64,000 bases of DNA from Phormidium sp. FACHB-1136 (GTDB taxonomy: Bacteria; Cyanobacteriota; Cyanobacteriia; Phormidesmidales; Phormidesmidaceae), in the NCBI RefSeq assembly GCF_014697375.1, contig NZ_JACJRS010000023.1:1-64000 (forward strand), read 5' to 3'. Below are positions 1 to 64,000 of this stretch, in pieces. The translations under genes and the position numbers were made by a program. The notes under the pieces are model-generated. The model ran no database searches and was not told the DNA's origin. It was given only the letters and a program-made list of their open reading frames with translations. Within the stretch, counting starts at the first letter, position 1; every line of letters starts with the position of its first letter.

Positions 1-222
1 GTGCTCCTCACCCAGCGCCTGCACCCCCAATTTACCTTCCCCCTACCTCATACCGCCTGGTACATCAAGCAACACCCGACCTTTGCTGATGCCTTGGCCT
101 TTGTCCGGCGCTATCTATGGGCCTCTCGGCTTTTTCAGACATCGCAAGATGACCTTGAGTACGTTAAAGTCCCGCGCCCTATCTTCGACATCTGGGCCGA
201 GTTACTTTGCCATGCTGCCTAA
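1..222 (+). CDS. C-terminal fragment of an IS transposase (runs off left edge)
   Basis: The frame is open from the first base, so the protein probably begins outside the window; the GTG at position 1 need not be a start. The 73 visible residues end in a pattern (a Phe-Val-Arg-Arg-x-Leu-Trp block, a Lys-Val-Pro-Arg block and a terminal Leu-Cys-x-Ala-Ala) that I associate with the C-terminal tail of cyanobacterial IS transposases. No catalytic DDE residue can be assigned in this piece, so the IS family is not named. The 500 bases that follow are non-coding and look degraded. It may be the end of an intact element or a remnant; the left flank would decide. Confidence 0.5.
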   Translation: MLLTQRLHPQFTFPLPHTAWYIKQHPTFADALAFVRRYLWASRLFQTSQDDLEYVKVPRPIFDIWAELLCHAA

Positions 223-740
223 TTGGATAAAGTCGAGCTCAGATGTGGAGTTATTAGTGCCTAGTTATACAACGCAGACTCAAATCTGAAGTGCAACACT
301 CCGTCTCAGAGCCACTGTCAGCCTTCGCGGTCATGACTACAACCAGGAACACGGTACAGCGCAGCACAGCAGGCTATAGGTCTCCTTCATAGGCTTAGTA
401 TTAGATCCATGGCTGCAAGCGAATTTGAGCAGGGGTTGCACTTCAACCTTGAATTGGCCGAGTATTTAGAATTTTTCGTTGCTTTGGCCCTAGATGTATG
501 GGTGGTCCTAGTTTCCTACAGGCTAGAGAATAATCAGGCGACCCTAGAGACCTTACGGCAGTAGATTGCTGTTTTTGGCTGTTTTTTCTCTGACCCGTAG
601 ATTAATGCACTACCGATGTATGCGTAAGTCTCGTCCCTCCAAGTCCTGCGGCCTAGACTGCACCCAGGCGATACAATAACCTTCGTTACATTCCATCCCC
701 CCGTCTCCCCATCACTCCATCCCCCAAAAGGAGCCCCGCC
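223..740. other. Non-coding stretch between transposase fragment and recR
   Basis: No gene is convincing here on either strand. A long minus-strand open frame that enters this stretch from the right is only the antisense shadow of recR. The final bases (726-733) form a strong Shine-Dalgarno run for recR. I saw no clear inverted repeat marking an insertion sequence end. Confidence 0.5.
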
Positions 741-1334
741 ATCTACACCCGTCCCTTGGCCCGATTGATTGAAGAACTTCAGCGACTCCCTGGCGTTGGC
801 CCCAAGTCGGCGCAGCGGTTGGCGTTGCACATCCTCAAACGGCCCCAGGTGGAGGTACAAGCCTTGGCCCAGGCGTTGCTGGATGCGAAATCTCAGGTGG
901 GGCAGTGCTCGGTGTGTTTTCACCTGTCGGCGGATCCGGTGTGCGACATTTGCCGTGCCCCCAGCCGAGATCAGCAAACCCTGTGCGTGGTGGCCGATTC
1001 GCGGGATGTGATCGCCATTGAAAAAACCCGCGAGTACCGGGGCAAGTATCACGTCCTGGGCGGGCTGATTTCCCCCATGGACGGCGTTGGCCCGGAACAA
1101 CTCAACATTGGCCCCCTGGTGCATCGGGTGAATAGGGAGGGCATTAAAGAGGTGATTATGGCCATCAGCCCCAGCATTGAGGGCGACACGACGACGCTGT
1201 ACGTGGGCCAACTGCTGAAACCCTTTACCCGCGTCACACGCATTGCCTTTGGCTTGCCCATGGGCGGCGACCTGGAATATGCCGATGAAGTCACCCTGGC
1301 GAGGGCGCTAGAAGGGCGGCGAGATTTGGACTAG
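741..1334 (+). CDS. recR: Recombination mediator RecR, apparently ATC-initiated
   Basis: RecR works with RecF and RecO to load RecA at gaps in the DNA. The protein shows the family order: an N-terminal helix-hairpin-helix with Leu-Pro-Gly-Val-Gly-Pro-Lys, a four-cysteine zinc finger (Cys-x2-Cys and Cys-x2-Cys), then a Toprim domain. Family members usually begin with a Tyr-Thr-Arg-Pro-Leu-Ala-Arg stretch. That stretch is encoded here immediately after an ATC codon at 741, which sits seven bases after a perfect AAAAGGAG Shine-Dalgarno at 726-733. No ATG, GTG or TTG lies in frame between there and the non-coding upstream. The first conventional start is TTG at 756, inside the conserved N-terminus and badly spaced from the ribosome site. 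From 741 the length is 197 residues, normal for RecR. A base error at the start codon is the main alternative. Confidence 0.93.
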
Positions 1335-1410
1335 GGCGCTGGCGCTGGTGGGTTAGAGTAGAGAAAGCACAGCGAGGGCGGGGGCCTTCTGGGGTTAGGG
1401 CAGGGCACCG

Positions 1411-2055
1411 ATGGGCGTATTTCTCTATTTTTTACGACATGGTCAGACGGCCTACAGCCTCACCGGGGGCTATTGCGGCAGGCCAGAAAATGATCCTGGA
1501 CTGACCCCGGAGGGTATCGCCATGGCCGAAGAATTTGCCGAAACCTATGCCGCCCTGCCCTGGACGGCGACCTACGTGAGCCCCCTGCGGCGGGCGGTGG
1601 AAACGGCCAAACCCCTCTGCCAGCGGGTGGGCATGGAGATGCAGTTGCGGGACGGCCTGCGCGAGGTGATGTACGGCATTTGGGAAGGAATGCACCCCAC
1701 GGCGGTGGATCGGGAACACCATGATGAATATGTGGCGTGGCTGACTGATCCAGCCTGGTATGCCCCGGTGGGCGGCGAGCGGGCGGTGGACATTGCCCGA
1801 CGGTCGGCCCAGGTGCTCGACGAAATTGAACGCACCCACGACCAAGGCCACATCCTGGTAGTTTCCCACAAGGCCACCATTCGGATTATGCTCTGCACCC
1901 TGCTGGGGATCGACGTGGGCCGCTACCGGGATCGGATGGATATGCCCGTGGCCGCTGTCAGCGTGGTGGAATTGGCGAAACGGGGGCCGCTGTTTCACAC
2001 CATCGCCGACCGATCCCACCTCAGCGATGCCCTGCGATCCCTTCCTTCCACCTAA
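1411..2055 (+). CDS. Histidine phosphatase family protein (active copy)
   Basis: This is a member of the phosphoglycerate mutase/histidine phosphatase superfamily, 214 residues. The Arg-His-Gly motif is at residues 9-11 with His10 as the expected phospho-acceptor. Further family marks are the Ser-Pro-Leu-x-Arg-Ala motif (Arg61), a Leu-Arg-Glu/Trp-Glu-Gly segment carrying the acidic residue, and the second catalytic His153 in Ser-His-Lys-Ala. All pocket residues are therefore present. The substrate cannot be read from sequence: candidates are sugar phosphates, alpha-ribazole phosphate (CobC-like) or others. A paralogue starts 12 bases downstream on the same strand, so the two are probably co-transcribed and arose by tandem duplication. 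Confidence 0.88.
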   Translation: MGVFLYFLRHGQTAYSLTGGYCGRPENDPGLTPEGIAMAEEFAETYAALPWTATYVSPLRRAVETAKPLCQRVGMEMQLRDGLREVMYGIWEGMHPTAVDREHHDEYVAWLTDPAWYAPVGGERAVDIARRSAQVLDEIERTHDQGHILVVSHKATIRIMLCTLLGIDVGRYRDRMDMPVAAVSVVELAKRGPLFHTIADRSHLSDALRSLPST

Positions 2056-2067
2056 GGACGGCCCACC

Positions 2068-2721
2068 ATGACCCTGAGGCTTTACTTGCTCCGCAACGCC
2101 GAAACCGAATATTGCCGCACCGGACGCTACTGTAGTCGCGACCGGGTAGAGCTAACGGATCGGGGGCAGCAGATGGCTGAGTTCTTCGCCAAAGCCTACT
2201 ACCCATTGGACTGGAAGGCCGTCTTTTGCAGCCCCCTCCACCACGCGATCACCACCATCCAGCCCTTTTGCCGCGCCACCGGACTACAGGTAGAATGCCG
2301 CGACAGCCTGCGGGAACTGGGCTTTGGCAAGTGGGAGGGGATGGCCCCTACCGAAGTCAATACCACCTTCCACGATGACTACATTCGCTGGCTGGCTGAC
2401 CCCGCCTGGAACAGCCCTACCCAGGGCGAAAAGGGGATCCAAGTGGCCCGCCGCATTGCCGATGTGCTGTCGGAAGTGGAGGAAACCTACCCCAGCGGCA
2501 ACGTGCTGATTGTCTCCCACAAGGCCACCCTGCGGATTATGCTCTGTACCCTGCTGGGGGTGGATGTGGGCCGCTACCGGGATCGCCTCGCCATGCCCGT
2601 TACGTCGCTCTCGATTGTGGAACTTCAGGAGTACGGCCCCTTTGTACACCGCTTTAATGACTGTAGCCACCTGCCCCTGCACCTGCGCCGCCCCTGGGCT
2701 GGCAATGGTTCAGACGGCTAG
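2068..2721 (+). CDS. Degenerate histidine phosphatase paralogue, probable pseudoenzyme
   Basis: The 217-residue protein aligns along its whole length with the gene just upstream, including identical stretches around the second histidine (His151) and the Leu-Gly-x-Asp-Val-Gly-Arg-Tyr-Arg-Asp-Arg segment. The catalytic Arg-His-Gly is changed to Arg-Asn-Ala (Asn10, Ala11). The phosphate-pocket Arg of Ser-Pro-Leu-x-Arg-Ala is changed to His59. Loss of the phospho-acceptor His should abolish the standard mechanism, yet the frame is intact and the rest of the fold is conserved, which argues for a retained non-catalytic role. A regulatory partner of the active upstream copy is an inference. A changed chemistry using another residue is less likely. 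Confidence 0.85.
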   Translation: MTLRLYLLRNAETEYCRTGRYCSRDRVELTDRGQQMAEFFAKAYYPLDWKAVFCSPLHHAITTIQPFCRATGLQVECRDSLRELGFGKWEGMAPTEVNTTFHDDYIRWLADPAWNSPTQGEKGIQVARRIADVLSEVEETYPSGNVLIVSHKATLRIMLCTLLGVDVGRYRDRLAMPVTSLSIVELQEYGPFVHRFNDCSHLPLHLRRPWAGNGSDG

Positions 2722-2757
2722 GACCGGCAAGCAGGCCAACCCTTCGGGCCAACAGGG

Positions 2758-3399
2758 CTAAAGCATTGGGGCGGCATTCGCTAGGGAAAGGGCCGTCGAA
2801 ATTGTCCACAGGTCAATCCACAGCAAAAATAGGGTGAACAGGAGTAAAAGGCCGTACATCCAGGGCTGGGCTAGGGGTTTCACGTCCTGGGTGTCGAGGT
2901 CGGTGTAGCGTTCTACAAGCCCCACTAACCGAGCGAACCCCGCCACCCGCATCGGCAGCAGGTAGGCCCGCTGGGTTTCCCCCGCCGGATCGATGCCCAC
3001 GAAGTAGTAGACGATGCCGCCCTGGCCCGTGGATCGAGGTTTGAGCGCCTGAGCCTGATCCCAGGGCAACCGCCAGCCGCCCCGAAACAACCAGCGAATC
3101 CAGCCCGGATAGGTGACTTCAATGGCCTGATCATCCACCATCACTCGTTGGCCCAGGGCACCATAGAGCCCGATCCAACCCAGGGCAATACCCACCGTCA
3201 GCCACAGGGGCGACACCGGAGCCTGGGTGGCCTGGGCTAGGAAGGGCAGTGGCCCCATCAGGGCGATATACAACAGCAGCAACGTCAGGCGAATGAAGGG
3301 CGCAATGGGAAACACCTGGCGATCTGATCCCTGGCCCAGTTCACTCCCCACCGCCTCGGTGATCTCCGAGGGATTGCAATCCACAGGGGTTGACTCCAT
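2758..3399 (-). CDS. Membrane protein, possible PH-like domain
   Basis: I do not recognise a named gene. The 213-residue protein has a polar N-terminus, two hydrophobic segments at about residues 35-55 and 65-82, a soluble middle of about 85-175 with alternating beta-like pattern and several tryptophans (reminiscent of small bacterial PH-like membrane-protein domains), and a C-terminal hydrophobic segment at about 180-198. It lies between the phosphatase pair (convergent, 36 bases apart) and another small membrane protein on the same strand (33 bases upstream), with which it may be co-transcribed. Function unknown. Confidence 0.7.
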   Translation of the reverse strand: MESTPVDCNPSEITEAVGSELGQGSDRQVFPIAPFIRLTLLLLYIALMGPLPFLAQATQAPVSPLWLTVGIALGWIGLYGALGQRVMVDDQAIEVTYPGWIRWLFRGGWRLPWDQAQALKPRSTGQGGIVYYFVGIDPAGETQRAYLLPMRVAGFARLVGLVERYTDLDTQDVKPLAQPWMYGLLLLFTLFLLWIDLWTISTALSLANAAPML

Positions 3400-3432
3400 G
3401 GCTGGCGAACCGATGATTGGGGTGTACTTTCC

Positions 3433-3867
3433 CTAAGGTAAATACTTTTGCACCACCTGCCAACCTGACAGGCCCACCCCCGCTAAGGCTAGGGCCAAGC
3501 CACCATTCAGGGCAAGGTGAAGTTTCCTAGCCCAGGGTCGTTCTAGGCTAATGCGGCTGGCGCTCCAGGCGGAGGCCAGCACTAGGCCCACCACTCCTAG
3601 ACCTAGGGGTAGATGAACGGAATGCCCCAGACGACCGTATTCGCCCAGGGTGCCCACAATGCCGACGGACAGCAGCAGCAACACTAGGATCACCAGGGTG
3701 ATGCCCAGGGTGATGTGCAGAAGCCGCAGCCAAGCGGGTGGATCGGGTTGGCGACGACGATAGGCCCAATAAGCCCCCGTTGCGGCCAAGAGCCCATAGC
3801 CCGTCAGGGTGAGACCCATCGACCAAGCCGCAATGCGCCATAGCCATAAAAAAGAAGGTAAGTCCAA
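3433..3867 (-). CDS. DUF4079-like small membrane protein
   Basis: A 144-residue protein with four likely membrane helices (about residues 8-33, 48-70, 82-102 and 115-135) and conserved His residues facing the membrane edge (Leu-Leu-His-Ile, Gly-His-Ser-Val-His and Lys-Leu-His-Leu). This layout fits the cyanobacterial DUF4079 family, some members of which resemble heme- or quinone-binding four-helix proteins; that role is inferred from the histidines only. It is the first gene of a two-gene minus-strand set with the membrane protein at 2758-3399. Confidence 0.65.
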   Translation of the reverse strand: MDLPSFLWLWRIAAWSMGLTLTGYGLLAATGAYWAYRRRQPDPPAWLRLLHITLGITLVILVLLLLSVGIVGTLGEYGRLGHSVHLPLGLGVVGLVLASAWSASRISLERPWARKLHLALNGGLALALAGVGLSGWQVVQKYLP

Positions 3868-4041
3868 AGTTTGAGCCCAAACGCAGGAAAACTTACCTTT
3901 TGCATAGCATGACCTTGCTTCAGCAGCGCGATCAATGGCACGGGATGTTACAACTCGATGGGTGGATTCAAGGGAGAATCTAGCCCAAAGGTAGCCCTAG
4001 TAACCCTTAGAAGGCCCATCCAGAAATCACCTGGGACACGA

Positions 4042-4371
4042 CTAGGACGCTACGACCACCGACTTTGCGGCGCTCGTCTCAGCGGGAGACTCGTCAGCCT
4101 CACCCCCTAGTTCATCCTGGTCGATGGCGAGGCGTTCGCAGGGGATCGTATCGGACAAAATGGCGCTGGCCATCATGCCCGTATGGATTTCCAACATGGC
4201 CCTAGACACCGTTTCAAACATCAACCGCTGGCCTGGAAAGACCACCCGTTCAAAATACCAATCGGGAACGTTTGTAATGCGAGCGATCTGAATCTTGCTG
4301 GTGGCGTTGACATAGCAACAGAGCACCTGCCTGGAAGTATCGGATGGGATGGGATCAAGAATTTGTGCCAT
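4042..4371 (-). CDS. DUF1830 family protein
   Basis: The conserved core is a Cys-Cys-Tyr-Val-Asn-Ala-Thr segment, an Asn-Trp/Asp-Trp-Tyr-Phe-Glu-Arg-Val-Val-Phe-Pro-Gly block, and a Thr-Gly-Met-Met-Ala-Ser-Ala-Ile-Leu segment. It matches the short cyanobacterial DUF1830 proteins, whose function is unknown. I place the start at ATG 4371, giving 109 residues beginning Met-Ala-Gln-Ile-Leu-Asp, because the family begins there. The open frame continues 40 codons further upstream without family similarity. The C-terminal 30 residues are a variable Asp/Glu/Ala/Ser tail. Confidence 0.78.
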   Translation of the reverse strand: MAQILDPIPSDTSRQVLCCYVNATSKIQIARITNVPDWYFERVVFPGQRLMFETVSRAMLEIHTGMMASAILSDTIPCERLAIDQDELGGEADESPAETSAAKSVVVAS

Positions 4372-4976
4372 TGATGCTGCGAGCATAACTGCATGAATCA
4401 CTATGGAGACCCTAACACTTGGTGATCCCCAATGGCTGTAAAGGCGACTACCAACCCCTGTAGAACTGTAATGAAACAGCACAGAAGGCAAGATTTCTTA
4501 GGGAGACTTTATCTATCCCTGAGGGTGTCCACCAAACTTTAGCCATGATAAATCGCGGTTTCTATCTATCTTTTCGATGGATTGATCGGCCCTAGGGTGC
4601 CGATCATGGCCGATTCTCAGGAGGGATTAGGGCCGACTCTTTTGTCAAAATTTAATCTTTTCTTTAGAGTTTGCCGTCCGTTGTGTAGCCAAGATTACTC
4701 AATCATTGTGGGCTCGAAGCCTTGAGATACCGAAGGTGAATCGTCTCGACCATGGCCGGGGCAACCTTCCTGAGGTTAACGGCGATGGGGGCGGAATCAT
4801 CTCTGGATAATCTATTGATCCCGGTCTATTCCGACAGCGCTAGAAGCGAATTGCTCTAGGGCCATCCCCTCGAATGGACAGTGTTATTGTAAAGATAGGT
4901 GAACCCTTCTCAGCATTAGCGCTTCTGCGCCGGAGGCTAACCTGCTCAATCACCCTGCCTGTCTCTCCGCGTGCGC
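4372..4976. other. Intergenic region, about 600 bp, no gene seen
   Basis: This is the divergent region between the DUF1830 gene and the radical SAM gene. It contains A+T-richer stretches around 4500-4700 that could hold promoters for both sides. I found no open frame, tRNA or strong rho-independent terminator in it. A non-coding RNA cannot be excluded. Confidence 0.4.
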
Positions 4977-6575
4977 ATGATGACCCCTCAATCCGCCGAT
5001 CTGCCCCGTGTGCTTTATGTCCGGTTGCCCTGTAACCCGATTTTTCCTATCGGAGTAGTCTATCTGGCCGATCATCTTCACAAGCTGTTCCCAACGTTGG
5101 AGCAGCGAATTTTTGACCTGGGAGCGGTGCCCCCCTTGGACTATGGGGCGGCGCTAGATCGTTGCATTGACGAGTTTCGGCCCACGCTGCTGGTCTTTTC
5201 CTGGCGAGATATCCAAATTTTTGCCCCCGTGGGCGGACGAGGCGGCAACCCACTGCAAAACGCCTTTGAATTTTTCTACGCCCGTAATCCCTTCCTGAAG
5301 GCACGGGGGGCGATGGGTGGGTTACGTATGGCAACGACCTACCTAGCGGAACTGTGGCGCAATCAGGGTCTCATTAAACGCGGATTGAAACGGGCCAAAC
5401 GGCACCACGATAATGTCACGGTCGTGGTCGGGGGTGGGGCTGTCAGTGTGTTTTACGAGCAACTGCACAACCGCCTGCCCAAGGGCACCATCATCTCCGT
5501 GGGCGAAGGAGAAACCTTGCTAGAACGCCTGCTGCGGGGGCAAGATTTCTCCGACCAGCGCTGCTACATTGCCGGAGAAACCACACCCCGCCAACGCCTG
5601 ATCCACGAAGAACCAGAGCCTATCGAAAAATCCGCCTGCAACTACGGCTATATCGAACAAATTTGGCCAGAATTCGACTATTACCTGCAAGATAAAGACT
5701 TTTACATCGGGGTGCAAACCAAGCGCGGCTGTCCCCACAACTGCTGCTACTGCGTCTACACCGTGGTAGAAGGCAAGCAGGTTCGCATCAACCCCGCCGA
5801 CGAAGTGGTGGCGGAAATGCGCCAGCTTTACGACCGAGGGGTGCGCAACTTCTGGTTCACCGATGCCCAGTTCATCCCGGCTCGTCGCTTTATGCAGGAT
5901 GCCGAAGAACTGCTGCAAAAAATTCTCGATGCGGGCATGGAGGACATCCACTGGGCCGCCTACATCCGCGCCGACAACATCACGCCCAAACTGGCCGACC
6001 TGATGGTCGCCACGGGCATGAACTACTTTGAAATCGGCATCACCAGCGGTTCCCAAGAGCTAGTACGCAAAATGCGGATGGGCTACAACCTGCGCACGGT
6101 GCTGCAAAACTGCAAAGACCTCAAAGCGGCGGGGTTTAATGACCTAGTGTCCGTCAACTACTCCTTTAATGTGATTGACGAACGGCCCGACACCATCCGC
6201 CAAACCCTCGCCTACCACCGCGCCCTAGAGGAAGTCTTTGGCCGCGACAAGGTGGAACCCGCCATCTTCTTCATTGGCCTGCAACCCCACACCCACCTGG
6301 AAGAATACGCCTTCGAGCAAAACATCCTCAAGCGCGACTACAACCCCCTCGATATTCACCTACCCTGGGTGTCGAAAAAGCTGCTGTGGAACCCCGAACC
6401 CCTAGGGTCATTTTTTGGGGAAGTCTGCCTAGAAGCTTGGCAGCGCAACCCCGACGACTTTGGCCGCGAGGTGATGGATATCCTGGAAGAACGCCTGGGC
6501 CGCGCCCCCCTAGAGGACGCCCTGAGTGCTCCCATCCAGGAAGAAAAGCGCCCCCTGGCTTCCCTCTCAGCCTAG
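4977..6575 (+). CDS. B12-binding-type radical SAM protein
   Basis: A radical SAM enzyme of about 532 residues. The N-terminal 200 residues resemble a cobalamin-binding Rossmann domain (Val-Gly-Gly-Gly-Ala, then Val-Gly-Glu-Gly-Glu-Thr-Leu-Leu). A Cys-x3-Cys-x2-Cys cluster motif follows in Gly-Cys-Pro-His-Asn-Cys-Cys-Tyr-Cys (Cys254, Cys258 and Cys261, counted from the GTG at 4971). A TIM-barrel with a Phe-Thr-Asp-Ala strand comes next. The overall look matches the cyanobacterial family that databases label photosystem II high-light acclimation radical SAM protein; I am fairly but not fully sure of that label, and the reaction is unknown. Starts at GTG 4971, ATG 4977 or ATG 4980 are all possible and no Shine-Dalgarno discriminates. 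It stands alone between oppositely oriented genes. Confidence 0.8.
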   Translation: MMTPQSADLPRVLYVRLPCNPIFPIGVVYLADHLHKLFPTLEQRIFDLGAVPPLDYGAALDRCIDEFRPTLLVFSWRDIQIFAPVGGRGGNPLQNAFEFFYARNPFLKARGAMGGLRMATTYLAELWRNQGLIKRGLKRAKRHHDNVTVVVGGGAVSVFYEQLHNRLPKGTIISVGEGETLLERLLRGQDFSDQRCYIAGETTPRQRLIHEEPEPIEKSACNYGYIEQIWPEFDYYLQDKDFYIGVQTKRGCPHNCCYCVYTVVEGKQVRINPADEVVAEMRQLYDRGVRNFWFTDAQFIPARRFMQDAEELLQKILDAGMEDIHWAAYIRADNITPKLADLMVATGMNYFEIGITSGSQELVRKMRMGYNLRTVLQNCKDLKAAGFNDLVSVNYSFNVIDERPDTIRQTLAYHRALEEVFGRDKVEPAIFFIGLQPHTHLEEYAFEQNILKRDYNPLDIHLPWVSKKLLWNPEPLGSFFGEVCLEAWQRNPDDFGREVMDILEERLGRAPLEDALSAPIQEEKRPLASLSA

Positions 6576-6639
6576 CCCTGCCCCTCGGCTACAGCAGTAA
6601 CCTCAGTCATCGAAAACATGCTCTTTCGCTGTGAGTTGG

Positions 6640-6712
6640 CCCTCACCCTAAATCTCTCTCTCGTTGGGAGAGGGACTTGGAGCCGTTTCTGGCCCCCGCT
6701 CCCTACCGATTC
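6640..6712. repeat. Dispersed inverted-repeat remnant (flanking ...ccctcacc...)
   Basis: A short stretch with a ccctcaccctaaatctctct start and a complementary gggagaggg arm, of the kind scattered between genes in many cyanobacterial genomes. A related stretch occurs at 46770-46862. It lies between two convergent genes, where such elements may double as terminators. Confidence 0.4.
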
Positions 6713-6722
6713 GTCGTGCCGA

Positions 6723-7715
6723 CTAACCCAGTTTTTGGCGAATTTTGGCGATCACCCGTTGCAGGTAAAGGCGGGTGAGGCGGGGCGGGGTAAGGCCAGG
6801 AATATCACCGGGATGGTTGGCCCGATGGTCGAAGAATTGGTTGAGTTCCGCTAAAATCACAGCCAACCGGGGAATTAAGGACTCCTCTCGGTAGGGTTGT
6901 AAATCCGCAGGAGACATGATTTTTGGCGTTGGTGTGGCCAGGGCGGCGAGGATACGCTCCACATCGTAGGCGGTGGAATAGACGCCGATTTTTTGGCCGT
7001 TAAAGCCGGGATCGAAATAGTCTGCTAGGGCACCGTTGACGCTGGAAAACACCTGACAACCGCAGGCCATAGCTTCCATGGGAGGCAGGCCAAACCCTTC
7101 ACTGACACGGCTCAGCGCCCAATATTCCGCCGAATCATACAGATACACCTTGCTGCGGTTGAACAGTTCGCTGAGGTCGTCCACAAAGCCCTCCAGACAC
7201 ACCACATTGCCATGGGGTTTGAGGGCCGGAACTAGGGTATTTAGTAGATATTCCGAGGACTTCCGAACCTGCACCAGCACGTCAATATCGCGGGGCACCT
7301 GGCGGTTGGTAAAGGATTCATCAATGTGGTTGGGCAGGTAGAACAGCAGCCCATTGGCGTGGTGCTGGCCCCAATAGCCCAGGGAATTGCGGCTGACGGT
7401 GATGATCGGCACGTCGCTTGGCAAAGAAAAGCCATAGCCGCTGCTGTGGGCGTGGTAGACCAGGTTTTGCCCCCGTAGCCGTTTGGCCAACTTGGGCACA
7501 TGGAATCCCCAACTGATCACAAAAATGCTGTTTTCTAGGTCGGGCCGTTGCAGCAAGTCATCCAAAAAAAGGGTTTCTGGCTCCCGCTGTTCGTAGGTCA
7601 CCACCTCGGCAGAACAGAGCTTCTGGGCCAGTTTCAGGGTTTTGATCTCGGCAAACAGCCCACCACAGGCGTAGCGCTTGCGGGTGCCCGGTAGGAGAAA
7701 GTAAAGGTGTCGCAT
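6723..7715 (-). CDS. GT4-like glycosyltransferase
   Basis: A 330-residue cytosolic-type protein. The C-terminal half holds the GT-B signature Ser-Glu-Gly-Phe-Gly-Leu-Pro-Pro-Met-Glu-Ala-Met-Ala-Cys-Gly, with the Glu-x7-Glu pair that binds the nucleotide sugar in family 4 enzymes. The N-terminal half is shorter than in typical 370-400 residue GT4 proteins but retains a Rossmann-like start. It probably transfers a sugar in polysaccharide or glycolipid assembly; donor and acceptor are unknown. It begins 9 bases after the LysR gene on the same strand, so the two may be co-transcribed. Confidence 0.82.
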   Translation of the reverse strand: MRHLYFLLPGTRKRYACGGLFAEIKTLKLAQKLCSAEVVTYEQREPETLFLDDLLQRPDLENSIFVISWGFHVPKLAKRLRGQNLVYHAHSSGYGFSLPSDVPIITVSRNSLGYWGQHHANGLLFYLPNHIDESFTNRQVPRDIDVLVQVRKSSEYLLNTLVPALKPHGNVVCLEGFVDDLSELFNRSKVYLYDSAEYWALSRVSEGFGLPPMEAMACGCQVFSSVNGALADYFDPGFNGQKIGVYSTAYDVERILAALATPTPKIMSPADLQPYREESLIPRLAVILAELNQFFDHRANHPGDIPGLTPPRLTRLYLQRVIAKIRQKLG

Positions 7716-7724
7716 AGGGGCATT

Positions 7725-8633
7725 TTAAACGGCTTGGGCGCGGCTAAACTCTCCGGTTTCCCGCAGGGCATCCAAAAAGGCGTAGAGGGCAGGGGTGTGG
7801 AGGGCGTCCTTGAGAATGGTGGCCCCGATGGGCCGGGAAATGGGCAACGGTAAGGCACAAATCCGCACCTCTAGGGGCACAGGTTCGGCGGCGAGGCGGG
7901 GCAAAATGGCGATGCCTAACCCCTGCTGCACCATCGCCACCATGGAAGAATCGTGGCGGATACAGTAGGAGATGGCTAGGGGTTGGTTCTGCGCCCCCAG
8001 CACGCGACGCACTCGCAGACCGCAACTGCTGTGGGAGGATCCAATCAGCGGCACGGATCGCAAATCCTCCAGGCTAAGCTGGTTACCTTGCATCTGAAAC
8101 CCTGGGGGCAACAGCGCCACATAGTCATCATCAAAAATATGCAGGCTTTCAAACTCTGCTCCCTCAATGGTTTCAGCTACGCAGAGGTCGGCTTCCCCTT
8201 TGATTAGGAGGTCTTTGAGTTCGTGAACCTCATCCTTTTCAATCAGGCTGATCGCGATGGCGGGATAGCGACGGTGCAATCGGGCGATCACCCCTGGCAG
8301 GACATGGGTGGCGCAACTCCGAAAACTGCCAATGCGTAGCTGTCCGCCCTGGAGCCCCCTAGCCTGGTTGGCCTCGCTGGCAATGGTGTCTATCAAACCC
8401 AGGACACTCTTGGCGTGGTGAAGAATGCGATCTCCCACGGGGGTTAACCTGGCCCCATGGCGGCCCCGTTGCAGCAGCGTCACCCCCAGTTCCTCCTCTA
8501 GGGTGGCAATGGCATGGCTAATGGTGGATTGGGAGAGATCGAGTTCTAGGGCGGCCTCGCTAAAGTTGCCACAGTCGGCAATGGCCACGAGCGCCCGCAG
8601 TTGAGACAGTTTCAGCTTGCCAGGGTTCATCAC
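7725..8633 (-). CDS. LysR-type transcriptional regulator
   Basis: A 302-residue LysR family regulator. Residues 5-65 form the winged helix-turn-helix (Leu-Ser-Gln-Leu-Arg-Ala-Leu, then Ser-Gln-Ser-Thr-Ile-Ser-His-Ala-Ile-Ala). From about residue 95 to the end is a periplasmic-binding-protein-like effector domain starting with Gly-Gly-Gln-Leu-Arg-Ile-Gly. The intergenic region upstream contains dyad sequences typical of LysR binding (8742-8762), and a small gene is transcribed divergently from 8976. Autoregulation and control of that divergent gene are reasonable inferences. The effector is unknown. Confidence 0.9.
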   Translation of the reverse strand: MMNPGKLKLSQLRALVAIADCGNFSEAALELDLSQSTISHAIATLEEELGVTLLQRGRHGARLTPVGDRILHHAKSVLGLIDTIASEANQARGLQGGQLRIGSFRSCATHVLPGVIARLHRRYPAIAISLIEKDEVHELKDLLIKGEADLCVAETIEGAEFESLHIFDDDYVALLPPGFQMQGNQLSLEDLRSVPLIGSSHSSCGLRVRRVLGAQNQPLAISYCIRHDSSMVAMVQQGLGIAILPRLAAEPVPLEVRICALPLPISRPIGATILKDALHTPALYAFLDALRETGEFSRAQAV

Positions 8634-8741
8634 AGCCCCCAGGGAATGGATGGTTTTACCCTAGCCGATAGGGTTAACGATATCGTATCGATTTTTTGCA
8701 TAGAACCTATCTATCCTATGCGTTGGTGGTTTTGGGGTAGC

Positions 8742-8762
8742 CCGATACATTAAACGTATCGG
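8742..8762. promoter_or_regulatory. Perfect dyad, likely LysR operator
   Basis: The arms CCGATAC (8742-8748) and GTATCGG (8756-8762) are perfect inverted repeats separated by seven bases, giving the ATAC-N7-GTAT layout (T-N11-A) usual for LysR-type regulators. A second, less regular palindromic stretch (cgatatcgtatcgat) lies at about 8678-8693, closer to lysR. The pair resembles the recognition-site/activation-site arrangement of this regulator class. Confidence 0.55.
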
Positions 8763-8975
8763 TTGTTACCTATTGCCCCATCATCCATCCGCTGCGCAAC
8801 GGTGGTGAACGGGGCTTGGTCTAGCCCCAGCTTTTCCCCAATCTGCCCCGCTGACTGGATCCCCCCTGTGGGGATGCCCTGATCAGTCTACCCCCTGGGG
8901 ACTGGGAACCCCACCATGGGCACCCTGCCATGTAGGCCGCCGATTTCCATAACAGCGATGAACCCCGGAGGAACG

Positions 8976-9257
8976 ATGAACAGCACGCCCTATTCCAGCT
9001 ACGATCTCGACCAACAGCGGCGGCAGCTCGAAACCCTCGTGCGGCCCCAGCCCAGTCCCTCCCTCATCCGGGTGCTGCAACAGGCTGGTCACGCCATGGT
9101 GAGGTTTTTGACCAACGGTCAAGATCCGGTGATTCGCAAGCGCTGGCACCCTGATGGCCTCGTCTGGCGGGTCTACGATCCCGTTACCCAGCAAAACCAA
9201 CGGTTCTCCTCCGAGGCCGAACTGCGGGTGTGGCTGGAGGGCCGTTACTACGAATAG
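8976..9257 (+). CDS. Small hypothetical protein divergent from LysR
   Basis: A 93-residue protein without a domain I can name. The start is ATG 8976, preceded by GGAGG at about 8967-8971. The upstream part of the open frame reads into the regulatory region and is not conserved-looking. The C-terminal half contains a Lys-Arg-Trp-His-Pro-Asp-Gly-x-x-Trp-Arg-Val-Tyr-Asp-Pro stretch, suggesting a small compact beta-rich fold. It is soluble, with no signal peptide. A clear rho-independent terminator follows, so it is a monocistronic unit, possibly a target of the divergent LysR regulator. Confidence 0.7.
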   Translation: MNSTPYSSYDLDQQRRQLETLVRPQPSPSLIRVLQQAGHAMVRFLTNGQDPVIRKRWHPDGLVWRVYDPVTQQNQRFSSEAELRVWLEGRYYE

Positions 9258-9310
9258 GGGCTTACCCCGGCCATGCCCAAGCTGGAATATTTTGCCTCAA
9301 CTGTCTCGCT

Positions 9311-9335
9311 GCCGCCTGTCCTCAGGCGGCTTTTT
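9311..9335 (+). terminator. Rho-independent terminator
   Basis: Perfect 8-bp stem GCCGCCTG / CAGGCGGC with a TCCT loop followed by five T residues. It lies about 55 bases after the small hypothetical gene and points in its direction. Confidence 0.9.
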
Positions 9336-9397
9336 GCCTTCAGCGGTCTATTTTCAGGAGCCGATCCAGCCATAGTGACCTATCTAGCCCTGGGGCC

Positions 9398-9760
9398 CTA
9401 GCGGAGGAGTTGGCGCACGGTGCTGATCATGTCGTCGGGGCGGAAGGGCTTGGTGATGTAGGCATCGGCCCCCTGTTTCATGCCCCAATAGCGGTCAAAC
9501 TCTTCGCCCTTAGAGGAGCAAATAATCACCGGAATGGATTGGGTGGTGGCGTTGTTTTTAATCCATCGGCAGAGTTCGTAGCCGTTCATGTTCGGCATCA
9601 CAATGTCGAGTACCACCAGATCGGGTGGGGAGGCTTGGATCATGGCCTGGGCCTCTGAGCCGTCTTTGGCCTCCAGCACCGTTAGCCCAGCCTTGAGCAA
9701 AAGTCCGGCGATCATCTCCCGGAGGGTTGAACTGTCATCCACAACCAAGACTGTACTCAT
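9398..9760 (-). CDS. CheY-like single-domain response regulator (PilH/PixH type)
   Basis: A 120-residue stand-alone receiver domain. The acidic pair Asp8-Asp9, phospho-acceptor Asp in Val-Val-Leu-Asp-Ile-Val-Met-Pro, a Ser in the Cys-Ser-Ser switch position and Lys in Thr-Lys-Pro-Phe are all present. The Asp-Arg-Tyr-Trp-Gly-Met-Lys-Gln-Gly-Ala-Asp-Ala-Tyr segment is typical of the PilH/PixH group that acts in cyanobacterial type IV pilus motility and phototaxis. No partner kinase, CheW or MCP gene is adjacent, so its pathway is unassigned. The upstream 190 bases to the rluD-like gene are a divergent promoter region. Confidence 0.87.
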   Translation of the reverse strand: MSTVLVVDDSSTLREMIAGLLLKAGLTVLEAKDGSEAQAMIQASPPDLVVLDIVMPNMNGYELCRWIKNNATTQSIPVIICSSKGEEFDRYWGMKQGADAYITKPFRPDDMISTVRQLLR

Positions 9761-9954
9761 AATTTCTCTGCCTCGATACTGGAGTGGCCTACTCCGTGCT
9801 CCATCGCTGTTGTTAACGACTAAAGTGACATTTAGTAGAAGCGACGTTTATCAGGATACCGGATAACCTGTGCCCTAACCCTGCCCCCACAGGTTAGGAT
9901 GCCCATAGGGCAGGAAAATTCTACAGTCCTGGAACTAAACGACTGGAAGAGTGG

Positions 9955-11022
9955 ATGTCTGCCGATTCATGTTCCCCAGCTATCACTGCCTTGATGGGTT
10001 CCCTTCTCGCTGACGATTCTGCTGACGATTTCGCTGATCTCCATCCTACTGACGATGCCGACTCCTTACCCCTGGCAGAGATCCAGCGCCAGGATCAGCA
10101 CCTTGATCTCAGGGTAGACCAGGCCGATCCGCCCCGCCTAGACCGCTGGCTGACAGCCCATGTCAGGCCGATCTCCCGCAATCGTATCCAAAAGTTAATT
10201 GATTGGGAGTATGTGACCCTGAATGGGCAGATCTGTACTAACAAAAAAGCGGTGGTGCAGGTGGGAGATCAAATTCGGCTGACCATCCCCGCCGTCAAGC
10301 CCCTGGAACTCACGCCAGAGGACATCCCCCTTGATATTTTGTACGAAGACAATCACCTCATGATCATCAACAAACCTGCTGGGTTGGTGGTGCATCCCGC
10401 CCCCGGCAACATGAGCGGCACCCTGGTGAATGCGGTGCTGGCCCATTGTGGCGATCAGTTATTGGGGATTGGCGGCGTCCAGCGTCCTGGCATTGTGCAT
10501 CGGCTGGATAAAGACACCACCGGGGCGATTGTGATCGCCAAAACCGACCTGGCCCACAGCCACCTCCAGGCCCAGATGAAGGCCAAAACCGCCCGCCGAG
10601 AATACCTGGGCGTGGTCTACGGTGCCCCCCAGGCCGACTCCGGCACCATCGATGCTCCCCTCGGTCGCCATCCTCAAGATCGCAAAAAAAACGCCATCCT
10701 GCCCCTCGAAAAGGGCGGACGCCATGCCGTCACCCATTGGCAGGTGGAAGAGCGGTTGGGCAACTACACCCTGATGCGCTTTCGATTGGAAACGGGCCGC
10801 ACCCACCAAATCCGCGTCCACAGCACCTCTATCGGCCATCCCCTCGTGGGCGATCCCACCTACGGATCTGGGCGCGATGTGGGGGTGAACCTTCCGGGCC
10901 AAGCCCTCCATGCGGAACGGCTCGAACTCGTCCACCCTGCCACGGGGGAAATCCTCGTTGCCCACGCCCCCCTCCCAACCCACTTCAAGACGCTGCTCGC
11001 CGTCCTGCGCCGCCGAGGATAG
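9955..11022 (+). CDS. RluA/RluD-family pseudouridine synthase
   Basis: A 355-residue RNA pseudouridine synthase. After an acidic, poorly conserved N-terminal extension of about 50 residues comes an S4 RNA-binding domain (about 57-115). The catalytic domain has the motif His-Arg-Leu-Asp-Lys-Asp-Thr-Thr-Gly with the nucleophilic Asp, and the Gly-Arg-Thr-His-Gln-Ile-Arg-Val-His motif. RluD modifies helix 69 of 23S rRNA in E. coli; the exact target here cannot be read. It is convergent with the cellulose operon, ending 39 bases from bcsA. Confidence 0.92.
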   Translation: MSADSCSPAITALMGSLLADDSADDFADLHPTDDADSLPLAEIQRQDQHLDLRVDQADPPRLDRWLTAHVRPISRNRIQKLIDWEYVTLNGQICTNKKAVVQVGDQIRLTIPAVKPLELTPEDIPLDILYEDNHLMIINKPAGLVVHPAPGNMSGTLVNAVLAHCGDQLLGIGGVQRPGIVHRLDKDTTGAIVIAKTDLAHSHLQAQMKAKTARREYLGVVYGAPQADSGTIDAPLGRHPQDRKKNAILPLEKGGRHAVTHWQVEERLGNYTLMRFRLETGRTHQIRVHSTSIGHPLVGDPTYGSGRDVGVNLPGQALHAERLELVHPATGEILVAHAPLPTHFKTLLAVLRRRG

Positions 11023-11061
11023 CCCAAGATCCCTGCCTGCCGACGGGGTCTACCCCAGGGA

Positions 11062-13626
11062 CTACATCAGTTCCGAGGGGAGTACCTCCTCTAGAACAGC
11101 GCCCTGGAGGGTATGGAGGATCGCCTTAATGCGGTGGCTCTGCTGCACATCCAGCACCTTAGGAAAGCTCAGGTCGAGGGTGGTGGCGGTGGGAGAGGGA
11201 TGAATGGCATCCAACTGGGCCACCAGTTTGACGACCTCCTGATCGCCAGCATGAACCATGAGCCCGACGGGTTCCCCCATGCCAAAGATTTCGGGGTGAA
11301 GCACCAAGTTATGATCCTGGGCAATCACCACCTGCATGGCTCGACTGTTCATGGCGTAGGCCATGGCATCGAGGTAGTGGCCTTGGCTGTAAATCTGGGT
11401 ATGGGCCTTGACGGTTTTATAGACGGGCTTCGCCTCGTGGGGTTTGGGATCTCGGAAGGCCCGCAGGAGGCTGGTCATCAGGAAGCGAATAGACTCTAGG
11501 GGCTTGTCGGCATTGTTGCGTACCTGGGAGTACCACTGGTTCACATCGGAGAACATGACTAGGACGAGGTCGTCCTTTTGGGCCTGGGTCATGTCCTCAA
11601 AGTTGACCGTAATGGCGACTTCTTGGTCGTTACGGGGGTTTACCCGCAGCACGCGCCCCTGGAGGAAGACACGGCTGGTGGTATCACCATGGATTTCCAC
11701 ATCTACCGTATCGGGCAGGTTAGGCCAGTCGTTCAGCAAAATTTGTGCCCCGGTTTCACTGATGTCTATGGTGGTGCCATTAAAGGTGCTGTTGCCGGAG
11801 AACACCGTCACGCGCAGGTTACGGTTAAGGCGGTGAGACTGACGCAGTTGGGGCTGTTCTAGGGCGACCAGAATCGCCGCCGACAGCAGCACCAGGTTGA
11901 CCACGCACCACACGGCGTTAATCCACACGGCGTCGGCGTCTTGCAGTTCGGTAATCAGCCAGTAGGGCACCAAAAATAGCGAAAGGATGCACAGTAGGCC
12001 GATAATCACCAGCAGGCGCACCGAGGCCCAGTCAAAGTCGCGTTTTGTAACTTGGAGCCCCTTATCGGTAACGTTAAAGCTACCCATCTTGGGGTTCACC
12101 AGGGCCATAAAGGTGACGATGCCATCCTGGAAGGCCATGGAATATTCAAAGATCTCGTTCCAGAAGGAGAACCGTACCCCCTTTTGGATAATGTAGTTGG
12201 CGTTGAGGGCCAGAAAGATGGAGGGCAGGGCATAGGTAAGGGTTTCAATCCCCAACCCTCGCACTAGGTTGATGCCAAAGATCAAAAAGGCGATGGGGGC
12301 AATGGCATACATCAGGCGCGGAAAGCCAAAGAAAAAGTGGGTGGTGGCGGAGGTATAGCAAATCCGCTGGGGGATGGTGAGTTTGCGGTTAAACAGGGGG
12401 AACTCCAGCCGCAGAATTTGGGCCATACCCCGCGCCCAACGCACCTGTTGCCCCACGTAGGAGGAGAATTTTTCTGGGGCCAGCCCAGCCACCATAATTT
12501 TGTCGTAGTAGACGGTTTCGTAGCCCTTGGAATGCAGCCGCAGGGAGGTATGGCAGTCTTCGGTCACCGTTTCTACGGCAATACCCCCCACCTCTAGCAG
12601 GTGCTTTTTGCGCACAATCGCCGCCGATCCACAGAAAAAGGAGGCATTCCAAAAGTCGTTGCCCTTTTGCAGCACCTTGTAAAACAACTCGTTGCCCACG
12701 GGCACCTTCCCCTGGGTGAGCAGGTTGCGCTCGAAGGGGTCGGGGTTATAGAACCAGTGGGGGGTTTGAACGAGGGATACCTTGGGATTGAGGAAAAATC
12801 CGATGGTTTCCTTGAGAATATTGCGGGTCGGAATGTGGTCGCAGTCGAGGATCAGCACGAAATCGCCGGGGGTGCGGTTGAGGGCGCTGTTGATGTTACC
12901 CGCCTTGGCGTGGTCGTTGTTGTCGCGGGTGACCAGTTCGCAGCCGATCTCCTCGCACATTTGCCCTAATTTGACCCGCCGTTCGGGGTATTTCCGGCCA
13001 TCGTCCAGCACATACACCCCCTTTTTGCCCGCCGGATAATCAATCACCAGGGCAGCTAGGGCCGTTTTGCGGACGATCTCAATATCCTCGTTGTAGGTGG
13101 GAATGTAGATATCCACAGGGGGCCATTGGTCGAGGGGTACCGCCTCCATGCTGATGGAGGTGCGATGCTTGATTTTGAGGGTTTGGAAATAGGCCAAAAT
13201 CAAGGTGCCAATGGCGTAGAGCTCGGCGGCATAGAGCAGCAGGCTGAAGATGCTGTTCACCCAGCCATCCAAGTTGAGGGTGTTGAAGGTGCGGTAGTAG
13301 AGGTAGCGCAGGGTTACGACGATACTCAGCCACACCAGCACCAGGTGAATGTGTTCACTGGTGCGATCATTTTGCTGCCGCTGTTCTAGATTGACCAAGA
13401 ACCAGCCCACGACAATCAGAAACACCGCCAGAAAGCTCTGTTGCCTTAGCGTCAGCGGCGTCACCATCAGGGGCAAGGCGAGGAGGAGGGCCACCCCCAT
13501 CAGCCACAGTAGGTTCCGCTGCCCCCGCCCACCAAAGGTAGACTCTAGCCAAAGGGGCAGGCGATCAATAAAACGGGCTAATCCAGACCCCGAACGGGGA
13601 GAGGTTGAGGTAGATGGCTGGGTCAT
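11062..13626 (-). CDS. bcsA: Cellulose synthase catalytic subunit BcsA with PilZ domain
   Basis: An inner-membrane family 2 glycosyltransferase that polymerises UDP-glucose into beta-1,4-glucan and extrudes it. Counting from ATG 13626 (854 residues), catalytic motifs are Asp-Asp-Gly at 208-210, Asp-Cys-Asp at 261-263, Thr-Glu-Asp at 355-357 and Gln-x-x-Arg-Trp at 393-397. N-terminal and C-terminal groups of membrane helices flank the domain. A PilZ domain follows with Arg-x-x-x-Arg at 595-599 and Asp-x-Ser-x-x-Gly at 621-626, the c-di-GMP contacts. The start is chosen because GGAGGG lies seven bases upstream and ATG overlaps the bcsB stop as ATGA, implying translational coupling. The open frame continues 44 codons upstream inside bcsB, but this is not conserved. 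The about 170 residues after PilZ are longer than in many BcsA proteins. Confidence 0.96.
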   Translation of the reverse strand: MTQPSTSTSPRSGSGLARFIDRLPLWLESTFGGRGQRNLLWLMGVALLLALPLMVTPLTLRQQSFLAVFLIVVGWFLVNLEQRQQNDRTSEHIHLVLVWLSIVVTLRYLYYRTFNTLNLDGWVNSIFSLLLYAAELYAIGTLILAYFQTLKIKHRTSISMEAVPLDQWPPVDIYIPTYNEDIEIVRKTALAALVIDYPAGKKGVYVLDDGRKYPERRVKLGQMCEEIGCELVTRDNNDHAKAGNINSALNRTPGDFVLILDCDHIPTRNILKETIGFFLNPKVSLVQTPHWFYNPDPFERNLLTQGKVPVGNELFYKVLQKGNDFWNASFFCGSAAIVRKKHLLEVGGIAVETVTEDCHTSLRLHSKGYETVYYDKIMVAGLAPEKFSSYVGQQVRWARGMAQILRLEFPLFNRKLTIPQRICYTSATTHFFFGFPRLMYAIAPIAFLIFGINLVRGLGIETLTYALPSIFLALNANYIIQKGVRFSFWNEIFEYSMAFQDGIVTFMALVNPKMGSFNVTDKGLQVTKRDFDWASVRLLVIIGLLCILSLFLVPYWLITELQDADAVWINAVWCVVNLVLLSAAILVALEQPQLRQSHRLNRNLRVTVFSGNSTFNGTTIDISETGAQILLNDWPNLPDTVDVEIHGDTTSRVFLQGRVLRVNPRNDQEVAITVNFEDMTQAQKDDLVLVMFSDVNQWYSQVRNNADKPLESIRFLMTSLLRAFRDPKPHEAKPVYKTVKAHTQIYSQGHYLDAMAYAMNSRAMQVVIAQDHNLVLHPEIFGMGEPVGLMVHAGDQEVVKLVAQLDAIHPSPTATTLDLSFPKVLDVQQSHRIKAILHTLQGAVLEEVLPSELM

Positions 13627-16181
13627 TGGCTTCCCTCCGGACGACTTAAGCGGTTGAGATACAGTTGTGAGATGCCGTACAGCAGCAGCGACAGAACGAC
13701 GAGGCCACCGGGCAAGAGGAACCAGTTGCGCTGGACAAAGGTAACGATACGGCCCCAAGGACTACGCCGATCCAGGGTGGCTGGAGCCTGCTGATTAAGG
13801 CTCACCACCTGGAAATCGGCCTGGTTGTAAACCGATGGGTTGGCGGTGGTGCGCTGCACAATCACCGTATCCCCATTCAGCCGAGCAAACAGGGCATCCT
13901 GTTGAAACACCTGCTGAATCTCGGTGAGGCCCGCCGGAGTTTGGGCCAAGAGACCCAGGAGTAGCCGTTCGGGGTTCCAGGGCGACACCTGGGCTTGAAT
14001 CACCCCGGCTTGGTCGGGCAGGGTTTGAAGCTGGCTTTGTTGGCCTTGGCGGGAAAACTGTTCCCCCAGCCGAAAGCTCGTCGAGGCCTGGGATAGCTCT
14101 GGAATCGGGAAGTCATCCCGGAGGCCAATGCCCACCAGGTTCCGCTCCTGCAAGGCATCGGCGGGGGCATCGGCGGTGTAGACCCCTAGCTTCACGGATG
14201 GCCCTCGGCTCAGGCGTCCCATCCGATCCACCACCGCCAGCAGGGTGGCCACGTCGGCTTCGGAGGGCTGACTAGGCAACACTAGGGCCAAATTGGACAA
14301 ATCCTGGGGAGCGGTGAACGGAAACCCGGTTTTTAGGTTATCGAGATCCGTGAGTTGGATGACGTTAGATCGGTTCAGATCGATCACACTGTTGCCATGA
14401 ACCGCGCCCCACATGGGTTGATCCGGCAGCACCCCGCAGCTCGTGGGGGAATCGGGGAAGGTATAGAACTGTACCGCCAGCGTGGAGTTGGCGGTCACCA
14501 GTTCCGGCGGGATGGTCACGGTCACCGAGTCGCTGCCGCCATTGCGGGATCGCAGCCGTTCTCCCCCAATCCCTTCGCCATCCAGCATGATCGACACCGA
14601 GGAACGCTTGGGATCCACCCCAGGGCCATAGCTATAGCGCAGGGTAAACTGGCTTCCCCGCATCACCTGCTCGTTGGGCAACACCCGCAAGGGAATTTCC
14701 ACCGGGGGCGGCACAGGCAAACCATTCACCGTCACATCCTGGAACAGTTGGTTGGGGGCCACTTCCAGATCGCTCAGCCGCAGCCGACGAACGCCTTCAG
14801 GGAGGTACCCTGGCCAATCCATCGCCGATGGCGTCGCCACATCCGTCACCTGGTTCACGAGGGTGGCTTGGCCTGTCAGGAGTTGCTGATCAACGGGCTG
14901 GGCCAAGGCTTGCACCGCCTTCAGCACCGCCGCATCATCGTTGCCCGTGGCCACTAGCACCGGGGCCGCACCATTCGCGGTGGTGGTGAGCATCAGCACC
15001 CCAACTCCGTTAGGCAGGGGGTTGCCATTGCCGTCGAGTACCTGGTTGTTTTCAACGGCAAAGGGTAGGGTCAATTCCGCTAGTTCGGGCTGCTGGGCGG
15101 GGGTGCCCAGAATCACCAGACGATCCCCGTCGTTTACCTGGTCGAGTTGTTTAATCAAGCGAGTTTGAATCGCTCGACCACTGCTGGCCCGACTGGCCAC
15201 CGCCTGGTAGCGACTGCTGGCGGTTAGCCAGGTGGTATCGATGGTTTTCGGCTGTAGGTAGGTGAGCCGATCCGCATCGAGGCCCAGGCGGTCGAGGAAG
15301 GGGTAGGGATAGTTGGCAAAATCGAGGGCGATGGCCTGGGGGCGATAGTTCAACACCACCTGGGAGTCGGGCAAAATCTCCGTCCACAGGGTCGGGTCAG
15401 TGGGATCGGAGCAGGTAGGAGAATTGTGCTGCTGCACCTCCATGATCACATTGTTGAAATCCTGAATCAGGTCAGGGGGAATACTAAAGGCCACGTTGCC
15501 AATGGCCTCCTCCTCGCGGTTGAGGGGCACGCTGCCCAAGTGGCGATTGTTAAACCGCACCGTCAGGTTCGACCGATTGGCGTAGAGGGCGGGGGAATGC
15601 CGGAACCGCAGAATCACCCTCGCCGATTCCACCTGCCAATGGCGGGGCCGCGTAAACCCAATGCGGGCTTGGGAGAGCACCCCCTGCATTTGCAAGGCAT
15701 TCCCCACCACGGGGGATCGGTTGAACTGAAGCACGTACTGGCTGAGGGGGGCGGCTGGGGTAGTGGGTTCAGGGGAGGGATTCTCAACCTCAGGATCTGC
15801 CTCGCTCGGTGCCGCTGGGGCTGGGCTGGGGGAGGTGCCCCCAGGGGCAGGTGTGGTGGTAGGGGGGCGGGTGGGAACCGTGGGGACGGGCCGCACTGGG
15901 GCGGCTGGGGTAGGGCGATTATTCGCCGGGGGCCGAGGGGCCGGACGCACCACCGGGGCAGGGGGGGGCGTTTGGGGTAGGGAATGCTGCTGAATCACCG
16001 CATCCTCCTGCTGCTCCACGGTGCCGCCCGATTGCGCTTGGGAAGGGGCCAACCGCCCCAGGCTAATCAGCAGGGCACACCCCAACCCTAGGGCCACAAG
16101 CCCTAGGCGAGGCCATGGCCCCAAGGATCGAGGGCGATGCCGTCGTTTATCTAGGGGGCGTTTATCTAGTTCATTACGCAT
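13623..16181 (-). CDS. bcsB: Cellulose synthase accessory subunit BcsB
   Basis: BcsB is the periplasmic partner of BcsA, anchored by one C-terminal helix and guiding the nascent glucan. This 852-residue protein has an N-terminal signal/transmembrane segment (about residues 27-50), an approximately 90-residue Pro/Ala/Thr/Arg-rich linker (about 70-155), then the two repeated carbohydrate-binding/flavodoxin-like modules. A membrane helix near residues 820-840 (Trp-Phe-Leu-Leu-Pro-Gly-Gly-Leu) precedes a short cytosolic tail. The long proline linker is not part of the E. coli protein. The start has AGGAG seven bases upstream. Gene order, overlap with bcsA and the C-terminal anchor make the call secure even though the family diverges strongly in sequence. 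Confidence 0.9.
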   Translation of the reverse strand: MRNELDKRPLDKRRHRPRSLGPWPRLGLVALGLGCALLISLGRLAPSQAQSGGTVEQQEDAVIQQHSLPQTPPPAPVVRPAPRPPANNRPTPAAPVRPVPTVPTRPPTTTPAPGGTSPSPAPAAPSEADPEVENPSPEPTTPAAPLSQYVLQFNRSPVVGNALQMQGVLSQARIGFTRPRHWQVESARVILRFRHSPALYANRSNLTVRFNNRHLGSVPLNREEEAIGNVAFSIPPDLIQDFNNVIMEVQQHNSPTCSDPTDPTLWTEILPDSQVVLNYRPQAIALDFANYPYPFLDRLGLDADRLTYLQPKTIDTTWLTASSRYQAVASRASSGRAIQTRLIKQLDQVNDGDRLVILGTPAQQPELAELTLPFAVENNQVLDGNGNPLPNGVGVLMLTTTANGAAPVLVATGNDDAAVLKAVQALAQPVDQQLLTGQATLVNQVTDVATPSAMDWPGYLPEGVRRLRLSDLEVAPNQLFQDVTVNGLPVPPPVEIPLRVLPNEQVMRGSQFTLRYSYGPGVDPKRSSVSIMLDGEGIGGERLRSRNGGSDSVTVTIPPELVTANSTLAVQFYTFPDSPTSCGVLPDQPMWGAVHGNSVIDLNRSNVIQLTDLDNLKTGFPFTAPQDLSNLALVLPSQPSEADVATLLAVVDRMGRLSRGPSVKLGVYTADAPADALQERNLVGIGLRDDFPIPELSQASTSFRLGEQFSRQGQQSQLQTLPDQAGVIQAQVSPWNPERLLLGLLAQTPAGLTEIQQVFQQDALFARLNGDTVIVQRTTANPSVYNQADFQVVSLNQQAPATLDRRSPWGRIVTFVQRNWFLLPGGLVVLSLLLYGISQLYLNRLSRPEGSQ

Positions 16182-16291
16182 AGGTTACTCCTAATACACC
16201 CGTCCGGCGGGCCTGTGTTTCAGTTAGGGCAGGGGGTTCAACCCAACGGTCGATAGGGCGATTCCGGTCTGACTCAATCTGGCTATTCTGG

Positions 16292-17566
16292 CTATTCTGA
16301 TCCTTGCAACAGCGCTGGGGGCAGGTCTTCCGGAGGAAAAAGCCCTAACCAGGCCAGGTTTTGCACATAGTAAGCATTGGCGTTATCCCAAATGCCATGG
16401 CGGTAGGCGGGGATGAGTTTTTGTTGATACATTTCCGTGGCAATGGTGGGAAGGATTTGATCAAAGGCAATGTACAGCATGGCGTATTGCCCGGTGGCTT
16501 CGTAGTCCACCAGGGGGTCGCCCGCTAGGGACAAAATGGCTGGAATCCGCTGATCCTGTTGCCAAAGCTGTTCCAAAAAAGATAGGTTCTCTGTGAGAAA
16601 GGCGGTGGCCCGAGGCTCGTCAAACCAGGCTGCATCCCAGGCGATCCGCCACCATACCCGATGGGCATCAAAGCCGTATTGGCTGCTGAGGGTTGACCCC
16701 TCCGCCACGGCGGTCACGGTCTGGGTGGTCATATCCAAACGGACCCAATCGCCCGGCAAGCCCTTGGCCGACAGCACCGAAACTTGATCCAGCACCGCAT
16801 AGCTGCTGTCCACCAGGGAGAGCCAATCCCGGTCGGGATCCACCTGGGCAAAGAGCCGAAAAGCATAGGGGGCCAAGTAGGAGGGGTTGAGATAAAGCGT
16901 GTTGGCATCGGGTTGAAAGGCGGCCAGTGGCCCCGGCAGCAGATAGCGGGGTCGATTTTCTATGTCTAGGGCCAGGGTGGACTGATCCCACAAATCCGCC
17001 AGCTTAAGCCGCGCCAGATCGAGATAATCGGGTCGTTGCCAGCGACGAGCAGCCCAAATCAGGGCTGTAATGGCGTCAATATCGGCATCGCTGGCAAAGT
17101 TTTCGTCCAAAATTTGCCAACTCCCATCCGTCGCCCGCCCCCACTTCCAAGCCCAGAGGTGATCTACCCCATCGGCATCATTGGCTTGACTGGGTCGCCG
17201 CAGGTTATCCTCGGCCCAGCGCAGGGTAAGATCAAAGGTCTCCGGATCATCCGCCATCACCGCCCGCAGCATGGCATAGGCTTGCCCTTCGGAGACAGTG
17301 CGGCCCCCGGCTTCCCAGTCAATCACCCGACCATCGGACTGAATAAACCGCTGTCGATAGACCTGCCAGCTTTCGGCCAGCAGATCGCTACGGCTGAGGT
17401 TAGCGGAATCTTGCCCTGTGCCATACCAGAAGGTAGGACTGAGGTTCAGGCCTTCAAAGCTGAGGGGCTCAAAGGCGATGGGATCTAACGTTGGTACGCA
17501 ACCCGCACTACCCACGAGGGCAACGGTCAAGGACATCACCATGGCGTTCGGAAAGGGGAGGGGCAT
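16292..17566 (-). CDS. bcsZ: BcsZ-type family 8 endoglucanase
   Basis: An endo-beta-1,4-glucanase of glycoside hydrolase family 8, which trims cellulose during export. The 424-residue protein has a hydrophobic N-terminus ending in Gly-Ser-Ala-Gly-Cys, suggesting a lipoprotein signal with Cys at about residue 23, though the -3 position is not ideal. The Thr-Val-Ser-Glu-Gly-Gln-Ala-Tyr-Ala-Met block carries the general acid Glu, and Phe-Ala-Ser-Asp-Ala-Asp-Ile-Asp-Ala carries the catalytic Asp. It lies 110 bases upstream of bcsB and 84 bases downstream of the TPR gene, all on the minus strand. Some cyanobacteria use unrelated cellulases here, so a true GH8 BcsZ makes this cluster resemble the proteobacterial type. 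Confidence 0.9.
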   Translation of the reverse strand: MPLPFPNAMVMSLTVALVGSAGCVPTLDPIAFEPLSFEGLNLSPTFWYGTGQDSANLSRSDLLAESWQVYRQRFIQSDGRVIDWEAGGRTVSEGQAYAMLRAVMADDPETFDLTLRWAEDNLRRPSQANDADGVDHLWAWKWGRATDGSWQILDENFASDADIDAITALIWAARRWQRPDYLDLARLKLADLWDQSTLALDIENRPRYLLPGPLAAFQPDANTLYLNPSYLAPYAFRLFAQVDPDRDWLSLVDSSYAVLDQVSVLSAKGLPGDWVRLDMTTQTVTAVAEGSTLSSQYGFDAHRVWWRIAWDAAWFDEPRATAFLTENLSFLEQLWQQDQRIPAILSLAGDPLVDYEATGQYAMLYIAFDQILPTIATEMYQQKLIPAYRHGIWDNANAYYVQNLAWLGLFPPEDLPPALLQGSE

Positions 17567-17650
17567 AGCAGGGAGATTATCAATGAAGCATGACCAACGG
17601 AATCGATGCGGGCGAGGGCTGAACGCAAGGATGGCACATCACTACGCCCC

Positions 17651-19981
17651 CTAAAAGCGTTCCCAGGACGGCTGAATGCCGCGCTGCATCAGCAAACTTT
17701 CTTGGATTTGCTGAATTTGCTGGCTCACCTGGGGATCCCGAATGCCCTGGGTGGCCTGTTGCCGCTGCCATGCCTGGAGTTGATCGATGGCGGCTAGGGG
17801 TTTGCCCTGGGCTGCATTGAGAGCCGCTAGGGAGGTGCGGGCGGTGCCGTTGTCGCCATCTAGGGCTAGAGCCTGTTGGTAGAGCCGTTCGGCTTGGTCG
17901 AAGTTGCCCACCTGAAACTCCAAACCTGCCAAGGCCAGCAGGGCATCGGGGTGATTGGGGTGGCGCTGAAGCACGGTCAGGTAGCTCTGGCGGGCGAGGT
18001 CGTAGTTTCCGGTTTGCTGGGCCACCTCCCCCAGCACAAAGTACCAATCGAGGACGGCAGGATTCGCCGCCACCAGTTGACTAGCCTGGGCTTCGGCCTG
18101 GGTGGGGTTGGTTTCGGCCAGCACCTGCAAGGCTCGGAGTTGGAGTTGGGGGTTGCCCGCATCGATGGCCAGCAGGGTTTGATACACCCCGGCCCGCGAG
18201 GCGCTGGGGGGCAGGGCGGTTACCAGGGTAATCAGTTCCTGGGGCGGCGTGGTGTTGGCATACTGTTGCAGCCCTTGGTTGAGTACGGCCTCGGCCTGGG
18301 CTTCGGTGATCAGCCCCGCCTGGTAGGCCAGGGCCGCTCGGCCCAGGGGATAGGCAAAGTTCTGGGGATTGGCCGCGATCAACTGGTCATAGAGGGCGAG
18401 GGCTTCCGGGATGCGACCCTGGGTTTGATACACCGCCGCCAAGCCCTGGGCCGCGCCCGACCGAATCGCCGGGGCCGTGCTGGTGCGGAGCAGTTGTTCG
18501 TAGCGCTGCTGACTTTGGGCCAGGTTACCCTCCCGCCGTTCAATGTCCGCCAGCAGGAGTTGGGTAGTTTCCCCATCCCGGCTACCTGCCGGAGTGGCGG
18601 CATAGGCAGACAGGGCGGATCGAGCCTCGGCCAAACGCCCCTGCTGAATCAAAATTTGGGCGATGCGAAACTGAAGAAAGGCCTCCGTGGCTCCCCCCGA
18701 CACCAGGCTTTGGTACAGGGGCAATAGCTCCGGCGGTGGCGGATCTAGGCGGCTGAGGATTTGCCCCATGGATCGCACCTGCACCGGGTCGGCGGGCAAG
18801 GTGGGAAAGGTATTGCGCACCTGCTGCACCAAGGCATTACGGCTAATTTGCCCGGTTTGGAAGGCCAGAATTTGCTGCTGAAGGGTCAGACTACGATCCT
18901 CCGGTTGCTCCTGGGCCAGTTGGTTCACCAGTTGCAGGGCCAGGGGGCGCTGGTCGGGCAAAGTCCCCAGGGCAAGGCTGGCCTCGCGGCGAATACCGGG
19001 GGTAACATTGGTGGCCGTGGCGAGCACATCGCGGTAGAGGGCGGCGGCCTCCTGGTTATAGCTGGGCTGCTGGCCATAGTCTCCAATGGCGCTCAGGGCA
19101 CGGGCTAGGGTCAGACGGGCATCCCCTCGGCCCCGCAAGGGCTGCACCAGGTCTAAAGCGGCCTGAAACTGGCGATTGGCGGCGTAGTTGCTGGCCAGGG
19201 CACCGCGCAGACGGGCTTGGGCAGGGGTAATCTCGCGGTTGGTGATTGGCCCCAGTTCCCGCTCCAAAAGCTGAATCGCCGCCGAGAGTTGGCCACTTTC
19301 CCGTAGTGCCTGGGCGTAGGCAATGGTCCGATCCCCCTGAATCACGCCCCGGCCCGCCCGGTAGCGATCAAACAGGGCCAGCCCAGTGGCATAGTCGCCG
19401 CTAAAGGTGTGGGCCTCCGCCGCTGGCCCCACAATATTGGGGTCGGCGGTTCTGGGCAACACCAGGGCATAGTCGGCTAGGGACTGGGAGAACAAGCCTT
19501 GGTAGTAGTAGAGTTCGGCTCGTCTGGCCCTAGCCTCTAGGTTGTCGGGGTCAAGCTGAAGCAGCCGAGTGAGCGCCTGAATGCCCAGGGGTTGCCACTG
19601 GGGCCGAAAGGTGCCCAGCAGGCCAATGGTGCTCAGGGCAAGGCGATTATTGGGATCCAGTTCCAGCACACGCTGGTAGGTAGCCAGGGCTTCGGCATCG
19701 CGCCCCGCTCGCCGATAGGCAATCCCCAGTCCTACCAACGCATCCACATCATTGGGGTTGGCCTGCACCGCCTGTTGGAAGACCGTTACCGCCTCCCCCA
19801 CCCGGTTCTCCAAGAGTAGGCTATAGCCCCGGCTGACATTCGCCGATTGGGCGAGGGCCGGAGCACTACCCAGCAACCCCAAAGCGGGCGGCAGGGCTAG
19901 GCTTCCTGTGGCCAAGGCCAGGGCTAGCCCTAGGCTAAATACGGCCCTCCGTTGTCCTTGGCTGCGTCGCGTCATAGTCAT
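17651..19981 (-). CDS. BcsC-like TPR scaffold lacking the beta-barrel
   Basis: A 776-residue exported TPR protein (from ATG 19981). A Sec signal with Ala-Leu-Ala-Gln cleavage site occupies residues 1-45. The remainder is tetratricopeptide repeats from end to end, with canonical units such as Asn-Pro-Asn-Asp-Val-Asp-Ala-Leu-Val-Gly-Leu-Gly and Leu-Asp-Pro-Asn-Asn. E. coli BcsC has such a TPR region in the periplasm followed by an outer-membrane barrel of about 350 residues. Here the protein ends after the TPRs, while the preceding gene encodes a separate barrel-like protein. The two together plausibly replace BcsC. The open frame extends 16 codons upstream, overlapping the end of the preceding gene; the internal ATG is preferred because it begins the signal peptide. 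Confidence 0.85.
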   Translation of the reverse strand: MTMTRRSQGQRRAVFSLGLALALATGSLALPPALGLLGSAPALAQSANVSRGYSLLLENRVGEAVTVFQQAVQANPNDVDALVGLGIAYRRAGRDAEALATYQRVLELDPNNRLALSTIGLLGTFRPQWQPLGIQALTRLLQLDPDNLEARARRAELYYYQGLFSQSLADYALVLPRTADPNIVGPAAEAHTFSGDYATGLALFDRYRAGRGVIQGDRTIAYAQALRESGQLSAAIQLLERELGPITNREITPAQARLRGALASNYAANRQFQAALDLVQPLRGRGDARLTLARALSAIGDYGQQPSYNQEAAALYRDVLATATNVTPGIRREASLALGTLPDQRPLALQLVNQLAQEQPEDRSLTLQQQILAFQTGQISRNALVQQVRNTFPTLPADPVQVRSMGQILSRLDPPPPELLPLYQSLVSGGATEAFLQFRIAQILIQQGRLAEARSALSAYAATPAGSRDGETTQLLLADIERREGNLAQSQQRYEQLLRTSTAPAIRSGAAQGLAAVYQTQGRIPEALALYDQLIAANPQNFAYPLGRAALAYQAGLITEAQAEAVLNQGLQQYANTTPPQELITLVTALPPSASRAGVYQTLLAIDAGNPQLQLRALQVLAETNPTQAEAQASQLVAANPAVLDWYFVLGEVAQQTGNYDLARQSYLTVLQRHPNHPDALLALAGLEFQVGNFDQAERLYQQALALDGDNGTARTSLAALNAAQGKPLAAIDQLQAWQRQQATQGIRDPQVSQQIQQIQESLLMQRGIQPSWERF

Positions 19982-19991
19982 CACCAATATC

Positions 19992-22229
19992 TCACCGAAG
20001 GGTTGGGTTGGGGAGTAGATCGATGTCACTGCGGATGCGGAAGCCCGCGAAGGACTCCTGAAGTTGGTTGCGCTGTTGGAAGGTGAAGCCTACCCGTACA
20101 TTGGGCAGGGCCACAAAGTCGTAGAACACCTCCAACACATCGGGCGTCCGGTCATCCACCGAGGCGGTGGGCAAATTGCGCCCGTAGGCCAACCCGATGC
20201 GATCCTCATCCATAAACACATCAAAGGCAGTCAGGCCAACACTGTAGTTCTCCCCTAGGGATCCGCTGCTGCTGTTCAGCCGTCCGTAGCGACCAAAGAG
20301 GCCAATATTCGCCTGGGGCAAAAACCATTCGGCGTTGAGACCGTAAGCCGCCAACCGATCCCCGGTGCCCCGGAAGTCTGTATCCTGGCCCGTTAAGAAA
20401 CTACCGCGCAAAATCAAGTCTCCTGTCCGTAGGCCCACTTCCCCCGCAAAGCCGTCTAGGGCAAAGTTGGTGAGATCCGCTGCCGAGGAAAAGGCTGAGG
20501 CGCTGAGGATCAGGTTGTCATTCAGCGACCACTGCACCAGACCACCAGGGTGCGAGGCCGTGGCGTTGGCCGCCGCAATCAGGGCTGGATTGGTGTGGAA
20601 GGTGGCGTTAAAGAAATCTCGCCCCACATCCTTCGCGAAGCTGTTGCGATCAAAGTAGGAGGTCATATCCAATTGCCCCAACCGAAAGCGCAGTCCGGGG
20701 GCTCCCGACACCGAGGTCGCCACATAGAGTTCGGTAAGCTGTACCCCGTCGCGGTTGGTTAAATCTGGGCCAGTCGCCAAATCTAACGCCCCGCCCACCA
20801 AAAGGTTGGGGGTTAAAAAGGTATCCCCCGACAGTCGGGCACGGGCCGAAGATTGATCCCCTTGCAGCACATACAGCCCCTGCAAACTGAGGCTGGTCTC
20901 GGTAATCGGTTGGTTCAAATCCTCTAGGGGTGGGGCGACCGCCACGGCGGGGCTAGTGAGCGACGGGGCCGGACTGTTAAAGGGATCCGGGCTGCTGAAG
21001 GGCGTGGTGACCGAAGGCGCGGTGCTTGCCCCTGGGAATGGAGGGCTCTGGGCGGTGGTCATTCCTCCCCCAGGCACAGCGGGGATTGAGGAACTCGGCG
21101 GTAACAACGGCGTGGGATTCCCTGAACTGGGCAACCTGGGTAGGGAGGGAACCGCCAGCGGCGCTGAGGTCGGTGGTGGCTCAACTTGAGCGTAGGGCTG
21201 CACCACCATCCCAGGGGGCATGGCTCCGCCTACACCGTAGGGCATCCCCGCCGTACCATAGGCGTAGGGGTTGGGCGGCATACCGTAGCCCCCCGGCATA
21301 GGCATCCCCGGCATAGGCATCCCCGGCATGACCCCGTAGGGCACGGGTACATAGCCCACCATGCCGGGAGGAACAGACCCAGGCGGTGGGGCCATGTTAC
21401 CTGGGGTCGGCACCATCGGAGCCCCGTAGGGAACCCAAACCATCATCCACATGCCTGCTCCCGTAGGCATTCCGGGCATTCCGGGTGCTACGGCCATTCC
21501 AGGCATTCCAGGCATTCCAGGCACCATGGTGCCTCCGCCCCCCTGCGTCATTGCCCACGGGATAGGTGCCCCCCCTACAGATCCACCCATGGAAGGGATC
21601 GGTGCGTTGGTTTGGGGGACACCCACGGGATAGGCAGGCCATGGGCTAGCCGGAATAGCAACTAAGGCTCCGGTGGGGTAGCCTACTGGGGTATTGGGTG
21701 GGGGATGGGGTAAAGCACTGGCCTGTCCCATGGCGGCACTCCCTACTGACGCATCCCAGCCCACTGGGGTGCCGGAATGCGGCTGGGACAACGTGGGCAC
21801 ATGTTGGGCCACAAGGGCAGGGTCGATGCCACTAACGACGGTATCCCAAGGGACAGCTTCAGCGGGAACGACTTCAACGGGAACGACTGCGGCAGGGGCT
21901 ACACCAGGGGGAGGCGATGGGTCTGGAACCGATGCCCAATTAACAACCGCCTCAGGGGCCAGGGCCAGGGCTGTATCGGGGGGCTGTGTACCAAGTCGCT
22001 GATTGTGTTCCGAGCCCTCAACGTTAGGCACCCCGTTAGGAACGGCTTCCCCGACGGCCTGATCCTCAGCCCCGTGAGCCTGGGTAGCGGTGATCGCTGC
22101 CCCCTCTGGGCTAGGAGTCGCTTCCTCGGCATAGGCCACACCAACACCGCTGGTGACGAGCAACCACAGGGCAATCCATCCTGTGAGGTGGGGATAAAAG
22201 ATGTAAGAGTATCTACGGCTTGGGGGCAT
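19992..22229 (-). CDS. Outer-membrane porin-like protein with long Pro/Gly/Met linker
   Basis: This is the first gene of the cellulose operon. From ATG 22229 (745 residues) it has a signal peptide ending near Ala-Tyr-Ala-Glu-Glu, then about 400 residues of Pro/Ala/Val/Gly/Met-rich low-complexity sequence. Within it is a central run of Pro-Gly-Met repeats (encoded about 21290-21530) and a methionine/tyrosine-rich block. The C-terminal about 290 residues have alternating amphipathic strands ending in an aromatic-poor terminus, resembling the OprB/carbohydrate porin barrels of cyanobacteria. I infer it is the export channel for cellulose, the missing half of BcsC. The start is ambiguous because an 18-bp tandem duplication repeats the ATG (22247 and 22229). 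Confidence 0.7.
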   Translation of the reverse strand: MPPSRRYSYIFYPHLTGWIALWLLVTSGVGVAYAEEATPSPEGAAITATQAHGAEDQAVGEAVPNGVPNVEGSEHNQRLGTQPPDTALALAPEAVVNWASVPDPSPPPGVAPAAVVPVEVVPAEAVPWDTVVSGIDPALVAQHVPTLSQPHSGTPVGWDASVGSAAMGQASALPHPPPNTPVGYPTGALVAIPASPWPAYPVGVPQTNAPIPSMGGSVGGAPIPWAMTQGGGGTMVPGMPGMPGMAVAPGMPGMPTGAGMWMMVWVPYGAPMVPTPGNMAPPPGSVPPGMVGYVPVPYGVMPGMPMPGMPMPGGYGMPPNPYAYGTAGMPYGVGGAMPPGMVVQPYAQVEPPPTSAPLAVPSLPRLPSSGNPTPLLPPSSSIPAVPGGGMTTAQSPPFPGASTAPSVTTPFSSPDPFNSPAPSLTSPAVAVAPPLEDLNQPITETSLSLQGLYVLQGDQSSARARLSGDTFLTPNLLVGGALDLATGPDLTNRDGVQLTELYVATSVSGAPGLRFRLGQLDMTSYFDRNSFAKDVGRDFFNATFHTNPALIAAANATASHPGGLVQWSLNDNLILSASAFSSAADLTNFALDGFAGEVGLRTGDLILRGSFLTGQDTDFRGTGDRLAAYGLNAEWFLPQANIGLFGRYGRLNSSSGSLGENYSVGLTAFDVFMDEDRIGLAYGRNLPTASVDDRTPDVLEVFYDFVALPNVRVGFTFQQRNQLQESFAGFRIRSDIDLLPNPTLR

Positions 22230-22254
22230 GATAGCTCTTGGGGGCATGATAGCT
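22219..22254. repeat. 18-bp exact tandem duplication over a start codon
   Basis: The unit cttgggggcatgatagct occurs twice head to tail (22219-22236 and 22237-22254). On the minus strand each copy carries an ATG in the same frame, so the porin-like gene has two equivalent start codons six codons apart. Confidence 0.9.
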
Positions 22255-22406
22255 AATGTCTCCGTATGTCGGGGTCTTGAAAATGCTGACCTCAAAGATG
22301 GCCTTGCCTAAGACGTAGCAGGCTGTTGCCGTTGCTAGGAGATTAACCTCTAAATGACTTAAATGACCAGTCTGCCGTAACGATTCTCGCGACTCTGTAA
22401 TGCGCT

Positions 22407-23156
22407 ATGGAAAAAACACCCTCTATGAAACCGAAGAGAACCCTATTTCAAGTCCTGTTGGCTGTGGTTGTGATGGTGAACACAGCCTGTAGCCTCGTAG
22501 GCTTCACGGCGGCCCCCCCCCCCAGCAGCCTCCTCACCATTGACCAAGTAGCCGAGGGAGGAGCACCTGGTCGCTTCCTACTCTCCGGTAAAGCGGCCCT
22601 ACCAGGAGAAGTTAATCTGACGGTATCTGCGGTGCGCCGCCTCAACTCCGCTGATGGAGTCGAGGGGCAACCACCGCTTTACGGGATTTTAGATCGCAAG
22701 ACCGCTACCCTGGAAGAGGGGCGTTGGCAAGCCACCCTAATGCTGTGGGAACCCAATGCAGAAGGCTACTATCAGGAGCCCTGGCAGCGACCTGAAACCG
22801 CCCTAACGAAGGAAGCAGAGCCGAACCCTACCGTTGATTTCTTAGTCACCGTAGAACCGGAGGAATTTTCTCGGTCGGTGACTCCTGCCATTCCTAATCG
22901 GCTCGAAGCGGCCATCAACGAACTTCTACATTTCACCCCCGACGGGGAACCCTATTTGCGAGTGATCACAACCCAGCCGTTGCCGCTCCCCAACAATGTT
23001 CAGGCTTCTCGCCTGGAGGAGGCCCAACCGCCCAGCTCACCCTGGCAGGGCCGATCTGCCTTAGATGCCACCAATACCGCCATAGAACAAATTTCAGAAC
23101 CTCCATTTTTGCAGGAGGACAACCTACCGATAGCGCAGGATCGCTTGATGCGATAA
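22407..23156 (+). CDS. Hypothetical exported protein or lipoprotein
   Basis: A 249-residue protein not recognised by name. The N-terminus (Lys/Arg followed by about 18 hydrophobic residues ending Asn-Thr-Ala-Cys) looks like a signal peptide with a possible lipidated Cys near residue 28; the -3 Asn is unusual for a lipobox. The following about 130 residues look like a beta-sandwich (alternating strands with Gly-Arg-Phe-Leu-Leu-Ser-Gly-Lys-Ala), and the C-terminal 60 residues are polar and probably disordered. It is divergent from the cellulose operon across about 160 bases, which suggests a related envelope role, but this is only positional. ATG 22425 is an alternative start. Confidence 0.65.
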   Translation: MEKTPSMKPKRTLFQVLLAVVVMVNTACSLVGFTAAPPPSSLLTIDQVAEGGAPGRFLLSGKAALPGEVNLTVSAVRRLNSADGVEGQPPLYGILDRKTATLEEGRWQATLMLWEPNAEGYYQEPWQRPETALTKEAEPNPTVDFLVTVEPEEFSRSVTPAIPNRLEAAINELLHFTPDGEPYLRVITTQPLPLPNNVQASRLEEAQPPSSPWQGRSALDATNTAIEQISEPPFLQEDNLPIAQDRLMR

Positions 23157-23185
23157 ACCTAACAATAAGAATTAGCCCTGATGGT

Positions 23186-23281
23186 CACGGGGTGAGCTTC
23201 GGCGCACCCCGTGGGAAAGCTCCGACCTAGCCTAGGATCTGAGCGCTAGAGCAGTGTCTGCGGCTAGGCCATGATCCTAGG
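23186..23281. terminator. Two hairpins between convergent genes
   Basis: CACGGGGTG (23186-23194) pairs with CACCCCGTG (23205-23213) around a 10-base loop. CCTAGGATC (23231-23239) pairs with GATCCTAGG (23273-23281) around a 33-base loop. They sit between two convergent genes and may stop transcription from both sides, although neither is followed by a good T-run. Confidence 0.5.
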
Positions 23282-23296
23282 CCATGGTTAAGAGGC

Positions 23297-23995
23297 TTAG
23301 GCCGCTATCCGCGTGGAGGAATGGCTACGGAGTTCTTCAACCTGGCGAGAAAGCTGCTGAATTTGGCTCATGAGGCTATCTAGGGGCTCATGGGCTACCG
23401 CTGGGGATCCGCTAGGGCTGCTCTCCACCGCCGCCATGGTAGGGGAGATAACGGCAGATACAACGCTGGGTTTCATGGCGTGGGCCAATTTGGCAGGGCT
23501 GGTCGCAGGCGATTCGATATAATGAATTGGAATGACGGGTTGGTCGTTCACAATTTGAATGTTGCTGCTGGGACTGGGAGCGCTAACAACCGTAGGAGTT
23601 GGCCATGCCGGATCGGCCTGCAAAAACTGGCTGAGATCCTGGGACTTCAGCCGTGCGTCGGAGAACTTAATCCGCTCTAGTTCGGACTGGTGAGCCGCCA
23701 AGCGCTTGGACAAGTCATCCTTGGCTTCGGTGGTGCTGGCCAGTTTTTGCCCTGAATTCCGCCAGCCCAAGAGACCAAACACACCCACACCTACCGCTAG
23801 GCTCACCCCACCAGCAACGGCAAGGTAGGGGGCCGCGAGGTACTGCAATTCTGAGGTAACGATAGGCTTGTTTTGAACTTCAACGTTAACGACATTCGAT
23901 TTCAACGCTGCAAAGGGTAGGGCAGTAGCCGAAAAAATAACCCCAGTGACACAGGCTGATGCAAACAGAGATTGAGCGAAGGATGACTGACTCAT
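23297..23995 (-). CDS. Hypothetical membrane protein with coiled coil
   Basis: Not recognised. The 232-residue protein has hydrophobic segments at about residues 10-30 and 55-78, a short helical coiled-coil-like region at about 85-115 (Lys-Arg-Leu-Ala-Ala-His-Gln-Ser-Glu-Leu), a Pro/Ser/Val-rich disordered region at about 125-200, and a C-terminal helix with heptad leucines (Leu-Met-Ser-Gln-Ile-Gln-Gln-Leu). The first segment could be a signal anchor. It is convergent with the preceding hypothetical gene. Confidence 0.6.
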   Translation of the reverse strand: MSQSSFAQSLFASACVTGVIFSATALPFAALKSNVVNVEVQNKPIVTSELQYLAAPYLAVAGGVSLAVGVGVFGLLGWRNSGQKLASTTEAKDDLSKRLAAHQSELERIKFSDARLKSQDLSQFLQADPAWPTPTVVSAPSPSSNIQIVNDQPVIPIHYIESPATSPAKLAHAMKPSVVSAVISPTMAAVESSPSGSPAVAHEPLDSLMSQIQQLSRQVEELRSHSSTRIAA

Positions 23996-24445
23996 AATTG
24001 AAACCTAAAATCTGAGATCAACGGGTAGGTAGGTCAAAAACCTGAAGCTACAAAGTAATCACCTAAAGTCAAGAGTTAAGGCACTAAACTAATGGGCCAG
24101 AGAATCCATAACCGCGAACTAATGATGAGGCCATGGGAACACGGAGCCGATCCACTGAAGGGAAACACAGGCTTGCCTAGAGCGGAACGTCCGTTGTAGA
24201 TGCCCTTATATGCCAATCTACTGAATGATTTGTAGAAATGTGTAAAAGGACTGTAAGGTCTGTTTTCTCCCCATAAAGGGATATTAAGGATGTTGTCCAG
24301 GGGAAGGTGATAGAAACTGAGCCCCGACAAACAAGCGTAGTTTCACGGATAATGGGCGGATATTGACGGCAAACCTACCCTTCCTGCCCAAAACAGCGGA
24401 TCCACCCTATCCGTGAATCCGCTGATGCCATGGCGTGAAGTGAGG
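23996..24445. other. About 450 bp without a gene, between hypothetical gene and dcd
   Basis: A+T-richer sequence with several stop codons in all frames. One minus-strand frame at 24076-24330 is open but has no recognisable start context or protein-like features. Promoter elements for the gene at 23297-23995 are probably here; none can be assigned with confidence. Confidence 0.35.
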
Positions 24446-24976
24446 TTAGACCTTCGCCAGGGTGACCCGTTCGTCCTGGTCTTGATATTTGCCCCGTCGG
24501 GTTTCGTAACTGACCTGACAGGGCTCGCCCTCAAAGAAGATGAGCTGGACAACCCCTTCCCCGGCATAGATGCGGCAGTCGGCACTGGAGGAGTTGGAAA
24601 ACTCTAGGGTGAGATGCCCCCGCCAGCCCGCTTCGGCGGGCGTAAGATTGGCTATTATGCCGCAACGCGCATAAGTAGACTTACCTATACAGATCACACT
24701 GATATTGTCGGGGACAGCGATTCTTTCCAGGGCCACCCCCAGGCCGTAGGAGTGGGCGGGCAGGATGAAGTAGTCGCCCTGGTCGTCGGATTTGAGTTCC
24801 GTGGGTTCGAGATTGGCGGGGCTGAAGTTCTTGGGATCGACCACGGTGCCGGGAATGTGGCGAAAAATACGAAATTCCGCCGGAGATAGACGAATGTCGT
24901 AACCGTAGGAGGAGAGGCCATAGCTAATCACCGGATGCAACCCCGGCACCCCCTCCCGTCCAACGTGGCGCACCAA
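24446..24976 (-). CDS. dcd: dCTP deaminase, N-terminally shortened at island boundary
   Basis: This enzyme deaminates dCTP to dUTP for dTMP synthesis. The Dcd core is intact: Ser-Tyr-Gly-Leu-Ser-Ser-Tyr-Gly-Tyr-Asp, Gly-Lys-Ser-Thr-Tyr-Ala-Arg-Cys-Gly, and Gly-Trp-Arg-Gly-His-Leu-Thr-Leu-Glu-Phe-Ser-Asn with the catalytic Glu, ending in the usual Val-Thr-Leu-Ala-Lys-Val. The beginning is abnormal. Family members start about 15-20 residues earlier with a Lys-Asn-Asp-x-Trp-Ile helix. Here the in-frame codons upstream (Thr-Asp-Ala-Ile-Pro-Phe-Gln-Pro) still recall the family Ile-x-Pro-Phe-x-Pro, but a TAG stop lies 17 codons before and no ATG intervenes. The only starts are TTG 24976 or GTG 24973. 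The break coincides with the A+T-rich island on its 5-prime side. The gene may be damaged, or may be translated from the island transcript. Confidence 0.85.
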   Translation of the reverse strand: MVRHVGREGVPGLHPVISYGLSSYGYDIRLSPAEFRIFRHIPGTVVDPKNFSPANLEPTELKSDDQGDYFILPAHSYGLGVALERIAVPDNISVICIGKSTYARCGIIANLTPAEAGWRGHLTLEFSNSSSADCRIYAGEGVVQLIFFEGEPCQVSYETRRGKYQDQDERVTLAKV

Positions 24977-25024
24977 CCTGGGCTGGAAGGGTATAGCGTC
25001 AGTCCGTAGATTAGTTACTGAGGC

Positions 25025-25462
25025 CTATAACTGCATAGCTCCTGAAAATGCTTTCAGTGCAATTTCCAATTCATCAAAGGCATCTCTTTGTTCTTTGAAA
25101 CGAATCTCAGCAATAATAGTTGGAATCCCTCTTGCAAATCGCGATATAGGTTTCCCTTCCTCATACAGAAGGATGACTGGGATAGCGTAGCACTCAGCAT
25201 AAGCTAGCTCCATGCCTACTCCAAAGGAAGGAATGCCGAGGTAAGCAATAATCAAATCTGATTGCTTTACTTGCGTCTTGTCAATCTCGAATACCCTCTT
25301 GGGGTCAAGATCCTGATTGAAGATAGGATCAGAAACAGTGTGAGGTATGTAGGGATTCAACTGAAGATGCCTACATAATGTTCCAATATCCTCATAGAAT
25401 TTTTTAACTTGATCAGGCTCCTTAATCCCCGTGAGCGCCCCTGACAAATAAACCTTAGACAT
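25025..25462 (-). CDS. Nucleoside 2-deoxyribosyltransferase / dNMP N-glycosidase-like protein
   Basis: A 145-residue protein of the nucleoside 2-deoxyribosyltransferase superfamily, which also contains the DNPH1/RCL hydrolases that cleave the N-glycosidic bond of deoxynucleoside monophosphates. The first strand Val-Tyr-Leu-Ser-Gly-Ala-Leu-Thr-Gly is the sugar-phosphate loop. Ser-Asp-Leu-Ile-Ile-Ala-Tyr is the substrate Asp strand. Ser-Phe-Gly-Val-Gly-Met-Glu-Leu-Ala-Tyr-Ala carries the nucleophilic Glu. AGGAG precedes the ATG. It is the last gene of an A+T-rich four-gene set and lies directly before dcd. Whether it transfers or hydrolyses cannot be told from sequence; context with dCMP deaminase and a ThyA-like protein favours deoxypyrimidine monophosphates as substrate (inference). 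Confidence 0.8.
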   Translation of the reverse strand: MSKVYLSGALTGIKEPDQVKKFYEDIGTLCRHLQLNPYIPHTVSDPIFNQDLDPKRVFEIDKTQVKQSDLIIAYLGIPSFGVGMELAYAECYAIPVILLYEEGKPISRFARGIPTIIAEIRFKEQRDAFDELEIALKAFSGAMQL

Positions 25463-25481
25463 ATCAAAGCTCCTAATATTC

Positions 25482-25559
25482 TTAGGTTATGCAGTGAATT
25501 CGATCTTCATTTTCAACTTTCATTACAGAATCCACAATATCCATAATGTTAGCGCCCAT
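25482..25559 (-). CDS. Possible 25-residue microprotein
   Basis: An ATG starts three bases after the stop of the 414-residue gene and opens a 25-codon frame ending TAA within the 100-base gap before the deoxyribosyltransferase-like gene. The peptide is acidic (Met-Asp-Ile-Val-Asp-Ser-Val-Met-Lys-Val-Glu). Close coupling to the preceding stop would allow reinitiation. It may equally be chance or a remnant. Confidence 0.2.
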   Translation of the reverse strand: MGANIMDIVDSVMKVENEDRIHCIT

Positions 25560-25562
25560 ATA

Positions 25563-26807
25563 TTATCGAGCAACAATCCATTCTACAGTCCCTGATATTT
25601 CTTCACCCTCTGCTACTTCTCCTAAATACTGTACTTGTAAGATGGCCTCCTTCTTCCTGGACTGGGAATTTACAGTACTCTCCTCTTCTGGCAGAACCAC
25701 TTCATAGGTAAGATTAGAGGAAGAGATGCCTTTAAACAGCACATATATAGATACTGATTCATCAGACACTGATTCATCAGACAACAAAAAACTCATAGGG
25801 ATTCTTAGTTCTTCGGTATTTTTCAGACTAGAAAATGCTATTCCAGCTTCTCCAGAAGCCACCACCATGTTCTCTACTTTATCTATCCTAGTATTTAAAG
25901 TATCTAAATCCTTTTGTACTCTTGCCAGGTTGAGTTCAACTTCTCCAATTTCTGCCTCATTAATTCGCAAGTTCTCTGATAGACTACTTAGAGTCTGAAG
26001 TTGAATGTGTAACCTATTTAAAAAAGTTATAGTAACTAGGGCTGCTGTAACGCCGAGACCTTGACATAGTCTCTTGATGAAAGTCTCCCATTCTTGCCTC
26101 GTCAAAGCAATATCTCTCCATGGGATGACGATATTGTCTAACTCCTCAGAACTAATCGGAATCTTCGGCTGTTTATCTTCTTCAAAGTAGTTGTTTGCGA
26201 AATGCTTCCAGTTCCTTCGCCTTTCCCATGTCCCGTCAATCTCGCCCTCTAGATAATGAAATCTAACGGAGCAAAGATTATCTAAATATTTTAGTGTGCA
26301 ACCTCGTCTTGAGAGATTAGACATTCCGATTTGGAGGTTTCCTCTCCACAACGGGTCAATAATCGTAGATACATGGGAAAACCCGACGTCAGTTTTGCTG
26401 ACAGTTGCGCATATTGAAGCACCTACGTCATCTGAAAGCTCTATGTACTCATTTGTAGAGATGACCAGATGTTCTCCAGATGCAACAACTAGTGATTTAA
26501 TTTTTTCAAGCGAGATAACATCCGTCTTGCCATCACGAAATCTACGTCTTTGCAGATTAGTAAGATATTCGATCTTAACGTAGGGGCCAGTATGAAAGTA
26601 CAAGCTGTCGCCCTTAAGAGAGTCAAAAAAGTAATCCCTAATCGCTTTGTCTAAAGCGGTATCATTTTCGTCAGGATCAGGTTTTACGAATATTTTTTGG
26701 CCAATTTTTTCCGATTTTTCTGGATCAAACTGAATGGCGTAATAGGCTATTTTTATCTTGCCACTTCGGATACATTGACAGATTTCCTTTGAAGACATAA
26801 ACGTCAT
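25563..26807 (-). CDS. DCD/dUTPase-fold protein with coiled coil and possible membrane helix
   Basis: A 414-residue protein. Residues 5-190 read like a dCTP deaminase/dUTPase domain: an N-terminal Ser-x-Lys-Glu-Ile helix, then Gly-Glu-His-Leu-Val-Ile-Ser-Thr-Asn-Glu-Tyr-Ile-Glu-Leu, and Ile-Asp-Pro-Leu-Trp-Arg-Gly-Asn-Leu-Gln-Ile-Gly-Met-Ser-Asn at about 150-164. The position of the catalytic Glu of Dcd (Leu-Glu-Phe-x-Asn) is Gly161, so ordinary dCTP deamination is doubtful. A hydrophobic stretch (about 248-266) and a coiled coil (about 268-315) follow, then an about 95-residue beta-rich C-terminal domain. The C-terminal half is not known to me in enzymes of this family. ATG overlaps the stop of the dCMP deaminase gene by four bases. 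A nucleotide sensor or membrane-tethered pool enzyme is possible; function is unproven. Confidence 0.7.
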   Translation of the reverse strand: MTFMSSKEICQCIRSGKIKIAYYAIQFDPEKSEKIGQKIFVKPDPDENDTALDKAIRDYFFDSLKGDSLYFHTGPYVKIEYLTNLQRRRFRDGKTDVISLEKIKSLVVASGEHLVISTNEYIELSDDVGASICATVSKTDVGFSHVSTIIDPLWRGNLQIGMSNLSRRGCTLKYLDNLCSVRFHYLEGEIDGTWERRRNWKHFANNYFEEDKQPKIPISSEELDNIVIPWRDIALTRQEWETFIKRLCQGLGVTAALVTITFLNRLHIQLQTLSSLSENLRINEAEIGEVELNLARVQKDLDTLNTRIDKVENMVVASGEAGIAFSSLKNTEELRIPMSFLLSDESVSDESVSIYVLFKGISSSNLTYEVVLPEEESTVNSQSRKKEAILQVQYLGEVAEGEEISGTVEWIVAR

Positions 26808-27355
26808 AGATCGCCCTCATTGACAGGAGCTAGCTGTAGCTCTGACAGTAATATTTTAGCCATGAATTCTTCTGAGACCTTAGCTTGCCTGAGTTTTATA
26901 AGCCCTTCTAGAACAAAAAAGTCGCGAACTCTTTCCGAGTCTTCATTGCCAAGAGGGGATTCATAGATGATCTCTCGTATACCTGAAGCAATGATCGACT
27001 TCAGACAGGAGAGACAAGGCTCTAAAGTTACATAAATACTAGCGTTGTCAGTACTAACTCCACGTCTAGCGGCTTGAGCAATTGCATTAATCTCGGCATG
27101 AACAGCACGAGAGGGAAGATCTTTGCGATCTGTGCATTTATGCAAGCCCTCGTAGCAATAGCCGAGTTCAAGGCAATGTTCTGAACCCGATGGAGGGCCG
27201 TTATATCCAGTAGCTATGACTTGCTTATCCTTAACGATAACAGCCCCGACAGGTCGAGCTAGACAGGTCGAGCGTGTTGCTGCCAACTTGGCTAACATCA
27301 GAAAATACTCGTCCCATGTCGGTCTAATTCTCTTATTCTGAATCATTAGCTTCAC
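26804..27355 (-). CDS. dCMP deaminase-like zinc enzyme
   Basis: A 183-residue cytidine/deoxycytidylate deaminase. The zinc site is complete: His86-Ala-Glu88 (His ligand and proton-shuttle Glu) and Pro-Cys114-x-x-Cys117. The Gly-Tyr-Asn-Gly-Pro-Pro-Ser-Gly segment and the Cys/His-rich insert (Cys61, Cys67 and Cys74 region) match ComEB-type dCMP deaminases, which often bind a second zinc there. It converts dCMP to dUMP, the thymidylate synthase substrate. It overlaps its neighbours by four bases on both sides, so the set is translated as a coupled operon. Codon use is more A+T-rich than in surrounding housekeeping genes. Confidence 0.88.
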   Translation of the reverse strand: MKLMIQNKRIRPTWDEYFLMLAKLAATRSTCLARPVGAVIVKDKQVIATGYNGPPSGSEHCLELGYCYEGLHKCTDRKDLPSRAVHAEINAIAQAARRGVSTDNASIYVTLEPCLSCLKSIIASGIREIIYESPLGNEDSERVRDFFVLEGLIKLRQAKVSEEFMAKILLSELQLAPVNEGDL

Positions 27356-28905
27356 CGTGTAGTATCTACATCTTGAACATATTCTTCACCCAAAAGTAAT
27401 GCACGTCTTGCCTTTTGAAGCTCTATACCAAGATAGCCAATATGATCGGGGCGAATTGACGGACTATCATTACAAATTTGCCGTACCAAATCAAGTGGTC
27501 GTTTACCAATGTAAGCCTTCACCTCTGTCCCATCATTGCCAGGTGTTGTTCTCAGCACACGGATCTGCTGTTTATTCGCTAATACTTCAATAATGAAATT
27601 GCCCGCAGGATCCCTATAGTACTCGTCATCTTCCGCATTCATCTCCGCCTGGAGAATTTTGGCATATTGGTTGTTGATCAACTGCTCCGCATTTTCCCAA
27701 CAGTCGTCGTAGATGTGAGCACTTTGGCTAATAGTAATGAGGCAACCTAGCTTCAGTTTATACTTGCCTAAGTCATCCCGGCCTGAGGTTCTTTGAACTA
27801 TGGAATCTCTGATTTCCTTCTGTAGAGCACGTAATCCAAACGCATTAGCTGGCCATGCGGAGAACATATCATTACTTCGGAATAGAGCGGTTAAAGTTAG
27901 TTCACCTTCTAGAACCCTGAGCCAAATATGGTTTAGGCATGGGCTTCCCCCGACTTCATGATCCCGGACATCCCATAGTGACATAACAGCACTCGCTGCA
28001 TCTATTTCACTGATTAATTTCTCAATGACTTGTTCTACCTGATCTACTCCAAACCAAGAGCGAAGTCGCTGGCCGTAGGTATATTTTACGCCCTCAACTA
28101 CTGGGGAATCTTCTAAAATCTGAGGAAGATACGCATTGATAGAATCTTGATCGCAGGGCAGGTAATTTGGGTCAGGTATGCAGATTTTTTTAGGGTCTTC
28201 AACCTCATGAGTTACTACAGCCATCAGGTTAATGAGTTCCTGAAGCTGCCCATCATAACCAGTTGGACGCATAACCCCTGTGGTTTTAATTCGGTGAATA
28301 ATCTTAACCCATGTCTCTGCAATTGTTTTTCCTTCTATTCGATGGCCATATAATTCGCCAGGAAGCACATCCGGCTCCTTGATCTCCAAAGGGAAGTCAC
28401 ACGGAGAACCCCAAGGCTCAACTGGAGGGCGACTAGCATAGTACTTCGTAGCACTAATTGCCTCTTGCAGGGTTTCAACCTCCTTCCATTCAATAGCCTC
28501 TCTTAGAGTCTCTAGAGCCTTCTGATCGACCTCAATATCAATATTGCCCTTAATGCTAGAACGTATAACCCAGCAAGGACGGTTAGTATCGCTATATCCT
28601 TTCTCAAAGCCGTATTGAAAAAAGTCCGCCAAACATCTCTGGCTACCGGAACTGCTGTCTTCCCTTGTCGCATTTAGTATGACAAGAAAACGTACATGAG
28701 GATTTAGTAGAAGGTTACGAATTAGAAGGTTAATACCCCTAGTTGGACTATATAGTTGGCCAATAACGGCGAAATCCTCCGGGTTAAGGTGTTTGGCTAC
28801 GATTTTCTTGACAGTCCAGCCTGTAATTACTGCCGTTTGTCCTTTCCCACAAATAAGTTGGTTTGGCTTATGTTCTGGTCTGTACGTAAACTCTCCCGGA
28901 CGCAT
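27352..28905 (-). CDS. Thymidylate synthase-like protein fused to an MtrA/DUF4346-like N-terminal domain
   Basis: A 517-residue protein, first gene of the island. Residues 1-110 (Gly-Lys-Gly-Gln, Val-Ile-Thr-Gly-Trp-Thr, Leu-Tyr-Ser-Pro-Thr-Arg-Gly-Ile-Asn-Leu-Leu-Ile-Arg-Asn) resemble the MtrA-type domain found fused to some ThyA homologues; this part is recognised with less certainty. From about 185 a ThyA-like fold follows with Tyr-Gly-Gln-Arg-Leu-Arg, the catalytic Cys323 in Ser-Pro-Cys, Arg-Ser-Asn-Asp at 343-346, Asn354 and His397-Ile-Tyr399. Asn354 aligns with the Asn that selects dUMP in thymidylate synthase (Asp in dCMP hydroxymethylases), so a dUMP-type substrate is favoured. The start has GGAGG six bases upstream. 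It is much longer than ordinary ThyA (about 264 residues). Confidence 0.75.
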   Translation of the reverse strand: MRPGEFTYRPEHKPNQLICGKGQTAVITGWTVKKIVAKHLNPEDFAVIGQLYSPTRGINLLIRNLLLNPHVRFLVILNATREDSSSGSQRCLADFFQYGFEKGYSDTNRPCWVIRSSIKGNIDIEVDQKALETLREAIEWKEVETLQEAISATKYYASRPPVEPWGSPCDFPLEIKEPDVLPGELYGHRIEGKTIAETWVKIIHRIKTTGVMRPTGYDGQLQELINLMAVVTHEVEDPKKICIPDPNYLPCDQDSINAYLPQILEDSPVVEGVKYTYGQRLRSWFGVDQVEQVIEKLISEIDAASAVMSLWDVRDHEVGGSPCLNHIWLRVLEGELTLTALFRSNDMFSAWPANAFGLRALQKEIRDSIVQRTSGRDDLGKYKLKLGCLITISQSAHIYDDCWENAEQLINNQYAKILQAEMNAEDDEYYRDPAGNFIIEVLANKQQIRVLRTTPGNDGTEVKAYIGKRPLDLVRQICNDSPSIRPDHIGYLGIELQKARRALLLGEEYVQDVDTTR

Positions 28906-29150
28906 TGCTACCCTCCTCTTAGGGACTTTGTAACTTTACAAGGAGTGGGCTAACATGGCAATCCTAGCTTGAATAAGGTTATCAGTACAGCACAGCCTTA
29001 TAAAAGTCACTATGGATTGAGGCTCCAGTGAGGTTAGATAGGCGACAGTTTGAATTTCTCGATGGGGTTGGAATCCTCACATCAGACTCTGGGAACCCCA
29101 GGCGAGTTTATAGGTATAGGTGCCCCCCTTCAGCCCTGAATCAAGATGCT

Positions 29151-29196
29151 TTCAAGATTCTTGAAGCTTGTACTACACGAGTATATCAAGAATCTT
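29151..29196. promoter_or_regulatory. Palindrome pair upstream of the nucleotide island
   Basis: TTCAAGATTCTTGAA (29151-29165) is a perfect palindrome about a central T. Twenty bases on, TCAAGAATCTT (29186-29196) repeats the complementary half. They lie about 250 bases upstream of the ThyA-like gene and just after the end of the P-loop gene, so they may be an operator, a terminator for the P-loop gene, or the island end. The rest of 28906-29236 holds no gene. Confidence 0.4.
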
Positions 29197-29236
29197 AAGC
29201 CGTCATAAAGAGATATACACTTTAACCCTCAACCAT

Positions 29237-29791
29237 TCAAATCGGGATATTGCGCCGAAGTTCCGTCACCTGATCCGCCACCTTTAGCAGCGATTCCGGC
29301 ATTTCTGGGCCAGTGAGGATGATATCGATCTGGGGTGGACGGTGGCGCAATAGGTCAACCACCTCGTCGGCGACAATTAGGTTGTAGTGGACGGCAAGGC
29401 TGAGTTCATCCAGCACCACCAGCCCGTAGCGGCCCTTATTGACCACCGCCTGGGTATGTTGCCACAGATCGGCCACGGCCTGTCGGGCCTCTGGGCTGGC
29501 CGGGGCTTCATGGATGCAGTAGGGCAGGGCACAGCGAACCCAGTCTAGGTTTTGGCCAAGCTGCATGGGGTTCTCTGGGCCTTGATCCATCCCGCCCTTG
29601 AGAAACTGCACGATGAGGACGGGTTTACCCTGTTCGGCGGTGCGCAGGGCTTGCACCATCACATTGGTAAAAAAGCTGCGATGAACCGAGGTATACACCT
29701 GTACCGTTCCCTCAATGGCTTGGAGCAAGGGATGGCGCAGCACGGTGGGGGACGACGGGGAAAAGCCCGTCACTTTGAGTTGGGAGACCAT
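29237..29791 (-). CDS. CobO/BtuR-like P-loop family protein with degenerate Walker A
   Basis: From ATG 29791 (184 residues) the protein follows the cob(I)alamin adenosyltransferase CobO pattern: Val-Leu-Ile-Val-Gln-Phe-Leu-Lys-Gly-Gly, Leu-Val-Val-Leu-Asp-Glu-Leu (Walker B) and Ile-Ile-Leu-Thr-Gly-Pro-Glu-Met-Pro near the end. The Walker A position reads Val-Tyr-Thr-Ser-Val-His-Arg-Ser-Phe-Phe-Thr, without the Gly-Lys-Thr/Ser needed for normal ATP binding. I recall a conserved cyanobacterial family with this feature, so it is probably not a decaying gene. Activity as an adenosyltransferase is doubtful. It is divergent from rph. Confidence 0.75.
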   Translation of the reverse strand: MVSQLKVTGFSPSSPTVLRHPLLQAIEGTVQVYTSVHRSFFTNVMVQALRTAEQGKPVLIVQFLKGGMDQGPENPMQLGQNLDWVRCALPYCIHEAPASPEARQAVADLWQHTQAVVNKGRYGLVVLDELSLAVHYNLIVADEVVDLLRHRPPQIDIILTGPEMPESLLKVADQVTELRRNIPI

Positions 29792-29979
29792 CAGACAGGG
29801 GCGGGGGACGGTGAAAAACGCTGGGCTAAATATAGCGTACTTTCTGGGTCTTACACGGTTCTCTAACGCCATATGTAATGAGAATTGATGGAGCCCTGAT
29901 CCCCAGGATGGGGTGAAAAATTCCGCCCAAGCCCAGCCGCCTGCTGTATTCTAGGGGACGACCCATTTCCCTGGTATCT

Positions 29980-30702
29980 ATGGTTTGGCAACGTCCAGAC
30001 GGTCGCGCCCCCGATCAACTCCGTCCGGTAAGCTTTCAGCGCCGTTTCACCAAGTTTGCCGAGGGTTCGGTGCTGACCCGCTGTGGCGAGACCCAGGTGC
30101 TCTGTACCGTGGGGGTGGAGGAGGGGGTACCCAAATTCTTGCAGGGCACGGGGCGAGGCTGGCTGACGGCGGAATATCGGATGCTGCCCGGAGCCACTCC
30201 CCAGCGTCAAACCCGCGAAATGCTCAAGTTGTCGGGGCGTACCCAGGAAATTCAGCGGCTGATTGGCCGCAGCCTGCGTGCCGCCCTAGACTTTGACCTG
30301 CTGGGGGAGCGTACCCTACTGGTGGATGCCGACGTATTGCAGGCCGATGCGGGCACCCGAACCGCCTCCATTACCGGGGGCTATGTGGCCTTGCAGGATG
30401 CGATTCAGTCCCTTTTAGACCAGGGCATGTTGACCCAGTCGCCTTTGGTGCATCAAGTGGCGGCGGTTTCAGTGGGGCTGCTAGAGAACGAGGCGTTCTT
30501 AGATTTGTCCTACGAAGAAGATGTGGCGGCCACAGTGGATTTTAATGTGGTGCTCAACGATGCCCTAGATATTATCGAAGTCCAGGGCACCGCCGAAGCA
30601 GGCAGCTTTAGCCGTCAGCACATGAACCAGATCCTCGACCTGGGCGAACGGGGCATCCAACAACTCCTTGCCGCTCAGCAAGCGGCCTTGGCCACTTCCT
30701 AG
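29980..30702 (+). CDS. rph: Ribonuclease PH
   Basis: A 240-residue 3-prime-to-5-prime phosphorolytic exonuclease that trims tRNA 3-prime ends. Characteristic stretches are Arg-Pro-Asp-Gly-Arg near the start, Gly-Glu-Thr-Gln-Val-Leu-Cys-Thr-Val, [10 protein letters not shown], [12 protein letters not shown], and [11 protein letters not shown]. Length is full. It is monocistronic and divergent from the CobO-like gene. Confidence 0.96.
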
Positions 30703-30756
30703 GCTGAGATAGCCTTTCCTAGATCGGGCTAGACTCCTGATGCAGACTCAGGCCGA

Positions 30757-30822
30757 CGGGCTTACCCGCGATATCAGCGGGCGAGGAAACCTTGCCCCTA
30801 CGGGTGGCTGGGTTTAGGAATC
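30757..30822 (-). repeat. Dispersed repeat copy 1
   Basis: Contains an acccgc/gcggg inverted core followed by a gcgaggaaaccttgcccctacg block. The same arrangement recurs at 31294-31345, 34855-34955, 53629-53706 and 61549-61647. It lies between rph and the next gene. Confidence 0.6.
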
Positions 30823-30846
30823 GTTTGTGTTAGCCCGGATAGGCTG

Positions 30847-31209
30847 CTAGACGGGGATGGAAACCGTGACAGCGGCAATGGCCACGTACATATCATCATT
30901 TTTGTCGTCGAGTTCGGGGATGGCCCGCCCCGCCACCACCATACCGCCATCGCTCAGCACCAGCGTTTTTTGGCCAAAGGGCAATACCGACAGCACCTCG
31001 TCCTGACGCACCTGGTCTGGAAAGGGCACCGCCACCTGAACCTCCACCATCATTTCATTGGGATGGCTCAAGCCCGCCACCTCCCACACCCCAGGCAGGG
31101 CATTGTGGGCAATGGCATTACGCACAGCCCGCGCCGCCGCCACGGTCGGATCTTGGCCATGCTGATCGACCCCCATCCCCATTTCAATAATCAGTCGTTT
31201 AGACGCCAC
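30847..31209 (-). CDS. Lin0512 family conserved hypothetical protein
   Basis: The 120-residue protein begins at GTG 31209 with AAGGAG seven bases upstream; the 22 additional codons upstream are not family-like. The pattern Arg-Leu-Ile-Ile-Glu-Met-Gly-Met-Gly-Val-Asp-Gln-His-Gly-Gln-Asp-x-Thr-x-Ala-Ala-x-Arg-Ala-Val is that of the Lin0512 family of small proteins found in bacteria. Function unknown; the Gly-Xxx-Asp-Gln-His segment could bind metal or nucleotide. It is monocistronic with dispersed repeats on both sides. Confidence 0.78.
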   Translation of the reverse strand: MASKRLIIEMGMGVDQHGQDPTVAAARAVRNAIAHNALPGVWEVAGLSHPNEMMVEVQVAVPFPDQVRQDEVLSVLPFGQKTLVLSDGGMVVAGRAIPELDDKNDDMYVAIAAVTVSIPV

Positions 31210-31293
31210 GCTATTCTCCTTGCAGTCCATAAGTCCATCATTGGGCATGGCTACAAAATAGCCTGTGGAGGGCACTCCCGATTAAGTCCGACT

Positions 31294-31345
31294 CGTTTAC
31301 CCCCGGTATCTAACGGGTCAGGAAACCTTGCCCCTACGGTTTTCG
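31294..31345 (-). repeat. Dispersed repeat copy 2 (diverged)
   Basis: Shares the ggaaaccttgcccctacgg block and preceding acccccggta/aacgggtc arms with the copy at 30757. A short ggttttcggatg stretch is duplicated immediately after it. Confidence 0.5.
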
Positions 31346-31548
31346 GATGACGGTTTTCGGATGCTAGGAATTGGGGGTGTCTAAAGCGGGTTTGGTTGCA
31401 TCCTTAACCTCGTTCAATCCAGTTGGTTTACTCCGGTATCAGGCTGTGTTTTTCTCTGCGGATCGGGTATACCCTAAAGAAACGGCCCGATCAGCGAAAA
31501 CCTAAGTTCCGAAACCCTAGGGCTGTCACTGTTGTTCGATCTCGCGCT

Positions 31549-32286
31549 ATGCAACTTCATCTCAAGGTTTGGCGACAACCGAACCCCGATGGGCCGGGGC
31601 AGTTTCAGACCTACACCCTGGCTGAAGCCCATCCCGATATGTCCTTCTTGGAACTGCTGGATGTGCTCAACGAGCAACTGATCCACCAAGGGGAAGACCC
31701 CATCGAGTTTGACCACGACTGTCGCGAGGGCATCTGTGGATCCTGTGGCCTGATGATTAACGGCCAAGCCCACGGTGGCCAAACCGAAACCGCCACCTGC
31801 CAGCTCTATTTGCGCCATTTCCAAGACGGCCAAACCCTTACCGTAGAACCCTGGCGGGCCAAAGCCTTTCCCGTGCTTAAGGATTTGGTGGTAGACCGCA
31901 CCGCCCTAGATCGAATCATGGTGGCAGGGGGCTACATCAGCGCTAAAACCGGATCGGCCCCGGAAGCCAACGCCATCCCCATCCCCAAGGCCAAGGCCGA
32001 TAAAGCCTTCGACTATGCGGCATGCATTGGCTGTGGAGCCTGTGTGGCGGCCTGCCCCAATGCCTCGGCGGCGCTGTTTACGGCAGCAAAGGTAGCCCAT
32101 CTGTCCCTATTGCCCCAGGGCCATCCTGAACGCAAAGCCCGTGTCCTAGCCATGACCGATCAGATGGCTACCGAAGGGTTTGGCGATTGTTCCAACCATG
32201 GAGAATGTCAGGCGGTGTGCCCAAAGGGAATTTCCATCGACGCCATTGCTCGGCTACGTCGAGAGTATTGGATGGCTCAGTTTTAA
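31549..32286 (+). CDS. sdhB: Succinate dehydrogenase/fumarate reductase iron-sulfur subunit
   Basis: A 245-residue electron-transfer subunit. The [2Fe-2S] ligands are in [10 protein letters not shown] with a further Cys near residue 83. The C-terminal half has [12 protein letters not shown] and [12 protein letters not shown] for the [4Fe-4S] and [3Fe-4S] clusters. I start it at ATG 31549 because the family begins there; the 42 upstream codons are unlike the family. In cyanobacteria sdhA and sdhB are often unlinked, and no flavoprotein gene is adjacent here. It feeds electrons from succinate to plastoquinone at the thylakoid membrane. Confidence 0.93.
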
Positions 32287-32421
32287 CGGATTGAACGGAT
32301 TGAACTAATTCATAGCGGATTTCAGTGAGCCGAAACGCATTGAGCGGAATCAGCGTTTGAATGGGGGATAAGCCGCATGGAGGATTGATCATGACAGACT
32401 CCTCAACGGGTGACAACGCAC

Positions 32422-32655
32422 CTAGAGAGTTTGCTGCATCAGGGATAGAGCATGGAAACCCCGCTGAAAATAGCGCTGCTTATGGGGTTTGAGTGCTATC
32501 CGTTGGAGTGCGCAGTCGGCCCATAACTCCATGGCATAGATCCAGCGTTGGCCATAGAGCCTGAGACTAAAGTCACTCTGTCGAGGCGTCGTATCGTGGT
32601 GCGCTTGGATACGACTGTCATACTGAATCGGTTGAGGGAAGACGCTGGCTAACAC
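32422..32655 (-). CDS. Doubtful small open frame downstream of lysC
   Basis: A 77-codon frame with a GTG start, no visible Shine-Dalgarno, 23 bases after the lysC stop on the same strand. The composition (several Trp, Gln, Arg and His) is not implausible for a protein, but I recognise nothing. The surrounding 32287-32678 stretch has no other candidate. It may be chance or a remnant. Confidence 0.2.
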   Translation of the reverse strand: MLASVFPQPIQYDSRIQAHHDTTPRQSDFSLRLYGQRWIYAMELWADCALQRIALKPHKQRYFQRGFHALSLMQQTL

Positions 32656-32678
32656 CGAGAGTTTGACCTGGAAAACGC

Positions 32679-34502
32679 CTAGGCAGGGACAACCACCGCC
32701 TTAGTTCCAGCGAGGCCAAAGACACTGTGGATGGCCTGGAGCGCTTTAACACCTTCCGATTCATCCACCACGCAGCTAATTTTGATTTCTGATGTGGCAA
32801 TCATTTGTAGGTTAATGCCCTGCTCAGAAAGCGCCTTGAACATCCGAGCCGCCACGCCAGGGGCATAGATCATACCGATGCCGACCACGCTGACCTTGGC
32901 GATGGCTTCGTTCACCACCACTTCCCCAAACCCAAGTTCCTGGGCGGCTTGCTCCATCAGTTCCCTGGCTAGACGGGCATCGGCCTGGGCCACGGTGAAG
33001 GCGATGTCGCGGGTGGGGTGGCCATTCACCAAACGGCAGCGCTGGGACTGGATGATCATATCCACGCTGACGCCGTTGTTAGCCAGGAGTTGGAAGATTT
33101 TCGCCGCCATGCCCGGTTGGTCGGGCACATGGCGAATGGCCACCTGGGCCTGTTTGGTATCCAGGGCGGCACCGCGCACCACCGGGGTCGTTTGGGTTGA
33201 GGCCAGGGACGTATTTTCCGATGCCGATTGAGGCCGAGGAGAGGAGGTGACCTCGAAGGCTTGGCAGAGAGCGGCAATGGCGCGATCACAGTCCTTGGCG
33301 TCGATGGTGCAACTGACCTTCACCTCGGAGGTGGAGATCAACTGAATATTGATCCCCGCCTCGGCTAGGGTCAAAAACATCATCGCCGCCACCCCCGGAC
33401 GACCGATCATCCCGGCCCCGGCGATGCTGATTTTGGCCATGTTGGTGTCCACCATCACCTCGGCTTGGGTGGTGTCGGTGGGGTTGCTGCGCAGGGCGGG
33501 GGCAATGGCTTCGGCCACGGCTTCGGCCCGGTTGAGGTTGGATCGCACCAGGGTAAAGGCAATGTCGTTGGTGTTGCCCTCGTGGATGGACTGGATGATC
33601 AGGTCTACATTGAGGTCTTGGTTGGCCAGTTCCCCAAATAGACGGGCGGCAATGCCGGGACGGTCGGGAATCCGCAACAGAGCGACCTTGGCCTGATCGG
33701 TGTCAAACTCCACGGCATCTACGGGGTTAGCCAGTTCCAAGCCTTCTAGGGGGCGGGGTTGGGGCTGGGGCGAAATCACGCGGGTGCCCGGTTCGTCCGT
33801 CCAGCTAGATCGCACCACTAGGGTCACGCCGTAGTTACGGGCGATCTCCACCGCACGGGGATGCAGCACCTTGGCCCCCAGGCTGGCCAGTTCCAGCATT
33901 TCGTCGCTGGTGATTTCTTCCATCAACTGCGCTTCCGGCACCAGGCGCGGGTCGGTGGTGAGAATCCCCGGTACATCGGTATAGATCTCGCACTTGTCGG
34001 CCTGGAGGGCCGCCGCTAGGGCCACCGCCGAGGTATCGGAACCGCCTCGACCCAGGGTGGTAATTTCTAAATCGGTGGTTTGGCTAATGCCCTGGAAGCC
34101 CGCCACCACAATCACTTTGCCCTCGGCCAGGTGGCGTTGCATCCGTTCCGGGTTGATGGTGAGAATGCGGGCACGGGTATGTTCCGCCTCGGTGACAATA
34201 CCCACCTGCGCCCCGGTGAGGGAGATGGCATCTTGGCCGAGGCTGTGCAGCGCCATGGAAAGCAACGCAATGGACACCTGCTCCCCCGTCGAGAGCAGCA
34301 TATCCATCTCGCGGCGGCTGGGTTGATCGGTAATGTCGTTGGCCAGCTTCACTAGGCTGTCGGTGGTTTTGCCCATGGCAGAGACCACCACCACCACGCT
34401 ATTGCCAGCCTCCACCGTAGCCTTCACCCGTTGCGCCACCGCCTGGATGCGATCCACGGTGCCCACGGAGGTGCCCCCATATTTCTGTACGATCAGCGCC
34501 AT
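32679..34502 (-). CDS. lysC: Aspartate kinase with four ACT domains
   Basis: This enzyme phosphorylates aspartate as the first step to lysine, threonine and methionine. From ATG 34502 (607 residues) it starts with [10 protein letters not shown], the ATP/aspartate motif. The kinase domain reaches about residue 245. Two pairs of ACT domains follow, each pair with a Arg-x-Pro-Asp-Arg/Gln-Pro-Gly-x-Ala and a Gly-Met-Ile-x-x-Pro-Gly-Val-Ala unit, at about 260-410 and 440-600. Duplicated ACT pairs are the known cyanobacterial architecture and bind lysine and threonine for concerted inhibition. The 15 extra codons upstream of the ATG are not conserved-looking. Confidence 0.95.
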
Positions 34503-34854
34503 AGTTCTTGCCTTCCTCATCCCTGCAATTATGCCTTGGCCCCGCAATCAGCCATGTCCGAAAACCGGGCCATCATCCGAACGGGCCAACCCCAAGACCG
34601 AGCTTGCCTAAGTTGGCCCCACCATAGGCTGGTCTTACCCATTTAGCCACCCCTACATTATTTAGATTGAATAGATCGAAATCCTAAACCGAAATCCTTA
34701 AACTGGGGCAACTTTTTGACAGACCCTTTATGGTACCAGGGTTTTCGGTCAGCATATCGCCAACGTTTACTCCAGGAATGGGGATGGGGGCTTCGGACTC
34801 AATTCAATTGGACGTAAGAGGACTGGTCTGGGGACTGGGACGGTCTGATCTGAC

Positions 34855-34955
34855 GCCGAATCCAGCTTACTTACCCACGCTATCAGCGGGCGAGAAGACC
34901 TCGCCCCTAGGGGTTGTCGGCCTGGGAATCGGGGTCTTCTGGCTCGGATTTGGGC
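34855..34955 (-). repeat. Dispersed repeat copy 3
   Basis: The core tatcagcgggcgagaagacc then tcgcccctagggg, plus a tail whose complement reads caaatccga, matches the start of the copies at 53629 and 61549 in reverse orientation. It lies in the about 450 bases between lysC and the hydrolase gene, which otherwise hold no gene. Confidence 0.6.
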
Positions 34956-35714
34956 TTAGGCATCGCGCAGGCTGGCAAGGCAAACTAGGTCTTGGGGCAG
35001 CAGGGCGGTGGGAACCTGCCAAAACTTCAGCACCTCCTGGGCCACCGCTTCGGGATGGGCCGCATGGAAAAAATGTCGCCCACCGGGGCACTGCCACAGC
35101 CGATCCCCTGGTTTTAGCCACGGTTGCCAGCCCTGGATTTGGTCGGGGCTGATCACGGCATCATCTTCGCTGCCGCACACCATCATCGGCACGGGCACCC
35201 GTCCGGGAAAGGAACTCTGGCGCTTCCAAAGGGAATGGGGTGAGGGAGAATGGGCCAAATCCTTTTCTAGCAGCCGCACCCAGCCGCTCACTAAGGGGCG
35301 GGCCTGGTGACCAAACAGGGTATAGGCCATCTGCGCCAGCACCCGATGACGGGAACAGGGCAGGGCTTCCAACTGGGCGTAGTAGTGGGCCTGCCAGTCC
35401 ACTATGGGGTTAACGCCCACGGAGAGCAGGGTGAGGGAGCGCACCCGCTCCGGGCATTGACGGGCATAGAGCAGCCCCACCAGTCCGCCCGTGCCGTGGC
35501 CAATTAGGTGCAGGGGGCGAGTTTGGTCTGCCATAAAATCGTGCAGCAAATCCAGGGCAACAGCCAAGGAACTGGGTTCGTCGGGGGTTTGGCGATAGGC
35601 CCAGTGGGAAATATCAATGTGGCGGGCTAGCGTTTTTAAAAGCGCTTGATCAAACCGCTGAAAACTGGGGCTGACATTAAGCCAAAGGGCTTCGGGCTGG
35701 GTGGATTGAAGCAT
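34956..35714 (-). CDS. Alpha/beta hydrolase fold protein lacking the nucleophile
   Basis: A 252-residue alpha/beta hydrolase (from ATG 35714; an upstream ATG at 35750 adds 12 residues). The nucleophile elbow, normally Gly-x-Ser-x-Gly, reads Gly-His-Gly-Thr-Gly-Gly at residues 72-77, so Gly replaces the catalytic Ser. Acidic (Ser-Glu-Asp-Asp-Ala) and His (Gly-Arg-His-Phe-Phe-His-Ala) regions typical of the fold remain. I have the impression that cyanobacterial orthologues share this Gly, which would mean a conserved non-hydrolytic role, but I cannot check it. It is a lone gene upstream of the isiB end. Confidence 0.78.
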   Translation of the reverse strand: MLQSTQPEALWLNVSPSFQRFDQALLKTLARHIDISHWAYRQTPDEPSSLAVALDLLHDFMADQTRPLHLIGHGTGGLVGLLYARQCPERVRSLTLLSVGVNPIVDWQAHYYAQLEALPCSRHRVLAQMAYTLFGHQARPLVSGWVRLLEKDLAHSPSPHSLWKRQSSFPGRVPVPMMVCGSEDDAVISPDQIQGWQPWLKPGDRLWQCPGGRHFFHAAHPEAVAQEVLKFWQVPTALLPQDLVCLASLRDA

Positions 35715-35904
35715 AGGAATGGGATTTGGGTTAGGGAGGAAAGTCATCAAAAATGGCTGGTCAATCAGGGTAATGGAATCGGATGAGCAGGGTGAAAAGA
35801 TTGCCTATCTAATCCCTGGGGGAGAGGGATTTAGGGTGTAGCTTGCTTCTCGTAAGGGTGGGTTACAGCGCAAGCCAAAGACTGCACACCGTTGTTGGGT
35901 TCTA

Positions 35905-35973
35905 GATCCCCCCAGCACCTAGCGGGCTAGGTTTCGCTCTGTACCCCCCTTTTCAAGGGGAGCAGGGGGGATC
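35905..35973. repeat. Inverted-repeat element (gatcccccc ... ggggggatc)
   Basis: Arms gatcccccc and ggggggatc enclose about 50 bases with accccccttttcaagggg. This is a familiar type of short cyanobacterial intergenic repeat. A shorter relative is at 46560-46605. It sits between the hydrolase gene start and the end of isiB. Confidence 0.55.
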
Positions 35974-36049
35974 ATTGCTATGTACTTCACACAGGTGGAA
36001 TTCGCCACATTATGTATTGGAAATCCCTCGACTTATGGTGGTTTGAGAT

Positions 36050-36562
36050 CTAAACACCAAAGGCCATTTTGACTTGAGATGCCCAGTTAGAAATGCGGCT
36101 TTCGGTGAGTTCGGGCTGGTTGTCTTCGTCTAGGGCAAGGCCGACAAATTTGCCATTTTGGACGGCTTTGGATTCGTTAAATTCGTAGCCGCTCGTAGGC
36201 CATTGACCGACAGTGGTGCCGCCGAGGGAGCTAATTTTTTCGGCCAAAATACCCATAGCATCTTGGAAGTTATCGGCATAGCCAATTTGATCACCCGCGC
36301 CAAAGTAGGCGACTTTTTTGCCGCTAAAGTCAATCTCATCCAGTTCGTCGTAGAAGCCTTCCCAGTCGGCCTGGAGTTCACCAATATTCCAGGTGGGGCA
36401 ACCCACAATCAAACAGGCATAGTCAGCAAAATCATCGGGGCTAGCGTCGGCAATGTCGTGGAGTGTGACAACGCTATCGCCGCCAAATTCGGCTTGGATG
36501 GCTTGGGCTAGGGTTTCGGTGTTTCCGGTTTGAGTGCCGTAGAAGAGACCAATCTTACTCAT
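36050..36562 (-). CDS. isiB: Flavodoxin IsiB
   Basis: A 170-residue long-chain flavodoxin, the FMN protein replacing ferredoxin when iron is scarce. The FMN phosphate loop Gly-Thr-Gln-Thr-Gly-Asn-Thr-Glu-Thr is at residues 9-17. Later FMN-contact loops are Pro-Thr-Trp-Asn-Ile-Gly-Glu-Leu with the stacking Trp, and Gly-Ala-Gly-Asp-Gln-Ile-Gly-Tyr. It follows isiA by 124 bases with a hairpin between them, the standard isiAB arrangement, so read-through from isiA under iron starvation probably drives it. Confidence 0.96.
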   Translation of the reverse strand: MSKIGLFYGTQTGNTETLAQAIQAEFGGDSVVTLHDIADASPDDFADYACLIVGCPTWNIGELQADWEGFYDELDEIDFSGKKVAYFGAGDQIGYADNFQDAMGILAEKISSLGGTTVGQWPTSGYEFNESKAVQNGKFVGLALDEDNQPELTESRISNWASQVKMAFGV

Positions 36563-36620
36563 TAGTTTGACGACCTAAATCGCTGTGCTGCAAACATCAA
36601 ATGCGGGGAAAAAGAGAAAA

Positions 36621-36655
36621 GGGGGGCAGGATGTTGGAGCCTATAAATGCCCCCC
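36621..36655 (-). terminator. isiA-isiB intergenic hairpin
   Basis: GGGGGGCA (36621-36628) pairs perfectly with TGCCCCCC (36648-36655). Read on the minus strand the stem is followed by a T-rich run (ttttctctttttcc), so it should stop most transcripts after isiA while letting some continue into isiB. Confidence 0.75.
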
Positions 36656-36686
36656 AAAGAGAGAGAGGAGAACGGATCCAACGGGG

Positions 36687-37712
36687 TTAGGATTCGATGG
36701 CGCTCAGGGCTTGTTCAACGCGCCGGAAGTCGAATCCAATAGCTCGTAGGGCGTGCCACAGGTGCCCTTGCAAAAACAGGAAGGCCAGGATGAAGTGGGC
36801 GTTGGCCAGCCAACAGCGGGAGGTGTGGGCATTCAGCGGTAGGGCCACGGTGTCGGCAAAGTAGGGCATGATGCCGAGTTTGACCGTCAGCGGCGGGCCG
36901 TAGAATTCCACGGGGTAGGCCAGGGTATTGACGGCACAGAAGTAGGCGGCCACAAAACCTGCTAGGGCAATGCCCCCTAGGGAATAGGACAAAATCGCCT
37001 CGCCGGAGAACATCAGCAGGTTTTTGGCCCACTTCATCGGCGGCACCAGAATGTGCCAGAGGCCCCCCGCCAGCAGCAGAACGCCCACATAGAGGTGCCC
37101 ACCGACCAAATCCTCTAGGCTGCTAATGCTGGCGAAGTGGGTTTGGTAGCCGTAGATCACCCAGGGATCGAGGGTGGGCTGCACCAGGCGCACGGTTTGC
37201 TGGGTGGCATCGTACAACCCGCCCCAGGTGGTGGCTTTGGCGACGAGAAGCAGCGCCCCCGCCCCCAAAAACAGCAGGTGATGACCGAGAATCATTCCTA
37301 ATTGGGCTGGGTTTTCCCACTCGAAATGGAAGCGCCGCGCCCAGCCCTCGGCCTGCTTCAGATCAGCAGGAGCTTTGACAGTGTGGAACAGCGCCCCCGC
37401 TCCCAGCACCGCCGAGGAAATTAGGTGCACCACCCCCACCACAAAGTAGGGTTCGGTATCCACAATCATTCCGCCATCGGCAATTCCCAAACCCAAGGTG
37501 GCCAGGTGAGGCAGCAGGATTAACCCCTGTTCGCCCAGGGGTAGGGCCGGATCAAACCAAGAGAGTTCGTACAGGGTGAAGGCCCCGGCCCAGAGGGCAA
37601 TTAGGGCAGCTTGGGCGACATGGGCCGCAATGAATAGGCCCGAAAGGTTTGCAAAGCGGGCGTTTCCAGCCCACCAGTCGTAGTTAACGTCAGTATTTCC
37701 GTAGGTTTGCAT
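36687..37712 (-). CDS. isiA: Iron-stress chlorophyll-binding protein IsiA (CP43-prime)
   Basis: A 341-residue six-helix chlorophyll antenna protein related to CP43 (PsbC) but lacking its large lumenal loop. The N-terminal [10 protein letters not shown] motif, repeated membrane histidines (Ala-Ala-His-Val, Val-Val-His-Leu, Leu-Gly-His-His-Leu, Gly-Gly-His-Leu-Tyr-Val-Gly and Gln-Gly-His-Leu-Trp-His) and the Arg-Ala-Ile-Gly-Phe-Asp-Phe-Arg-Arg end are characteristic. It forms rings around photosystem I during iron limitation. The adjacency of isiB supports IsiA rather than a Pcb antenna. Fur-like half sites lie upstream. Confidence 0.95.
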
Positions 37713-37757
37713 GATGAAGACATCCTATGGCAACGGCCCTCAGTTCAGCCAGAGCTT

Positions 37758-37812
37758 ATTGAGAACCAAGTTCAACAAGCCCATCACACCACAAGTCGGA
37801 ATGATTCTCAAT
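37758..37812 (-). promoter_or_regulatory. Candidate Fur-controlled promoter region of isiAB
   Basis: ATTGAGAA (37758-37765) and TTCTCAAT (37805-37812) are exact complements. The second is part of aatgattctcaat, which resembles the Fur box (gataatgataatcattatc type). It lies about 90-100 bases upstream of the isiA start. Fur repression of isiAB is established in other cyanobacteria; the site here is inferred. Confidence 0.5.
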
Positions 37813-38020
37813 AGAAAAATATTAAGTTTTGTGTCAAGCCAACCTGGGCACCAGGGCCGTAAGGGTTGAAATCCCTATTCAGAAAAACGTTGAAGGATTG
37901 TCGCGATCTATGGCGGATGCTGGGATCGTCGTGATTGGTTGCCTTGAGAAGAATTGTTCCCGCTAAATTAGCCCGATCAACGGATTTGCCCTACATCTGA
38001 ACGGGATCGGCTGCGATGGG

Positions 38021-41000
38021 CTAGGTGTCGGAGGGTGGCAGTGAGATGGTCGCCTGAGCCTGAACATAGCTGTTGCGACCTTGGGCTTTGGCGGCATAGA
38101 GGGCTTGGTCGGTTTGGTAAACCCACTCATCCATAGACGCGGTGGAACTGGGAATGATGGTGCCTAGCCCTATGCTGACGGTCACTTGGAGGCTAATGGG
38201 GGAATAGCGATGCTCAACAGCTAGGTCGTGAAGGAGGCGCTGGATGGCCTGGGCGACTTCAATAGCGCCTCTGGTATCGGTTTGGGGTAGCAAAACAGCA
38301 AATTCCTCGCCACCATAGCGGGCCACCAAATCCGCCGGACGCTGAGCCGCCTTCTTCAATACTTGGGCCACCTGGCAGAGGCAATGATCGCCTGCCTGGT
38401 GCCCATAGTGATCGTTGTAGAGCTTGAAATAATCCACGTCGATCAACAGCAACGAAAGCGGTTGTTGATCCCGCTGCATTCGATCCCATTCTTGCTCTAG
38501 CACCCGATTAAAGGTGCGACGATTGGCAATTTGGGTGAGACCATCTTGGGTGGCAAGTTGTTCGAGTTCTTGGTTGACTTGCTCTAGTTGGCGGTACAAT
38601 TCCGACTGATAAATGGCAATTTCTACCTGCACGGCTAATTGTATTAAACAGCCTCGATCTAAAGGCTTCCATAATCGTGGAGATCGACATTGGTGGGCTA
38701 CCATCATGCCCCACAGTGTCTCGCCTTGCCAGAGAGGAACCATCAGTTTAGCCTGCACATGAAGATTGGCTAATACCTGTTGGTGGCAGGGCTGAAGGTC
38801 AGCTTTACTTACATCGTCAATGGCCTCAATGCAGCCTTGATACAGTTGACCATCGCTGAGTTCAAAGAAGTAGGGGTCTGGCATTTCATAGCCTAGGGAT
38901 GAGGGCCAGGGTTGGGCTACTGATTCGGCGATAACAATGCGGTTCTGGTCAGTATTAAAGCGATAGATCAACACCCGATCTACATCTAGAAAATGACGAA
39001 TCTCATCTACGGTGGTTTCTAGAATCTGATCTAGATCTAGGGTTTGGCGAATACGGTGGGTGATCACTTGGATCATTTGATCCCGTTCCGCTTGCTGCCG
39101 TAGGGAAAGTTCAATGGCCTTGCGTTCAGAGATATCTTGTTTGATCGCAACAAAATGATGAATGTCATGGCGATGATCATGGACAGGCGTAATCGTCGCA
39201 AATTCGTAGTACAGTGTACCGTCCTTGCGACGATTGATAATTTCGCCACGCCAGCACTGGCCCGATAGAATGGTTTTCCAAAGGTTCTGATAAAAGGATG
39301 GAGGATGTTCCCCCGACTTCACCAGTTCACGGGGATTTTTTCCCAACGCCTCAGCTAGAGTGTATTGAGTAATCGCGGTAAAGGCAGGATTGGCCCATTC
39401 CACTCGCCCCTGCACGTCGGTAATCACCACGGCGTCGGCACAGGCTTCTAGGGCTGCACTTTGTAGGCGCAGTTGGGTTTCAGTATGTAACCGCTCTTGA
39501 ATATTTTGTGCTAGGGCAAACAGATATTCTTTCCCCATAAATTGAATATGTCGCACCATCACTTCAACGGGGAAATCGGTGCCCTGTTTAGTACGATGAT
39601 GAACCTGGGTGATGAGATGTTTCTGATGATCAACCGTGGCCCAAAAGCTAGCCCAATCCGTAGGAGCTAGATCGGGGATGATGCGTTCAATGGGCTGCAT
39701 CAATAATTCGTCGCGACTGTAACCCAGGGATATACAGAGTTGGCTATTCATGCGACAAATTTTGCCTTCTCGATTCACCCAAAGGGCAGCTATCCCAAGC
39801 TGTTCTAGGGAAAAGTTAGCAAGAGCGAGGGATTGTTCTAGCCGCTTGCGGGCCGTAATATCGACATAGCAAATCGCTACCCCATACTGTTCTAGGGGAA
39901 TAGGGGCGGCGCTAACGCTGATCCAGGTAATTTTTCCCTGAGCTTTCACAATGCCCATTTCCACATCATGGACAAAACGGTTTTCCGTCAGGGCGCGGAC
40001 GCTGGCATATTCCGAGGCGGGCATGGGGCTGCCATCGGGGCGGATGATCTGCCAATCGGGGGCGTCGTAGGTGCGGGCAGTTTGTTCGCTGGCGGTGAGT
40101 CCAAGCAACTGTTCGGAGGCGGGGTTAACTTCTAATAATTGGCCCTTGGCATCGGTGATGGCAATACCTAGGGGTAGGGTTTCAAACAGGGTTTGGTATT
40201 TGTTGCGGCTTTCCCGCAGGGCTTCTTCGCTTTGGCGCAGGGATTCCTCCATGCGCTTACGGTCGGTGATGTCGTGGTTAATGCCAATCATTCGCAACGG
40301 TTGACCGTCCGGGGTGCGTTCAATCACCTGGCCCCGATCCAGCATCCATTTATAGGTGCCGTCTTTGCAGCGGAGGCGGTGCTCACTTTGGTAATGGGGG
40401 GTGCGGCCCTGGATGTGATCCTCCAGGGCTATGTAGGTGTAGGTTTTGTCGTCGGGATGGACGCGGCTATCCCACTCGATGAAGTCGTTGCCCACCTCGG
40501 TTTCGGTGTAGCCCAACATGGCCTTCCACAGGCGCGAATAGAAGACCTGGTTGGTCTGCATATTCCAGTCCCACACCCCGGCCCCAGCTCCCTCTAGGGC
40601 GACCTGCCAGCGGCTTTCGGCCTGACGGGTTGCTTCCGCAATCCCCACCGCCATGGCCCGTTGGGAAGGGTGAGAGGAGGGCTGAGTTGGGGCACTAGAC
40701 TGGGGAGAAGCGGATCCTATAGTGAGGGCTGCGGAGTCGTCCATCTGGGGTAAGAACAGGCCGCTATGCAGGGCTAAATGCTCCAAAAGTTGGCATTCTA
40801 TGGGGAGCCAATCGTGGGGTTGGTGGCTGTGCTGCACCACCCAAAGCCCCCACAGAGTTCCCCCCACCAGCACCGGGGCCACTAGGGCCGACCGCACGGA
40901 TAAGTGCTGCCACTGGGATCGGTCTTGGGGGGAGAGACGGCTATCGTCGGATCCATCGGCAATGGCGACGGACTGCCGCCGTAGATAGTGCGGCCACCAA

Positions 41001-41266
41001 GCGGCCCCCGCCAGCGGATCCAAGACCCGCTGCCCTAGGAGATCGGCAACGGCGGGAGTATGGGCCTCAACGACAACGATGGGCTCCGACTGGGAGGACA
41101 GGTGGTAAATCAGTACGCGGTCGGCCTGGAGTACCTCCCGCACCTGGGTGGTCATCCCCTGCACAATCCCCCCCGTCGCCCTACCATCCTGGCGCTGGAG
41201 AGTCATCTCAGCCACAAGTTCCAGAATCCACTCTGGAGACAGCGTTGGCACGGTGGAGATACGCAT
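38021..41266 (-). CDS. Multi-sensor diguanylate cyclase (GAF-PAS4-GAF-GGDEF)
   Basis: A soluble signalling protein of 1081 residues from ATG 41266. Order: GAF (about 20-175), four PAS domains (about 215-345, 355-475, 480-600 and 605-730; the first has the PAC-type Asp-Ile-Thr-Asp-Arg-Lys end), a second GAF (about 735-900), then GGDEF. The active site is Arg-Tyr-Gly-Gly-Glu-Glu-Phe (about 983-989), so c-di-GMP synthesis is expected, and Arg-x-x-Asp five residues before gives a product-inhibition site. The second GAF has phytochrome-like flavour but its Cys is followed by Arg rather than His, so bilin attachment is unlikely. No EAL domain. It could supply c-di-GMP for BcsA in this window, but the genes are unlinked. 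Confidence 0.92.
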   Translation of the reverse strand: MRISTVPTLSPEWILELVAEMTLQRQDGRATGGIVQGMTTQVREVLQADRVLIYHLSSQSEPIVVVEAHTPAVADLLGQRVLDPLAGAAWWPHYLRRQSVAIADGSDDSRLSPQDRSQWQHLSVRSALVAPVLVGGTLWGLWVVQHSHQPHDWLPIECQLLEHLALHSGLFLPQMDDSAALTIGSASPQSSAPTQPSSHPSQRAMAVGIAEATRQAESRWQVALEGAGAGVWDWNMQTNQVFYSRLWKAMLGYTETEVGNDFIEWDSRVHPDDKTYTYIALEDHIQGRTPHYQSEHRLRCKDGTYKWMLDRGQVIERTPDGQPLRMIGINHDITDRKRMEESLRQSEEALRESRNKYQTLFETLPLGIAITDAKGQLLEVNPASEQLLGLTASEQTARTYDAPDWQIIRPDGSPMPASEYASVRALTENRFVHDVEMGIVKAQGKITWISVSAAPIPLEQYGVAICYVDITARKRLEQSLALANFSLEQLGIAALWVNREGKICRMNSQLCISLGYSRDELLMQPIERIIPDLAPTDWASFWATVDHQKHLITQVHHRTKQGTDFPVEVMVRHIQFMGKEYLFALAQNIQERLHTETQLRLQSAALEACADAVVITDVQGRVEWANPAFTAITQYTLAEALGKNPRELVKSGEHPPSFYQNLWKTILSGQCWRGEIINRRKDGTLYYEFATITPVHDHRHDIHHFVAIKQDISERKAIELSLRQQAERDQMIQVITHRIRQTLDLDQILETTVDEIRHFLDVDRVLIYRFNTDQNRIVIAESVAQPWPSSLGYEMPDPYFFELSDGQLYQGCIEAIDDVSKADLQPCHQQVLANLHVQAKLMVPLWQGETLWGMMVAHQCRSPRLWKPLDRGCLIQLAVQVEIAIYQSELYRQLEQVNQELEQLATQDGLTQIANRRTFNRVLEQEWDRMQRDQQPLSLLLIDVDYFKLYNDHYGHQAGDHCLCQVAQVLKKAAQRPADLVARYGGEEFAVLLPQTDTRGAIEVAQAIQRLLHDLAVEHRYSPISLQVTVSIGLGTIIPSSTASMDEWVYQTDQALYAAKAQGRNSYVQAQATISLPPSDT

Positions 41267-41491
41267 GGGCACAGGGTAGGGAATAGGGCAGAAAACCCGA
41301 AGATCCCACCGTTAGTCTGACTAGAGTATTGCCACTGACTGTTTCAGCCCTAACCAGAGGCTCCAAAACAGAAACAATTTCGGGAACGAGGCTCAAACGA
41401 TGGTACTTACCATTGTTCCACCTGGGCATGAATTTGTTGCCCTTTTGCCAAAAAATGAGACGCGGACGCTTGGTCGTGGGGTCGCTGGCCT

Positions 41492-42427
41492 CTACCAAAA
41501 CAGGTGGTTGAGCCAGTGGGCCAGGAACTTGGGGCCGGGGGGATCTTGGTAGTTGGCAGGCAGCAGTGCCGCGAAGGCTTGCTCAAACTGGGCCAGGGCG
41601 GCATCAATGTCTTGACGCTTGGGGCGAGCCTGGTGGGGCACCGACACCGGAGGGCCAAAGCGCAGGGTTAGCCGTTTGCGAAAGTAGAGTTCCTTCGTTC
41701 CAATGATGGCCACGGGCACAATGGGCACCCCAGATCGCATGGCGTAAAGCACGGTGCCTCGTTTGAGGGGATGCATCTGGCCCTCCCGCTCCCCCAAACG
41801 GCCCTCCGGGAAGATCATCAACCCGTCTCCTCGGCCCAAAATGGTTTGCACGGCCTGGTCAATCTGGCGCATTTGCTGAATGGAACTGCCATTAGGCACC
41901 GATTGCTGAATGGTGGCGGCGAGATCTACCAAATCTGGACGGTCGGCCTGGGCTGCTGCCATCACCGCAATCTCCTCCTTCCACCAACGCTCTAGGGGAA
42001 TCACCCCCCTGGCCCAACCCAGTAGCCAGCGTTTCCAGCGTTTGTTGTAGAGGGTGCGGGCATCGCCCAGGATGTAGTAGTAGGGGTGGGGCGGCACAAA
42101 GGCCAGAATCAAAAACGGGTCTAGGTGGCTGAGGTGGTTGGCCGCCAGCACATTGGGCTGGGTGGGAATGTACTGAGGATTTTCAATCTGCACCCGGAAA
42201 AAGGCTTTGATAAAGCGCCGCAGCAGCCACCGCCGAAACCGACCGCTCATTCGCCCATCGGCCCGCCCAGAGGCCATAGCGCTCAGGGCTTCTAAATCCT
42301 GGGCAATATGCCGCCGCACCGTGGGGTTTTGGGCCATGGCTACCCCCTCCCGCACCCGCTGAATGACCGCTGGCGTGAGATCGACCGAGGGAGAAGGGGG
42401 AAGGGCCGTCATCGGGGGAAGTCTCAC
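41492..42427 (-). CDS. 1-acyl-glycerol-3-phosphate acyltransferase (PlsC family)
   Basis: A 311-residue acyltransferase of phospholipid synthesis. It has the His-x4-Asp motif in Asn-His-Leu-Ser-His-Leu-Asp-Pro, then Phe-Pro-Glu-Gly-Arg for glycerol phosphate binding, and a Val-Pro-Val-Ala-Ile-Ile-Gly segment. The N-terminal 80 residues form an amphipathic extension. It starts with GTG 42427 overlapping the ureG stop by four bases (GTGA); ATG 42412 is an alternative. Coupling to ureG is positional and has no obvious functional meaning. It may be plsC proper or a paralogue acting on other lipids. Confidence 0.87.
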
Positions 42428-43065
42428 GGTTCCAGGGCAACGGGGGCTGGGCGATCCTCTGGGCTGAGACCAGCCCGGTCTAGGATGAAATCGACGATGG
42501 CCGGGAGTCCGTCAGTGGTTTTGAGGTTGGTGAAGCCAAAGGGGCGAGGGCCGCGCATGGTGCGAGTGTCGCGATCCATCACCGCTAGGCTGGCTCCGAC
42601 CATGGGGGCTAGGTCAATTTTGTTAATCACTAAAAAGTCGGATTTGGTGATGCCGGGGCCACCCTTGCGAGGAATTTTGTCCCCGGCGGCCACATCGATG
42701 ACGTAGAGGGTGAGATCGACCAGTTCGGGGCTAAAGGTGCTGGCCAGGTTGTCGCCGCCGCTTTCCACAAACACCAGATCCAGAGGGTCGAAACGGGCTT
42801 CCAAGTCCTCGATAGCCACCAAGTTCATGGAGGCATCTTCGCGAATGGCGGTGTGGGGACAGCCCCCGGTTTCCACCCCCACAATGCGGTCGGGGCTGAG
42901 CGCCTGACTGCGCACTAAAAACTGGGCGTCTTCCTGGGTATAGATGTCGTTGGTGACCACGGCAATGGAGAAGCGGTTGCGCAGGGTCTTGCAGAGATGG
43001 TCTACCAGGGCCGTTTTGCCGGATCCCACCGGGCCAGCCACACCCACACGAAAGGGAGTTGTCAT
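42424..43065 (-). CDS. ureG: Urease accessory GTPase UreG
   Basis: A 213-residue SIMIBI GTPase that delivers nickel to urease. P-loop Gly-Pro-Val-Gly-Ser-Gly-Lys-Thr is at residues 10-17. The metal-binding Cys-Pro-His motif is in [13 protein letters not shown]. Glu-Ser-Gly-Gly-Asp-Asn-Leu and the guanine-specificity Asn-Lys-Ile-Asp are present. No urease structural or other accessory genes are near; scattering of ure genes is common in cyanobacteria. Confidence 0.96.
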
Positions 43066-43144
43066 GGTTGCGTTCTCTAGGATTAATGTTCTCTAGGATT
43101 GATGTTGGGTATGGTAGCAAACCCGATGGCGAAACCGAATGGCC

Positions 43145-44419
43145 CTAGGCAATGTGAACCCTGGGCTGGGCATACCACTGGTAGGTGGGGCTAGCGGGGT
43201 CTGGGTCGATGTCGAGGGGGCTTTCGGCTCCGTCGATGATCAGGCGCACCAGGTAGGTGCCCGGTTGGATGCCCTGGACGGCGATGGTGAGCTGGTCGCT
43301 GTCTTCGGTGCGGGAGGGCGCTTCCATTAGGTAGGTGGCGGGCTGTTGGGTAGACCATTCGTAGAGGGAGATCATCACCCCCTGACTGGCCCCCACGGTG
43401 GGCGTAACGGTGAGGCTGAGGCGGGCGGTGCAGGTGTCGCCATCGTGGTTCGAGACCTCCTCAACCTGGACGGATTGCAGCACCGGGCAGAGGGTAAAGG
43501 GCACCGGGTTAGAACTCAGGCCCAGGCTGGGGGCGGCGGGTTCGCTTGGGTGACGCACGGTTTCCCGGTGGTGGATGACTTGCAGGCTTTGGATTCCGGC
43601 CCGTAGGGTGGGCACCGTGGCCAAGGACAGACTGATCTGATCGTCAGCCAAATCCTGGGGGGTAACCTCCTGCTGGCCCAGGCGCACCTGGGTGTGAACA
43701 CCCTTGAGGTGATGGCCCTGAATCTGGAGGCAGGTGGTGGGCAGGATGGGGTGGTACGGCCCTGTGTCGGCCAACACCCGATTGACCTGGGGCCGACTGG
43801 GGAAGGGGGCAATGCCCTGGATGGGCCGCTCCCGCACTTGCAGCGCCCGTTCGGCGGGGTCTTCGCCATCGATCACCACGGCCATCACTTTGTAGGCCAG
43901 GGAGAGGGCGTAGGGGGTTTGGAAAAATACCGACCACACCTTCGACAAATCCTCTAGGGACAAATCCTCCGGCACAATCTGCAATTCCTGCACCTGCTGG
44001 GACAGATCAGACTGCTCTAGGTAATTAAAGGTGGAGTCGTTGAGGGTGTCTTGGATCAGTTGGGTGGAGAGGGTGGTGCGGTCGTTAAAGGTGCGAACGA
44101 CGCTGCCCATCAGCCGCTGGGGTTCCAGTTCGGCCTCGTTGCCGTAGAAACTGAGGATGTAGTGCAGTTCGAGGGCGGTTTGTCGCCAGGGGGTGCGTTT
44201 GTTGCGGGCGCGTTGGGCCTGGGCATCGGGGTTTTTCAGGGCGTTGTTGCGGCTGGCGTGGTAGAGAAATAGGTTAATCCCGGTTTCGGGGGTGCCCTGA
44301 CCAATGCGGTGGGGGGCCACGGTGGAAATCCGCACCGATTCCACATGGCGCTGCACGCTGGCCTGGAGGGTGCGCTGGAGCACGGCGGTGACGGTGGCAA
44401 TGGCGAGGTGGTTGCTCAT
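43145..44419 (-). CDS. eCIS DUF4255 (Pvc16/Afp16-like) protein, long form
   Basis: A 424-residue protein. Residues 1-200 match the DUF4255/Pvc16 N-terminal pattern (Ile-Ala-Thr-Val-Thr-Ala-Val-Leu-Gln, then Gly-Ile-Asn-Leu-Phe-Leu-Tyr-His, and Leu-Glu-Leu-His-Tyr-Ile-Leu-Ser-Phe-Tyr-Gly). This is the terminator or cap that ends tube and sheath growth in contractile injection systems. The remaining 220 residues look like two immunoglobulin-type beta domains, one near 215-305 and one near 315-424. The ATG overlaps the response-regulator stop as ATGA, so it is translated together with the regulator. A shorter paralogue opens the plus-strand arm at 47323. Confidence 0.82.
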   Translation of the reverse strand: MSNHLAIATVTAVLQRTLQASVQRHVESVRISTVAPHRIGQGTPETGINLFLYHASRNNALKNPDAQAQRARNKRTPWRQTALELHYILSFYGNEAELEPQRLMGSVVRTFNDRTTLSTQLIQDTLNDSTFNYLEQSDLSQQVQELQIVPEDLSLEDLSKVWSVFFQTPYALSLAYKVMAVVIDGEDPAERALQVRERPIQGIAPFPSRPQVNRVLADTGPYHPILPTTCLQIQGHHLKGVHTQVRLGQQEVTPQDLADDQISLSLATVPTLRAGIQSLQVIHHRETVRHPSEPAAPSLGLSSNPVPFTLCPVLQSVQVEEVSNHDGDTCTARLSLTVTPTVGASQGVMISLYEWSTQQPATYLMEAPSRTEDSDQLTIAVQGIQPGTYLVRLIIDGAESPLDIDPDPASPTYQWYAQPRVHIA

Positions 44420-45093
44420 GCGGAAACCAGTCCGAGTTTGAGGGCTTTGACGATGGCCTGGGTGCGGCTAGTGACGTTGAGTTTTTCAAAAATGCCCGTC
44501 AGATGGGCCTTCACCGTGGCCACGGTGACATGGAGATGGCGGGCAATGGCATCGTTAGACGCGCCCTGCACCAGCCAGTGCAGCACCTCCTGTTCGCGAT
44601 CCGTGAGGTGGACGGTGTGGTTGCTGTGGCGAGGCTGGCCCCCATAGAACCGAAACAGCCGGAAAAAGCTGGCGGCAAGCTGCGGCGATAGATAGACCTC
44701 ATCCCGCAACACTGTGGCGATGGCGGTAATCAGTTGGTCGGCCACCCGGTCTTTGCACACATAGCCCTGGGCTCCGGCCTGCATGGCCCGAAACACCCAC
44801 TCATCCTCCCGATGTACCGACAGCACTAGCACCTTGGGCGCGTGGGCCATGTCTCGCAGGTGGCCCAACACCGTCAAACCATTGCCCTGGGCCAGTTCCA
44901 TATCCAGCAGCATCAGGGTAGGGTGCTGGGTTTGGGCCAGCTTCACCGCTTGGGCCTCGGTTACCGCCTCCCCTACCACCGTCAGCGGTGGCGATGCGCT
45001 GGCATTGTAAAACTCCAGCAGGGTACGAATGCCCTGGCGAAAGGGTTGAGAATCATCCACCAACAGCAGCGAAACGGGAGCGAGGCTATCCAT
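44416..45093 (-). CDS. LuxR/NarL-type response regulator
   Basis: A 225-residue regulator. The receiver domain (1-125) has Asp-Asp-Ser acidic residues, phospho-acceptor Asp in Leu-Met-Leu-Leu-Asp-Met-Glu, and Lys in Cys-Lys-Asp-Arg. A LuxR helix-turn-helix follows from about residue 158 (Leu-Thr-Asp-Arg-Glu-Gln-Glu-Val-Leu, Val-Thr-Val-Ala-Thr-Val-Lys-Ala-His-Leu). It lies about 100 bases after the histidine kinase gene and overlaps the DUF4255 gene by four bases. The kinase-regulator pair therefore probably controls the injection system, perhaps including the divergent plus-strand operon. Confidence 0.93.
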   Translation of the reverse strand: MDSLAPVSLLLVDDSQPFRQGIRTLLEFYNASASPPLTVVGEAVTEAQAVKLAQTQHPTLMLLDMELAQGNGLTVLGHLRDMAHAPKVLVLSVHREDEWVFRAMQAGAQGYVCKDRVADQLITAIATVLRDEVYLSPQLAASFFRLFRFYGGQPRHSNHTVHLTDREQEVLHWLVQGASNDAIARHLHVTVATVKAHLTGIFEKLNVTSRTQAIVKALKLGLVSA

Positions 45094-45195
45094 AACGGGT
45101 AGAAAACAACGACCAAACGCGGAACTTCAGACGAACTCAGACACCATCGAACTCAGACACCATTCCCTCTCTCCAGCCCCAGGCCGGAACGTCGG

Positions 45196-46401
45196 CTAGG
45201 GGCAGGCCAGGGGTAACGCCAGGGAAAACTGTGCGCCGCCCTGGGGTAGGTTCTCGGCCCAGAGTTTACCGCCGTGCTGCTGCACAATGTGGCGGGCAAT
45301 CGTTAACCCTAAACCGCTGCCCTGGGGACGGTGGGAATAGTAGGGCCGAAACATCTGCTGGAGATCCGTTGGCGACAACCCCGGCCCCTGATCCGCCAGG
45401 GTGATCACCACCTCCCGCTGAAAGGCTTGCCACTGGGCGAGAATTTGACCCTGGGGCGGGCTGAAGCAAAGGGCATTGTGCAGCAAATTAGTAAAGGCCT
45501 GCACCAACTGCGCCCGGTCTCCCCAGATCGTCAGGGGGCGATCCCCCAAATCCAGGCTTACCCCTTTACCCTGGGCCACCAACCGCAGCCCCTGCCATGC
45601 TTCCGCCCACAGATCAGGCACCGAGCATCGTTCCGCCTGCACCTGGGAGCGCTGGCATCCGGCGATTAAATCCGTGAGTTGATCGCTGAGGTGGCCCACC
45701 GCCTCGCGGATCGTTTGGGCCTGTTGGCGGTCGCCTTCCTGGGTCAAGCTGTTTTGTAGATTCGCCGCATAGAGATGCACCATAGCCAGGGGATGGCGCA
45801 GTTGGTGCTCCAGGCAACGCAAAATGTCCTGGTAGTGATCCACCTGTTGCCGTTGATGCTGATGCTCCCGATCCAACCGCAGGGCCGTTTGTAATGCCGC
45901 CACCTCGGTCAGCAGGTTGGGAAAGGTCGGGGCTAGAGCCTCGGCCTCTGGGGTAGCCAGACCTGGGACACCGAAATCTGGGGCATCGGGAAACCACAGC
46001 AGCACATAGGCCCAGTCGGTGCTGTGCAAAATCCGAAACTTCACGCCGTAGATCCATCCCGGCCCCGGCCTGGGGGGGCGATGGCAAAAGGCCCACACCT
46101 CCGGCTGCACCTCCGTGGTCTGACGGGTAAGACGCTGCAAAAAGGTTTCCGAAGTGACGGTTGCCGAGTCGGGTACAGTGCCCTCGGCCACCCCTGGGGC
46201 CACCACCTGGCACCTCTGCCACTGCGAACCCATGGCGTAGGCCATCCATCCCGCCGCCGCCGCCCCCTGCCGCACCAGTCCCCTAAGCTGCAACTGGCAG
46301 ACCGACGAGCCATCCCCCCAGCCTAAATCCTCACTTTCCCCACTTTCCTCAGGTTCATAGGGGTTGGGCTGAGGTACCATTGGGGCCGCTGATATCATCA
46401 T
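45196..46401 (-). CDS. Soluble sensor histidine kinase next to eCIS genes
   Basis: About 401 residues from ATG 46401. The N-terminal 170 residues are a GAF-like sensor with no membrane segment. A HisKA helix follows with the phospho-acceptor in His-Gln-Leu-Arg-His-Pro-Leu. The HATPase domain has N-box Phe-Thr-Asn-Leu-Leu-His-Asn-Ala, Asp-Gln-Gly-Pro-Gly-Leu, and Gly-Ser-Gly-Leu-Gly-Leu-Thr-Ile-Ala. The Ala-rich sensor has a Gly-Trp-Ile-Tyr-Gly-Val-Lys-Phe segment but no bilin Cys that I can assign. It is the natural partner of the adjacent LuxR-type regulator. The input signal is unknown. Confidence 0.9.
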   Translation of the reverse strand: MMISAAPMVPQPNPYEPEESGESEDLGWGDGSSVCQLQLRGLVRQGAAAAGWMAYAMGSQWQRCQVVAPGVAEGTVPDSATVTSETFLQRLTRQTTEVQPEVWAFCHRPPRPGPGWIYGVKFRILHSTDWAYVLLWFPDAPDFGVPGLATPEAEALAPTFPNLLTEVAALQTALRLDREHQHQRQQVDHYQDILRCLEHQLRHPLAMVHLYAANLQNSLTQEGDRQQAQTIREAVGHLSDQLTDLIAGCQRSQVQAERCSVPDLWAEAWQGLRLVAQGKGVSLDLGDRPLTIWGDRAQLVQAFTNLLHNALCFSPPQGQILAQWQAFQREVVITLADQGPGLSPTDLQQMFRPYYSHRPQGSGLGLTIARHIVQQHGGKLWAENLPQGGAQFSLALPLACP

Positions 46402-46559
46402 GGCTAGGATTTCCAAAGGACGAAAAGGCAAAAATCTTGGCAGATGACCTGGAGAAGCTTCTCAGTAAACCCATCAATAGAACGATGAAGGCTCGGTTAA
46501 TTCTGAATAAAAGCTTAAGTTCTTAAGACATATTCCATATGAATGATATTGGCGGATCA

Positions 46560-46605
46560 GATCCCCTTTTTTATCCCCTTTTTAGAGGGAAACTTAGGGG
46601 GATAT
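46560..46605. repeat. Short gatcccc-type inverted repeat
   Basis: agatcccctttt and tagggggat arms, related to the element at 35905-35973. Confidence 0.4.
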
Positions 46606-46769
46606 CCTAGGAATTGTTAGGTGAAAACAAGGCGTGTATCTCTGGTTGACTGACAAAGTATCCTGCGTTGGGCGTGGCAACCGCGCCCCTACAGCCTTGG
46701 GATAATGTAGGGGTTAGCCCCTAACCCTCTTTGGAGTGTTCCATAGAAATGACTATCCATTTGCCATGA

Positions 46770-46862
46770 CCTGAGCCCTCACCCCTGCCCCTATCCCAAG
46801 GGAGAGGAGTTCTGAATCTGGCTCCCCTTCTCCCTAAGGGAGAAGGGGTTGGGGGATGAGGG
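46770..46862. repeat. ccctcacccc-type intergenic repeat
   Basis: Begins ccctcacccctgcccc, contains two complementary cttctcc/gggagaagg type stems and ends ggggatgaggg. It is related to the shorter copy at 6640-6712. Confidence 0.45.
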
Positions 46863-47322
46863 CTGAGCTTGGATGCTTTATTAGTGGGCATACCCTTGCC
46901 GGAACTGGGTTCTAGCAAGCTTTGCCAGCCAACTAGTGTGTATCCAGTCATCCATTTTGAAGGTTCTGAGGTTTTGAAGGCTCTAAGGCTCTAGGGCTGT
47001 AGGGGTGGGGGATGGCAAGGGGCTCCTAGGGCTATATATCAGGTTATTTTCTTGTAAAAGGAGTTTAAAAAAAATTGAAGAAAAACAAAGGAATAACTAT
47101 GGCTAGTGTCTCGTTTTTTTTGCAGATTGGCCGTACTTTTTCAACAAAATTTAGAATTCCCTCGCCCTAGGAAGGACTGACGCAGAGGGATTCTGGCTAG
47201 GTGGGGATCAACCACCGCCCAGGGGGATCGTCTATGGATCGGCCAAAGTTTCGACCTAAGTCTAATCGTGGAGACGATGGAGCGGGCCTAAGCTATACCT
47301 GCGAACCTATTCGGTCAGGTCT

Positions 47323-47883
47323 ATGATCTCTGCCATTGCCCAGGCGGTAGCGAACCTACTGGCATCCGGCCCCACCCTTACGGGCACCGAGCAGATTGAC
47401 TTTGGCTATCCAGGGCAGATCACCCATGAAATGAAGCCCTGCCTGCACCTATACCACTATGAGATTCAGTCGGCCCAGAGTCCCTATCCTCAGCCCTACC
47501 GGGGTTCCGGCCTAGGTAGGGCTGAGGATTTCAGGGTAGATGAGGGGGACAGATTGCAGCCGATTTGGTTCAATATCGTGTTCGCGCTGATGGCCTGTGA
47601 CCACACCGCCCTAGGGGAGCAGACCCTCCTGTCAGAAAGCCTCAGTCTGCTGCTGCAATCGCCCCATTTGCCCCAGCGGTTCCTGTCACCAACCCTGCGC
47701 CACTATCCGGCCCTGCCCCTGCATGTGGCCCCCATTACCCTCATGGCCCAGCCCGATTTTTGGCTCACCCTGGGCATTCCCCTGCGTCCGGCCCTGCAAA
47801 TTTCGGTGACGGCTCCCTTTGATGTGCCCCTAGGCGAGCGGCTGGGGGTAAACGAGTTGCCGCTGCCCCATGCGCCGCCGTGA
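47323..47883 (+). CDS. eCIS DUF4255 (Pvc16-like) protein, short form
   Basis: A 186-residue protein consisting of the DUF4255/Pvc16 N-terminal domain only (Met-Ile-Ser-Ala-Ile-Ala-Gln-Ala-Val-Ala, Cys-Leu-His-Leu-Tyr-His-Tyr-Glu, Ile-Trp-Phe-Asn-Ile-Val-Phe-Ala-Leu). It is the first gene of the plus-strand eCIS arm, 80 bases before the sheath. Two Pvc16-type proteins with different C-termini in one locus suggest one is the tail cap and the other has a related adaptor role. Confidence 0.75.
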   Translation: MISAIAQAVANLLASGPTLTGTEQIDFGYPGQITHEMKPCLHLYHYEIQSAQSPYPQPYRGSGLGRAEDFRVDEGDRLQPIWFNIVFALMACDHTALGEQTLLSESLSLLLQSPHLPQRFLSPTLRHYPALPLHVAPITLMAQPDFWLTLGIPLRPALQISVTAPFDVPLGERLGVNELPLPHAPP

Positions 47884-47963
47884 GGAGGTGCGGTGGCCTT
47901 TGTGCGCCCAATTTCCAGATAGACCCAAAACCGAACCCCTAGCTTAGAAAAGGATGGCGGCCC

Positions 47964-49673
47964 ATGGCCCTAGATTATTTTGCTCCCGGTGTATACGTCG
48001 AAGAAGTGGATCGCGGTAGTCGCCCCATTGATGGGGTCAGCCTCAGCGTGGGCGGCTTTATCGGCTTTACCGAAGATGTGCGGGGCGATGCCGAACTCTT
48101 CAAGCCCATGCTGGTCACCAACTGGAACCAGTATCTCGAAGCCTTTGCCAAACCCGGTTCCGACGGCTTTACCGATTTTGATGCCTACCTACCCTTTGCG
48201 GTGAATGGCTGGTTTATGAACGGTGGTGGTCGCTGTTGGGTGACCAGCATTGGCACCCGCCTGCCCGGTTCCCCGGTGCCCCCCCCAGAGGATACGGGCC
48301 ACAAGCTAATGACCTCCAGCGGCAAGCCCGCCCTGCGGTTTAACCTGCAAGTGGCGGAGGCCAGCGATGCCCCGGCCCTGCCCCCCGCCGGAGGCAGTCG
48401 GGTGCGGGTGGTGGTTACCGATGGCGAACCCAAGCCCCTGGGCGACGATGCCGACGAAGACGCCGAACCGCCCCTGAATACCGGGGAGTTTTTCACCGTC
48501 ATCGTTACCCAAAACGGCGAAGAACTGGAGCGCTACCCCAACCTCACCATGAACCCAGAGCCGGAGGCCGACGTGGCCGATTACGTCGTCACCGCCCTGG
48601 CCGATTCGGAATACGTCACCCTGGCGGATATTTCCGTCTCTGGTCAAGCCCTCTCCCGCCGCCCCGCCAATGGGATCTATGAAGTGGCCCCCCCGCCCTA
48701 CATTTCCCCCGAAGGCCGCCTCTCCCGCGATATCCAGGGCCAGCGAGACGACCGCACCGGGATGCAGGGCATGTTTGAGGTGGATGAAGCGGCCATGATC
48801 GCCTTCCCCGACCTAATGCGGGTCTACCAAAACGGCCTGATGGATATGGATCAGGTGCATGGGGTGATGGAATCCATGCTCAGCATGTGCGAAAACTCCT
48901 TCCCCGGCCCCGCCTACCGTATGGCGGTGCTGGATGCGCCCCCGGTCAAGCCTGGTAAGAGCATGGATCCGGTGGCTCCAGAGCAGCAAAAACCCCAGGA
49001 CGTGGCCCAGTGGCTCAGTTTGTTCAACCGCCGATCCATGTTTGGGGCGCTGTACTATCCCTGGATTAAAGTGGCCAACCCCCGCAACGCCGGACGCCCG
49101 ATTATGGTGCCCCCCTGCGGCCACATGATGGGCATTTGGTGCCGCACCGACGAATCCCGTGGCGTGTTCAAAGCCCCGGCCAACGAAACCCCACGGGGCG
49201 TGATTGGCCTCTCCTACGAAACCAACATGCGCGAGCAAGAACTGCTCAACCCCATGGGCATCAACTGCATCCGCAACTTCGCCAACTACCAGCGGGGCCT
49301 CAAAGTGTGGGGTGCCCGCACCCTGGTGGAACCCGACAACGTGCAGTGGCGCTACATCAGCGTACGCCGCTTGCTCAGCTACATCGAAAAATCCATCGAG
49401 ATCGGCACCCAGTGGGTGGTGTTTGAACCCAACGACCAAGACCTCTGGGCCAGGGTGAGCCGCACCGTCAGCAACTTCCTAGAACGGCTCTGGCGCGAAG
49501 GTGCCCTGTTTGGGGCCTCCCCCGCCGAAGCCTTCTACGTCAAATGCGATGGCGAACTCAACACCCACGAAACCATGATGCTGGGCCGCCTTTACGTGGA
49601 AGTGGGCGTTTGCCCCGTGCGTCCGGCGGAATTTGTCATCTTCCGCATCAGCCAATGGGCACCTAACCAGTAA
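47964..49673 (+). CDS. Contractile sheath protein
   Basis: A 569-residue tail sheath protein of the phage/eCIS type. The N-terminus Tyr-Phe-Ala-Pro-Gly-Val-Tyr-Val-Glu-Glu-Val-Asp is the classic sheath start whose strand links subunits. The C-terminal sheath domain (about 330-569) includes Asn-Pro-Arg-Asn-Ala-Gly-Arg, Gly-Val-Ile-Gly-Leu, Asn-Pro-Met-Gly-Ile-Asn-Cys-Ile-Arg and the trailing Val-Cys-Pro-Val-Arg-Pro-Ala-Glu-Phe. Between lies an acidic variable insertion (about 100-230) that should be exposed on the surface. Only one sheath gene is present; Photorhabdus-type eCIS carry three. Confidence 0.93.
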   Translation: MALDYFAPGVYVEEVDRGSRPIDGVSLSVGGFIGFTEDVRGDAELFKPMLVTNWNQYLEAFAKPGSDGFTDFDAYLPFAVNGWFMNGGGRCWVTSIGTRLPGSPVPPPEDTGHKLMTSSGKPALRFNLQVAEASDAPALPPAGGSRVRVVVTDGEPKPLGDDADEDAEPPLNTGEFFTVIVTQNGEELERYPNLTMNPEPEADVADYVVTALADSEYVTLADISVSGQALSRRPANGIYEVAPPPYISPEGRLSRDIQGQRDDRTGMQGMFEVDEAAMIAFPDLMRVYQNGLMDMDQVHGVMESMLSMCENSFPGPAYRMAVLDAPPVKPGKSMDPVAPEQQKPQDVAQWLSLFNRRSMFGALYYPWIKVANPRNAGRPIMVPPCGHMMGIWCRTDESRGVFKAPANETPRGVIGLSYETNMREQELLNPMGINCIRNFANYQRGLKVWGARTLVEPDNVQWRYISVRRLLSYIEKSIEIGTQWVVFEPNDQDLWARVSRTVSNFLERLWREGALFGASPAEAFYVKCDGELNTHETMMLGRLYVEVGVCPVRPAEFVIFRISQWAPNQ

Positions 49674-49759
49674 AGATCCCCATTCCTCTCCCTGATATCT
49701 CGAATTAGATCGGGGGGAGGATACCCCATTTTGTATGATTTTCAGGAGGAAACGTTGTT

Positions 49760-50257
49760 ATGGCAGAACTGAATACACCCATTGCTCCCAGTAGTTTTTA
49801 TTTGGAGATTAAGGGAATTGCCGAAGGGGAAGAAGCGATCTTTAAGAGCGTTAATATTCCCAACTACCAGCCTAAAGTCCAAGGTGGACAACAGGCCGTA
49901 GGCACTACTAAGGGTGGCAAAACTATTTGGCAGGTCAACTCAGCAGGCTTTGAAGGCTTATTTAACTTTGACTGTGTCTGTATCGCCAGCGGCGATGGGT
50001 CGAGCACCAGTGTCAAAATGTATAAGTGGTTTGAGGAATGCTTACCTGCTTCCAATGGGGGTAAAAGCAAATGGCGAGACAGCACCAAGGAAGGTAGTAT
50101 CACCGCCTATGATACTGATGGCAAAGAGGTGGCTCGTTGGGACTTCCTAGTAGCTTGGCCCTCTAAATACAAGTGTGCCGATCTAGATATCACCACCGAT
50201 AGCTACATTGAGGAAACCTATACCATTACCTGCGAAAAGTTTAACCGAACGAAGTAG
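49760..50257 (+). CDS. Tube protein 1 (gp19/Hcp-like)
   Basis: A 165-residue inner-tube family protein (T4 gp19/Afp1-like). It starts Ser-Ser-Phe-Tyr-Leu-Glu-Ile and has the strand Glu-Gly-Ser-Ile-Thr-Ala-Tyr-Asp-Thr-Asp-Gly-Lys-Glu and a C-terminal Glu-Thr-Tyr-Thr-Ile-Thr-Cys-Glu strand. AGGAGGA lies nine bases upstream of ATG. Codon use differs little from the sheath. It is probably a main tube subunit together with the next gene. Confidence 0.87.
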   Translation: MAELNTPIAPSSFYLEIKGIAEGEEAIFKSVNIPNYQPKVQGGQQAVGTTKGGKTIWQVNSAGFEGLFNFDCVCIASGDGSSTSVKMYKWFEECLPASNGGKSKWRDSTKEGSITAYDTDGKEVARWDFLVAWPSKYKCADLDITTDSYIEETYTITCEKFNRTK

Positions 50258-50299
50258 TAGGGATGTGAGTACTTGGTGTTATTTGAGGAATAACTGATC

Positions 50300-50782
50300 A
50301 TGGTTCAGTATTTAACCAGCTCGCGATTTTACTTTGAAATTGATGGCGTCACCAGTTTGTTCGTCAAAAAGGTGAGTGGCCCTTCCATTTCGCTCAAGGT
50401 GGCCGGGGGGGATGCCGCCATTGGCGTCTCCAAGGATGCCAAAACCCAGACCCAGGCGACCATTGGTGGTGTGGAGTATGATTCTCGGATCACACTCACC
50501 TACGTAGGGGGGAACGAATCCGACCAAAAGAAACTTTACGATTGGTACAACAAATGCCACGTTGATACCTATTCTGGCGGCGGTTCTGAGGCCACCAAAA
50601 GCCGAAAAACCGGATCCTTAGTGATTTACGATCCAGACGGTAAAGAAGCCATGCGCTTTAACTTCACGGATCTATTTCCCGGTACGGCAACTCAAATTAA
50701 CTCCCTCTCCGTGGATAGTGGTGGACAACTAGCGGAAGATAGCCTAGAGCTATACTTTACTCAGGTAACTCGCAAGGTATAG
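50300..50782 (+). CDS. Tube protein 2 (gp19/Hcp-like)
   Basis: A 160-residue gp19-like protein starting Leu-Thr-Ser-Ser-Arg-Phe-Tyr-Phe-Glu-Ile, with Ser-Leu-Val-Ile-Tyr-Asp-Pro-Asp-Gly-Lys-Glu and a C-terminal Leu-Glu-Leu-Tyr-Phe-Thr-Gln-Val. It is a tandem paralogue of the previous gene, 42 bases away. The Lys-Val-Ser-Gly-Pro-Ser region is the place where eCIS tube proteins pack between rings. Confidence 0.85.
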   Translation: MVQYLTSSRFYFEIDGVTSLFVKKVSGPSISLKVAGGDAAIGVSKDAKTQTQATIGGVEYDSRITLTYVGGNESDQKKLYDWYNKCHVDTYSGGGSEATKSRKTGSLVIYDPDGKEAMRFNFTDLFPGTATQINSLSVDSGGQLAEDSLELYFTQVTRKV

Positions 50783-50793
50783 GAAACCAAACC

Positions 50794-51291
50794 ATGCTAG
50801 CCTTTCCAGAAATTCTCACCAGCGCCCGGTTCTACCTAGAGATCAAACTCGACGGCAGCACCGATAGCGTGGACGGAATTTTTATGGATTGTAGTGGCTT
50901 CCAGTCGTCCCAAGATGTCATCGAAATTAGTGAGGTAACGCCCCAACTTTGGGGCAAAAATGGCGATTCTAAGGGGCGAGTGATCCGAACTAAGTTGCCA
51001 GGAAATTCCACCTATACCAACCTCACCCTGCGGCGAGGACTCACCACCTCCATGACCCTCTGGAATTGGCTGGATAAGGTGCAATCCGGTCAATGGGCCG
51101 ACCAACGTCGGGATGGCTCCCTAGTCATCTACAACCAAGCGGGAGAAGAACAATTTCGGTTCACCTTTGAACGCGCTTGGCCCATGCGCTACAAAATCTC
51201 CGACCTCGACGTTAAAAGCGGCGACTTTAACATCGAAGAAATGGAAATTGTCGTGGAATCCCTCAAACGCTCCGGAGTCAAACCCACCTAA
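50794..51291 (+). CDS. Tube/tube-initiator protein 3 (Afp5-like)
   Basis: A 165-residue gp19-family protein, with Thr-Ser-Ala-Arg-Phe-Tyr-Leu-Glu-Ile, Cys-Ser-Gly-Phe-Gln, a Leu-Thr-Leu-Arg-Arg-Gly-Leu-Thr strand and Ser-Leu-Val-Ile-Tyr-Asn-Gln-Ala-Gly-Glu. The Leu-Arg-Arg-Gly and Cys-Ser-Gly marks are shared with the gene at 52748 and are typical of the second tube type (Afp5/Pvc5), which joins the tube to the baseplate. It starts 11 bases after the previous gene. Confidence 0.85.
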   Translation: MLAFPEILTSARFYLEIKLDGSTDSVDGIFMDCSGFQSSQDVIEISEVTPQLWGKNGDSKGRVIRTKLPGNSTYTNLTLRRGLTTSMTLWNWLDKVQSGQWADQRRDGSLVIYNQAGEEQFRFTFERAWPMRYKISDLDVKSGDFNIEEMEIVVESLKRSGVKPT

Positions 51292-51295
51292 CGTA

Positions 51296-51342
51296 GGTGC
51301 ATAACGCCAAGGCGAGGCTTTGCCAACGCGAAGCAATGCACC
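51296..51342. repeat. GGTGCAT...ATGCACC hairpin inside the eCIS operon
   Basis: GGTGCAT (51296-51302) and ATGCACC (51336-51342) bracket gccaaggcgaggctttgcc, itself partly self-complementary. It resembles the widespread cyanobacterial ggtgcgtt-type palindromes. In this operon position it could cut down read-through or stabilise the upstream tube mRNA. Confidence 0.65.
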
Positions 51343-51378
51343 ACCGATAACGCTCAACTCCACAAGGCTAGGTGACCG

Positions 51379-51807
51379 ATGGCCATACAAATGAGCAACA
51401 ACCTGAACTTGCCCCCCGTGGTCAAATCTGCCCCGGCCCAGCCCTCGGTTGCGTCGGGGTCTGTGGCCTCTGTGGCCTCTGCGCCAGCCTCGCCCGCTAC
51501 CCCACAACCTGGGTCAATTCAGCTAGAATTCGCCTTTGAACTACCCAAGGGCTACCTAGACAGTACCGGAAACTGCCATCGACAGGGAATTATGCGCCTC
51601 GCCAAAGCCATGGACGAAATTGTGCCCATGCGCGATCCCAGGGTGCGGGCCAACCCCGCCTACGCCACAGTGCTGATTCTGTCGCGGGTGATCACCCGCC
51701 TCGGTACCCTCCCTGAAGTCTCACCCTTGGTGATCGAAGACCTCTTCGCCTGCGACCTCGACTACCTGCAACGCTTCTACCGCCACATCAACGATCTCAC
51801 CCCCTAG
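51379..51807 (+). CDS. Small eCIS assembly-type protein A
   Basis: 142 residues. The first 45 are low-complexity Pro/Ala/Ser/Val. The conserved part begins Leu-Glu-Phe-Ala-Phe-Glu-Leu-Pro-Lys-Gly-Tyr and contains Arg-Gln-Gly-Ile-Met-Arg-Leu-Ala, Leu-Ser-Arg-Val-Ile-Thr-Arg-Leu-Gly, and Ile-Glu-Asp-Leu-Phe. It resembles the small helical tail-assembly proteins located between tube and hub genes in phage-like systems. The next gene is a clear paralogue. Exact role unknown. Confidence 0.65.
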   Translation: MAIQMSNNLNLPPVVKSAPAQPSVASGSVASVASAPASPATPQPGSIQLEFAFELPKGYLDSTGNCHRQGIMRLAKAMDEIVPMRDPRVRANPAYATVLILSRVITRLGTLPEVSPLVIEDLFACDLDYLQRFYRHINDLTP

Positions 51808-51855
51808 TCACGCCTCTCGATTTTCTCTTCCCGACTCTCGACTCTCGACTCCCCC

Positions 51856-52233
51856 ATGCCCTCCCCCCTCCCCCCCACTGAATTTCCCTTTGAACTCCCC
51901 CGTGGCCTCGTGGGGGCCGATGGCGTCCTGCATCGGCGGGGGGTAATGCGACTGGCCACCGCCCGCGACGAGATGACGGTAGCGCGAAACCGCACCGCCC
52001 AGGCTCAACCGGGCTATGGGGATTTGGTCATGCTTTCCCAGGTCATCACCCGTCTCGGCAATCTGGGCAATCTCACCCCTGCTTGTTTGGAAGACCTATT
52101 TACCGTAGATTTGGCCTACTTGCGTGAGTTCTATAACCGCATCAACCAGTCAGGAGAAGTTCACCTTCCGGCCCAATGCCCCCAATGCCAACACGTTTTT
52201 CATCTAGAACTTGCCCTGGCGGGGGAGTGGTAA
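51856..52233 (+). CDS. Small eCIS assembly-type protein B with partial zinc ribbon
   Basis: 125 residues, paralogous to the previous gene over about 85 residues (Phe-Glu-Leu-Pro-Arg-Gly, His-Arg-Arg-Gly-Val-Met-Arg-Leu-Ala, Leu-Ser-Gln-Val-Ile-Thr-Arg-Leu-Gly, Leu-Glu-Asp-Leu-Phe, and Phe-Tyr-Asn-Arg-Ile-Asn). It lacks the low-complexity head but adds a tail with Cys-Pro-Gln-Cys-Gln-His and a later His, a possible small metal site. The 48 bases separating the two genes contain three gactctc direct repeats. The next gene begins inside its last codons. Confidence 0.65.
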   Translation: MPSPLPPTEFPFELPRGLVGADGVLHRRGVMRLATARDEMTVARNRTAQAQPGYGDLVMLSQVITRLGNLGNLTPACLEDLFTVDLAYLREFYNRINQSGEVHLPAQCPQCQHVFHLELALAGEW

Positions 52234-52370
52234 GCTACCCCGCCGCCGACCTGCAAGCGGAGGTAGCCTTTTTATCCATGCAGGTTCACTGGACGCTGGA
52301 GGAAATCCTGACCCTAGAACACCGTGATCGCAACCGCTGGATTGACCAAATCAACGACCTTACCGAATAG
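52227..52370 (+). CDS. DUF6760 eCIS microprotein
   Basis: A 47-residue protein starting at GTG 52227, which overlaps the end of the previous gene in another frame. The sequence Val-Val-Ser-Tyr-Pro-Ala-Ala-Asp-Leu-Gln-Ala-Glu-Val-Ala-Phe, then Phe/His-Trp-x-Leu-Glu-Glu-Ile-Leu-x-Leu-Glu-His and Arg-Trp-Ile-x-x-Ile, matches the DUF6760 pattern encoded in many eCIS and phage-tail-like clusters at this position, just before the hub genes. It is probably a small baseplate or assembly factor (inference). Its size makes it easily missed. Confidence 0.7.
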   Translation: MVSYPAADLQAEVAFLSMQVHWTLEEILTLEHRDRNRWIDQINDLTE

Positions 52371-52436
52371 CCCCAATCCCCTGGACGGACACACGGCGGC
52401 ACGTCCCCACCCAACCCCGGCGAGACCCTAACTGCC

Positions 52437-52679
52437 ATGGCAAACCACCAAAACCTCACAGATCTTACCAGCCAGTTCCCCACAGTGCCCAACCCTGCTC
52501 AAGGATCTACCCCCATCGGGACACCATTACTCCACACCGACGCTCTCACCAACGAAGACCGAGCGACCATCAGCCAACTCGCTGCCGAAATCCTAGACGA
52601 CCCCATCGCTCTCCAGCACCTCTGCGACCACATCTATACCCTCCTCCAAACAGACCTTTTCCGCCAACGAACCCGTTAA
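52437..52679 (+). CDS. Small hypothetical eCIS protein
   Basis: 80 residues, unrecognised. The N-terminal half is polar and Thr/Pro-rich. The C-terminal half is one or two helices (Asn-Glu-Asp-Arg-Ala-Thr-Ile-Ser-Gln-Leu-Ala-Ala-Glu-Ile-Leu, then His-Ile-Tyr-Thr-Leu-Leu-Gln). It sits inside the eCIS operon between the DUF6760 gene and the fourth tube-family gene, so a small assembly role is likely. Confidence 0.55.
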   Translation: MANHQNLTDLTSQFPTVPNPAQGSTPIGTPLLHTDALTNEDRATISQLAAEILDDPIALQHLCDHIYTLLQTDLFRQRTR

Positions 52680-52747
52680 TTTTCTATTAGGACGTATGTC
52701 GTATTTTCTAATCCGCCCCTAACCGCTAAGAGCCAATAACCAAAACC

Positions 52748-53305
52748 ATGCCACCCCCCTCTTCCACCAATGCCAAAAACGGAGCCGACACCTTTGGGCT
52801 CAACTACGTCACCTCCAACCGTTTTTATGTGGAAATCGAGAGCCAAATCACGGCTTCCTTTAGCGAGTGCAGTGGCCTAGGTGTGCAAATTAAAAAAGAA
52901 ATCCTAATGGAAGGGGGAGTGAACGAACAGCAACGAATTTTGTTAGGGCCAGCGGAATTTTCCGACGTTACCCTACGGCGCGGCCTCAGCAATGATCCTG
53001 TTTTTTGGGACTGGATTTCGCCTCTCCTGACCCAGCGATCCGGCAGTAGCAATCCGCCTAGTTACCGTCGCAATATCAACATTTTACTGTTCAACCAAGC
53101 GGGCGAAACAATGCAGTGCTGGACGCTGATTGGGGCCGTTCCAATTAGTTGGAAAGCCCCCACCCTCCAGGCCGATTCCTCCACCGTAGCTCTTGAAGAA
53201 CTGACCCTTGCCTACGAGGGGTTGAAAGTCGTCTTCAAAGGTAGCAGTGGCGGCGCATCTACCAATCTTCGGCGCGATGCCTCCGGCTATTTTTCTAGCA
53301 ACTAA
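52748..53305 (+). CDS. Tube-family protein 4 (Afp5-like)
   Basis: 185 residues. It has Thr-Ser-Asn-Arg-Phe-Tyr-Val-Glu-Ile-Glu, Phe-Ser-Glu-Cys-Ser-Gly-Leu, Val-Thr-Leu-Arg-Arg-Gly-Leu-Ser and Leu-Phe-Asn-Gln-Ala-Gly-Glu, the marks of gp19-type tube proteins that adapt tube to baseplate. A 20-residue Gly/Ser-rich tail is extra. It starts 68 bases after the previous small gene and ends 21 bases before the giant gene. Confidence 0.82.
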   Translation: MPPPSSTNAKNGADTFGLNYVTSNRFYVEIESQITASFSECSGLGVQIKKEILMEGGVNEQQRILLGPAEFSDVTLRRGLSNDPVFWDWISPLLTQRSGSSNPPSYRRNINILLFNQAGETMQCWTLIGAVPISWKAPTLQADSSTVALEELTLAYEGLKVVFKGSSGGASTNLRRDASGYFSSN

Positions 53306-53326
53306 TTCCCCATTCTCTCTGTGCCA

Positions 53327-56300
53327 ATGGTCGATTCCCTCGCCGCCGCCGCCAATCAACCCCTGGGTCATCACCAGCCTCTCGGTGTACGTACCCTGGG
53401 CGTGCTCGACCTAGCCTACTTTTTTCCGGCTGGCCTTCCCGATATCGAACCTCTCACCGAAGAGGCCACCCCCACCGCTGAGCATCCCCTCATCAACAGA
53501 AAATCCACATCAGAAAAGGCTCTACCAGAGAACGTTTCCTCAACATCTGACCATCCTGTTATCTCAATAAATGCTCCAGGTGAGAACGTCTCCTCAGCTT
53601 CCACTCCCACCTCTGAATATCCTCTCATACCAAATCCGAATCAGAGAAACCCGATTCTCAACCCGTCAAATCGTAGGGGTGAGGTCTCCTTGCCCGCTGA
53701 TTCAGGACATATTCTCCCAGCGTCCGCACCTCGCTTAGTGAACAGACAATCTGCACCGAAAAATATCCCTTCAATCCCTACTCCAACGTCTGAGAATCCC
53801 CTCATTCAAAGCCATTCATCCTCGGAAAGCACCCCACCGTCTCCAACCACACCCAATGACACATCTCTAGAAAGCCTCTTCCACCCCCAGCCCAATACCA
53901 AAATCCAGCCAACCCCAGGGACAGAAAACCACCCTCTAGCAGGGCACGATCATTTGCCTGTTGTGATTGATTTCTCCACCCCACCCACTCCTCTGCAAAC
54001 ACAGCAGGCAAATGAAAGTGGTTTTTCTTCCCAACCAGAGACAGCGTTAGAAGTAACGTCTGATTCTAATCCTGGATATTCTATTTCTCTTCAATCAAAC
54101 CAAACCATTGCAAAAAACGATTATTTCTCGGTCGAATCGTTGCAAGAGACGCCTAAGGATGTCATTAATTCAGAGATTGAACATCACTCAGATGCCTTAA
54201 ATAGACTAGATACTCCAGAACCTTTACCTCAATCCAGTCAAGTCTCCTCTAAAATCATCCACCGTTCCAGCGAAGAACCTATTACAGTACCGCTAACACC
54301 TGAGACCCAATCAGAAACATTAGACACACAATCCAGCGCTACTCCATTCAATGATGAAAGCCAACCTCAGTCATCATTATCGAATACGACCGTTCAGAGA
54401 TCTAGCGCAATTCACCCAACCTTCCCAACCGATTCTATATCTGGTCACGTATCAGATGTTCCAGATCCTAAAACTTCACCTATAGATGAAGAACTGGGAG
54501 CTGAAATCATTCCAAATTTTAGCAATAGTGATGCGATCTTCTCAGCAGATGCTATATCTACATCTCTAGTAGATTTATTAGATATCAACATATTGCCAAA
54601 GTCCGAAGAAATTCATCCTTCTACAAATATTAAAAAGTCAGATGAGGTTGGCTTTGTTCCTAGTGAAAATCCTACATTTGACTCTGCAGCGAATATCACA
54701 AAAGCTGAAGTCATCCCAAGAAATGAAGTTATTTCATCTGAAATTATTCAAAAATTAGATGAACCTAATTCTACCTTTTTCACAAGTCCTGAAGCTCTGC
54801 CTAGAACAGATAAAACATCATCATCATCCATTGAAAATATCCAAAGATCTAGCGAGAAGTGTTCCTCTTCTTTGGCAGATACTACATCAGTACTGATAGC
54901 TGACTCTCCAAATCCTCAAAACTTACTAAGGCATGGAGTAACACTACCTCAAAGTGTTCAAAGCCCTAACGATAATAATAGTGACCTCTCATCGGCAGCT
55001 ATGTCAGCATCTATGACAGAGCTACCAAACTCAGAAAATCCACTAATTCCTGAAGACTCATGGCCTCAAAGTATTCAAAGATCTAGTGATGTAGCGTCCG
55101 ATCTCCTATCGGATGCTACATCAGCACCCATGACAGATTCTCCAAATCCAGAAGATTCACTAAGGCATGGAGAGACATTACCTCAAAGTGTTCAAAGGTC
55201 TAACGATAATAATATCGGCCTCTCATCGGATGCTACATCAGCACCCATGACAGAGATCCCAAGCCCAGAAGACTCGTTAAGACCTAGGGAAACGTGGTCT
55301 CAAAATATTCAAAGATCTAGTGATGATAACTCCGATCTCTTATTGGATGCTACATCGGCATCTATGGCAGATTCTCCAAATTCAGAAAATTCACTAAGGC
55401 ATAGAGAGACATTGCCTCAAAGTGTTCAAAGGTCTAACGATAATAATATCGGCCTCTCATCGGATGCTACATCATCATCTATAACAGAGTCCCCAAGTCC
55501 AGAAAACCCACTAATGCCTGGGAACTCATGGCCTCAAAATATTCAAAGATCTAGTGATGTAGCGTCCGATCTCCTATCGGATGCTACATCAGCACCTATG
55601 GAAGATTCTTCGGGGTCAGAAAATTCGCTAATGCATGGGAAAACATTACCTCAAGGTGTTCAGAAGACTGGTGATATAGCATCCAATCTGTCATCGGATA
55701 CTACATCGACAGCAATGACAAATTTTCAAAGCTTGGAGAACCCATTAAAGGCTGATGATAAAGAAGCATCGCTTTTAAGAATACCAAGATATCAGAAGAG
55801 CAATCCCGGCTTCATAATCGATGCAGAATCTGCTTCTATAGTCAATCCTCCAAGCTTTGAGGATTTAGCAAAAGCTGGACAGTTATCACCTCAAAATATT
55901 CAAAAAGAAAGTGATGATAATTTCAGTTCCTTAGTAAATCCGATATCAATAGCTGCAACAGATTTTCTCAGCGCTGAAACTCGACCCAATACTGAATACT
56001 CATCACCTGAGCATATTCAAAGATCTAGTCAAAATAATCCTGCTTCCCCAAAAGATTTTCTAGAAAACTCCCTCAATTCTGAGGTTCTGCCAAAAGGGGT
56101 GACAAGACTGTCTGAGGTTATTCAGAGGGTAGGTGAGAAAAATCCCGTTATTTCGCTAGGTCAAGTACCTGAATCTGCTAGTAATTTTCTTAATTCTAAA
56201 ATTCTGTCTGGGATTGAGGTATCCTCTCCTGAAAAAAAACAGCGATCTAGTGAAGACTATTTTACTTCTCCCGAAAATCCTACCTCTAAACCTGCGGCGA

Positions 56301-59300
56301 GTTCCCTGATTCCTGAAGGTGCCCAAAAAGCTGAGATGGCATCATCTGAAAATATCCAAAAACTGAGTGATGACAGTTCTCTCTTCTCCGCAGGTTCTAT
56401 GCCTTCACCTCAAGCAGATACTACGCCAGCACTTACCGCAGATCTTGCCAACCCTGAAGTTCCATCCAAGGTTGAAAAATCATCAACTGTCGGTGTTCAG
56501 AGAATCAGTGAGAACACGACTAACTTTGCAGGAGATTCCACATCAATATCTCCAGATAAGATATTTACAAACCATTCTTTGAGTTCTGATACTCTTCCAA
56601 AATCTGAGGAATCAATACCTGAAATAATCCAGAGATCTAGTGAACAGAAATTCACGCTTTCAGAAGATTTGATATCTTCAGCAAATTTTTCAACTTTTGA
56701 AGTCACTCCAATTTCTATCCCTTCACAAAAATCTAAAGATTCACAAAAAACTGAATCCACATTTCCTGAAGGTATTCAGACATCCAGCGAGAGCCGTGCG
56801 GTCTTCTCTACAGATTCTATCTCTACACCCACAGCAGAGTCCTTGATTTCTGAGAATCTACCCAGATCTGAAACATTACCCTCTGAAAATGTTCAAAGAA
56901 CAAATGATAGTCCGCTAGCATTATTATCAGATGCTCTAGCAACATCTAAGATGAATTCGCCTAGTTCTGAGGTTGGACTCAAGGCTTTTGGATCAGACAA
57001 TTCTATCCCCTCAACCGAACTCATACCCACATCCACAACAGATTCTCTAAATCCAGAAAGTCTATCAGTTCCTAGAGCACTATCTCCTGAAGGTGTGCAG
57101 AGATTTAGCGAGGCTGGTCTTTTCTTCCCCTCTGATTCTAAACCTGAGCCCATAGAGGCTTCTTTAAGCTCTGAAGTTCTATCAGAGGATAATGAAACAT
57201 TGCTTGATAGCCTTCAGAAATCGAATGATAACTATCCTGAGCCCAAAGAGGAGGATGAGATATTACTTGCTAGCCTTCAGCTATCGAATGATAGTTATCC
57301 CGAGTCCAGAGCAGGGGCTATATCCTCACCAATAGAAAACCCTCTAACTGTTGAAAGTCTGAGAAGTTCTGAGGAAGTACAGCCTGAAATCATCCAGAGA
57401 TCTGGTGAAAGCAATATATTATTTACACCAGATCTTATATCTGAACCTACAACAGAGTTAGCCATCAATAAGACTATATCAGAGATTAAATCATCATCAC
57501 CTGAAAGTATTCAGAGAGTGGGGAAGAGCAATCCTGATCTTATAAAAAGTACTATTTCTAAACCTACGTTAGAATTTCCAGGCCATAAAACCTCAACTGA
57601 AGTAAAAGAATCATTCCTTGAAAGTGTTCAGGGACAAAGTACTCAGGGACAAAGTACTCAGGAAATCAATGAGAGTAATCTTACATTTCCCTCATCCGCT
57701 GTATCAGCATCTCCATTAGATTCTCTAGCTTCTGATGTTCAACCCAGGACTCAATCAGGGACTGAAGAATTAGCCCATGACAATATTCAGAGATCTGTTA
57801 GTAATGATCTCACGTCCACCACAGATCCTATATCGGGTTCTACAGCGAATGCTACCAGGGTCGAGATCGCCCCAAAAGTTCAGGACACAATCTCAGATTC
57901 TTCATCAACACCTGCAAGAAAAATACTGAGTTCTGAAATTCTTCCCAGGTCTGAGGAAGAAACGACTGAAGGACTACAAAGATCTAGTGCCAATAGTCTT
58001 ATGTCTTCAGAATATTCTGCATCTTTACCTGAGATGCCTTCCCCAACCGTTGAGGTTTCTCCGACTTCTGAAGCTTTACAAAAAGCTGACTCAACATTAC
58101 CTGAGAGCATTCAGACACCCAGCGAGAGTAGTTCTGAATTTTCTGCCGATTCTATATCTGTACCCATAACAGAGTTATTGAGCTCTGAGGCTCTTCTCAA
58201 GACTGAAATATTATCTTCTGAAAACATTCAAGAAAGTAGGGAAAATAGCACTAATATTTCAGCAAACTCCATATTCACACCTGTAGAAAATGATTCTAGG
58301 TCTGAAGCTTCACCCAGTTTTAAAGAATTGTTGATTGGAAGTATTCAACGGTCTGCTGAGGCTCATATCACTTCTTCAAAAGATTTTGGGTCTACGGACA
58401 ATTTTCTGCAATCAGAGGTTCTACCGAACATTGAAAATTTAGTCCCTAACAATATTCAAAAATCAAGTGAACATTGTGATAGCTACTTAGTAGACGAGAT
58501 AGTTGAACCTCCTGTCGCTTCTCAAACTCCTGAAACCCTACCAGGGGCTGAGGCGATATCGTCTAGCAGCAGTCTGGCATCTGGCAAAAAGGGTGCTAAT
58601 TTTCTGGCAACTTCCAGTTCAGCATCCACAACCGACTCTCTAGGGTTTGATAGTTCACCTAGAACAAGTAATTTTTTACCTGAAAGAGTTCAGAGGCTTG
58701 ATGAAATCAACTCCGTCGGCTCTCTAAGTCCTGAAGTTCAGGCTATAACTGGGGAAGGATTATCTGAACCTATCCAGCGATCTAGCCATGACAGTCCTAT
58801 CTTTTTCTTAGAGAGTCTATCTGCGGCTAGAGAAGATACCCTCAATACTGAAATCCTGACAGATGAAAGAGAACTATTATCTCAAAATCCTCAACTCTCA
58901 GGTGAGGTGTATTCTGACATCTCTTCAGCTTCTAAGACACTTTCAAGGGCTGAAGCAATATCTCCTGGATCTGAGCGAAGATCGCCTGACAGCATTCAGC
59001 GATCTAATGAGTACTATGCTAACTCCTCAATGAATGAATTATCAGAACCTACGGTAGCCTCTTTCAGTTCCGATAATCTATTGCAACCAGGTGAAGTATT
59101 ATCTAACAGTGCCCTAGTCAATAATCCTGATGAAGGCGGAAGCTATAGCGTTCGAGGAATCGATATAGCCTCCTTAGGGGAGCAGCTTGTACGACCTCAA
59201 TCATTGCCCAGCAGCTCTGTACAACGAAACCTTGATCGAAGTGCAGTTCATTCATCACAAGCGTGGCCTAATCAACGGGAATCACCAAAGAATCTATTCC

Positions 59301-60646
59301 AGCATCAGGGCCAAACCGACTACGAACAGTTACCAGTTGTTATTGGTTTTCAGTCTTCGCCTGAAATACTACAAAGAAAAATAGGAATTGGAGCCATCTT
59401 AGAACACTCTGATGATGGGTTAGAACGTTCAGATCAACCTCAATCTGAGGCAGAAGTATTCCTGATAGAAGGGACTTCTACTCTGCTTCAGCGCCAGGAT
59501 GAGTTGGGCCATTCTGGATTAACTTTGTGGACTTCACAAGATGAACAGACTAGTGATGATTTACCACTGCCATCCTCAATATCAACTCATGAGCATCAGC
59601 AGCCGCTGTATAGAGATGAAACAAATAACGGCGAAAATACTTCTCTTTCCTTACCGAATGTATTGTCTAGAGTAGAGGCTACTCAGATTCAAAAATCTAA
59701 AGAAGCTGAATCTCTCTCTCCTCAATCACCCAAGGAGGTTTCTATTCAACGTACAGAAGAGCTTGGGGTTGACGTTTCTCAATCACCTGAGGTAGACCCA
59801 ACTGCGTTCCAACACACTGGAAAGGCTACGCCCGACACCTCTCAACTATCTGGAGTAGATGAATTTTCAATTCAACATACTGAAAAGCCTGTGTCTGAAT
59901 CTTATCAATTATCTGATATTGATGCAGATTCGACTCAAAAAACTGAAACAAATATATCCTGCTTCTCTAAGCCGACTGAAGTAAATACGACACAGGTTCA
60001 ATCATCGGAGAAGGCTGTATTTAGCTGGGTTAAAGAGCCTAAGGTAGAAGCAGGATTAGTCCAACGATCAGAAGCCAACGACTGGTCAGAACTGCCGATG
60101 GAATGGCAAAGTTTAGCAGATTTAGTAACATCTCAAATGCTATCCTCTTCACCCTCAGTCGCATTATCTAATGACCCTCAGCTAGAGTCCGATGCATCAG
60201 AGGAAACCATGAAAAGTTCTCTTGTCTCACCGATTATGTCACTGACTGCACCACCGATTGCACCACCCATAGAGTCGCCAATAGAGCGACCAAAAGCCTC
60301 GCCCATAGCACCACCAATGGCATTGCCAACGGTATCCATAGCTCCTATCCAGAGAAAACTAACGATCTCCCGAACAAAGCCTGTGTTGAAGTCGCGAAAT
60401 CCACCCTCTATCCAGGCTCAACATGGGGGGGCAGTCTCTCCACCTAGGCCCAGTTTTCTGATTCAGGCTAAGGAAGATACACCCTTTACAACGATTGAGG
60501 CGAATCAGAGCCACGGGGAAGCTAACCGTTCTGAAAAAGCCCATGCCCTAGAACAGTTGGCCCAGGAGATTTATCAGAGAATGCGTCAGCGCTTAGTCAT
60601 TGAAAAAGAGCGCCATGGTCGTTTCTATTCCAAACGTTTGAGATGA
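53327..60646 (+). CDS. Giant Ser/Glu/Pro-rich repeat protein of the eCIS locus
   Basis: 2439 residues from ATG 53327 (GTG 53321 also possible). There are three parts. A short folded-looking head (1-45, with Gly-Val-Leu-Asp-Leu-Ala-Tyr-Phe-Phe-Pro) comes first. A roughly 2280-residue low-complexity region follows, built of degenerate units of about 39-50 residues, each with Ile-Gln-Arg-Ser-Ser or a variant; at residues 541-813 seven units are exactly 39 residues. A Pro-rich stretch and a basic C-terminal helix (Glu-Gln-Leu-Ala-Gln-Glu-Ile-Tyr-Gln-Arg-Met-Arg-Gln-Arg) end the protein. Base composition is clearly more A+T-rich than flanking tube and sheath genes. There is no signal peptide, membrane helix or tape-measure-like helix pattern. 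Position between tube-initiator and Afp7-like genes makes it part of the injection system; candidate roles are cargo/lumen protein, length ruler or surface coat, none proven. Confidence 0.8.
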   Translation: MVDSLAAAANQPLGHHQPLGVRTLGVLDLAYFFPAGLPDIEPLTEEATPTAEHPLINRKSTSEKALPENVSSTSDHPVISINAPGENVSSASTPTSEYPLIPNPNQRNPILNPSNRRGEVSLPADSGHILPASAPRLVNRQSAPKNIPSIPTPTSENPLIQSHSSSESTPPSPTTPNDTSLESLFHPQPNTKIQPTPGTENHPLAGHDHLPVVIDFSTPPTPLQTQQANESGFSSQPETALEVTSDSNPGYSISLQSNQTIAKNDYFSVESLQETPKDVINSEIEHHSDALNRLDTPEPLPQSSQVSSKIIHRSSEEPITVPLTPETQSETLDTQSSATPFNDESQPQSSLSNTTVQRSSAIHPTFPTDSISGHVSDVPDPKTSPIDEELGAEIIPNFSNSDAIFSADAISTSLVDLLDINILPKSEEIHPSTNIKKSDEVGFVPSENPTFDSAANITKAEVIPRNEVISSEIIQKLDEPNSTFFTSPEALPRTDKTSSSSIENIQRSSEKCSSSLADTTSVLIADSPNPQNLLRHGVTLPQSVQSPNDNNSDLSSAAMSASMTELPNSENPLIPEDSWPQSIQRSSDVASDLLSDATSAPMTDSPNPEDSLRHGETLPQSVQRSNDNNIGLSSDATSAPMTEIPSPEDSLRPRETWSQNIQRSSDDNSDLLLDATSASMADSPNSENSLRHRETLPQSVQRSNDNNIGLSSDATSSSITESPSPENPLMPGNSWPQNIQRSSDVASDLLSDATSAPMEDSSGSENSLMHGKTLPQGVQKTGDIASNLSSDTTSTAMTNFQSLENPLKADDKEASLLRIPRYQKSNPGFIIDAESASIVNPPSFEDLAKAGQLSPQNIQKESDDNFSSLVNPISIAATDFLSAETRPNTEYSSPEHIQRSSQNNPASPKDFLENSLNSEVLPKGVTRLSEVIQRVGEKNPVISLGQVPESASNFLNSKILSGIEVSSPEKKQRSSEDYFTSPENPTSKPAASSLIPEGAQKAEMASSENIQKLSDDSSLFSAGSMPSPQADTTPALTADLANPEVPSKVEKSSTVGVQRISENTTNFAGDSTSISPDKIFTNHSLSSDTLPKSEESIPEIIQRSSEQKFTLSEDLISSANFSTFEVTPISIPSQKSKDSQKTESTFPEGIQTSSESRAVFSTDSISTPTAESLISENLPRSETLPSENVQRTNDSPLALLSDALATSKMNSPSSEVGLKAFGSDNSIPSTELIPTSTTDSLNPESLSVPRALSPEGVQRFSEAGLFFPSDSKPEPIEASLSSEVLSEDNETLLDSLQKSNDNYPEPKEEDEILLASLQLSNDSYPESRAGAISSPIENPLTVESLRSSEEVQPEIIQRSGESNILFTPDLISEPTTELAINKTISEIKSSSPESIQRVGKSNPDLIKSTISKPTLEFPGHKTSTEVKESFLESVQGQSTQGQSTQEINESNLTFPSSAVSASPLDSLASDVQPRTQSGTEELAHDNIQRSVSNDLTSTTDPISGSTANATRVEIAPKVQDTISDSSSTPARKILSSEILPRSEEETTEGLQRSSANSLMSSEYSASLPEMPSPTVEVSPTSEALQKADSTLPESIQTPSESSSEFSADSISVPITELLSSEALLKTEILSSENIQESRENSTNISANSIFTPVENDSRSEASPSFKELLIGSIQRSAEAHITSSKDFGSTDNFLQSEVLPNIENLVPNNIQKSSEHCDSYLVDEIVEPPVASQTPETLPGAEAISSSSSLASGKKGANFLATSSSASTTDSLGFDSSPRTSNFLPERVQRLDEINSVGSLSPEVQAITGEGLSEPIQRSSHDSPIFFLESLSAAREDTLNTEILTDERELLSQNPQLSGEVYSDISSASKTLSRAEAISPGSERRSPDSIQRSNEYYANSSMNELSEPTVASFSSDNLLQPGEVLSNSALVNNPDEGGSYSVRGIDIASLGEQLVRPQSLPSSSVQRNLDRSAVHSSQAWPNQRESPKNLFQHQGQTDYEQLPVVIGFQSSPEILQRKIGIGAILEHSDDGLERSDQPQSEAEVFLIEGTSTLLQRQDELGHSGLTLWTSQDEQTSDDLPLPSSISTHEHQQPLYRDETNNGENTSLSLPNVLSRVEATQIQKSKEAESLSPQSPKEVSIQRTEELGVDVSQSPEVDPTAFQHTGKATPDTSQLSGVDEFSIQHTEKPVSESYQLSDIDADSTQKTETNISCFSKPTEVNTTQVQSSEKAVFSWVKEPKVEAGLVQRSEANDWSELPMEWQSLADLVTSQMLSSSPSVALSNDPQLESDASEETMKSSLVSPIMSLTAPPIAPPIESPIERPKASPIAPPMALPTVSIAPIQRKLTISRTKPVLKSRNPPSIQAQHGGAVSPPRPSFLIQAKEDTPFTTIEANQSHGEANRSEKAHALEQLAQEIYQRMRQRLVIEKERHGRFYSKRLR
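53629..53706 (+). repeat. Dispersed repeat copy 4, inside the giant coding sequence
   Basis: Starts accaaatccgaatca, followed by tcgtaggggtgaggtctcc and tgcccgctgatt, nearly identical in layout to the copy at 61549-61647. Here it is read in frame as about residues 101-127 of the giant protein. Confidence 0.75.
54947..55765 (+). repeat. Seven tandem 117-bp repeats
   Basis: The start cctcaa(a/g) recurs at 54947, 55064, 55181, 55298 (tctcaa), 55415, 55532 and 55649, a constant 117-bp step (39 codons). Alternate units are more alike (type with gttcaaaggtctaacgat versus type with attcaaagatctagtgat), giving a 234-bp higher-order period, a sign of recent duplication in pairs. Confidence 0.93.
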
Positions 60647-60656
60647 TGTTAATACT

Positions 60657-61103
60657 ATGACTAATCCCATTAAAGCAAAACTCATTGCACGGGAAGGAAA
60701 CAGTACGATTGATACCATCGAGTTTATGTTTAACCCGACGGAGTTGAATTTTGATCGTACGGTTAACCTCAACTCATCTCCTGGTTCTCGGACGGATTCT
60801 GGTGTGCCTAAAATTAGTTTTGGCTCTCCAGAACCTTGGCGACTAACCATTAGCAATATTGTTTTTGACACCTACGAAAGTGGCGGCAATGTCTACACGG
60901 AATATATCAGCAAATTTAGACAGGCTGTTGAGTTTTTAGATGGGAAAGATCGACCACCGATTTACGTCTTTACCTGGGGTAGTCAGGAATATCTGCGCTG
61001 TTTCGTACAGTCTCTAAACTATAAACTCACCCTATTTTTACCTGATGGTACCCCCGTACGTAGCGTCGTCAACCTCACCTTGGTGGAAGTGGCTTCGCTA
61101 TAG
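60657..61103 (+). CDS. CIS tube/hub adaptor protein (Afp7/Pvc7 N-terminal type)
   Basis: 148 residues, with Thr-Ile-Glu-Phe-Met-Phe-Asn-Pro-Thr-Glu-Leu-Asn-Phe-Asp near the start and Pro-Pro-Ile-Tyr-Val-Phe-Thr-Trp-Gly and Phe-Val-Gln-Ser-Leu-Asn-Tyr-Lys further on. This is the pattern of the contractile-injection-system tube protein N-terminal domain that links tube to spike hub. Afp7 usually carries a LysM domain after this; here the protein stops, so the LysM part is missing or encoded elsewhere. It is the last eCIS gene in the window, 10 bases after the giant gene. Confidence 0.83.
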   Translation: MTNPIKAKLIAREGNSTIDTIEFMFNPTELNFDRTVNLNSSPGSRTDSGVPKISFGSPEPWRLTISNIVFDTYESGGNVYTEYISKFRQAVEFLDGKDRPPIYVFTWGSQEYLRCFVQSLNYKLTLFLPDGTPVRSVVNLTLVEVASL

Positions 61104-61173
61104 GCTTAACGATGCGTTGTCCCCATCCGGCATGAGTCAGACGGTACTGGATGGCTCAGGCGGATGGGCCAAT

Positions 61174-61536
61174 TCAGGGTTGCGATGTGAGCAAAGCTTG
61201 TAGGGCCGGAGACTGGGGCCGAAACCCTACAGCAATGGCCTGCCCTACCTGCACAAATAGGGGCCGCTTTAGCAGCATAGCATTGGCGGCAAAGGCGTCA
61301 ATCCATTGCGCCTCTGTCCAGGTTTGTTTTTCCTCCCCCAGGGTTCGGTAGACCTGGCCGGAGGTGTTGCGTAGGGGCTTAGCTCCCAAGGTAGCCACCC
61401 AGTCGGCAATCATAGCTCGGCTGGGGGGGTGCTGCTTGGTATCTACAAATTCGTAGGCGATGTGGTTTTGATCTAACCACTGGAGCGCCTTTTTGCAGGT
61501 GGTGCAGGTAGGAATGCCGTAAACCGTAAGCGTCAT
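61174..61536 (-). CDS. ArsC/Spx-like thioredoxin-fold protein
   Basis: From ATG 61536 the 120-residue protein starts Leu-Thr-Val-Tyr-Gly-Ile-Pro-Thr-Cys-Thr-Thr-Cys-Lys-Lys-Ala, a Cys-x-x-Cys in the ArsC/Spx/MgsR thioredoxin-like fold. It ends with Lys-Arg-Pro-Leu-Phe-Val, typical of this family. Members include glutaredoxin-type arsenate reductases and transcription-interacting Spx proteins. The Arg triad of arsenate reductases is not evident to me, so the enzymatic role is unassigned. The upstream frame through the dispersed repeat is not coding. Confidence 0.85.
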   Translation of the reverse strand: MTLTVYGIPTCTTCKKALQWLDQNHIAYEFVDTKQHPPSRAMIADWVATLGAKPLRNTSGQVYRTLGEEKQTWTEAQWIDAFAANAMLLKRPLFVQVGQAIAVGFRPQSPALQALLTSQP

Positions 61537-61548
61537 TGCGGTCTCTTG

Positions 61549-61647
61549 TACCAAATCCGAATCAAAAAAACCAATGCTCACCCCAGAAAGTCGTAGGGGT
61601 GAGGTCTCCTCACCCATTGATACCGGGGGCAAGCAAGCCGGATTTGA
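61549..61647 (+). repeat. Dispersed repeat copy 5
   Basis: Starts accaaatccgaatca, continues to cgtaggggtgaggtctcctc then a gggggcaagcaagccggatt end. It is the longest copy of the family and lies between cp12 and the ArsC-like gene. Confidence 0.75.
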
Positions 61648-61649
61648 CC

Positions 61650-61877
61650 TTAGTTGTCGTAGACGCGGCACTCGTCGGCGTCGGGGTTGTTGTCGCAGTA
61701 GGTTTCAAAGGAGTTTTTATCGGAACCGTTGGCCTGCTGGTGGGAGGCTTCGGCCTGAAGTTCCTCCACGGCATCCCAGGCGGCGGCGCACTCTTGTGAG
61801 GTGCTGCCAGCGGTGTCGCAGGCGGCACGGGCGCTTTCAATTTCGCTTTGGATGCGAGTTTGGATGTTGTCGCTCAT
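61650..61877 (-). CDS. cp12: Calvin cycle regulator CP12
   Basis: A 75-residue disordered redox protein that ties GAPDH and phosphoribulokinase into an inactive complex in the dark. The core Ala-Ala-Ala-Trp-Asp-Ala-Val-Glu-Glu-Leu-Gln-Ala-Glu-Ala is intact. Both cysteine pairs are present (Cys20/Cys30 and Cys61/Cys70), and the C-terminus Glu-Cys-Arg-Val-Tyr-Asp matches the GAPDH-binding end. AAGGA precedes the ATG by about six bases. It is monocistronic. Confidence 0.97.
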   Translation of the reverse strand: MSDNIQTRIQSEIESARAACDTAGSTSQECAAAWDAVEELQAEASHQQANGSDKNSFETYCDNNPDADECRVYDN

Positions 61878-62085
61878 AATATTCCTTTGGCTGTCGAATA
61901 ATTGTCGAACCGTAAAATCCAGTATAGTTTACCGCTAGAGTGACCTAAATTCGGTGACCTTCCCTACCTTGAGGGGGCATTCACCCTAGCCAACTGGCCT
62001 TCGTATCATTCAGCATTAACGGCCAAGTCACCGAGGCCAAGTTACCGAGGCCAAACAACGCCACCGACGCAGGAGATAACCGACC

Positions 62086-63318
62086 ATGAAGGGTGATTCC
62101 CAGACCATGCAGTGGGCCAATGCCCTCTCCCAGCGGGCTTCTCTGGAGGGGGCGGTGCAGGAGGTGACGGATCGCCTTAGGGCCAGCTTTGATGCGCCGC
62201 CGGATCTGGGCTTGGTATTCATTTCTTCGGCCTTTGCCAGCGAATTTCCCCGTCTGTTGCCGCTCCTGCAAGAACGGTGGCCCATGCCTGTATTGGTGGG
62301 TTGTAGTGGCGGTGGTGTGGTAGGAATGGCGACCACGGAGGAAGCGGTGGAGGTAGAATCGGCTCCGGCCCTCAGCCTCACGGTGGCCCGCCTGCCGGGG
62401 GTGACGGTGCAGCCCTTCCACCTGTCCAGCGACGATCTGCCCGACCTCGACAGCCCCCCCAATACCTGGATTGACCTGATTGGCGTCGATCCGGCCACGA
62501 ATCCCCAATTTATTCTGCTGGCGGATCCCTTCGCGGCCAGCGTTAACGACCTGATCCAGGGGCTAGATTTTGCCTATCCTGGGGCAGTTAAGGTGGGCGG
62601 ACTGGCCAGCGTGGATGGCTTTAACCGCCAGAGCGGCCTGTTTTGTCACCGCACCCTCCACAGCGAGGGCGTGGTCGGGGTGGCCCTTTCCGGTGCCATT
62701 GTGTTGGATGCCATTGTGGCCCAGGGTTGCCGTCCCATTGGCCCGGCCTACCAAGTTAGCCAAGCGGAACGGAATATCGTCCTCGGCCTCAGCGATCCAG
62801 AGCATGAGGGAGAAGATCGCCCGCCCCTGGAGGTGCTGCAAAGGCTGATTCAAACCCTCAGCGAGGCGGATCGCAAACTGGCCCAGAATTCCCTCTTCAT
62901 TGGCATTGCCCAGGATGGTTTTAAGATCACCCTTAACCAAGGCGATTTTCTGATTCGGACACTGTTGGGGGTCGATCCAAAAGCAGGGGCCATTGCGGTG
63001 GGCGACCGAGTGCGACCGGGGCAGCGCATCCAGTTCCATCTGCGCGATGCCCGCACCTCCGCCGAAGACCTCGATTATTGGCTGGGCAACTATCAACGGG
63101 GCCAAAGCCCTGCCCCCACCGGAGCCCTGATGTTTGCCTGCATGGGCCGAGGGGAGGGTCTCTACCAAGCCCCGAATTTTGACTCTGGCCTGTTTCAGCA
63201 ATATCTTGGCCCGGTGCCCCTAGGCGGATTCTTCTGCGGCGGCGAAATTGGCCCCGTGGGCAACACCACCTTCCTGCACGGGTTCACCTCGGTATTTGGC
63301 ATCTGCCGCCAGCCCTAG
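62086..63318 (+). CDS. FIST domain sensor protein
   Basis: A 410-residue soluble protein with FIST N-terminal (about 35-215) and FIST C-terminal (about 225-385) domains. Marks include Leu-Val-Gly-Cys-Ser-Gly-Gly-Gly-Val, Gly-Gly-Leu-Ala-Ser, and Ala-Leu-Met-Phe-Ala-Cys-Met-Gly-Arg-Gly, then Gly-Phe-Phe-Cys-Gly-Gly-Glu-Ile-Gly-Pro-Val. FIST domains are proposed to bind small ligands such as amino acids, usually beside output modules; here it stands alone. AGGAG lies about nine bases upstream of the ATG. A downstream ATG at 62107 is possible. Confidence 0.88.
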   Translation: MKGDSQTMQWANALSQRASLEGAVQEVTDRLRASFDAPPDLGLVFISSAFASEFPRLLPLLQERWPMPVLVGCSGGGVVGMATTEEAVEVESAPALSLTVARLPGVTVQPFHLSSDDLPDLDSPPNTWIDLIGVDPATNPQFILLADPFAASVNDLIQGLDFAYPGAVKVGGLASVDGFNRQSGLFCHRTLHSEGVVGVALSGAIVLDAIVAQGCRPIGPAYQVSQAERNIVLGLSDPEHEGEDRPPLEVLQRLIQTLSEADRKLAQNSLFIGIAQDGFKITLNQGDFLIRTLLGVDPKAGAIAVGDRVRPGQRIQFHLRDARTSAEDLDYWLGNYQRGQSPAPTGALMFACMGRGEGLYQAPNFDSGLFQQYLGPVPLGGFFCGGEIGPVGNTTFLHGFTSVFGICRQP

Positions 63319-63392
63319 TGCCCCGCTTCCCTAGGGCATCCCCCAGCGTTGCGGTCTTGGTGGATGCAGCCTCGGTGGATTAGGGCTCCTGA

Positions 63393-63722
63393 TTAGGGGG
63401 CGTCCTCCTTGTCTTCGTCTTCCTCTGGGCTAACCCAGGTGGCCATGGGCTTGAGAACCGCAGGGATTTCGGCATTCTCAGCAAATTCCAGCATGGTTTC
63501 GCCATAGCCTAGATAGCCCGACTCGGCAAAACTGGTCAACATTCGGGTGAGGGCGGGCCAGACCTCATCGGCAAATTCCCAATCTTGGTTAAACAACGCC
63601 CGATCCGCAATGGATCGCAGCGCCCAGAAATAACTATTTCGCACCACCGAGCCGGACTTTTTATACGGAGGCACATCGTCCTGGTGCAGGTAGAGAACGT
63701 CCTGGTCGATGTGGGCTCGCAT
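63393..63722 (-). CDS. Small hypothetical protein
   Basis: 109 residues, unrecognised by family. It is predicted soluble and mainly helical, with several Trp/Tyr/Phe (Ser-Tyr-Phe-Trp-Ala-Leu-Arg-Ser-Ile-Ala-Asp-Arg) and an acidic Asp/Glu tail. It is convergent with the FIST gene, 74 bases apart. The frame is well protein-like (conserved-looking hydrophobic core, acidic tail), so I consider it real. Confidence 0.6.
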   Translation of the reverse strand: MRAHIDQDVLYLHQDDVPPYKKSGSVVRNSYFWALRSIADRALFNQDWEFADEVWPALTRMLTSFAESGYLGYGETMLEFAENAEIPAVLKPMATWVSPEEDEDKEDAP

Positions 63723-64000
63723 AGGTGATTAACGGGTCGGACTACTCCCCCAGTCTGATGGCTCCCTAGGCAGAACGCAAGCCTAAGCCAGGTTATCGCC
63801 ATCGGTAGCTGGGTAAGGACAAAACCGAAGCCGTACATCGCCTTTCCCAATCTCTATAGAGGCCATTTATAAAGGGTAGTGCATTTTAGTGCAGGCTAGA
63901 GGAAAAAGCCGGATGACCTTTGTCCCGTGCATTAATGCACTACCTGAAAGTTGTAGGGATGGGTACTGCTCTCCGATTTCCTCTGGTGTGCATCCTTCAA
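63723..64000. other. Non-coding right edge
   Basis: No gene seen. The motif attaatgcactacc occurs here (about 63932) and near 602 at the left edge; it is too short to interpret. Confidence 0.3.

Follow-up and report, generated by a model that had tools for sequence, protein, structure and literature searches.

A probable horizontally acquired dTMP-synthesis cassette at the dcd locus of Phormidium sp. FACHB-1136

Two thymidylate synthases divide the cyanobacteria between them: among 31 cyanobacteria, 23 have ThyX and 8 have ThyA, according to the available part of PMC5954106, and the exclusion between the two enzymes in this phylum is already published. The table in that part counts presence, and a fusion, a link to a deaminase and dcd are not mentioned there. 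The dCMP-deaminase route to dTTP, in which dCMP deaminase feeds thymidylate synthase, is reported for Gram-positive bacteria and eukaryotes in the available section of PMC10733785. The locus described here resembles the first system in the division between the two synthases and the second in the predicted pairing of deaminase and synthase. It differs from the second, as far as that section describes it, in being a linked cyanobacterial cassette that also contains genes for a DCD-fold protein and a DNPH1-like protein and that lies at the place of dcd.

Individual proteins of the locus recall other described systems. Residues 190-404 of its fused synthase match the methanogen-type ThyA model (TIGR03283) at 130.2 bits with the ThyA catalytic residues kept, but the score is below the cut-off of 174.55, the protein has extra N-terminal and PterinBD-DUF4346 domains, and it occurs mostly without FolA. 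The DCD-fold protein, like the Thermococcus dUTPase (8y1w), has no Glu at the deaminase position. Compared with this dUTPase and with Dcd/Dcd-dUTPase, its family has an extra C-terminal part, membrane-anchored in most members, and departs at the catalytic Asp and RSS motif, which we take to be hallmarks of trimeric dUTPases: the aligned Asp is kept in 12 of 28 members, including the window protein, and is Asn in 16, while in 27 of 28 members Val stands where the RSS motif has its first Ser. The deaminase shares a zinc deaminase domain with the anti-phage dCTP deaminases (NF041025; PADLOC dCTPase), but it is 183 aa long, whereas the two profiles span 437 and 630 positions, and it scores far below the cut-off (107.4 bits against 400 for NF041025). 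The DNPH1-like protein shares the SxGVGxE region with DNPH1/Rcl, BlsM and CMP N-glycosidase, and the similarity of these proteins to the predicted glycosidase is weak (best E 2.3e-4, for Rcl). No description of the four-gene set, the dcd displacement or the synthase fusion was found in the open-access literature searched.

The window, which is the whole 64,000-nucleotide stretch that was analysed, contains the following features.

24446-24976, minus strand: native dcd (dCTP deaminase), 5'-truncated (ORF list, BLASTN against G014, comparison with relatives)
24992-29249, no strand assigned: inserted segment (BLASTN against G014 (L004), GC of 0.424, btuR beside dcd in relatives)
25025-25462, minus strand: putative DNPH1-like nucleotide N-glycosidase, 145 aa (Pfam match just below cut-off, alignment, solved relatives)
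25563-26807, minus strand: DCD/dUTPase-fold protein, 414 aa (profile, alignment, fold, hydropathy)
26804-27355, minus strand: predicted dCMP deaminase, 183 aa (domain profiles, alignment, solved relatives)
27352-28905, minus strand: predicted fused thymidylate synthase, 517 aa (profile, alignment, structure-model comparisons)
29237-29872, minus strand: native flanking btuR (cobalamin adenosyltransferase), last codons changed at the junction (domain match, BLASTN)

The initial annotation had recognized four linked minus-strand genes, and the ORF calls bear this out: the ORFs of 517, 183, 414 and 145 aa are joined by two 4-base overlaps and then a 100-base gap. Profile matches (Thymidylat_synt, deaminase, DCD and Nuc_deoxyrib_tr) agree with the domains it had assigned. 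The span that it gave for the island, 24446-28905, takes in the native truncated dcd, whereas the insert proper covers ~24992-29249 (~4.26 kb; 4258 bp) between btuR and dcd. This segment is, as had been noted, more A+T-rich than its flanks, with a GC of 0.424 against 0.578 for the remainder of positions 1-53000, and the lowest-GC sliding window of the insert size within that range begins at ~25000. In BLASTN against the relative G014, homology ends at position 29250 and resumes at 24991, and the insert replaces ~203 bp of native DNA, consisting of the last codons of btuR, the intergenic region and the 5' end of dcd. btuR and dcd are adjacent in 12 of 12 genus relatives whose locus was fetched, and a ThyA-family synthase is present in 0 of 16 genus mates. 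The low GC, the empty site in relatives and the BLASTN breakpoints support acquisition by transfer, which had been suggested from composition. Another A+T-rich stretch lies in the window at ~54-61 kb.

The first 18 codons of dcd have been replaced by the insert. The earliest in-frame start remaining is a TTG at codon 24, the predicted product is 23 residues shorter, and the truncated Dcd is presumably impaired; a family search found no second dcd in this genome (an assembly of 260 contigs). ThyX, which contains an intein-like insert, is still present. Because the 5' end of dcd has been lost while ThyX is still present, the genome looks as if it were in the middle of an exchange, in which the synthase step would be redundant owing to the retained ThyX.

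Very likely, in our view, the four genes reached this genome by horizontal transfer as a dTMP-synthesis cassette, seen here in the act of displacing dcd, and do not constitute a defence system. The dCMP deaminase would convert dCMP to dUMP and the fused ThyA-type synthase would convert dUMP to dTMP, so that the two together would take over from Dcd followed by ThyX, the usual route in cyanobacteria; the cassette would have inserted between btuR and dcd, deleting the 5' end of the latter. The DCD-fold protein might handle dUTP or sense a deoxynucleotide non-catalytically, and the DNPH1-like protein might clear surplus or abnormal deoxyuridylate. On this reading, one genome captures the swap of an essential pathway, with the cassette in place, dcd damaged and ThyX not yet lost, and its close relatives represent the prior state.

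The predicted synthase consists of an N domain (~1-160), a ThyA-type core (~190-421) and a PterinBD-DUF4346 C domain (432-512). It matches PF00303 at 47.2 bits (cut-off 24.3), and its N domain shows a weak resemblance to the MtrA model NF002126 (18.6 bits, E 0.0011, below the cut-off of 161). C323, R343, S344, D346, N354, H397 and Y399, which align to solved synthases, are invariant across 51 of 51 synthase sequences; they correspond to what we take to be the functional residues of ThyA, namely the catalytic Cys, Arg-Ser-x-Asp, the uracil-selecting Asn and His-x-Tyr. The structure model (pLDDT 90) superposes on L. casei TS with a Z of 19.6 and an rmsd of 2.5 over 204 residues, a comparison that is dominated by the ThyA core and barely tests the N and C domains. 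The deaminase has the zinc motif H86-A-E88 ... P113-C114-x2-C117, in which H86, E88, C114 and C117 are invariant across 12 sequences. It matches the solved dCMP deaminase 2hvv (E 2.9e-31), and its score against the ComEB equivalog TIGR02571 (125.2 bits) is below the cut-off of 219.45.

The DCD-fold protein scores 27.0 bits against the DCD profile, exactly at the cut-off of 27, and 12.3 bits against Pfam dUTPase (cut-off 22). Its best solved relatives, by profile and fold, are the Thermococcus dUTPase 8y1w (E 5.6e-26) and Dcd/Dcd-dUTPase. None of the 28 aligned family members has an acidic residue in the column of the Dcd catalytic Glu (presumably E138 in E. coli). The column was located by aligning profiles with solved Dcd proteins; comparing the family directly with the dcd profile gave the same aligned stretch, but at a probability of 12 %. 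We considered a pseudoenzyme; since the Thermococcus dUTPase, the nearest solved relative of the protein, also lacks this Glu, what can be maintained is that the deaminase residue has been lost, and from its sequence the protein may be either a dUTPase or non-catalytic. The description of this protein as membrane-associated holds for its family, with a C-terminal membrane segment in 25 of 28 aligned members by hydropathy, but not for the window protein, which is unusually long and whose top 19-residue hydropathy mean is 1.31, none exceeding 1.6. DCD-fold proteins adjoin dcd without the deaminase at four loci (L069, L070, L073 and L077). The DNPH1-like protein scores 28.4 bits against PF05014 (Nuc_deoxyrib_tr), just under the cut-off of 28.8, and Glu85 in S79-F-G-V-G-M-E85, invariant across 10 sequences, is its candidate catalytic residue.

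All four families occur together at 10 of 39 TS loci in a first cyanobacterial set and at 25 of 80 in a second, which overlaps in part with the first. The genes are linked in many genomes, not scattered as unlinked housekeeping genes, although the linkage is that of metabolism. Among the 80 loci, the deaminase is present at 53 and dcd at 15, and both occur only at L112, where dcd is reduced to ~28 codons from its 5' end; a complete dcd is found at 0 of 28 loci having deaminase and btuR. The accessory genes are absent from many genomes having TS and deaminase, and other TS loci carry a dUTPase and a thymidylate-kinase-like gene.

In 78 genomes, searched in six frames with a loose first pass, ThyX accompanies the synthase in 2 of 40 genomes, as against 37 of the 38 that lack the synthase; all 54 genomes lacking the deaminase have dcd, and of the 24 that have the deaminase a single one has an intact dcd (Fisher p ~1e-18 for each, uncorrected for relatedness, in genomes that are related to one another and partly chosen by TS match). 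These anti-correlations form the pattern of metabolic replacement. The earlier proposal that the proteins act on deoxypyrimidine nucleotides is supported. Both synthase and ThyX are found in this genome (G000) and in G152. The outliers are G286 (deaminase, and three dcd-like genes at other loci), G255 and G259 (weaker DCD-like matches), G082 (a deaminase match with one internal stop, ThyX, no TS and no dcd), G025 (neither TS nor ThyX) and the genus mate G005, outside the 78 (no TS and no dcd match).

The retained ThyX would also fit a neutral or decaying import, functionless here and kept by chance beside a broken dcd. Among 39 synthases, the window protein departs most from otherwise conserved columns (11 of 166; the next, 9 of 163), which could reflect drift or altered function, and the length of the window DCD-fold protein and its lack of a clear membrane segment point the same way. 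However, all four frames are open, the catalytic residues of the synthase and deaminase are intact and the gene overlaps are preserved, and we regard such an import as unlikely. An anti-phage system, as the initial annotation had envisaged, in which the deaminase and DCD-fold protein would deplete or reshape dC/dU pools in infection and the glycosidase would add toxicity, might explain the membrane segment of the DCD-fold relatives, their strong divergence (15-29 % identity to the window protein) and the carriage of the synthase by viral contigs. It is made very improbable by the low score of the deaminase against the anti-phage model, by the genome-wide exclusion with dcd and ThyX, by the housekeeping nature of the flanking genes tested (btuR, RNase PH, an Fe-S protein and an aspartokinase-like protein) and by PADLOC, which gave one match for the deaminase (best stretch 82-131), to the deaminase part, and none for the other three island proteins. 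A base-modification or nucleoside-product pathway, with the synthase as a hydroxymethylase and the glycosidase freeing the modified base as in MilA and MilB, would suit the best solved folds for the synthase model (AfhB, a phage dCMP hydroxylase, at Z 22.7 and MilA at Z 20.6, both above L. casei TS) and the presence of BlsM and CMP N-glycosidase among the weak relatives of the glycosidase, but it is hardly credible given the Asn in 51 of 51 synthases at the uracil-selecting position, which is Asp in MilA, the exclusion with ThyX, which fits dTMP synthesis, and the occurrence of the glycosidase in just 10 of 78 genomes against 40 for the synthase.

A dTMP-synthesis cassette, the reading we prefer, raises a question about folate, because ThyA yields dihydrofolate, which is recycled by a reductase (available part of PMC5954106), yet 30 of the 38 genomes with the synthase and without ThyX have no FolA match, with a strong match in 6 and a weak one in 2. 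FolM reached the cut-off in 0 of 41 genomes tested. Either a reductase has so far escaped recognition in cyanobacteria, or the extra domains of the synthase, which are conserved, have a new role. A tentative proposal, on balance doubtful, is that the fusion makes the synthase a ThyA independent of dihydrofolate reductase: its extra domains would bind the pterin or recycle it, leaving no free dihydrofolate for FolA to reduce. The synthase could then replace ThyX in FolA-less cells and spread between cyanobacteria and viruses, while the DCD-fold and DNPH1-like proteins would form a second unit controlling dU-nucleotides and compensating for the lost Dcd.

Relatives of the synthase were found in viral contigs (88, of which 80 were kept), adjacent to the deaminase in 4 of 80; in these contigs TS lies near ribonucleotide reductase or dUTPase. 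We rejected a viral source of the whole cassette, as the DCD-fold and DNPH1-like genes were matched at none of the 80 viral loci, several of which are short. Of 17 candidates from scanning viral sequences with the glycosidase alignment, none was confirmed; the DCD-fold protein had no match on plasmids, and isolated phages gave partial synthase matches, none spanning 80 % of the synthase. Support for grouping the window synthase with the viral L202 and with L166 is low (0.38; next node 0.5), and we therefore name no donor.

Pool sanitation by the DNPH1-like and DCD-fold proteins is possible. A strong dut is missing from 10 of 10 glycosidase genomes and present in only 15 of 78 overall. The accessory pair as a dUTPase stand-in was considered and set aside, because most genomes without the glycosidase also lack a strong dut, and its absence says little by itself. 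A 3' piece of dut lies between the glycosidase and deaminase genes in G286, an arrangement that is suggestive only.

The four-gene cassette is best read as a transferred dTMP-synthesis unit that displaces the native dCTP deaminase gene (dcd), one step being still duplicated (ThyX). Two of its genes are ordinary in chemistry; unusual are the fusion, the two attached genes and the capture of this genome in mid-exchange.

25025-28905, minus strand: four-gene cassette encoding a ThyA-type fusion (517 aa), a dCMP deaminase (183 aa), a DCD/dUTPase-fold protein (414 aa) and a DNPH1-like glycosidase (145 aa)

The block of closely packed minus-strand genes described in the initial annotation is present, with neighbours overlapping by 4 bases at two junctions and lying 100 bases apart at the third, and its reported A+T-richness is borne out by a GC content of 0.424 in 24992-29249 versus 0.578 in the remainder of 1-53000. 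Transfer, suggested there from composition, is supported by alignment to the closest relative (G014), in which homology stops in the final btuR codons (29250) and restarts within dcd (24991), and by the absence of a ThyA-family synthase from all 16 genus mates. The cassette is an insertion in this genome, with approximately 4258 bp standing for approximately 203 bp of native DNA. Each of the 12 genus loci fetched (L004-L015) has btuR as the immediate upstream neighbour of dcd, in the same orientation; three further genus mates have dcd at loci outside the fetched set, and one (G005) gave no dcd match. Dcd of G014 has 199 aa and begins with MIKND. In the window, the initial 18 codons of dcd are replaced and the earliest remaining in-frame start is TTG at codon 24, while the surviving 176 residues share 97 % identity with G014. 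No second canonical dcd turned up in this genome in a family search.

The window DCD-fold protein used as a query had no match among the 16 genus mates; the more sensitive family search found a 253-aa DCD-domain frame adjoining dcd in the genus mate G008. There, the frame sits between a divergent complete dcd (72 % identity) and, after it, a fragment from the 3' end of the usual gene (G008:C1:2206486-2208318). G009 likewise has a divergent complete dcd and then a 3' piece (G009:C63:3564-5279), the latter with stops; the pieces of the two genomes show 75-83 %. It is as if dcd itself had been exchanged at this site.

Among 292 genomes sampled across the phylum, 42 had a synthase match, three being weak fragments. 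Counting the window, there are 39 strong loci, and 16 of them have the deaminase near the synthase. Scanning named genomes yielded 172 relatives, and the 80 kept have cyanobacterial titles (Nostoc, Anabaena, Calothrix, Microcystis, Microcoleus, Moorena and others) except for one MAG titled Tatlockia. In that contig (L163) the synthase adjoins dcd and btuR, a cyanobacterial arrangement, and the contig is probably mislabelled or contaminated. The 80 loci include 53 with the deaminase and 15 with dcd, both occurring only at L112. Linkage of all four families, raised initially as a matter for genome-wide search, recurs at 10/39 and 25/80 loci, and many synthase loci are without the full set. The window's gene order is also found at L054, L058 and eight named loci, and cluster GC is below flank GC in 19 of 20 loci with all four ORFs called. 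Five named loci have the DCD-fold gene without the deaminase (one, L145, at a contig edge), and two (L094 and L121) the glycosidase without the DCD-fold gene. Other loci combine the synthase with a dUTPase and the deaminase, some behind a thymidylate-kinase-like gene (assigned by eye); the dUTPase was confirmed by search in G158, G172, G207, G292 and G088. In G286, a 3' dUTPase piece lies between the cluster's glycosidase and deaminase (G286:C210:17333-17458). G098, which has a full glycosidase copy, also has, upstream of the deaminase, a short remnant containing a stop (G098:C20:26478-26600), a sign of shuffling within the cluster.

The cassette occupies the former dcd position. Loci without the deaminase often have the order synthase, dcd, btuR; in those with it the order is synthase, deaminase, btuR, and the accessory pair (DCD-fold protein and glycosidase) may come before btuR. 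No complete dcd was found at any of the 28 loci having deaminase and btuR. At L112 (Calothrix brevissima NIES-22), what remains of dcd is approximately 28 codons from its 5' end, adjoining btuR; in the window it is the 5' end that was lost, so that the two lineages show dcd damaged from opposite ends. The sole dcd-like match at L092 is its own DCD-fold gene.

Exclusion was tallied in 78 genomes, 40 of them synthase-positive (39 strong matches and G024). ThyX was found in 2/40 synthase-positive genomes (G000, the window's own, and G152) versus 37 of 38 negative ones (exception G025). All 54 genomes without a deaminase have dcd, counting open frames split by inserts (G001, G152 and G180). In the 24 with a strong deaminase match, dcd is truncated in G000 and present as three copies elsewhere in G286; G255 and G259 have weaker DCD-like proteins, some others have dut or DCD-fold cluster genes, and no dcd was found in the remainder. 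Fisher p is approximately 1e-18 for each exclusion, a value that ignores kinship and genome selection. Outside the 78, G019 has the synthase adjoining the deaminase and no dcd match. The ThyA/ThyX split in cyanobacteria is already published, at 8 and 23 of 31 (PMC5954106). Whereas some eukaryotes are described as carrying dCTP and dCMP deaminases together (PMC10733785), the sampled cyanobacteria show near mutual exclusion.

The glycosidase occurs in 10/78 genomes, with the DCD-fold protein and deaminase at all 10 of those synthase loci. It weakly resembles Rcl/DNPH1 and BlsM; DNPH1 is described as hydrolysing 5-hydroxymethyl-dUMP, and other dNMPs slowly (PMC10483697). The DCD-fold protein has a modelled fold resembling those of Dcd and dUTPase (overall model confidence only 66), with a mean column identity of 28 % versus 68-78 % for its cluster neighbours. 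The Dcd glutamate position is acidic in none of the 28 aligned members, so that the protein is not a deaminase of the Dcd type. The dUTPase Asp is retained in the window protein and 12/28, but the RSS-motif Ser position is Val in 27/28. The best solved relative, a Thermococcus dUTPase, likewise lacks the Dcd Glu. The protein may be either a dUTPase or a non-catalytic binder.

The synthase model is confident (pLDDT 90), and its ThyA core (183-421) matches the phage dCMP hydroxylase AfhB (Z 22.7), MilA (Z 20.6) and L. casei TS (Z 19.6). The catalytic residues and base-selecting Asn are unchanged in all 51 sequences, which come from both cellular and viral contigs. PterinBD-DUF4346 forms the C domain, and the N domain has a weak MtrA match alone. 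FolA (PF00186) was strong in 7, weak in 2 and unmatched in 31 of the 40 synthase-positive genomes (6, 2 and 30 of the 38 without ThyX). FolM exceeded its cut-off in 0/41 genomes, all 41 giving weaker hits to the broad family to which it belongs. An unrecognised reductase is possible in these genomes; one comparative study marks the Prochlorococcus reductase as predicted but missing (PMC1971073).

Relatives of the fusion were found on 88 viral contigs, of which 80 were kept. The fusion of L206 has a RusA-like nuclease and the two subunits of ribonucleotide reductase nearby; that of L241 comes immediately behind a dUTPase. A single clade takes in 39 of the 70 full-length viral copies and 13 smaller groups the rest, which is consistent with several exchanges.

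Outside the window, ThyX of G000 is one 690-aa open frame (G000:C213:10021-12003) with family halves approximately 1.3 kb apart, an interruption that appears to resemble an intein. Split ThyX matches also occur in G001, G007, G046, G239, G080, G084, G109 and G102. Large in-frame inserts in dcd were found in G001:C117:4229-5470, G152:C8, G180:C332, L154:6224-7957 and L161:10901-11956, near residue 128 in G001, L154 and L161. They are likely inteins, since all five frames are open throughout; an intein within a cyanophage dCTP deaminase has been reported (PMC6293099). The window has a second A+T-rich stretch, containing the following feature.

53321-60646: repetitive ORF, 2441 aa

T4 gp19-type tail-tube proteins and a contractile-injection-system tube protein flank this ORF (49760-61103).
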